Shown: positions 1 through 32,816 of the stretch, one piece after another
Numbering within the stretch: position 1 is the stretch's first letter
Layout: each line of letters begins with the position of its first letter
Translations under genes and position numbers: made by a program
From: an uncultured Bacteroidales bacterium
GTDB lineage: Bacteria > Bacteroidota > Bacteroidia > Bacteroidales > Paludibacteraceae
Length of the DNA: 32,816 nt
Assembly (NCBI GenBank): GCA_946619625.1
Contig: CAMOMF010000117.1
Span: forward strand, 1 to 32,816
Direction of reading: 5' to 3'
Notes under the pieces: generated by a model
The model's input: the letters and a program-made list of their open reading frames with translations, nothing else
Told to the model about the DNA's origin: nothing
The model's database searches: none

Positions 1-83
1 AACATCAAACAACATCAAACGCCCGCAGGGCATCAAACAACGTTAAACAACATCAAACTACCGGTTTGCACAAAGAACAAGCA

Positions 84-1103
84 ATGAAAAATATAGTAAT
101 TATAGCAGGCGGAGATTCGTCGGAGTATGGCGTTTCTCTGCGGAGTGCAGCGGGGTTGTATTCCTTTATGGACAAGACTCGCTATCAGGTGTTTATCGCC
201 TGCCTACACGGGCAAGAGTGGAAATTGGCGACCGACTACAGCGAAGGGAAAGAGTTCGATGGCTGCCACTGGGTGGATATCGACAAGAACGGGTTCACAG
301 CGGGGGACCTCCGTTTCGATTTTGCGTATATCACCATCCACGGGACGCCCGGGGAGAACGGGGTGCTGCAAGGTTATCTGGACCTGATTGGGATGCCATA
401 CAGTTGTTGCGGAGTACTGGCGGCAGCCATGACTTTTGACAAATATACGTGCAACCACTACCTGCACGCCTTCGGGCTGAATATAGCAAAGAGTATCCTG
501 CTGCGCGAGGGTGATAGTATCACCGATGAACGTGTGGAGAAAGAGATTGGTTTGCCGTGTTTTATCAAGAGCAACGTGGGGGGGTCCAGTTTTGGATGTA
601 CCAAGGTGAAGACGCGGGAGCAGATCCAGCCAGCCATCCAGGCGGCGTACGCAGAGGGTAACGAAGTGATCATAGAGCGCTTGATGAGCGGTCGTGAGGT
701 GACCTGCGGAGTATATAAGACGTCTAAACGTGCCGTTGCTTTTCCGGTGACCGAAGTGGTGACAAGCAACGAGTTTTTCGACTATGACGCCAAATACAAC
801 GGACAGGTGGACGAAATCACGCCTGCACCTATTCCTGCCGGGCTGTTCCGCGCCATTCAGGACCTGACTATGCACATCTACGACATAATGGGCTGCAGGG
901 GTATTATCCGTACCGACTATATCCTGGAGCCGGTCAGCGAGCCCGACAACGCGGACAAGCACATAGTGGATGGTTACAAAATCATGCTGTTAGAGGTGAA
1001 CACCACGCCCGGCATGACCGCGACCAGTTTCATTCCGCAGCAAGTACGTGCGGCAGGATTGGATATTAAGGACGTATTAACGCATATCATAGAAAATGAT
1101 TGA
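84..1103 (+). CDS. ddl: D-alanine--D-alanine ligase (ATP-grasp); ORF opens at 66, more likely start at 84 (MKNIVIIAGG)
   Basis: N-terminal IIAGGDSSEYGVSLRSA, HGTPGENGVLQGYLDLIGMPYSCCGV, and C-terminal MLLEVNTTPGMTATSFIPQQ are Ddl hallmarks. Confidence 0.93.
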   Translation: MKNIVIIAGGDSSEYGVSLRSAAGLYSFMDKTRYQVFIACLHGQEWKLATDYSEGKEFDGCHWVDIDKNGFTAGDLRFDFAYITIHGTPGENGVLQGYLDLIGMPYSCCGVLAAAMTFDKYTCNHYLHAFGLNIAKSILLREGDSITDERVEKEIGLPCFIKSNVGGSSFGCTKVKTREQIQPAIQAAYAEGNEVIIERLMSGREVTCGVYKTSKRAVAFPVTEVVTSNEFFDYDAKYNGQVDEITPAPIPAGLFRAIQDLTMHIYDIMGCRGIIRTDYILEPVSEPDNADKHIVDGYKIMLLEVNTTPGMTATSFIPQQVRAAGLDIKDVLTHIIEND

Positions 1104-2049
1104 TATCAACCAAGCAATAAGCAGCCTGAGTTGGCAACGCGAGCCGTATGGACTGTACGCGCCTATTGCCTACGCTCTGGAGGGTGGAGGGAAGCGACTG
1201 CGTCCCACGTTGGCGCTGATGGCATGCCGTATGTTCGGGGGAGACGAAGAAAAAGCGCTGCCAGTAGCACTGGCGCTGGAGATTTTCCACAACTTCACAC
1301 TGCTGCACGATGACGTGATGGACCAAGCCCCCGTCAGACGGGGACGCCCGACGGTGCACGTCCGCTGGGACGACAATACCGCCATACTGAGCGGCGACCA
1401 GATGATGACGGAAGCGTATGTTCAGTTGGAGCAAGTAGAGCCGTCGTTGCTGCCACGCGTACTTCATTTGTTCAATGCCATGGCTACCGACATCTGGCGC
1501 GGACAACAATTAGACATGGAGTTTGAGAAGCGGGAGAAGGTCAGCGTGGACGAGTACATCGAAATGGTGCGCCTGAAAACGTCGGTTCTGCTGGGTGCCG
1601 CCCTGCAATTAGGTGGACTGATGGCGGGTGCCTCCGAAAGCGACCTGACGCTGCTTTACCGGATAGGAGAGCGGATCGGGCTGGCGTTCCAGATACAAGA
1701 CGACGTGCTGGATGTGTGGGGCGATGAGCGCACATTCGGCAAACGTATCGGCGGCGATATTGTGCAGAACAAGAAATCGCTCGTTCAGATTCTTGCCTTG
1801 GAGAATGCCAATCCCGAGCAGCTGCGGGAACTGCGCCGGTGGATAGACATGAAGTGTTTTGACGAAGAGCAGAAAATCGCCGAGGTCACCGCGCTGTATA
1901 ATGCCATCCGGGTACGCCCGATGTGCGAAGAACGCGAAGCGCAATACACGGAGCAGGCGATGAACGACATCATGCTGTTGTCCGTCCCGCAGGATAAGAA
2001 ACAAGAACTTATCGACATCACCCGCAAATTGTTGAACCGTAAGAACTAA
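1096..2049 (+). CDS. Polyprenyl synthetase family protein (trans-isoprenyl diphosphate synthase)
   Basis: GGGKRLRPTLALMACRMFGG, first Asp-rich motif LLHDDVMD, second motif FQIQDDVLDVWGD; start overlaps the ddl stop, suggesting translational coupling. Confidence 0.94.
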   Translation: MIDINQAISSLSWQREPYGLYAPIAYALEGGGKRLRPTLALMACRMFGGDEEKALPVALALEIFHNFTLLHDDVMDQAPVRRGRPTVHVRWDDNTAILSGDQMMTEAYVQLEQVEPSLLPRVLHLFNAMATDIWRGQQLDMEFEKREKVSVDEYIEMVRLKTSVLLGAALQLGGLMAGASESDLTLLYRIGERIGLAFQIQDDVLDVWGDERTFGKRIGGDIVQNKKSLVQILALENANPEQLRELRRWIDMKCFDEEQKIAEVTALYNAIRVRPMCEEREAQYTEQAMNDIMLLSVPQDKKQELIDITRKLLNRKN

Positions 2050-2058
2050 TACACAGAT

Positions 2059-2817
2059 ATGCCGTACCGTAGATTTCCGACCACCGACAGTACCCGCCTG
2101 CACGCACTGCAACGCGCCGTGGAAAAGGCGAGCGAGGCCGATTTCACCGACCAGGTCATTTCATATAGAACCCTCTCCGAGGCACAGAAGTTCCTGATGA
2201 TTTTTGAGAACCAGGTTACCCAGTACCACTCCAATTTCCAGTCCAAGGTCTCCGCCAACAAGCAGTACCGTCATGTGGTAGGCAGAGCCCGAATGTACAT
2301 CAGCCACTTCATCCAAGTGCTGAACATGTCCGTGATGCGTGGCGAGATAAAAAAAGACGTCAAGACCCTGTACGGCCTGGACCCGAACAAACACGTACTT
2401 CCCGACCTGAGCACGGAGGAAGCGCTGCTGGAATGGGGCAAAAAAATCATACAGGGGGAAGAAGAGCGTATCCGTCAAGGCGGGTTCCCCATCTACAATC
2501 CCAATATCACGAAGGTGAAAGTGTATTTCGACATGTTCTGCGAGCAGCAGAGTTACAAAGAGATGCACGAGAAGACCACCACGCGCGTCTATGAGGACCT
2601 GGGTGAACTGCGCCGCCGTGCCGATGAGATCATCATGGATATATGGAACACCGTGGAGGCGCACTACAAGGACCTGTTGCCCTATGCGCGACTGATGGCA
2701 TGCAAGAGTTACGGTCTGATATACTACTACCGGACTGGTGAAAAGAAACTCACGCCGGACACGGACAAGGAGATTATCCGTAATCACCAGATGCAACCGG
2801 AACTAAATTTGGAATAA
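2059..2817 (+). CDS. Conserved hypothetical protein, Bacteroidales type
   Basis: 252-aa ORF tightly packed between the polyprenyl synthetase and cyclo-ligase genes on the same strand; no recognised domain. Confidence 0.8.
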   Translation: MPYRRFPTTDSTRLHALQRAVEKASEADFTDQVISYRTLSEAQKFLMIFENQVTQYHSNFQSKVSANKQYRHVVGRARMYISHFIQVLNMSVMRGEIKKDVKTLYGLDPNKHVLPDLSTEEALLEWGKKIIQGEEERIRQGGFPIYNPNITKVKVYFDMFCEQQSYKEMHEKTTTRVYEDLGELRRRADEIIMDIWNTVEAHYKDLLPYARLMACKSYGLIYYYRTGEKKLTPDTDKEIIRNHQMQPELNLE

Positions 2818-2818
2818 C

Positions 2819-3424
2819 ATGTTATTTGCCAGTCAGATATATGATTTTCTCCGCAAACTGCCCTCACGGCGATTGAAGAAGGAGAAGGAAGAGATGAGAA
2901 TGATCATGCGCCAGCGTATGCAGCGCATGTCAGCCGAAGAGAGAGTTGCAATGAGTGAACATATATGCCAACGTCTGCGCGACAATGACGTGTTCCGTGA
3001 GGCAAAGGTGGTGATGATGTTCTATCCCATCCTGAACGAGCCGGATGTGCGCCCCCTGATGGAAGAGTTCTACCAGAGCAAAACCATCCTGTTGCCGGTA
3101 GCGCACCGCAAAGATATCGAAATGCGCCGCTACACCGGCAAGGAGTGCCTGCACCGAGGGAAGTTCGGCATTCCGGAGCCCCAGAGCAACACGTTTACCG
3201 GTACACCGGACTTGATCATACTGCCCGGAGTTGCTTTTGACAAGAAAGCCAACCGTTTGGGACGAGGCGGAGGATATTACGACCGTTTCCTGCACCACTT
3301 CCACCATGTGCACAAGTTTGCCGTGGCGTATGATTTTCAGATAGTGGACAAGGTGCCTATGGCGCATTCCGATGTGCAATTGGACGCGGTGTTCACAGTT
3401 GGCACAGAATTTGTCCGGAAATAA
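2819..3424 (+). CDS. 5-formyltetrahydrofolate cyclo-ligase (start at 2819 or an internal Met)
   Basis: C-terminal DLIILPGVAFDKKANRLGRGGGYYDRFL signature. Confidence 0.92.
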   Translation: MLFASQIYDFLRKLPSRRLKKEKEEMRMIMRQRMQRMSAEERVAMSEHICQRLRDNDVFREAKVVMMFYPILNEPDVRPLMEEFYQSKTILLPVAHRKDIEMRRYTGKECLHRGKFGIPEPQSNTFTGTPDLIILPGVAFDKKANRLGRGGGYYDRFLHHFHHVHKFAVAYDFQIVDKVPMAHSDVQLDAVFTVGTEFVRK

Positions 3425-3453
3425 TGCGGGCAACTCCTACACTCCTAAAAAAC

Positions 3454-4842
3454 ATGATTCGATTCAAGACATATTACCTCCTGTTCGCGCTGCTCGGGCT
3501 ACTGATAGTGCCGGGCTGCGAAAAGAAGACCGAAGTGAAAACGCCGTCTTCTGAGACCAAGTTGACGGCAATCGTTTTTGCAGCCAATGATAGTTTTCCC
3601 GGGTTGAAAGACGCTGAGTTTAAGGTGGACTTCAGCTCAGATACGGCTATTGTTTACAACCCCGACTCGTTGCCGGTAGGGACGCGTATTGACTCTGTTG
3701 TCGCCACGTTCTATTTCAGTACGAACATTGGATATGCGCGGTTCTGGTCCTACCTGGACACCACCATTATTCTGACGTCAGACACGCTGAACTTCACCCC
3801 GCAGCCGTGCTACCTGCACGTTGTGTCAGAAGACATGAAGCACGAGCGCGACTACAAGATCTACGTCAACGTCCACACGGTGGATCCCGACCTGTATGTA
3901 TGGTCCCGTACCCGCGAGCACCTTATTCCCCAGAACTGCGATGTACATGCGGAGAACCTGCGTGACACGGTACTGCTATTCACCCATGATGGTATATCGA
4001 CTGCGCTGTATCGTTCTACAGACGGCAAAGAGTGGAGCGGACCGGTACAAGTGACCGGACTGCCCAGGGGGGTCAATATCCGTCAGATTTGCAAGGGCAA
4101 AGACCTGCTCTATTACGCCGAGGGGCAGACACTATATACTTCGCTCACCGGCGCAGAGTGGACGGCAGTGAACTGCTCGGGATTAGGGCTGAACATGCAG
4201 AGCGCGCTGTTCTATTACAACGACTCGGTGTGGACGCTCGCCAAAGATATGACGACCAACGAGTTGTGGTTCACCACCATGAAGGAGGGGAAACTGCCCG
4301 CCAAACAGATGCAGATAGGTGTCCTTAACCGTTATTGCAGAACAGCGGGTGAACGTTTCCCTGTATCGGACTTCAGTGCCATCACTTTTATCGGGCAAAG
4401 CGGTCGCAGACGTGCTATGGTCATGGGCGGATACGATACAGAGGGACAGCCGCTTAACAGCCGTTGGAACCTGGAATGGGTGGACACCGACACGACTGCC
4501 GGCTACTACCGCCTGGAGAACTTCACCATAGAGCAGCCAGAGTTCTCAGCCATCACCGGTGCCGCATTGGTTTGGTACGACTACAAAATGCTGCTCTTCG
4601 GTGCTCTGGAGAACGGTGCCACCATCACGCAACACCCTGTGCTGGAGTCTATTGACGAGGGTATGAACTGGACCGTTCCCGACTCGGCGCAGAACAAACT
4701 GCCGGAGGAGTTCACCACTCGCCAGCGCCAAGCTATAGTTATCACGAAAGACAAGGCAATCCTGCTGATAGGCGGGCAGAACCACACCACCTCCTTCACG
4801 GACGTATGGCGCGGCAAGAAGAACTCGATAGACTGGTACTAA
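3454..4842 (+). CDS. DUF6242-type lipoprotein with exo-beta-propeller-like region
   Basis: Likely start MIRFKTYYLLFALLGLLIVPGCEKK (lipobox VPGC); IYNPDSLPVGTRIDSVVATF and RDYKIYVNVHTVDPDLY match the DUF6242 N-terminal pattern as remembered. Confidence 0.75.
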   Translation: MIRFKTYYLLFALLGLLIVPGCEKKTEVKTPSSETKLTAIVFAANDSFPGLKDAEFKVDFSSDTAIVYNPDSLPVGTRIDSVVATFYFSTNIGYARFWSYLDTTIILTSDTLNFTPQPCYLHVVSEDMKHERDYKIYVNVHTVDPDLYVWSRTREHLIPQNCDVHAENLRDTVLLFTHDGISTALYRSTDGKEWSGPVQVTGLPRGVNIRQICKGKDLLYYAEGQTLYTSLTGAEWTAVNCSGLGLNMQSALFYYNDSVWTLAKDMTTNELWFTTMKEGKLPAKQMQIGVLNRYCRTAGERFPVSDFSAITFIGQSGRRRAMVMGGYDTEGQPLNSRWNLEWVDTDTTAGYYRLENFTIEQPEFSAITGAALVWYDYKMLLFGALENGATITQHPVLESIDEGMNWTVPDSAQNKLPEEFTTRQRQAIVITKDKAILLIGGQNHTTSFTDVWRGKKNSIDWY

Positions 4843-4864
4843 CCTTACCCGTAACGGGAAGATA

Positions 4865-4899
4865 GAGGGGGTGCTTACCTTTGTGGTGGGCGCCCCCTC
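4865..4899 (+). terminator. Hairpin at the end of the + strand operon
   Basis: GAGGGGGTGC ... GCGCCCCCTC, 10-bp stem with one G-U pair, 23 nt after the CDS stop; no strong U tract. Confidence 0.5.
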
Positions 4900-5314
4900 A
4901 ACATATTAAAAATCAGCCAAGAGTACTGCTAAAAATAGTGGTCTTGTAATAAGCATTCCGGGGCAAGTGAGCAAAAACAGGGCACTTAGAGTTAGGAAAG
5001 GTTATTCTTTGATAACATAGTAATACGTTGGAAATAAAGTAGTTGAGACATGTTGGTTATTGAACGGGGAGGGGTGACGGAGGGCGAAATTTTGCTCACC
5101 CTTCGGAGAGGGTAAGCAGACCGTTCGAAGAAGGTATACACATAGTCTCCTCTCCTTGGGGAGGAGGGGCGAAAGGTTCGATGGCGAGATTTCGTTATAT
5201 CGAGATGGCGTTATATCGAGATTTCGACTAAAGGCCGCAGGCAAATTGAGGGGGGATTAGTTGTAACGCAAAGCAGCGAGCCGAAAAGCCCGCTGCGTTA
5301 TGCAAATACAACCA

Positions 5315-5340
5315 ACGGCCCCCATCATGATGAGAGCCGT
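5315..5340 (-). terminator. Hairpin directly after the fimbrillin-like gene
   Basis: - strand ACGGCTCTCATCAT/ATGATGGGGGCCGT inverted repeat adjacent to the stop at 5347. Confidence 0.45.
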
Positions 5341-5346
5341 CAAGTT

Positions 5347-7050
5347 TTATTCTAAAGTTACACTCTGATAACTTGTATTATACCAATTGTAACCAGCGCC
5401 TATTTGTATCGTTCCGGAGGTCGGCAAACTTGGGATATATGACTTAGCAATGCTAATTTCCAGATAATAATCATCACTATTAGAATTCGAGGACGTGTTC
5501 GGATTCAAGCCATAAGCATTAATTGTTACGCTTGTCGACTCGCCATTAATCGTAGCCGTTGAGATGGCACCATCTACACAAGTTGGTTTATCTCCACTAT
5601 TATTATCGGCATTTGTAAACGGCTGAAAAATAACTGTACAATTTGCCCTAGACAGATTATCAACAGATAGAGTTCCCGAATCATTCCATTTAAATGCAAG
5701 TGAAAGATCATTTCCTGTGTTCATCCTATTCTTTCTTAAGACAAGGTAGAAATAAAGATTATCTTCATCGGAATAGAACTTCCAGTCACGAATTCTGTCT
5801 GTACCGGTACTTCCTAACGGCGTGATAGCAGCCCAATCAGACATATTTCCATCAATTGAAATAGAAACAGACGGAGTATAAGAAGGCATTGGATACGGGA
5901 ACTTATGAGTAACAACGGTTATAGCCTGTGTGGAACAATTGAAGATAATATCTTTCGTACCATTAATTTCGTTAGTGAACTCCCAATTACTTGCAGGATA
6001 CCACGCATCCGTTTTCTTGTTATGGATTTTAAATTGATCTCCGGCAACGAAAGTGAAACCTGATAAAACACAATAGTTCCCGTCAGTCATCATGGGCACA
6101 TCTTGCCAAGAGCTACCACCGATAGTACCATGGAATGTCCACTCATCGTCATCTTGTACGAATTTTTCATAAGCAGTAACGTTCACTGCCGGCATAACAA
6201 GCAGGTCTGCGCGCCTGAGGCTAGACTGGGCTTTCGGAGTCTTGGACCAAACAGTAACGCCATTATCGTCTATAATCTGAAAAGTCAGTTTAGGTGTGGT
6301 GAGTTCAGGAACAGGGAAAATCCAAGAAAACGCACCGCTGCTCTTCCATGTGTTGAGGGTGATGTTGTTCAAGGTTGTATTCTCTGCGGCATCCAAGGTC
6401 ATCGGGTCCGTGCCGGCATTGGCAGGGTTTACATGGAAATCTCCAGTGATTTGTTTTCCCTCTACAGACATTTTAACCTTATAGGTGCCGGAAACAAGAT
6501 TGTTCACCGTCAGCTTCACAGCAGCGCCTACGTGCTTGAAGGAGATTTCATTCGAGTTATCAATAGATGCCACCAGAGGAGTCAGCATCTTATTATTGTC
6601 ATAACTCCAATATGCGCTGGGAAGCTTGAAGTACATGGTTCCTTCGTACACATTATTGTAAGTAGAGCCTGTACCTTGCCAAGGGAAGAAGGCTACCTTG
6701 GCATCAGACGGCTCATACTCTCCGGAGGCTCTTGTAAAAGTACCCTCTGTGGTTCCCCCACCATCAGAGAGAATAAAGTCTTGGTTGTTGGCATCATTCC
6801 AATTAGGGAAATAGATGCCTATATGATCTCCTGCACTCCAGACCAGCTGATTGCTCTCATTGATCGTGGCTTTGGCGATGCCGGAAGAAGCGGCGGCGCC
6901 TCCTGTATTGCCATTACTCGTGGGCTGCTCAATAGAGGCCTTGAAAGTAAAAGCATCTGTTTTCTGTTCGTTGTTGATAGGCGCATTTTTTTCTTGGCAA
7001 GAAACAAGAGCCAATGCAGCAAAAACTGCGAAATATACAATTTTTTTCAT
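5347..7050 (-). CDS. Secreted lipoprotein: fimbrillin-like N-terminal domain plus SusE/F-like and CBM9/DOMON-like carbohydrate-binding regions
   Basis: Likely start MKKIVYFAVFAALALVSCQEK (lipobox); fimbrillin-like KATINESNQLVWSAGDHIGIYFPN; WTFHGTIGGSSWQDVPMMTDGNY...FKIHNKKTDAWYPAS; SISIDGNMSDWAAI...DEDNLYFYLVLRK. Confidence 0.8.
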   Translation of the reverse strand: MKKIVYFAVFAALALVSCQEKNAPINNEQKTDAFTFKASIEQPTSNGNTGGAAASSGIAKATINESNQLVWSAGDHIGIYFPNWNDANNQDFILSDGGGTTEGTFTRASGEYEPSDAKVAFFPWQGTGSTYNNVYEGTMYFKLPSAYWSYDNNKMLTPLVASIDNSNEISFKHVGAAVKLTVNNLVSGTYKVKMSVEGKQITGDFHVNPANAGTDPMTLDAAENTTLNNITLNTWKSSGAFSWIFPVPELTTPKLTFQIIDDNGVTVWSKTPKAQSSLRRADLLVMPAVNVTAYEKFVQDDDEWTFHGTIGGSSWQDVPMMTDGNYCVLSGFTFVAGDQFKIHNKKTDAWYPASNWEFTNEINGTKDIIFNCSTQAITVVTHKFPYPMPSYTPSVSISIDGNMSDWAAITPLGSTGTDRIRDWKFYSDEDNLYFYLVLRKNRMNTGNDLSLAFKWNDSGTLSVDNLSRANCTVIFQPFTNADNNSGDKPTCVDGAISTATINGESTSVTINAYGLNPNTSSNSNSDDYYLEISIAKSYIPSLPTSGTIQIGAGYNWYNTSYQSVTLE

Positions 7051-7072
7051 TACAGAATCTTTTTTATGTAGG

Positions 7073-7195
7073 TTAATATTCGTCTTCATCCCATGAACCA
7101 TCAATCGATCTCATGGCTTCCGCACTGCTGGTGAGAATGTCCTGAAACTGAATCGGAACGATTTCCGATTTAGGTGTTTGATAAACTTTTTTCAT
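7073..7195 (-). CDS. Short ORF, 40 aa: MKKVYQTPKSEIVPIQFQDILTSSAEAMRSIDGSWDEDEY
   Basis: Translated by hand; not in the supplied ORF track. Sits 22 nt upstream of the fimbrillin-like start and shares a signature with the short ORF at 7743-7889. Confidence 0.65.
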   Translation of the reverse strand: MKKVYQTPKSEIVPIQFQDILTSSAEAMRSIDGSWDEDEY

Positions 7196-7399
7196 ACAAA
7201 TATAGATTTATAAGTTACTAATTACACACAAAAAGAGCTATGCGCGGGGGTGGCGCACAGCCCGAGGGAAAAACATGAAAGCAGAGAGGGTATTTTTACC
7301 CCCCCCACGAGATTAGGCGAGAAGCCGAAAGAGGTAACTCGGGAGAATGGTATATGAAAAGGTAAGGCGACATAGAGCACATACTTTCAATTCGGTGTG

Positions 7400-7407
7400 C
7401 AAAGTTA
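7400..7407 (-). promoter_or_regulatory. Candidate Bacteroidetes -7 element TAACTTTG
   Basis: GTGCAAAGTTAC box shared with three other sites in the window; no well-spaced -33 found. Confidence 0.4.
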
Positions 7408-7554
7408 CAACTTTTTGCACAAAATAGGCTCAAAAGGAAATATGTTTTTGAGCATAATGTGCAGGAAGGTTCACTTAGTTTGCTATTTTTCAAAGCGTTG
7501 AGGAATTTCGTCCAAACGGAAAGAGTGTTTCGGAGGGTTTCGAAAAGAAGAGGA

Positions 7555-7635
7555 GCGGTGCAAAGTGCCATCTTAGACCGCATTTTGGTGCAAATTAGTA
7601 GAGAAATGCGGTGTAAAGTGCCACCTTAGACCGCA
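7555..7635. repeat. Direct repeat GCGGTGYAAAGTGCCAYCTTAGACCGCA, two copies, 53-bp period
   Basis: Copies at 7555-7582 and 7608-7635 differ at two positions. Confidence 0.85.
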
Positions 7636-7695
7636 AACAGAGAGTGGCGCTAAGAATTGAGGGCAAGCGTGACACAAATGCAGGAGGAAAACAAA

Positions 7696-7721
7696 CAAGC
7701 GGAGCCGTGTGGCCCCGCTTG
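7696..7721 (-). terminator. Intrinsic terminator after the 48-aa short ORF
   Basis: - strand CAAGCGGGGCC-ACAC-GGCTCCGCTTG followed by TTTGTTTTCC. Confidence 0.7.
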
Positions 7722-7742
7722 AATTATTATCGCTAAAGGGAA

Positions 7743-7889
7743 TCAATCCCAAATGCTGCGACGCCGGTCAGGAGCTTGAGCGTTCCAATTTCCGGTGGTC
7801 TTGGTGTCACCTATGCCAATACTGGCAGTAACAATATCGTTGTTGTTCACGCGAACAACGTGCAGTTGAGCTTCAATATACTGTTTCAT
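7743..7889 (-). CDS. Short ORF, 48 aa: MKQYIEAQLHVVRVNNNDIVTASIGIGDTKTTGNWNAQAPDRRRSIWD
   Basis: Translated by hand; not in the ORF track. Located between the beta-helix gene stop (7951) and a terminator hairpin (7696-7721). Confidence 0.65.
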   Translation of the reverse strand: MKQYIEAQLHVVRVNNNDIVTASIGIGDTKTTGNWNAQAPDRRRSIWD

Positions 7890-7950
7890 AAGGCAAATAA
7901 TTTACAATTTGACAATTTAACTTTATTGACTATTGATTCATTATGATTAT

Positions 7951-10161
7951 TTAGCGAACAACCGCGCCAGTAGCGTCGTAAACAACACCGTTCTTGCGGA
8001 TGAAGAGTTGCCCGTTTTGGATGAACTTAACAGCAGTTTCGTTGCCCTCAATGCCCTCGATGTTGGTGGCGTTTGCAATGATGCGGAGAACGGGAGCAGG
8101 ACTCGGGTTCTTAACCAAGCTGATGTACGCTTTGTATTGAGCCACGTCAGCGGTAGCTTCCTCTGCTAACAAGTGGAACTCGTTATCCATGAGAATAAAA
8201 TAGTCATTGTCTCCGTTAACAGCGAGATGAGCCGCCTCTGCCGCCAAATTGCCTACGAAGTTGTTGACAACAACCGGATCGTTTACTTTGCCGCCAACCA
8301 AGTCGAATTCGTAACTGCCATCAGCCGCTGCCTTCACCAAGTATGCCTTACCGGCACCAATTGCGCTTTCGCTCTGCAGTGAAACATATCCGCCAGCGAT
8401 GGAAGCGATGGAGTAAGCCTCGACACCTGTGGGCAGTTCCATAGTAGCATACGGCAGACAGAGGGTGCTCCAGTTGGCACTGAGAGTAGCGTTGTGATTA
8501 TTCGGCTTCACATACAATTTGCCATAATACCAACCATTGTTGAGTTCGGGATGATCTTCACCGGCAGGCTTGAAGTAGATGGTTTTAGTACCGGCGTGGT
8601 CAGCCTCGATAGCGTAATTTCCAGCAGGAGAAGCAGGATACCAAGAAGCGATAGCATTGTCCACGATAGAAACAACCTTGAACTCGTCACCAACAGTAAG
8701 CGTAAAGTCGATATACCATTCTGCATCATTCTCAGGATTTTGGGTAAGCTTACGCTCAGCTGTCAAGTCAGCAACTGTCCAACTCTCCTCACCGCCAAAG
8801 TTGCCTACGAGGTAGTAGCCGTCAGCGAGCGGAGCCGCAGGAGCCACATATGCAGACCAAGTACCTGCATCCCAAGCGGTGATAGTAAAGAGGTTGTTAG
8901 CACTTCCATCAATAAGTGTCAGGTTGCCTGTTTGGTTCCATTTACTTCCCCAATTTGGAGTAACTGCTGAAGCATCCAGGCGGACAAAAATCAAGTGAGA
9001 ATACCCTGCAGGAACGGTGCCGGTATAAATATTTGTTTCATTTTCTGCCAATGCTAAGAAGTCGGACCATTGTTCAGGTTTGCCCGGTTCATAGGCATAT
9101 ATAGCATATTTCGCGCCGTCTGCATTCCACATACCAGGAGCGAGGTAAACAGTAGTTGCGGTGCTGGGAACAGCCGGGAACCAACGCGGGTCACCGAGAT
9201 TGTCACCGTCGGTAGCAGCGCCAAGAGCAGGAGATCCTTCAGTAAGAGTAAAGTCACCATTTGCAGCGTCGGCGAAGAGAGGGTCTTGATCTGCAATAGG
9301 AGCTGTTAATGTTATATCATCTGTTCTGTGATTTGGTGTATTAAATACCAAGCAATTAGAAACAGAACCACCATAGAGTTGAGTAGCTCTTGCTGCATAG
9401 CGACCATCGGGGAGAGTCTCCGGATTTACAAAAATACAATTCGTAATTGTATTGTTGGTAGATTTACGAGAATCTATAACGCCATACGTATTATTACTTG
9501 GTTTCGTAATATTGTAGAAGGTACAATGATCAATCCTTGTTTCAATATCCGAAGTAACACTGTTACCAACATTTTCAACTTCAATGCAGCCATAGTCGGG
9601 TATTGCAAAATTAGCAAAAGTAGAATTCGTGACAATTAACTGGTCGCAAGTATTTGGAGCACTCGCTGCTTTATGGCAACGAATTGCATTATTATTGCCA
9701 TTGTGGAAATAGCAATTGTTAATTTTAATGGAATTAATATGTTTTCCAGACTCTACGCGAATGAAAATATTATTATTATTGCATAATTCACATCCTTCCA
9801 ACTCCAAACTATTTTCGGAATTATCATAAACTCTGAAAAAATAACTATAGTTACCTTGGGAAGTGCCATCAAACTTAACACCTATTATTTTAACATTAGC
9901 AGAATTTTGAATCTTAATATACGTATATACATTCACAACAGGATGAGCACCATCAGCGGCCTTTACTTCCAAACTTTTGTTAAAGTCGATGTAATTGCCA
10001 GACTCATTATAAGTACCATCAGCAAGAACTAAAACATCTCCTGCAGAAGCGGCTGAGATGGCAGCTTGAAGAGTAGCTGTTCCAGGACTTACACTTACCG
10101 TTGCAGCATTAGCTGCGAATGCTACCAGCATTGCAGCAATAAAAGTAAAGATTTTTTTCAT
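7951..10161 (-). CDS. Secreted beta-helix protein (DUF4957/DUF5123-like) with two carbohydrate-binding-like modules and a short C-terminal tail
   Basis: Signal peptide MKKIFTFIAAMLVAFAANA; SPGTATLQAAISAASAGDVLVLADGTY; repeated N-rich beta-helix; WNADGAKYAIYAYEPGKPEQWSDF...HLIFVRLDAS...WNQTGNLTL; tail VKFIQNGQLFIRKNGVVYDATGAVVR. Confidence 0.82.
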   Translation of the reverse strand: MKKIFTFIAAMLVAFAANAATVSVSPGTATLQAAISAASAGDVLVLADGTYNESGNYIDFNKSLEVKAADGAHPVVNVYTYIKIQNSANVKIIGVKFDGTSQGNYSYFFRVYDNSENSLELEGCELCNNNNIFIRVESGKHINSIKINNCYFHNGNNNAIRCHKAASAPNTCDQLIVTNSTFANFAIPDYGCIEVENVGNSVTSDIETRIDHCTFYNITKPSNNTYGVIDSRKSTNNTITNCIFVNPETLPDGRYAARATQLYGGSVSNCLVFNTPNHRTDDITLTAPIADQDPLFADAANGDFTLTEGSPALGAATDGDNLGDPRWFPAVPSTATTVYLAPGMWNADGAKYAIYAYEPGKPEQWSDFLALAENETNIYTGTVPAGYSHLIFVRLDASAVTPNWGSKWNQTGNLTLIDGSANNLFTITAWDAGTWSAYVAPAAPLADGYYLVGNFGGEESWTVADLTAERKLTQNPENDAEWYIDFTLTVGDEFKVVSIVDNAIASWYPASPAGNYAIEADHAGTKTIYFKPAGEDHPELNNGWYYGKLYVKPNNHNATLSANWSTLCLPYATMELPTGVEAYSIASIAGGYVSLQSESAIGAGKAYLVKAAADGSYEFDLVGGKVNDPVVVNNFVGNLAAEAAHLAVNGDNDYFILMDNEFHLLAEEATADVAQYKAYISLVKNPSPAPVLRIIANATNIEGIEGNETAVKFIQNGQLFIRKNGVVYDATGAVVR

Positions 10162-10265
10162 AATATTAAAAATTTTTTGTTCATAAATATTCTAAGTTTC
10201 TATTCTAATGAATAAGAGCCAACGTGCATTTAATAAAGCCAATGTGCTTTGAGGTACTGCGGGTG

Positions 10266-10273
10266 CAAAGTTA
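10266..10273 (-). promoter_or_regulatory. Candidate -7 element TAACTTTG upstream of the beta-helix gene
   Basis: GTGCAAAGTTACTGCTTTT box, about 105 nt upstream of the start at 10161; -33 unclear. Confidence 0.45.
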
Positions 10274-10500
10274 CTGCTTTTCGAACAAAAAAGGAACGAA
10301 ATAGATTATGTTCTTCAACATGTTTTCCGAACAAGCAGTATAAGTGCACCATTTTTAGCGTGTTACAGAAAGAGGTAGAGCCTCAAAGAGTGTTTCGAAA
10401 TGTTTCGTTTCCCGGAGGTCACAGGCGGAGCATAGGCGACCTTAGGCAGTCCTTAAGCAATCATAGGCGGACCTAAGAGATCATAGAGTTCTTAATCCAT

Positions 10501-10558
10501 GCGACTGCAACCCATACAGGTAAAATATCTTTTGGGGGATCGTATGGGTTGCAGCCGC
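10501..10558 (-). terminator. Long hairpin (17-bp arms, 24-nt loop) after the 1070-aa CDS
   Basis: GCGACTGCAACCCATAC at 10501-10517 pairs with GTATGGGTTGCAGCCGC at 10542-10558 (16/17), ending 10 nt from the CDS stop. Confidence 0.6.
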
Positions 10559-10567
10559 AGGAAGGGG

Positions 10568-13500
10568 TTACTCTACAATGACACCGAGGGCGTTGTAGGT
10601 TCTGCCGTCCTTACGGATGAAGAGTTGCCCGTTGCGGATGAACTTCTCTCCCTCACGGACAGTGGTTTTGGTGGAGAGGTTCTGCAGTCCGGACGGCAGT
10701 GAGTGTGGGGTGTTACGCTTGATCTGCATGGTGTTGAGGAGCGTAGCATTGCCGTTGGAGTCAGCCGTGTAGGAGTTGAGTTCGATGCAGTCACTCTTGA
10801 CGGTGAACTTGGTGAAGGACGGTGCTCCGGGTTGCCCGAACATGCCGGTGAAGAGGTCGAAGTAGTTGGTGACCTTGTGCTTGCTGTACTCGTCCTCCAT
10901 CTTCTGTCGGGTGTAAGGATAATACCGTTTGCGTCCGCAGGTAGCACCGATGAAATAGAGCGTTCCCTGGTCGGTTATGAACGTACCTCCCTCCTTGCCT
11001 GTCATGTTGGTGTTGGTGTTGACGGGTACAGTCTGCACATCGGAGAAGGCATTGGCGACCACGGTTCGGGTGTCGGGGTCAACGGGACCAATGACTTCGT
11101 AGCAGTGGTCGTGTCCCTGAATGGCGAGGTCGATTTCACACTCCTTGAAGATAGGTAGCATGAATTGGCGGAAGAGCGGTGTCTCGGAGTCCACGGAGTG
11201 TCCGGATCCGGAGAAGATATTCTTGTGCGCCAGAGTGACACGGTACTTGGTGTTGGGATGGAGTGCTATCTGCTCGCGGAACCAGTTCGCGACATCGTTG
11301 GTGAGGTAAGTTGAGGCGAGAGAGGACTCATTGTCACTGCTACCCTGTGCACGCCACCAGTCCTGTAACGAATAGACGAGGAAGAGGACGTCTCCATAGA
11401 CGAAGCTGTAGGTAATACCGTGGAACTGCGGTTTGGTGGAGGCAGCGGAATAGAATCCCCAGTCGGTGTTGAAGTGGTAGTCGTAGTTGAGGTTCTCGCT
11501 GTCGTCGTGGTTGCCATCGGTAGGTACGATAGGCATCTGCATGATGACCGGCCGGATAGACTCTTCGAACCAGCGTTCCCATTCCCATTCGCTGTTCTGT
11601 GCCGTGCCAGTCTCGACGAAGTCACCGGGGAAGAGGCAGAATCGTGCATCGGGAGCCGTTGCCGCAGCGGCGGTAGCACACCAGCGTGCGTTGTTGACGT
11701 ACTCGGCATCCTGGATATGACTGTCGGTCATGTAGAGGAAGGAGAACTCGCCCTGGTCGGTATCCTGCGTCTTGAACTGCGCAATGGGGCTCCAGTGCCC
11801 CTCGTACCCAACGCGCCAACTGTAGGTAGTGCCGGGCGTGAGGTTCTCCGCCAGTGCTTTGTGGCTGATGTAGCGGAACTTGGTGCGTGTAGGCAAAGCC
11901 GCTGCTTTGGCGATGCCGGAAGTGGAGACAGCGTAGTTCAGTTCGGGTGTCTGTGTAGGTGTAGCAGCGACAGTGAGTACGCCGTTGTTGGAGGCGAAGT
12001 CGGCAGCCGTAGCATTTGCCATGGGCAGCAACTGAACACTACCCTCGGTAATGCCGTCGTTGGGGAACCAACAGAACGCCATACGCGTGGGGGGGGGACC
12101 ATTGATGTTCGCCACCATGTTGTAGGGTTCCTCTTTGTTTACGAGGTTACCGATCGCCACAATCATGTCGGCTATCTTGGCGTTCAAAGTGGAGAGGTCG
12201 CTCTCGGGATTGAGGCTGTCGATACGAGCCGCCTCTTTGGCTATGAGGAAAGGAATATAAGAGGGAACGGTGAAGTCCTCTGCCTTGAACAACGTGTCGG
12301 CAATCAAAACCTCGGTTGGGTATTTCTTGGGCGGGATAGGGGTGATGATGACGATAGCGGTGTCGGTGAAATTGCCCTCCTGTGTAAAGACGTGGGCGGT
12401 GGTCTGTCCCACACTGACGCCGGTGACGGCACCATTGTGGATAGTAGCCACGGCTTCGTTGTCAATAGACCACGTGACGCGTTTGTTGTTGGCGTTGGCG
12501 GGTAGGATGAGTACTGAGAGCGTGCCGGACTGTTCCTGCACCACCCAGATTGTATCCTGAATGATATCCACTCCTGTTACGGATACAATGGCAGCGTTGG
12601 GGTCGAACTCGTACGCGCCAATGTCGGAAGCCGTTCCCTTGGGTCGTGCCACTCCGTTGATGTCCGTAGCGGGTGCATGCGTTGCATCAGCAAGGTTGAG
12701 GAGTGCTACAGAGGCATCGGTGAGAGAGAAGTCGGCATTCCGCATAGCGGCTATTTCGCCTGCATTGGTAGGGATACCGACGAAGTTGGTCGGGTTGCGG
12801 AAGTTGGGTCCTGCCGGGTCGGTGTTATTGGAGCTGAGTGTGAGGCTGATATATGCCGCACTATTGCCGAATCCCTGATCTGCTACATTGTGGGAGGAGG
12901 CAGTATTGGAAATATAGTTGACGGGATCAGCAAATCCATCCTGCGCCTGATTGCCCCAGAAGACGGAGTTATATACTTCGCTATCGGCATGGATTCCTGC
13001 GTACTGCAGACCATAGTTATTGCAGACGGTGCAGTTGATAACTGTTCCACCGGGGTTATAAATACCGCCGGAGGCAGGCCATCCGGAGATGGTGGTGGCA
13101 TTGTTGTGGATGACGCAGTTGCGAATTGTACCCGAGTCGTTCCGGATAGTGCCATACTTGCCCTGGCAGCCACGGATGACGCAGTTCTCGATGAGTCCGC
13201 CTTTGTTGCGGATAGCACCGCCGGAACTGGTGGCAGAACATAGTTCGATGAGACAGTTGCGAATAATAGGCTGCACTCCTGATGAGCCCATAGATACGTT
13301 GATACCACCGCCATTGGAACCTGAGCAGTTGAGAATATGGCAGTTGGTGATTGCCATGTTTCCGCGAAGGAAGACAGCGCCGCCTTCCTGAGAGTGGTTG
13401 GCGTTCTGGAGTGTGAGTCCGTCGATGACAATCAGCTGGTCAGGATCAGCGTCGTACTTAACTATAATCCATTTGCCTTGGTCGGTGCCATCGATGATTG

Positions 13501-13780
13501 TTTCGTACATCTCGATGTCGCGTTCCCCCGTAGTGGCGTTGTATCCGCCGAGAATAGTCTGTCCGCTACTTACGGAAAAGGCTTGGTAGTACGTACCTTC
13601 GGCGATGAAGATGGTGTCACCCGCAGGTACACCCCACACAGCGGTCTGGATGGTGGCGAAGGCGTTAGCCCATGATTTGCCGTCCAGACTGTCATCGCCG
13701 TCAGGCTTGACGTACTTGTTGCTTGCTGACGCGCACAGCGTGGCTGTACAGAGCGTCAAGAGGAGTAGAAATCGCTTCAT
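10568..13780 (-). CDS. Secreted beta-helix + Ig-like (BIG2-type) + purple-acid-phosphatase-like metallophosphoesterase with C-terminal tail
   Basis: YVKPDGDDSLDGKSWANAFATIQTAV; VTGVDIIQDTIWVVQEQSGTLSVLILPANANNKRVTWSIDNEAVATI; MPE motifs TDSH, PGDFV, GNHD, AHKN, GHDHCYE; tail KFIRNGQLFIRKDGRTYNALGVIVE. Confidence 0.9.
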   Translation of the reverse strand: MKRFLLLLTLCTATLCASASNKYVKPDGDDSLDGKSWANAFATIQTAVWGVPAGDTIFIAEGTYYQAFSVSSGQTILGGYNATTGERDIEMYETIIDGTDQGKWIIVKYDADPDQLIVIDGLTLQNANHSQEGGAVFLRGNMAITNCHILNCSGSNGGGINVSMGSSGVQPIIRNCLIELCSATSSGGAIRNKGGLIENCVIRGCQGKYGTIRNDSGTIRNCVIHNNATTISGWPASGGIYNPGGTVINCTVCNNYGLQYAGIHADSEVYNSVFWGNQAQDGFADPVNYISNTASSHNVADQGFGNSAAYISLTLSSNNTDPAGPNFRNPTNFVGIPTNAGEIAAMRNADFSLTDASVALLNLADATHAPATDINGVARPKGTASDIGAYEFDPNAAIVSVTGVDIIQDTIWVVQEQSGTLSVLILPANANNKRVTWSIDNEAVATIHNGAVTGVSVGQTTAHVFTQEGNFTDTAIVIITPIPPKKYPTEVLIADTLFKAEDFTVPSYIPFLIAKEAARIDSLNPESDLSTLNAKIADMIVAIGNLVNKEEPYNMVANINGPPPTRMAFCWFPNDGITEGSVQLLPMANATAADFASNNGVLTVAATPTQTPELNYAVSTSGIAKAAALPTRTKFRYISHKALAENLTPGTTYSWRVGYEGHWSPIAQFKTQDTDQGEFSFLYMTDSHIQDAEYVNNARWCATAAAATAPDARFCLFPGDFVETGTAQNSEWEWERWFEESIRPVIMQMPIVPTDGNHDDSENLNYDYHFNTDWGFYSAASTKPQFHGITYSFVYGDVLFLVYSLQDWWRAQGSSDNESSLASTYLTNDVANWFREQIALHPNTKYRVTLAHKNIFSGSGHSVDSETPLFRQFMLPIFKECEIDLAIQGHDHCYEVIGPVDPDTRTVVANAFSDVQTVPVNTNTNMTGKEGGTFITDQGTLYFIGATCGRKRYYPYTRQKMEDEYSKHKVTNYFDLFTGMFGQPGAPSFTKFTVKSDCIELNSYTADSNGNATLLNTMQIKRNTPHSLPSGLQNLSTKTTVREGEKFIRNGQLFIRKDGRTYNALGVIVE

Positions 13781-13796
13781 ATAGACAATTTGTTAA

Positions 13797-15533
13797 TTAG
13801 TTGATGCCGGGTGCGGTGTGAGGACGAGTACGAACGACGCGCATGGTGTTGAAGAGTGAGACGTTGCCCTCGTCATCGTCGGCGGTGTAGGAGTTGAACT
13901 CAAGGCAGTCGTCCTTGACGGTGATTTTGGTGAACGAAGGTCGCTCGGGCTGTCCGAACATACCGGTGAAGAGGTCGAAATAGTTGGGTACGTCGTGCTT
14001 ACCGTTCTGGTAGTCGGACTCCATCCGCTCGCGACTATGTGGGTAGTATCGTTTTCTGCCGCAGGTTGCCCCAATGAAATACAGTGTACCGTCATCGGTA
14101 CAATAGGTACCTCCCTTGTATCCTGTGCGGTTCTTATTGTCATTGACGGGCACTTCTTCGCGGTCGAAAATCGCGGAGAGGATAGGGGTAAGGCTGTCGG
14201 GGTTGACTGGTCCGATGACCTCGTAAGTATGGTCATGCCCTTGTAGTGCGACGTCAATCTGGCATTCTTTCATGGTAGGCAACATACATGCCCGGAAGAG
14301 CGGTGGCTCCTCGTCGGTGGAGTGGTCGGAGCCGGAGAAGAGGTTGAAGTGTGCAAGGGAGAGTCGGTACTTGGTGTCGGGGTTCTCCGCCACCTTCATG
14401 CGGAACCACGGTCCGACGTGGTCGGTGAGGTAAGTGGAGGTTTTGTTCACGTAGTTGTAGTCTTCGCGCCAGAAGTCCTGCATGGAGAAGACGAGGAAGA
14501 GGGCGTCACCATAGACGAAATTATAGACTATACCTTCGAATTGCGGCTTGCGCGTGATGGTATAATTGAAGTCGTTGTCGGTGTTGAAGTGGTAGGTATA
14601 GTTGATATTGGGGCTGTCGTCGTGGTTTCCATCGGTGGGGACGACAGGCATCTGCTTGATGACGGGTTCGAGTGCCTCTTCGAACCATCGTTCCCATTCC
14701 CACTCGCTGTTGGCGACCGTACCATCCTCGACAAAGTCTCCGGGGAAGACGCAGAAGCGTGCCTCGGGAACGGTCTTGACTGCCGCGAGAGCACAACGTC
14801 GTGCATAGTGGATATACTCGGGGTTCATGATATGGCTGTCGCTCATGTAGATAAAAGAGTATTCGCCCTGATTGTTGTCCTCGGTACGGAAACGCGCGAT
14901 GGGACTCCAGTGCCCCTCGTATCCACAACGCCAACTATATTCGGTGCCGGGTGTGAGGTCAGTCGCCAACGCCTTGTGGCTGATGTATTTGTACTTGAGG
15001 TTTTTCGCCAAGCCAGAGAAAGCGACGATGTACTGACAGATGCCAGTGTAGCGTAATGCTTTGGTTTGGGTAGCCTTGGCCGCGACCGTCTTGACGTTGC
15101 CTGCAGCGAAGTCCGCCTCGGTAGCGTCCGCCTTAGCGATGAGTTGCACCTCCCCCTCGAAGATGCTGTCGTTGGTGAACCAACAGAATCCCATGGATGT
15201 CTTGGGGGCGCCGTTGATGGTAGCGACCATGCAGTAAGGCTCCTGCTTAGGAACCAGTTCCTTGATACGCTGCCTCATTGCCTCGAGGTTCTCCTCGGTA
15301 GGGTTGTTGGCACAGGCAAACTGCGCCAACTTGAACATCGTGTGGGATGGTACGGTATAGTCCGCTACGGTGTAGAGTGAGTCTGCGCGCTCCCACTCCG
15401 TGAGGGGTACATATACAGCGACGGTGTCGGAGTCATTGACCGGCGGCTCGATAGGCGGGACCGGCGGTTCGGGTTTGCATGCTGCCAAGGAGCCGCAAAC
15501 GAATATCAGTAACAGATGGTAGAAGTGCTTCAT
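13797..15533 (-). CDS. Purple-acid-phosphatase-like metallophosphoesterase lipoprotein
   Basis: Lipobox LAAC near the N-terminus; PGTEYSWRCGYEGHWSPIARFRT (FN3/PAP-N-like); SDSH, PGDFV, GNHD, AHFN, GHDHTYE. Confidence 0.9.
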   Translation of the reverse strand: MKHFYHLLLIFVCGSLAACKPEPPVPPIEPPVNDSDTVAVYVPLTEWERADSLYTVADYTVPSHTMFKLAQFACANNPTEENLEAMRQRIKELVPKQEPYCMVATINGAPKTSMGFCWFTNDSIFEGEVQLIAKADATEADFAAGNVKTVAAKATQTKALRYTGICQYIVAFSGLAKNLKYKYISHKALATDLTPGTEYSWRCGYEGHWSPIARFRTEDNNQGEYSFIYMSDSHIMNPEYIHYARRCALAAVKTVPEARFCVFPGDFVEDGTVANSEWEWERWFEEALEPVIKQMPVVPTDGNHDDSPNINYTYHFNTDNDFNYTITRKPQFEGIVYNFVYGDALFLVFSMQDFWREDYNYVNKTSTYLTDHVGPWFRMKVAENPDTKYRLSLAHFNLFSGSDHSTDEEPPLFRACMLPTMKECQIDVALQGHDHTYEVIGPVNPDSLTPILSAIFDREEVPVNDNKNRTGYKGGTYCTDDGTLYFIGATCGRKRYYPHSRERMESDYQNGKHDVPNYFDLFTGMFGQPERPSFTKITVKDDCLEFNSYTADDDEGNVSLFNTMRVVRTRPHTAPGIN

Positions 15534-15626
15534 ATTTGTTTTATTTTTATTGTGTTTCTATTCCGTTTCTCACGGCTTTCTTTATCGTGTTGTTGTCGTG
15601 TCGTTGTCGTGTCTTGCAGCAACTTG

Positions 15627-18152
15627 TCAGTGTACAACCACAATGGTATTAAACAACTCTGTTTGCCCGTCAGGTAGGACCTTGAAGGACTGGAGCAGTA
15701 AACTATCCCTGCGTACGGTGACGCGGGTATAGGAAGGTGCACCGGGCTGTCCGAACATGCCTGTGAAGAGGTCGAAGTAGTTGTCCACCTTGTGGATATG
15801 TTTGGACGCATCCATTTCCTCACGCGTTAGGGGTGTGTACCGTTTGGCTCCACAAGTGGCTCCGATGAAATAGAGTGTGCCATCCTTGACGTTGTACGTA
15901 CCTCCGCGTCTGCCGGTGATGTTGCGTAGCGAGTCAACGGGAACGATTTCCTGTCCTTTGACAGCGGAGAGGATAGGCTTGCGCGTGTCGGGGTTGACTG
16001 GTCCGATGACCTCGTAGGTGTGGTCATGCCCCTGTAGGATGAGGTCCATGTGACAGTCTTTCATTACGGGCAGTAGGGTTGCCCTGAGGAGAGGTGTCTC
16101 TTTGTCGCGCTGGTGGTCGGAGCCGGAGAAGAGGTTTTTGTGGACAAGCCCGACCCGCCATTTGGCATTGGGTGCCTCCGCCACTTGCCGCCTGAACCAC
16201 CCGGCGAGGTCGCGCTGGAGGTACTCGGACGTAAGTGCCTCGTAACTATAATCGCCGCGCCAGAAATCCTGCTCGGAAAAGGCGATGAGTTGAAGGTCAC
16301 CATAGGTGAAACTATAGTTTATTCCGGCGAATTGCGGTCGCACGCGGGTCTGTGCATTGAAAGATGTGTCGGCATTGAAATGGTAGGTATAGTTGAGTAG
16401 TGGTGAGTCGTCGTGGTTGCCGTCGGTGGGAACGATAGGCATGAGCATGAGGACAGGCTTGAGCGCCTCTTCGAACCAGCGTTCCCATTCCCATTCGCTG
16501 TTATTGTGCGTGCCAGTATCGACAAAATCTCCGGGAAAGACACAGAAACGTGCGTCTTTTTCGTTCCGTGCCACTGCTTCGGCACAGAGGCGGGCTGCGT
16601 CGATATACTCCCGGTTCTGGATATGGCTGTCGGTCATGTAGATAAAAGAGAACTCGCCCTGGTTGCTGTCCGCGGTACGGAAATGTGCGATGGGACTCCA
16701 GTGCCCTTCGAATCCCACGCGATAAGAATAGGCAGTGCCGGGAAGGAGGTTGGTTGCGAGTGCTTTGTGGCTGACGTATCGGAAAGCGGTGTTCTTATCC
16801 ATGCGCGCCTTCTTGAGTATTCCGGATGAGGAGATGGCATAGTGTAGCGGCGGTGTGGTAGTGGGGGTGGCGGGAACGACGATGAGGTCTTTCCCATGAA
16901 AATCCGCGTCAGTTGCTTCGGGTCTTGGCAGAATCTGCACTTCGCCCTGATAGACGTTGTCGTTGGTGAACCAACAGAAAGCCATGCGTGTACGCGGGTC
17001 GCCATTGATATTAGCCACCATGCAATAAGGCTCGTCTTTTGCAACCAAGGTAGCGGTGTCGCTCAGCAGAAAAGCGATGAAAGAGGGGACGGTGTAATCC
17101 ACCGAACGATAGACCTTGTCCCCCACCCTTTTCCGGCATGGGAAGGTGAGAATATCGGTAGGCAGGTCGGGGCGTGGTGAGGCAGGGGGCATGCAGGCTA
17201 TCCGGTGCGTAGGCGCCCCTATGCGGTAGTCCGCCGCCAGCATGATATCCTCTTCCGCCGAGGTGATGGGAATGCCAACAAAAGTGGCGGGGTCGCGGAA
17301 ATGGGGTCCGTCAGCCGCCTCGTTATCGGGTGACAGCCAAGGTTTCTCGAAGAAATGCTCCTCGAAGCCCTCGTCCGCCCGACTGGTGCCGGAAGTGCTT
17401 TCGTCGGAGACATAATTGGACGGGTCGACGAAGCCATACTCTGAGCGGTTTCCCCAGAAGGTGCAGTCATAGACCGAACTCTCGGAGTGAATGCCTCCGT
17501 ATCGGTCGCCGTAACAGTTGGCTATGGTGCAGTGGATGAGTGTGCCGTCGAAGTTTGCCACTCCGCCTGCGTCCGGCCAGTTGTGTCCGGTGGCAGAGCA
17601 GTTATGGATAAGACAGTCTTCGAGTGTGGCTCCGAGCGCAGAGGCTTCGGGCAGGTTGCCCTTGATGAGGACTCCGCCACACTGCTCACCGCTACAGCCA
17701 CGAACGACACATCGGCGCAACACCACTTTGCCCCTGAGCCATGCGGCACCGCCCCGCTGGTCGTGGCGTGCGTTTTGCAGGATAAAATCCTCGACCAGAG
17801 TAGGCAAGAGGCAATCGTCCTCGCAGGTAATGAGACGCTGGTGCAAATCGGTACCATCGAGTACGGTCTTGGCCGTGTGCGTACGGGTGCGGTTGTCAGG
17901 TTCGAACGCCATGCAACCTCCGAAGATTGTCACGCCGTCCTTTAGTGTTATCCCCTCGTGAAAAGTGCCTTCCTCGACGAACAGGGTGTCCCCCGCCCGA
18001 CAGTTGTCCAATCCCAGACGAATGGTAGCCTGCGCCGTCTGCCATGATTTGCCATCATCGCCGTCAAACCCATCGGTGCGCACGTACCATGTTCTTGCCG
18101 ACACAGGCAGAGCCAGCAGGCAGAACAAGAGTATGTGAAGACGAGGTTTCAT
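15627..18152 (-). CDS. Secreted beta-helix + purple-acid-phosphatase-like metallophosphoesterase
   Basis: Likely start MKPRLHILLFCLLALPVSA; WYVRTDGFDGDDGKSWQTAQATI; TDSH, PGDFV, GNHD, VHKN, GHDHTYE; paralogous to the two adjacent genes. Confidence 0.9.
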   Translation of the reverse strand: MKPRLHILLFCLLALPVSARTWYVRTDGFDGDDGKSWQTAQATIRLGLDNCRAGDTLFVEEGTFHEGITLKDGVTIFGGCMAFEPDNRTRTHTAKTVLDGTDLHQRLITCEDDCLLPTLVEDFILQNARHDQRGGAAWLRGKVVLRRCVVRGCSGEQCGGVLIKGNLPEASALGATLEDCLIHNCSATGHNWPDAGGVANFDGTLIHCTIANCYGDRYGGIHSESSVYDCTFWGNRSEYGFVDPSNYVSDESTSGTSRADEGFEEHFFEKPWLSPDNEAADGPHFRDPATFVGIPITSAEEDIMLAADYRIGAPTHRIACMPPASPRPDLPTDILTFPCRKRVGDKVYRSVDYTVPSFIAFLLSDTATLVAKDEPYCMVANINGDPRTRMAFCWFTNDNVYQGEVQILPRPEATDADFHGKDLIVVPATPTTTPPLHYAISSSGILKKARMDKNTAFRYVSHKALATNLLPGTAYSYRVGFEGHWSPIAHFRTADSNQGEFSFIYMTDSHIQNREYIDAARLCAEAVARNEKDARFCVFPGDFVDTGTHNNSEWEWERWFEEALKPVLMLMPIVPTDGNHDDSPLLNYTYHFNADTSFNAQTRVRPQFAGINYSFTYGDLQLIAFSEQDFWRGDYSYEALTSEYLQRDLAGWFRRQVAEAPNAKWRVGLVHKNLFSGSDHQRDKETPLLRATLLPVMKDCHMDLILQGHDHTYEVIGPVNPDTRKPILSAVKGQEIVPVDSLRNITGRRGGTYNVKDGTLYFIGATCGAKRYTPLTREEMDASKHIHKVDNYFDLFTGMFGQPGAPSYTRVTVRRDSLLLQSFKVLPDGQTELFNTIVVVH

Positions 18153-18239
18153 TTGTCGTTCGTTTTCGTTCGCAGGCGCGGAGACCTGCAGAGACAATTA
18201 TTTGGCACAGGCACGGAGAGTCGCGTACCCGGATCTTTT

Positions 18240-19187
18240 TTAACTCCAGCCGAACTGCTCGCGTCCTATGCGCTCGACCTCTTCGCGGGAAGTGAAGGCA
18301 GTAGTACCTCCGGCGGCGGTGGTGTTCACCGCACCGGTCATGTTCCCATATTGTTGGCAGAGGTCCAAGGGGTCTCCGGCAGCCAAGCGTGTGATGAATC
18401 CAGAGTTAAAAGAGTCCCCTGCGCCAATACAATCCACGACATGCTTGTTGAGCAGCGCAGGTTGCATGCGGTCGGGTTGTCCCTTGCGGATGAGGAGCGA
18501 TCCCCGGCTGCCACACTTGATAACAGCAGCATTGGCGTATGGGCGTATTTTCTCCACCGCCTCTTCGAGCGTTTGAGCATGTGTGAGGCACTTGAGTTCG
18601 GTTTCATTGGGCATGAAGACGGTGAGCATAGGCAGTACGGCTTGGTAGTCCAGGTCCCATTTCTCCATAGGGTCCCATTGGGTGTCGAGGGAAGTGGTGA
18701 CGCCGTTTGCTTTGCAGAGTTCCAAAATCATCATGAGGTCGCGCTTGACTCCGCTCTGCATGAAGATAGAGGATATATGAATATGTTTCGCCTCGGTGAA
18801 GACCTTGGGGTTGATATCTCCGAGAGACATGTAGTCCATGGCGCCCTGGTAGGTGAGGTTGGCACGGTCTTCGTCGTAACTCATGCAGATAGTGGCACCC
18901 GTGGCGTATTGGTCCTGCCGAATGAGGAAACGTGTGTCCACACCTTTCTTTTGGAGACTGGTCTCGACCAAATCGCCGAAACTATCATTGCCAATCATGC
19001 CGCAGAATGCCACTTTGGCTCCGAGCGCAGCAGCATTGGCGGCAAAGATAGCGGTGGAACTGCCCAAGGTGAGGGTCATCCGGTGTGCAAATTTCTCTTT
19101 GCCTATCTCGGGCTGACCATCTATCTGGTTGAGAATAAGGTCCACATTCAGTTCGCCTAAAGCGATAATATCAAATTTATTTAACAT
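18240..19187 (-). CDS. PfkB-family carbohydrate kinase
   Basis: Likely start MLNKFDIIALGELNVDLI; PfkB motifs GSSTAIFAANAAALGAKVAFCGMIGNDSFG and VDCIGAGDSFNSGF. Confidence 0.93.
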   Translation of the reverse strand: MLNKFDIIALGELNVDLILNQIDGQPEIGKEKFAHRMTLTLGSSTAIFAANAAALGAKVAFCGMIGNDSFGDLVETSLQKKGVDTRFLIRQDQYATGATICMSYDEDRANLTYQGAMDYMSLGDINPKVFTEAKHIHISSIFMQSGVKRDLMMILELCKANGVTTSLDTQWDPMEKWDLDYQAVLPMLTVFMPNETELKCLTHAQTLEEAVEKIRPYANAAVIKCGSRGSLLIRKGQPDRMQPALLNKHVVDCIGAGDSFNSGFITRLAAGDPLDLCQQYGNMTGAVNTTAAGGTTAFTSREEVERIGREQFGWS

Positions 19188-19222
19188 TTTGGCATTTACA
19201 ATTTTATCGTTTATTTGTGCAT

Positions 19223-20632
19223 TTAGAGGAAACTGCGGAAGAAATTCCGTATCATACCATTCCAACCTGTGGGATAGGCATGTTGCATCTCGGGGTAGAA
19301 ATGGTACTCTTTCTTGCCGGCAGGCGTGAGGAGATTGTTGTAGGGTGCGATATTGGTGTGCGGCGGGCAAGTACCGTCCTGCAAGCCGCTGGTAGCCAAT
19401 ACGCCACAGGAGATACGCGTAGCCAGGTTTTTGGTATCGAAATAAGAGAGGAAGGCATACATCTGTTCGTCTGTCATCGTGCCTTTGTTCGCCTTGGCAG
19501 TCTCAGCAGGCCACGACACAATTCTAAAGTAATCAGGGTAGTCGCCGAGGAACGCCACATTGGGTGCAATGGCGGTGAAGGGATAGTCGCTAAGTGCAGC
19601 GGCAGCGTAACTGAGTGCTCCTCCCTGGCTGGATCCCTCGCCAAACAGGCGGGTCATGTCGCTTGACTGACGTGTAGCCATGAATCGTACCGCCTGCACG
19701 CAATCCATGAAAGCCCCACGATAGTAATAACTATCCTTATCGCCGAAATGATAGGCAAACCAATCGCCGTAGATGTTGACACAATCCTCAGTAACGCCCG
19801 GGTTCTGCGTGGAGGCGGGCCGATTGTTGAGATATTGTCCACGGTGGGATAGGTAGAACTCGGCAAACTCGGCAGAACTGCCGCCATCGGGGCACTCGCA
19901 TTTGCTTTTACTGCCCTGCGTGTCGTAACCGTAGAAGTGCATGATGACAGGATGTTGCTGCCCGTCTTGAGGCTCGCAGTAATATCCGCGGATAGTGACC
20001 GGTTCGCCCGTGAGACCGTCCGGAACAGAATGCATTTCGACCAAATATACTTTTCTTGCGGCAGTGCTCTTAGTGGTGATCTCTGTCAATTGTGCGTGCA
20101 TGTCCAATGTATCCAACTGCGCTTTGGCTGTTGCCCAGAAGTCGTCGAAGTCGAGCTGTTTATCAGGTGCGGAGACAATATCGAACGGGTCAATACCGAA
20201 CATGAACTGCGCGCGTGCCAGTTTGCCATTGACCACGCAGGTAGCCCGGTAAAAGCCGGGGCTGAGGTTGTCCGAAGTAGTCATGACGAAGTCCTGCGTA
20301 GTAGCACCTGCAACAGTAACGCTATCGGCAATTGTGCCCACAGTCTGCCACGTGTCAGTGACGAGTTTGATTTTTGCCTCGACCTTGACCGCCGCTTTGT
20401 TGGGATTTTCAATACGAATAGTGATTGCCGGTTTACCGCTGTATATCCAGTTCTCCGTAACAGGCACAGAGAGTTTGAGCAAGGACAAATCGGGCTGCTC
20501 TACAATCGTTGAATCCGAAGTTTGCTCTTCGTCAGGCCCGGAATTTGGGTCATTCCGGGGCGTGCACTTGCAACAACACGCCCCCAGAACGACCGCTAAC
20601 ACAACACACAAACTAAAAACATTCTTTTTCAT
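19223..20632 (-). CDS. AXE1-family acetyl esterase / cephalosporin-C-deacetylase-like lipoprotein
   Basis: LDFDDFWATAKAQLD; GEGSSQGGALSYAAAALS nucleophile elbow; GLQDGTCPPHTNIAPYN; EMQHAYP; N-terminal VVLGACCCKC lipobox. Confidence 0.87.
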   Translation of the reverse strand: MKKNVFSLCVVLAVVLGACCCKCTPRNDPNSGPDEEQTSDSTIVEQPDLSLLKLSVPVTENWIYSGKPAITIRIENPNKAAVKVEAKIKLVTDTWQTVGTIADSVTVAGATTQDFVMTTSDNLSPGFYRATCVVNGKLARAQFMFGIDPFDIVSAPDKQLDFDDFWATAKAQLDTLDMHAQLTEITTKSTAARKVYLVEMHSVPDGLTGEPVTIRGYYCEPQDGQQHPVIMHFYGYDTQGSKSKCECPDGGSSAEFAEFYLSHRGQYLNNRPASTQNPGVTEDCVNIYGDWFAYHFGDKDSYYYRGAFMDCVQAVRFMATRQSSDMTRLFGEGSSQGGALSYAAAALSDYPFTAIAPNVAFLGDYPDYFRIVSWPAETAKANKGTMTDEQMYAFLSYFDTKNLATRISCGVLATSGLQDGTCPPHTNIAPYNNLLTPAGKKEYHFYPEMQHAYPTGWNGMIRNFFRSFL

Positions 20633-20688
20633 AGCTCACCACAAATAATTGACGATTGGACAAACGATTGACAATTGACAATTGATAA

Positions 20689-21933
20689 TTATTTCAGGTA
20701 GTCGTTTAGGTTTACTATATTGAAGGCATTATAATACTTGTCCATATTATGCTCGATACGCATGAGTACCACTTCTTCCGCCTGAATGCCAAGCCGCTGA
20801 AGGTTGTCGTACAGCATTTGTCGAGCCACCAGTGCCTCGGGTTTCTGCCAAATATACCGGCAGCCGGTCTTAACAAGCCAGAGTTGGCGCTCGGGTGTGC
20901 AGTCCTTGAGGTCCTTGCCCACCTCGTCGCCATGCAGCCATTTTTTCCAGCGTCCGGATTCGTACACGCATTGCCAGAGAACTTGGGTCATGCGGCTGAG
21001 TTGTGCCACTTTGCCCTCGGCGTGGAGTTTTTTCTCCTCTTCTTCGAGTTCAGCCAGTGCATCATACTCGTTCATAGTGAACTCGGGTCCCACATTGGCG
21101 GCGCCCATACCCGCCTTGGGATAGTCCTCGGGGTTGTCCACGTCGTCGGAGTAGTGTCCCTTGATATAACTGCCGTAGGGGCGTACCTTGGCGGTAAGTT
21201 TTCGTGCTACGTCTGCATCGAAGAAAGTGGTGTGGAGGTCTGTTCCCACTTTGCCCACGATGAAACAAGGCCAAACATCGTCCAGTCCCACCTCGTGGAG
21301 TCCGGCTTTGAGTCCCTCGAGGAAGGTGTCGAACGTTTTCTCGTCAGCGAGTCCGCCATGTACCTCTTCGGTGCCCACTTCGTAGGAGATGGGAGCGATA
21401 CCATGTGCTTTGCGGAAGTTCTCGGCGTGGAGAATCAGTTCCACCGTACGTTTTACGACCACGTGAATATCGATGATTTGTCCTTTAGGAAGGAAAATAT
21501 CCACAGTGGGGTCCACGTGAATGAGGTCGTAGCCGGCAAGTATAGCCGCCTCGTAACTCTCCTTGACCCCTTGCATTGCACGCTCGGTATCCCAACGTTC
21601 GATAGACTGTTTGTCCTTGAGCCATGGTCCACCATGGTCAATAGCCACCACATAGGGTCCTGTGTAGTGCACGGCAGCGGCTTCACGGGCAAGAATCTTG
21701 GTAAATTCAGCCTGTGTCATGCCGGTGTATCCGCCGTCGCAGTCCACTTGGTTGAGTGTAGTGGCGAAATAGATAGGCGAGTTGTTGCGCTTGGCAGCGC
21801 GGAATGACGCCTTAATTACCGACAAGGAGTTCGGGCATGCAGCAAACAAGGTGCGGGGTACTCCGGTTTTTTGCTTCAGTTCCTCCATTACGCGGAGGAT
21901 ATTTTCTGTCTTTTTCATATTGTTTTTAGACAT
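20689..21933 (-). CDS. GatZ/KbaZ-family protein (annotated as tagatose-bisphosphate aldolase non-catalytic subunit; possibly a hexulose-6-phosphate 4-epimerase)
   Basis: IYFATTLNQVDCDGGYTGMTQAEF; AIDHGGPWLKD; YEVGTEEVHGGL; GPEFTMNEYDALAELE. Confidence 0.85.
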   Translation of the reverse strand: MSKNNMKKTENILRVMEELKQKTGVPRTLFAACPNSLSVIKASFRAAKRNNSPIYFATTLNQVDCDGGYTGMTQAEFTKILAREAAAVHYTGPYVVAIDHGGPWLKDKQSIERWDTERAMQGVKESYEAAILAGYDLIHVDPTVDIFLPKGQIIDIHVVVKRTVELILHAENFRKAHGIAPISYEVGTEEVHGGLADEKTFDTFLEGLKAGLHEVGLDDVWPCFIVGKVGTDLHTTFFDADVARKLTAKVRPYGSYIKGHYSDDVDNPEDYPKAGMGAANVGPEFTMNEYDALAELEEEEKKLHAEGKVAQLSRMTQVLWQCVYESGRWKKWLHGDEVGKDLKDCTPERQLWLVKTGCRYIWQKPEALVARQMLYDNLQRLGIQAEEVVLMRIEHNMDKYYNAFNIVNLNDYLK

Positions 21934-21976
21934 TTAGAATTTTGCGAGAGAGCGAAATGGCGGCAGTGCAAGGAGG

Positions 21977-23092
21977 TTATTCATAGATAGTGACACCTTC
22001 CACAACGCGGTGGATATTGCCGCTGACGGATGGAGCGTCGGGGTTGAGATTGTGCGCCAGAGAAGCGTAGTAGCCCAGTAGTTGACCGACCAACACATAA
22101 GGTACGATACCGTAGAAATCGGTCTCCGCCTTGCTGTACGGCATTCGTACGGTGAGGTCGGCTTTGACCTCGGGTAGTTTGGGGTCTCCGGCGATGACGA
22201 TAATCTGTGCCACCGGCTTGTTGTTGCTATCCACTTGACGGACGAGGTCACGCTCGTAGCGAAGAACAGACTCTTCGTCGGTCATAAGATAGACAACGAT
22301 AGACTTGTTGTTTACCACCGCTTTGGGTCCGTGCCGGAAGCCAAGGAAACTATCAAACTTGCAGACTACGGCACCATCGGTAAGTTCCTGCAACTTGAGG
22401 TGGCACTCCTCGGCAATGCCCTTCAGAGCACCCGATCCCAAGAAAACTCCGCGCTCGAAAGGCCGCTCTGCAATTGTGCGTAATGCCTGTTCGTGAGTAG
22501 CGATGATGTACTCGGCATTCTTGACCGTTTTCTCAATCTTATCGGCATCGGCATCGAGTGTGTCCATATGCCCCAGCATGAGACATGTGAGCAACATGGT
22601 GGAGAAACTGCTGGTCATGGCGAGCGACTTGTCGTCGGTTTCTTCGGGCAATAAGATCAAGAGGATATTGTCCTTGCCGCTATTGGCAGCGAGTTTGCCG
22701 TCTTTGTTGCAGGTAATGTATATATGAGCAACATTCTTGCACAACTTGTTGGCGATATTCACCGCCCCCACACTTTCGGGACTGTTTCCAGAGCGGGCAA
22801 AACTGATAAGAAGCAGTGGCCTGTCCGCGTCCAAGAGGTACTCAGCATGCGTGATGAGATCGGTAGTGGGTATGGCACGAACATTGGTCCAGATACCTCG
22901 CATGACAGGTTCGATGGCATCGCCAATAAAGGCAGAAGTACCGGCACCGGTGAGCACAACATCTGTTTCGGGAGTAAGATATTTGTGCATGAAAGCACTA
23001 ATCTCATTCCGGGCTTTGAGCAACTGTTCGTGTTCTTTCCGCCACATAGCCGGCTGCTGGTGGATTTCATTAAAAGTAAATGAAGTTGTCAT
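21977..23092 (-). CDS. SIS-domain sugar isomerase/deaminase, AgaS-like
   Basis: TDVVLTGAGTSAFIGDAIEPV; LLISFARSGNSPESVGAV; FLGSGALKGIAEECHLKLQELTDGAVVCKFDSFLGFRHGPKAVV. Confidence 0.9.
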   Translation of the reverse strand: MTTSFTFNEIHQQPAMWRKEHEQLLKARNEISAFMHKYLTPETDVVLTGAGTSAFIGDAIEPVMRGIWTNVRAIPTTDLITHAEYLLDADRPLLLISFARSGNSPESVGAVNIANKLCKNVAHIYITCNKDGKLAANSGKDNILLILLPEETDDKSLAMTSSFSTMLLTCLMLGHMDTLDADADKIEKTVKNAEYIIATHEQALRTIAERPFERGVFLGSGALKGIAEECHLKLQELTDGAVVCKFDSFLGFRHGPKAVVNNKSIVVYLMTDEESVLRYERDLVRQVDSNNKPVAQIIVIAGDPKLPEVKADLTVRMPYSKAETDFYGIVPYVLVGQLLGYYASLAHNLNPDAPSVSGNIHRVVEGVTIYE

Positions 23093-23126
23093 ATAAATGG
23101 AGTTTAGAATTATAGTAAAAAAAGAT

Positions 23127-23158
23127 GCAACGTGAAAAGATAAACCATTTCACGCTGC
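23127..23158 (-). promoter_or_regulatory. Inverted-repeat operator candidate upstream of the SIS gene
   Basis: GCAACGTGAAA-N10-TTTCACGCTGC, arms match 10/11, abutting a TAATTTTG -7 box at 23158-23165. Confidence 0.5.
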
Positions 23159-23314
23159 AAAATTACTACAATTTCCCGAACTTTCGAAACTATTTCTTAT
23201 GCTTTACAACATATTTTCGGAACACTCTATTATATTTCACTGATTTTAAGTTGTTTCAGTTGATTATTTGTTATTTCGTAACCTTTCGAAATGAAACCCT
23301 AAAAGAGCAGTCTA

Positions 23315-23884
23315 TTATTCCAAAACTATTTCGCCAAAGAATTCGGGTCGATGGAAATCGGGGTTGGGCAAGTGGATAGGCTGCCAACTGACGAAATGGG
23401 GTTTGGCTGTTTTGTCGGCACACTTGTAGAAATTCACCATCAGCTTTTGTGGGAAGCAGGGAGGCTGTTCGCGGAAGATGAGCCGTAGGGGGATTTGGAG
23501 TTCGACGTCCCAAATGAAGATACCGTCACGCTCTTCTATGAGTGCACGCGGGAAAGTGCAGCGGCGCTTGATAAGGGACATTTCTTCGGGAGGCAGTGGT
23601 CGGACCTCGTCTATGCGACTGAGGCGGCGTGAGGCAACCATCGCCCCAATGCAGTTGGTTTCGAAATTCATGTAATGCTTGTCGCCGGGCACTTGACAGA
23701 AGAACTCTACGCAGGAGTCTTCCCACACCGGCCCCTGGTCGCAGGTAGTAAGTGCGCGTAACTGCTCGCCCTGAACATGGAAGTGGAGGAAGAGCGATTC
23801 ATGGTCGTTGGTTAGTTCTACCGTCGTTTCGGGACAATAGGGGAAACGATCCGGCCAGTTGACTTGGTTGATGATGTATTTCAT
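23315..23884 (-). CDS. Carbohydrate-binding family 9-like protein, no signal peptide
   Basis: ESLFLHFHVQGEQL...GPVWEDSCVEFFCQVPGDKHYMNFETNCIGAMVASRR; WDVELQIPLRLIF; FHRPEFFGEIVLE. Confidence 0.8.
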   Translation of the reverse strand: MKYIINQVNWPDRFPYCPETTVELTNDHESLFLHFHVQGEQLRALTTCDQGPVWEDSCVEFFCQVPGDKHYMNFETNCIGAMVASRRLSRIDEVRPLPPEEMSLIKRRCTFPRALIEERDGIFIWDVELQIPLRLIFREQPPCFPQKLMVNFYKCADKTAKPHFVSWQPIHLPNPDFHRPEFFGEIVLE

Positions 23885-23900
23885 TGTTTTGAGATGGTTT

Positions 23901-24986
23901 TTAGGACTTCACTTGGGAGATGGCACGCTTCATTTCAGGCTCCATTTTCTCCTGTTCTTCCACCAGACGCAACTGAGCACGTGTGCGGACAAGATTATGT
24001 TCGGGGTACTGAATCTTATAATAAGTGTCGCCATTGATCCAGTCGGTAAAGAAGCGTACCGTCTGCATGTAACTGAGCAACCGGCATCCGTATGGCAGCA
24101 ATTCTTTCTCGATGTCGGTGAGGAAGGTTGCTTGTCGAAGGTAGCCGCGTGTGTATGCCTCAAAGACCGCCATGTCCACATGGACGTTGTCGGGGTTGGG
24201 GTCGTCCTCGAGACCTGTATTGGCTGCAATCCGCATGAAGTCGCCGAAGTCGCTCAAGACAAATCCCGGCATGACGGTATCGAGGTCCACGATACAGATA
24301 GGACGGTCGTTTTGGTCAAAGAGCACGTTGTTGACCTTGGTGTCGCAGTGGTTGATATGTTTGGGCAGTTTGCCTTCGCGGAAGAGCCTTTCGGCAAGGC
24401 ACATGTCTTCGCGCCGGCTGTTGATAGCCCGGATAATATCGTTGCAGGCGGCTTTTCGTCCTTTGGGGTCTGCAGCGAGAGCCTCGTCCAGTTGCTGCAA
24501 GCGGAACTCGATATTATGGAAATTGGGGATTGACTCGCAGAGTTCGTTGAAGGGTAAGTCTGCCAACTGGCACTGGAAGCGTCCGAAGGCTTCGCCTGTC
24601 AGTTCGGCAGCCTCGGGTGTTACTTTTTCATGCGAAGTGGCGTTCTCGATGAGCACATAGACTCTCCAATAGTCGCCGGCAGGAGTCTGATAGTACAGTT
24701 TGCCGTCGGTGGTAGGAACGAGGGTGAGTACCTTACGGTCAATGTCCGTCTCGCCAGCCGCCTCCAGTTTGTGGCGGATGTGGTTTGTAACTTTCCAAAT
24801 GTTCTGCTGCAACCCCTCGACATTACGGAAAATGTGGTGGTTAATACGTTGCAGGAAATAAGAGCGCTCACCCGCATGCTTGGCACGTACAATGAACGAG
24901 TCGTTGATAATACCTATTTTCAGCGGCTGGGGTTCCGCCACCTCGTTGGGAATGGCGAAACATTTTATTATTTCTTCATTTAACAT
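23901..24986 (-). CDS. Aminoglycoside-phosphotransferase-fold kinase, NahK (N-acetylhexosamine 1-kinase)-like
   Basis: YFLQRINHHIFRNVEGLQQNIWKVTNHIR; KHINHCDTKVNNVLFDQNDRPICIVDLDTVMPGFVLSDFGDFMRIAAN catalytic/Mg motifs. Confidence 0.87.
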   Translation of the reverse strand: MLNEEIIKCFAIPNEVAEPQPLKIGIINDSFIVRAKHAGERSYFLQRINHHIFRNVEGLQQNIWKVTNHIRHKLEAAGETDIDRKVLTLVPTTDGKLYYQTPAGDYWRVYVLIENATSHEKVTPEAAELTGEAFGRFQCQLADLPFNELCESIPNFHNIEFRLQQLDEALAADPKGRKAACNDIIRAINSRREDMCLAERLFREGKLPKHINHCDTKVNNVLFDQNDRPICIVDLDTVMPGFVLSDFGDFMRIAANTGLEDDPNPDNVHVDMAVFEAYTRGYLRQATFLTDIEKELLPYGCRLLSYMQTVRFFTDWINGDTYYKIQYPEHNLVRTRAQLRLVEEQEKMEPEMKRAISQVKS

Positions 24987-25010
24987 TTTATCATTTTATT
25001 TTATTATTTA

Positions 25011-25080
25011 TCATTTATCAATTATCCACGGCTCTGCCGATCGTACGAGCCTTACGAGTAAAGAATTGTCAATTGTCAAT
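25011..25080. repeat. Dispersed intergenic repeat, copy 1
   Basis: TCATTTATCAATTATCCACGGCTCTGCCGATCGTACGAG...TAAAGAATTGTCAATTGTCAA; matches 26608-26690. Confidence 0.8.
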
Positions 25081-26611
25081 TAAGGCATTGCCCCAGGACG
25101 TTGTATTTCCTGCCATCGGGGAGCAAGATAGAGACTGCGCCGTTTTCCAGCACCTTGCGTACCTTGGAGGAAGCGGAAGGTGTGCTCTTGAGTGCTGTTT
25201 CCACGGAAGGCAGTTCTCCGGGGTTGAGCGGTGCGGAGGCGTTGACCACGAGAGTGGCTCCCAAGTCGTTGAGGCCGGTCTCTGCATCCCATACTCCTTG
25301 ATTGGCAAGGCGGACGGCATAGCGGGGGTCGTTCATTATCTGTTCAGAAATATCCGGCAGGTAGAGGTAGAGGTGGTAAGTCCCTTCGGGAACAGAGGCG
25401 GGGATGTCCAGTTGTTCGTTGATGGCACTGACAAAGCCGTTCGGCAGCCATCGCCTCGGGTCGGCAGTGAGGGGGAGGCTGTAAGAAGTGTTGCCGTTCT
25501 TGAGGGTGAGGAAGACATGCCGCTCGTTGTAGATAGGCGCATATCCGTCGTTGCGCAGGCGGATAGTGACATTGGCTTTTCCTCCCGGAGCCGCCGAGTC
25601 GGAGAGTTGAGCGTCTATGAGGTTGTAGCGATAGCCCATATGTACGTTGAGTGTGTCGAAGAGTCCGCTGTTACGCCATCGGCTGGTGACGGGAGTGGCA
25701 TAAGAGGAGCCGCAGAAAGACCAGTGATACGTTGCCATCTCAGAAGGTGCCAGGGTGTAACGGCTCTCCGCCAGCGCATTATCATCGTCGATATTGGTTT
25801 CGCCTCCATTGGGAGTATAGAGTGTTTCGGTAGCAATAAACTGCCTGACAGCGGGGTCGTCGTCCAGGTCGTCGCTGGCATACGTACCCATGTTGCCCCA
25901 GTTGTGAAGGAAAGCGTCGTTGTGATACCCCATACGTGCGCGGGTAGTGCCGGTAAACGCAGAATCGGCGGGAAGCGGCTCTTCGCTGCCGAAATAGTCG
26001 AACTTGGTGGTGGGGTAGCGAAAGAGAACAAATCTGTCAGCAGGCACGCGCAACATGAGTGCATCCACTACCCTGCGGCGGTTGGGGTTGAGGTGCTGTG
26101 TCTCGTTGCCATAGTTGGTGGTGTAGTACCACTCGCCCCAAACTCCGACGAAGCCTGCTTCGACCACGTAAATTACGTCCTTGTTGCTTTCAAGGTGGGG
26201 AGCCAACTGCTGCAAATGGCGCTCGACCCAATCGGGCGTGGCATCCACCTTGTCACTCTCGGACTCGGTGTAAGCAAAGCGTAGTACGCACTTGAGTCCG
26301 TAATTACGCAGTTCCTGCATGTCCTCGTCGAACCCTGCCAATACCTGATCGGGCAGGTCCTGCGCCTTGAAGTAGTTGAAGTTGTAGAGCACAACCGCGA
26401 GGGTCATGTTGTAGCGGACGCCCCAAGTGGAAGAGAGATTGCCCTTGACCACGTTGGGTTTGTTGACGGATACCTTTCGGCTCATTTCCTCGGTAAAACC
26501 GCGCTCGGGGTTACGGAAGACCGTAGTATTGTCGGGAACATACGTTATCACTGCTGCCTGAACGGCAAGCAAGGAGAGAAGTGACAGAAATAGGCAAACA
26601 ATCTTTTTCAT
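25076..26611 (-). CDS. Secreted DUF4874/DUF4832 protein (TIM-barrel glycosidase-like) with C-terminal tail
   Basis: VFRNPERGFTEEM; VVLYNFNYFKAQDLPDQVLAGFDEDMQELRNYGLKCVLRFAYT; VVEAGFVGVWGEWYYTTNYG; RARMGYHNDAFL; tail VLENGAVSILLPDGRKYNVLGQCLN. Confidence 0.87.
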   Translation of the reverse strand: MKKIVCLFLSLLSLLAVQAAVITYVPDNTTVFRNPERGFTEEMSRKVSVNKPNVVKGNLSSTWGVRYNMTLAVVLYNFNYFKAQDLPDQVLAGFDEDMQELRNYGLKCVLRFAYTESESDKVDATPDWVERHLQQLAPHLESNKDVIYVVEAGFVGVWGEWYYTTNYGNETQHLNPNRRRVVDALMLRVPADRFVLFRYPTTKFDYFGSEEPLPADSAFTGTTRARMGYHNDAFLHNWGNMGTYASDDLDDDPAVRQFIATETLYTPNGGETNIDDDNALAESRYTLAPSEMATYHWSFCGSSYATPVTSRWRNSGLFDTLNVHMGYRYNLIDAQLSDSAAPGGKANVTIRLRNDGYAPIYNERHVFLTLKNGNTSYSLPLTADPRRWLPNGFVSAINEQLDIPASVPEGTYHLYLYLPDISEQIMNDPRYAVRLANQGVWDAETGLNDLGATLVVNASAPLNPGELPSVETALKSTPSASSKVRKVLENGAVSILLPDGRKYNVLGQCLN

Positions 26612-26690
26612 TTATCAATTATCAATTATCCACGGCTCTGCCGATCGTATGAGGCTTTGCCGAATAAAGAATTATCAATTATCAACTATC
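26608..26690. repeat. Dispersed intergenic repeat, copy 2
   Basis: TCATTTATCAATTATCAATTATCCACGGCTCTGCCGATCGTATGAG...AATAAAGAATTATCAATTATCAACTATC. Confidence 0.8.
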
Positions 26691-26696
26691 GCAGTG

Positions 26697-26728
26697 CAAA
26701 GTTACTGCTTTTTTCTGACATATGCAAA
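26697..26728 (-). promoter_or_regulatory. Bacteroidetes sigma promoter TTTG-N20-TAACTTTG
   Basis: -33 CAAA (+ strand) at 26725-26728, -7 CAAAGTTA at 26697-26704, 20-nt spacer; upstream of the start at 26611. Confidence 0.75.
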
Positions 26729-26843
26729 TAAAAGGTGTGTTTTTTTTGCTTTTTTTCAAGTTTTTTTGTTACACCTCTTCAATATACGCCTATGCGCGCG
26801 GAGGTGAAAAAGTGGCAATAAACATGTCCGTATACATACCAAC

Positions 26844-26869
26844 AAGGGACTCCCCTGAGGGAATCCCTT
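26844..26869 (-). terminator. Terminator hairpin after the 241-aa CDS
   Basis: - strand AAGGGATTCCC-TCAG-GGGAGTCCCTT, 26 nt after the stop. Confidence 0.65.
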
Positions 26870-26894
26870 ATTAGTAGAAAAAGACGGAGCAATA

Positions 26895-27620
26895 TTATTT
26901 TACAATAGCGCCGAGTGCGTTGTAGCGAACGCCGTTCTTGATGATAATGAGTTGACCGTTCTCGATTACCTTAGCAGCCTTGACGGTAGCGGAGAGGTTG
27001 CTAATAGATGAGAGAACAAGGTTGTCAATGCGAACACCAAAGATGTTGCTGGTATTGGTAATCACCTTGATGATGACGTCACCAGCAGCGTAAGTTCCGG
27101 CAGCGAGGTCGAACTCAGCAGCATAAGCGGGACGGATGCCGTTAATCTTGGTGCCGCTCTTGGCATACTCAATGGGGTCAGCCGTGCCGATTGTTACACT
27201 AATACCGCGGTCACTGTCACCATTAGGCTGGAAGTAAACGACCAGTTTACCAGCGGCAGAAGTGGTAAATCCACCGAGGTCGAGCATGGTACCACTGGCC
27301 GCGCGGAACATCGTACCGGCCTTGAGAGAGTCCACACCGTTCCATTCGGGAGTCGGCATAGTGGTGTTGTAACCGGTCTTAACATTCCAAGAGTTGGCAG
27401 CCTCGGAGCCATCAGCCTTTTGGAAGCCCTTGAGGATTGTTTCATTTGCCAGAGTGTAGGTGTCGGTGCTGGTGATGGTTTTTTTAGTCATTTCAGCATC
27501 GGACTGGCTGAGTGCCTGGAAATCAATGTAGTTAGCAACCTCAGAGAGGACGACAACGTTTTGTGCACTAACGGTTACGGCAGCAAACATAGCCGCAGCA
27601 AAAAGGAAAATTTTCTTCAT
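26895..27620 (-). CDS. Small secreted beta-sandwich-like protein with C-terminal tail
   Basis: Signal peptide MKKIFLFAAAMFAAVTVSA; SAAGKLVVYFQPNGDSDRGISVTIG; tail KVIENGQLIIIKNGVRYNALGAIVK. Confidence 0.8.
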   Translation of the reverse strand: MKKIFLFAAAMFAAVTVSAQNVVVLSEVANYIDFQALSQSDAEMTKKTITSTDTYTLANETILKGFQKADGSEAANSWNVKTGYNTTMPTPEWNGVDSLKAGTMFRAASGTMLDLGGFTTSAAGKLVVYFQPNGDSDRGISVTIGTADPIEYAKSGTKINGIRPAYAAEFDLAAGTYAAGDVIIKVITNTSNIFGVRIDNLVLSSISNLSATVKAAKVIENGQLIIIKNGVRYNALGAIVK

Positions 27621-27671
27621 ATTTATTTGTTTTTAGTTGTTATTTATTGCGTGTAAAAACGATACAGAGTG

Positions 27672-27703
27672 CAAAGTTACTGCTTTTTTCTGGAATATGC
27701 AAA
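27672..27703 (-). promoter_or_regulatory. Bacteroidetes sigma promoter TTTG-N20-TAACTTTG
   Basis: -7 at 27672-27679, -33 CAAA (+ strand) at 27700-27703, 20-nt spacer; upstream of the start at 27620. Confidence 0.75.
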
Positions 27704-27758
27704 TAATTTTTGAAAAAAGTGAAAAAATGGCATTTTTTTGTATTGGAGGGGAGACGGG

Positions 27759-27813
27759 AATGGTACAAGAATGGTATTAGAATGGTATTACAATGGTATT
27801 ACAATGGTATTAC
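27759..27813. repeat. Five tandem 11-bp repeats, consensus AATGGTATTAC
   Basis: aatggtacaag aatggtattag aatggtattac aatggtattac aatggtattac read directly. Confidence 0.95.
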
Positions 27814-28050
27814 TCAGTTTCGAAGTTGGTTTGAAAGAGTGAAGAACGAAAAAAACGGGAAATTTTGAAGGGGAATTCTTGTTTTTTGGAGAAGATAAGG
27901 TGCGAAAAAACAGGAAATTCATCCACAAGGGGTACGACACAGCGTGCGCCCCCTACCTTAGGGGGGGGGGGAGTTGCATTGAGGGCAGGATTTTTGGCGC
28001 AGGCACAGAGACACCTGCATACCCGGGCGAGATGACGAGAGAGAGGGAAA

Positions 28051-31000
28051 TCAGAAGGGGTATCCTATGCCGAAGTTGAGGCGGAGGGCTTCGAGTACAG
28101 AGGGGATATTGTAGTAGGTGTGGATGGGCTGGTCGAGGTCGATCTTTCCCTCCTTGTCGTACCGGTAGGTTTGGTATGGCGCATGTATGGCAACGCCCAA
28201 GTCGAGCCGAACGACCAGTCCTTCAATATCAAGGCGCAAGCCGGCGCCTGTACCGAGGGCTATCTGTCGGGCGAGGTCCTTATTGTTGAGCAACTGGTCC
28301 TGCAGGTCCACCGGAATCTCGAATCGCTTGAGATAATCCTCGTATCCTGCCGCCTTGTAGAGTTCGTTGGTGCTGTACCATGTCCATACATTGCCTGCAT
28401 CGACGAAGGTGGCACCATAGAGTTTCCAAACGAGGGGGAAACGGAGTTCGAGATTGGCTTCGAACTTGACATCACCCGCGTGGAAGAAGGACTGGTTGTA
28501 CTTGGCAGAATAGAAATTGCCGGGTCCGTAGGCATAGGGTGCAAAGGCACGGTTGCTGTTGGGTCCGCCCGCATAGAAAGACTCGGAGAGTGGAGAGAGG
28601 ATAGAGTTGCCCAGCGGGATATTCGCTCCTGCGAACAAACGTGTGGCGATGCAGACCTTGTCAGTAAGATTGAACTTGTTCCGGAGTTCGGCAGTCAGTT
28701 TGACAAACTGATTGAAGGTGATCTTGCCAAGAGGTTTGCTGAGTTCGTCCCACTTGTGACCGAAGGCGCAGTAGATAGCGTTGATGAGGTTACCAGACTC
28801 CTTGACACCGAGGTCGAGCATGGTGTTGACGGCACGCTTGTCCCGGTAGTCATTGTAGGTGAAGTTGTATGCGACAGAAGGCACGAACTCGTCTCCGGCT
28901 ATTACCTGCACCAACTGGGGGTACTCCGTTGCCTTGTCGAGCAAGTCGTCCGTTTCCGCTTTCATGAGAACCAGAGAGAGGGAGAAAGGTGTAAAGGCAT
29001 GTGTGACGAAAGGTGAGGTGTGGAAGAAATAGGTGAGAGAGCCGAAGGTCTTGTGCACACCATATCCGCCGGCGATATTCTCATACTGATAGCCGACCAT
29101 GTAGCGTGTGTCCCCGTCGGGATGGTTGTCGCCCGCCCAGTGGAGGTAGGGGAAGAGAAGTGATACATTGACGCCCAGTTTGTGTGTATCGGTTTTCTTG
29201 GGGTCCCCCGGGTGGCGGTCACGAAGCGCCCAATAGTATGCACCGTTGCCTTTGATAGTAAGTTTCTCGTCCCGTCCCAAGAGGTTGCGTATAGAGGAAG
29301 AGAGGGTAAGGGAGGGTCCAATACTGTTGTTGGAGCGGTACGCAACGCCCGCATCGGCAGTGAGGTCGTACTTGTTTTTCCAGTCCTTGGTGGCACGGAC
29401 GCCAATGCCGGACTTGTAGAGTTCGCCCTCGAAGATATTGTTGAAGTCGCGCATGGAGAAGAGCCTGAGTGCAACATTGCCGCTTCGGGTAAGTTTGTAG
29501 TCGGCGGTGAGGCTGTTGAAGAGTCCTCCGGCTTTGTTCACCTCGGGGTTATCAGAAATCTTGGAGCCGACGGTGACACGCAGTTTGTCGTTGAGGAAAG
29601 ACTTGCTGATGGCGATATTCATGTCGTTGGTTTTTCCGGCGGCATGGTTGGATTGCCCGCTACTAATATCCACGTCGATGACGTTGCCCAATGCGGAGTT
29701 AGCCATAGCGGCATTGATACGGCTGTTGATGATAGAGGAGAGTGCATATCCTGAACGCTGCGCCGCCACGTTGCTTTCGCCTACATACATGCCAGTGGCG
29801 AGGAGGGTAGCCGCCAGCCCTTCGCGCGTCTCTTCGTCAAGGGACGCCAGCTCGCGTGTGACGGTCTCGTCCTCGGGTGCCTCGAGGAAGAAGCCCAGCG
29901 AACCAATCCCAACCGAGTCGAGCACGCTGTTCACCCGTACACCGGTACGGAAATCGACGCGTCGCGTTTCCTCGCCTTTGGACTCGACATCCGCCTTGAT
30001 TTTCTGGGAGGCAGACACATCGAGGAGAGTGCTTCCGAGGGGTCCCATGAAGGTGACGGAACTGCCGGAATCGACCTGAAACGGCATGACGGGATAGAGG
30101 TTGGGCGAATAGCGGATAGTGCCTTTGTCCACATGAACCTGTCCGCCCAGATTGAGTGCTTTCCGGGGCACATTGTACTTGACATTGACGGTACCGTAAG
30201 GTTGCACCTGCGCCAAGTTCTTTTTATCAATAGGATACGTGATGTCCGTAGAGGGGAGGATGGTGACATCGACATCGGCGAGGATACTATCCAGTGGTCC
30301 GGTGACACGTCCGCGTATGTCGGTAGCCAAGTCACCATAGACAGGTATGGGCCCGTCCTTGACCAGTTTGGCGGGGGCGAAACTGTCGGCAGAGATTGCG
30401 ACATCGAGCCTCATGCTATCCAAGTTCAATCCGCCGGTGAGGGCAATGAAAGTACTGTCGGCTCCGTAGATAGGCAAGCCGTTGAGTTCCATTTGGTTGT
30501 GCTGCATGACGATAGGCGTCTCTCCAAGCCCCAGTTCAACCTCGTAGGGCTTGTATAGGGCAGAGACTCCCAATGGCAAAACCTCGGCGGAGATATCCAT
30601 CTTGGCGGGCAATCCGTCAGCTGACGCCTTGGCGCGAACCGCCCCACTGATGTCGAGGTCGTTGTTGCGTAGAATACTATCCACAATATCCAAAGGAATA
30701 TCATCGAGCCGGATGTCTGCACGGAGCGCATCCTTGTAGTTCGTTGAGGGGGAGAGGGTAATATCCGCCGTGCGGTTGCCGAGGTCCATGTCACCGTAAA
30801 TCAGTTTGTTGAGTGTAAGGCGACCGGTTCCGTTCAGTTCGCGCAGGTGCCGCTGCAGGTTGAGTCTGAGTCCGGCATCGGTGCTGAGGTTGTGCAACGA
30901 CATTGCCCCATCGGTGACCTTGCTGTCGGCAGTGAGTGATGCCGTAGTGTTTCCCTCTGTCATGTCTATGCGCATCGCCGCTTTGGCTGCGGGCAGTCGT

Positions 31001-32816
31001 AGGGCGGTGCTGTCCCCGGGGTGATTGATTTCGGGGATGGAGGCATCCAACGCCAAACCGGTCTGTGCAGAGTCGGAGGCAAGAGAGAGGGTGACCTCGC
31101 GGATATCCAGCCCCGCCTTCTCGATGAGGGGCTGGAGGGGGCTGCCGTTGGCAAGCATGATGTCCGCCCGGATATCAGGGATAAGATGTCGCAGGGTGTC
31201 CAACATAGACAGGTCTTGCAGCGAAACCAAGGGACGGATGATGGTAGAGTCCTTCAATGCCCCGAGCAAAGGCTGCACGTTGTTCAGCAAAGAGAGTACA
31301 TGCATCGGGCTGGCTATGCGGGCGTCGAGCCCCTGCGTCTGCAAGTTGAGCGAGGTGGTCCTGCCGGTAAGGAAATCCAGCGTCAGAGAGTCCGCCGAGA
31401 AAGACTGCCCACTGAGACTGGCACGGAGGGAGTGTATCCGAGAGTGCAGATCCACTGCCATCTGTTTCGGTTTCATGAAATCCGACACGCGGAAAGTGTG
31501 CGCGGTCTGCCCGCTCACCTGCAGGGAAGTGTCGCTCATCTGTACAGGCAAAGAGAGGGTGCCTTTTACCGTTTTGTCCGCCAATTGGGCGTTCAGGCGA
31601 AGCCCCGAGACGTTGATATTATCGTAAATGGCGTCAGTGAGGTGTAACTTGATATCGCTCTTCATTGCAGGGGATTGGGGGTCTATACCCTGCCCTACTG
31701 CATCCACATTGCCTGCAACAATGACGCGGGAGCTGTTTTTTACGAAAGGAGCGAGGTTGACTTTTTCCACATCCACGTGCATGTCGTAGGCTTCATCATC
31801 GATATCGTAATACCCGCGGAGGGCTACCTTACTGCCCTGGTAGTCGGCATCGCCCACCACATCCACGCGCATAGACTCCAAGTCCATGGCTGTGGCAGAG
31901 AGGTCCACTGCGGCTCCCAACTCGGATGACCGTGCATGCAGTCCGTCACTGGTGATAGTATGCTGTGCCAGGTTGACGCATGCGTTGCCATAGAGGGTGT
32001 CAGCAGGGATAGAGAGTTTGCCCAAGTTGAAAGACAGGTCACCGGCGTCCAGTCTGCGTGCATCATACAGACTACCCCCAACGTCCGCCAACACATTCGC
32101 ATCCAGGCTGTTGACATCTATCTCCATCCCCAGCGGGGTGAGGCAGAACCGGATGTTGCGCAGTTTGCCATCGGGCACATCGAAAGCCATGGGCGTAGGC
32201 TCATTGTCCTTGGAGAGGTCGGTGGTGTCGGGTGGCGTAGGCCGGAGGTCGATACCGATGTTAGCATCATTCAGGCGCAGCCCGTGGAGGGGAAATTTGC
32301 CTTCGGCTATGACCAAGTCGGGTGAAGAGACATCCAATGTGTCCAACACCACATCCACCCCTACGGCGGCTATCAGGCTGTCGGAGTGGAAGACGGCTTG
32401 GTTGAGCAACAGTTTTTCCACCTCAATAGGGACAGATGTCAAGTGAGAGAAAGGTGCGGTGCGCCCCTCCGTTTGCAGAGTAGCGCGAAGGCGGAGGGTG
32501 TGTACATAGAGCAGTGTGTCCTGTCCACGATGACCCAAGAAGAGGCTGTCCACCTCGATGTGCAGGGGGAGATCCGCCTTGCCTTTATAAGCGTGGTAAA
32601 TAAGTTTGGGCGAGTGGTGTACGGGTGAGAGGTAGATGCGCTTGAGGTCGATATCCATGCCGGATTTGTCGTTGGCGATGGCGATTCCCTTTTCCACTGC
32701 GGCAGAGCGCAGAGAGGGCACATAGAGAACGCTTGCCACCGCTAATAGCAGCAACAAAACAAGTCCCAAAACCACGCCAGTTATAGCGAGTGGAACTTTC
32801 CATATCCGTGCTCGAT
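28051..32816 (-). CDS. TamB (DUF490/AsmA-like) fused to an Omp85/TamA-like C-terminal beta-barrel; 5' end truncated by the window edge
   Basis: Frame stays open past the annotated GTG (32775) to the window end, giving ...RARIWKVPLAITGVVLGLVLLLLLAVASVLYVPSL (N-terminal TM helix). TamB-like repeats and DUF490-like region run to about 29400; then Omp85-like signatures YAGGPNSNRAFAPYAYGPG, KFEANLELRFPLVWKLYGATFVDAGNVW, and C-terminal LRLNFGIGYPF. Confidence 0.88.
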   Translation of the reverse strand, partial: RARIWKVPLAITGVVLGLVLLLLLAVASVLYVPSLRSAAVEKGIAIANDKSGMDIDLKRIYLSPVHHSPKLIYHAYKGKADLPLHIEVDSLFLGHRGQDTLLYVHTLRLRATLQTEGRTAPFSHLTSVPIEVEKLLLNQAVFHSDSLIAAVGVDVVLDTLDVSSPDLVIAEGKFPLHGLRLNDANIGIDLRPTPPDTTDLSKDNEPTPMAFDVPDGKLRNIRFCLTPLGMEIDVNSLDANVLADVGGSLYDARRLDAGDLSFNLGKLSIPADTLYGNACVNLAQHTITSDGLHARSSELGAAVDLSATAMDLESMRVDVVGDADYQGSKVALRGYYDIDDEAYDMHVDVEKVNLAPFVKNSSRVIVAGNVDAVGQGIDPQSPAMKSDIKLHLTDAIYDNINVSGLRLNAQLADKTVKGTLSLPVQMSDTSLQVSGQTAHTFRVSDFMKPKQMAVDLHSRIHSLRASLSGQSFSADSLTLDFLTGRTTSLNLQTQGLDARIASPMHVLSLLNNVQPLLGALKDSTIIRPLVSLQDLSMLDTLRHLIPDIRADIMLANGSPLQPLIEKAGLDIREVTLSLASDSAQTGLALDASIPEINHPGDSTALRLPAAKAAMRIDMTEGNTTASLTADSKVTDGAMSLHNLSTDAGLRLNLQRHLRELNGTGRLTLNKLIYGDMDLGNRTADITLSPSTNYKDALRADIRLDDIPLDIVDSILRNNDLDISGAVRAKASADGLPAKMDISAEVLPLGVSALYKPYEVELGLGETPIVMQHNQMELNGLPIYGADSTFIALTGGLNLDSMRLDVAISADSFAPAKLVKDGPIPVYGDLATDIRGRVTGPLDSILADVDVTILPSTDITYPIDKKNLAQVQPYGTVNVKYNVPRKALNLGGQVHVDKGTIRYSPNLYPVMPFQVDSGSSVTFMGPLGSTLLDVSASQKIKADVESKGEETRRVDFRTGVRVNSVLDSVGIGSLGFFLEAPEDETVTRELASLDEETREGLAATLLATGMYVGESNVAAQRSGYALSSIINSRINAAMANSALGNVIDVDISSGQSNHAAGKTNDMNIAISKSFLNDKLRVTVGSKISDNPEVNKAGGLFNSLTADYKLTRSGNVALRLFSMRDFNNIFEGELYKSGIGVRATKDWKNKYDLTADAGVAYRSNNSIGPSLTLSSSIRNLLGRDEKLTIKGNGAYYWALRDRHPGDPKKTDTHKLGVNVSLLFPYLHWAGDNHPDGDTRYMVGYQYENIAGGYGVHKTFGSLTYFFHTSPFVTHAFTPFSLSLVLMKAETDDLLDKATEYPQLVQVIAGDEFVPSVAYNFTYNDYRDKRAVNTMLDLGVKESGNLINAIYCAFGHKWDELSKPLGKITFNQFVKLTAELRNKFNLTDKVCIATRLFAGANIPLGNSILSPLSESFYAGGPNSNRAFAPYAYGPGNFYSAKYNQSFFHAGDVKFEANLELRFPLVWKLYGATFVDAGNVWTWYSTNELYKAAGYEDYLKRFEIPVDLQDQLLNNKDLARQIALGTGAGLRLDIEGLVVRLDLGVAIHAPYQTYRYDKEGKIDLDQPIHTYYNIPSVLEALRLNFGIGYPF

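Follow-up and report, generated by a model that had tools for sequence, protein, structure and literature searches.

The window analysed here, a stretch of 32,816 nucleotides from an uncultured rumen Bacteroidales bacterium (Paludibacteraceae; contig CAMOMF010000117.1), holds three intact open reading frames on the minus strand between positions 10568 and 18152. They encode predicted exported metallophosphoesterases, here MPE1, MPE2 and MPE3 (Table 1). The start of MPE3 was taken as the ATG at 18152, while the mechanical ORF extends to a TTG at 18197. All three proteins match PF16656 and PF00149 above the gathering score in Pfam and their catalytic domains share 60-64% identity, bearing out the original prediction of three adjacent paralogs. 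No further close copies were found in the window's draft genome (69% complete). Pfam additionally detected Big_2 in MPE1 and, weakly, a beta-helix in MPE3. The three differing architectures described in that prediction agree with structure models, a check it had proposed, and the layout is uniform within each orthologous clade; a Foldseek search with the full-length MPE1 model (pTM 0.60) added only Big_2 and weak beta-helix matches. The near-identical linkers it reported are real as similar stretches (MVANINGDPRTRMAFCWF is an exact stretch of MPE3, with MVANINGPPPTRMAFCWF and MVATINGAPKTSMGFCWF as its equivalents in MPE1 and MPE2), but this is where the PAP_N (Fn3-like) domain begins, and the label "linker" was dropped.

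Table 1. Features of the window
Feature	Coordinates	Strand	Remarks
DUF5123 beta-helix protein	7951..10161	-	same sorting tail as MPE1; often downstream of MPE1 in relatives
MPE1	10568..13780	-	signal peptide, beta-helix (choice-of-anchor Q), Big_2 Ig-like, PAP_N + metallophosphoesterase, C-terminal sorting tail
C-terminal tail of MPE1	10571..10690	-	~40 aa, EKFIRNGQLFIRKDGRTYNALGVIVE; probable T9SS-type sorting signal
Metallophos catalytic domain of MPE1 (aa 681-894)	11099..11740	-	Pfam
MPE2	13797..15533	-	lipoprotein, PAP_N + metallophosphoesterase, no tail
Metallophos catalytic domain of MPE2 (aa 228-437)	14223..14852	-	Pfam
Lipoprotein signal peptide of MPE2	15477..15533	-	ends at lipobox Cys19 (GSLAAC-KPEP); sequence and orthologs
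MPE3	15627..18152	-	signal peptide, beta-helix, PAP_N + metallophosphoesterase; no Big_2, tail or lipobox
Metallophos catalytic domain of MPE3 (aa 503-713)	16014..16646	-	Pfam
PfkB-family sugar kinase	18240..19187	-	next gene upstream of the MPEs; start placed according to homologs
AXE1-family acetyl esterase	19223..20632	-	probable lipoprotein; co-occurs with MPEs
GatZ/KbaZ-like tagatose-bisphosphate aldolase subunit	20689..21933	-	
AgaS-family sugar isomerase/deaminase	21977..23092	-	
Bacteroidales -7 box	23158..23165	-	TAATTTTG; candidate promoter of agaS-gatZ-AXE1-pfkB-MPE3-MPE2-MPE1
CBM9_2 protein	23315..23884	-	Pfam
APH-family kinase	23901..24986	-	related to N-acetylhexosamine 1-kinase
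DUF4874/DUF4832 putative glycoside hydrolase	25076..26611	-	with sorting tail

The amino-sugar operon and its conservation

As predicted, the triplet lies directly downstream of amino-sugar genes: pfkB, AXE1, gatZ and agaS form a block on the same strand, with gaps of 16-93 bp. The -7 box is located 66 bp before agaS, and no clear -33 box partnering it was seen. Among 66 loci fetched by MPE2 similarity, whose species are related so that the counts are non-independent trials, all seven genes were consecutive in 27 (rumen Bacteroidales MAGs) and the MPE3-MPE2-MPE1 triplet was present in 35, while the gene after pfkB was an MPE in 47/47 loci where it was visible. The seven-gene order is more than general synteny because most flanking window genes are not conserved across these loci. 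This synteny with variable flanks also lends support to the predicted tie between exported MPEs with differing anchors and the amino-sugar operon.

Equivalog scores of the sugar genes were low, with AgaS at 361 bits (cut-off 529), GatZ at 84 bits (cut-off 569) and PfkB below every equivalog cut-off. A KbaY-type catalytic aldolase partner adjoins the locus in three genomes (G111, G031 and G075; e.g. L122:8989-9807). No such partner was found next to GatZ in MPE-bearing genomes, where only a housekeeping-like homolog of ~45% identity occurs elsewhere in the genome.

Elsewhere on the minus strand of the window, near-identical Bacteroidales-type -33/-7 promoter matches (26697-26728 and 27672-27703) are located upstream of the DUF4832 gene and of a gene for a small secreted protein. 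A 585-aa secreted protein without a significant Pfam family is encoded near the cluster end (5347-7104), and a 1574-aa ORF (28051-32775) has an Omp85 C-terminal domain in Pfam, preceded by a long N-terminal region resembling TamB/AsmA on visual inspection.

Fold, metal site and enzyme class

The motifs of the PF00149 superfamily (D-x-H, GD, GNH(D/E), H, GHxH) occur in all three MPEs, and the complete metal-site motifs anticipated from the sequence (DSH, GDFV, GNHDD, H, GHDHxYE) are present as described. In MPE2 numbering, D232, D266, N303, H304, H395, H433 and H435 were invariant in 47/47 sequences, and H234 was kept in 43, with Q in four outgroups (DxH to DxQ). It is thus highly improbable that the MPEs are inactive, carbohydrate-binding relics, as the catalytic residues are invariant across the three clades and the outgroups with the sole exception of this DxH/DxQ swap; we infer that MPE1-3 are catalytically active phosphoesterases.

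The structure model of MPE2 is confident (pLDDT 90.4) and was matched by Foldseek to purple acid phytase and phosphatase structures (E 1e-22 to 1e-17, ~15% identity). A profile search with MPE2 led to the same families, and phmmer of MPE2 against the PDB gave no meaningful match. PF16656 above its cut-off and the best Foldseek matches together indicate the two-domain fold of purple acid phosphatases (PAPs) with an N-terminal PAP domain. The defining feature of PAPs is, however, a tyrosine ligand (PMC4223295), and this ligand to Fe(III) at GDxxY is absent in 47/47 sequences, with E in 29 and D in 18. True PAP membership was rejected on this ground, as was membership in PhoD, and MPE1-3 are placed as purple-acid-phosphatase-like by predicted fold and outside the PAP class by the tyrosine criterion. 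The label "PAP-like" given to them originally consequently stands for the fold (Foldseek, PF16656) but not for the metal site.

The best structural and profile matches are plant high-molecular-weight PAPs and purple acid phytase (PDB 6gja, 3zk4, 4dhl), which likewise combine an Fn3-like N-domain with a metallophosphoesterase. Unlike these, the MPEs possess E/D for the GDxxY tyrosine and a DxH ligand, share only ~15% identity with them, are fused to beta-helix, Ig and tail or to a lipobox, and are sited in a bacterial sugar operon. PhoD (PDB 2yeq) is an extracytoplasmic PAP-related phosphoesterase, as proposed for the MPEs, but it is a weaker structural match (E 1e-14) and has the tyrosine that they lack. 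Its metal site consists of a tyrosinate-ligated Fe3+ and two Ca2+, and wall teichoic acid has been suggested as its substrate (PMC4223295).

Clade-specific layouts and the C-terminal tail

A phylogeny of the MPE domains, proposed earlier as a check, was computed from 167 domains; MPE1, MPE2 and MPE3 each formed their own clade in rumen Paludibacteraceae-type MAGs, and the joint branch of MPE1 and MPE2 had low support (0.26). Outgroup MPEs were 35-38% identical and had unrelated gene surroundings. The MPE1 layout is probably ancestral because deeper members of the tree (L008, L079, L007) share its tail and its extended N-terminal part. In two sequences that group with MPE2 the N-terminal part is longer (L033 with 566 aa, L075 with 204 aa), as would be expected if MPE2 lost its beta-helix and Ig-like domain at a later stage.

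Layouts were nearly constant in the relatives of MPE1 (tail in 50/50, long N-terminal part in 49/50) and in those relatives of MPE3 with a complete start (neither tail nor lipobox in 36/36). The relatives of MPE2 comprised 25 sequences with a lipobox and no tail, like the window copy, 19 with a tail and no lipobox, and one that was truncated, in a sequence set where two pairs are duplicates (L004/L051, L005/L066). No MPE2 ortholog had both, and parsimony required three changes to explain the pattern. Since lipobox and tail never coincide, the previously unrecognised ~40 aa tail is probably a surface-sorting signal, and the MPE2 orthologs offer a natural test of this role.

The tail is common to four window proteins (10571-10690, 7954-8073, 26898-27017 and 25079-25198, all minus), none of which matched an NCBIfam sorting domain of type A, B or C up to E 10. 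A profile of the tail found 50 copies in G000, 82 in G134, 50 in G126 and 64 in G021, all of the same genus, and no copies in G006 and G023. Canonical type A tails showed the opposite distribution, with 7-17 per genome in the window's genus versus 54-70 in G006, G023 and G257. The tail differs from the T9SS type A sorting domain (TIGR04183/PF18962) in being only ~40 aa long and in giving no match to TIGR04183 or any other NCBIfam model; both are C-terminal, and MPE homologs of other genera carry type A at that very end. Together with these tail counts and the T9SS translocon SprA (TIGR04189), found in 9/9 genomes checked (G000 and eight relatives), this makes a T9SS-type sorting role likely. 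If the tail is indeed a sorting signal, 50-82 proteins per genome in this genus could be assigned a location that existing models fail to predict.

The linked glycan locus and candidate substrates

In four near-complete genomes of the same genus (G126, G134, G087 and G138), which are related and not independent, the operon adjoins a SusC/SusD locus or lies within about 20 kb of it, so that by this linkage the arrangement qualifies as a polysaccharide utilization locus (PUL). This linkage was seen only in relatives; in the window's own genome, the locus genes are located on contigs C114 and C87, apart from the MPEs. The locus of the relatives also holds GH36-like, GH31 and DUF4832 proteins, an amidohydrolase and an EamA transporter, and a DeoR regulator was present in the SusC/SusD-locus stretches read. 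The best PDB matches of the GH36-like protein include an "A type blood alpha-D-galactosamine galactosaminidase" (181 bits), and the best match of the GH31 protein is a GH31 alpha-galactosidase (698 bits). With glycosidase specificities assigned by homology, GH36-like, GH31 and AgaS point to a glycan with alpha-galactosamine or alpha-galactose. The GalN(Ac)-containing glycan already proposed as a candidate substrate has thereby become a much better one, given that relatives join the operon to a SusCD locus with a putative GH36-like alpha-galactosaminidase.

Among 13 genomes of the genus, GatZ and strong GH36-like matches coincided (6/6 genomes with, 0/7 without), and close MPEs were present in five of these six but in none of the other seven (Fisher p 0.005, uncorrected for relatedness). 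AXE1 was found in the five MPE genomes and was absent from three versions of the locus that lack MPEs. The latter (G111, G031, G075) keep the sugar genes, and the MPEs and AXE1 are therefore best read as an optional decoration-stripping module; phosphate would then not be universal to the substrate. Moreover, full-length MPE1 orthologs of ~54% identity occur outside such a locus, among unrelated genes, in two genomes of another family (G257 and G501). This shows that the MPE family is not intrinsically tied to galactosamine and is either older than the galactosamine locus or unconnected with it; a broader phosphatase role is conceivable.

We lean towards the explanation that the triplet consists of exported enzymes removing phosphate from an alpha-galactosamine-containing glycan within a PUL, i.e. 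triplicated extracytoplasmic calcineurin-fold phosphoesterases that may have been recruited into its degradation. Substrate, compartments and pathway direction are inferred here from homology and gene context. MPE1, with its beta-helix, Ig-like domain and C-terminal tail, would probably be exported by the T9SS and held at the cell surface, where MPE2, a putative surface lipoprotein that is tail-bearing in other species, might act as well, and MPE3, with only a signal peptide, would most likely be active in the periplasm. Removal of phosphate (mono- or diester) might allow the GH36-like alpha-galactosaminidase, GH31 and DUF4832 hydrolases to proceed, with AXE1 stripping acyl esters from the same glycan, and released galactosamine would enter an AgaS/PfkB/GatZ-like tagatose pathway. 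Descriptions of glycan-utilization loci usually centre on glycosidases, lyases, sulfatases and esterases. A phosphoesterase module conserved in such loci would indicate that phosphorylated galactosamine glycans serve as nutrients in the rumen, and it could be used to trace them.

General phosphorus-scavenging phosphatases, sited in a sugar operon by chance, would account for the solitary orthologs of other genera outside sugar loci, and scavenging is a common role among their PAP, PhoD and phytase relatives (PMC4223295). Nevertheless, this appears unlikely given the seven-gene order that is kept while flanks vary, the co-occurrence of MPEs with GatZ/GH36 and AXE1, the joint retention of three specialised copies, and the absence of Pst/Pho from the window genes that were identified. 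Within the preferred phosphate-stripping explanation, the nature of the glycan can be narrowed to some extent. No gene was found in support of the teichoic-acid-like substrate suggested originally, and the predicted glycosidases are more in keeping with an alpha-GalN(Ac) polymer resembling Pel or galactosaminogalactan; the literature on galactosaminogalactan yielded no matching locus, and it is kept solely as a Pel-like alternative. A phospho-mannan was dismissed, with a GH92 neighbour beside one outgroup MPE only (L100). Host-derived (salivary) mucin with alpha-GalNAc, the MPEs then acting on another ester, seems a distinctly improbable substrate: ruminants secrete much saliva, but mucin is not generally known to carry phosphate, and no mucinase, sialidase or sulfatase was detected among the cluster genes searched against Pfam. 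What mucin would explain is the presence of GH36-like and GH109 families, which act on blood-group A and Tn structures (PMC12703440, PMC11992087).

A specific and tentative form of the preferred explanation takes the substrate to be an alpha-GalN(Ac) biofilm polymer that resembles Pel and comes from rumen Gram-positives, from which the MPEs would remove phosphate esters or accompanying polyphosphate. In streptococci and clostridia, Gram-positive pel operons include a cotH kinase, a polyphosphate polymerase, DUF4956 and DUF4832 (PMC7112168), and SIR_1591, a DUF4832 TIM-barrel protein encoded in such an operon of a streptococcus, has hydrolase activity and breaks up Pel-dependent aggregates (PMC12345266), which makes a phosphate-associated Pel-like polymer an attractive candidate target. 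The locus itself combines DUF4832 with a GH36-like putative alpha-galactosaminidase, and the window protein at 25076-26611 resembles SIR_1591 in its TIM barrel and DUF4832, a likeness in described architecture; SIR_1591, however, sits in the biosynthetic locus of the producer and the window protein in a catabolic one. On the other hand, phosphorylation of Pel is unproven, DUF4874 is widespread (40/150 family genomes) and hence unspecific, and MPEs are missing from some versions of the locus. Speculatively, rumen Bacteroidota would use this locus to feed on a phosphate- and ester-decorated Pel-like alpha-galactosamine polymer of their neighbours with three compartment-assigned phosphoesterases, exported by a previously unclassified short T9SS tail that can give way to lipidation and, in this genus, has taken the place of most type A tails.

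Among described systems, the Bacteroides thetaiotaomicron PUL BT4240-50 for mucin O-glycoprotein/GalNAc resembles the MPE locus in its SusCD-type organization and alpha-GalNAc-directed enzymes and contains an APH-family GalNAc kinase like that at 23901-24986 of the window (PMC11992087); it differs in that AgaS, aldolase and phosphatase are unmentioned in that report. In another genus (G006), an MPE1-like gene is accompanied by SusCD, DUF4832, GH31 and GH109, without GatZ. Downstream of this gene, we observed a fusion of DUF5123 beta-helix, PAP_N, metallophosphoesterase and CBM11 (L103:12008-15622). A PF00245 alkaline phosphatase, a second phosphatase family in the cluster, is located near an MPE in G087 (L104:14106-15278).
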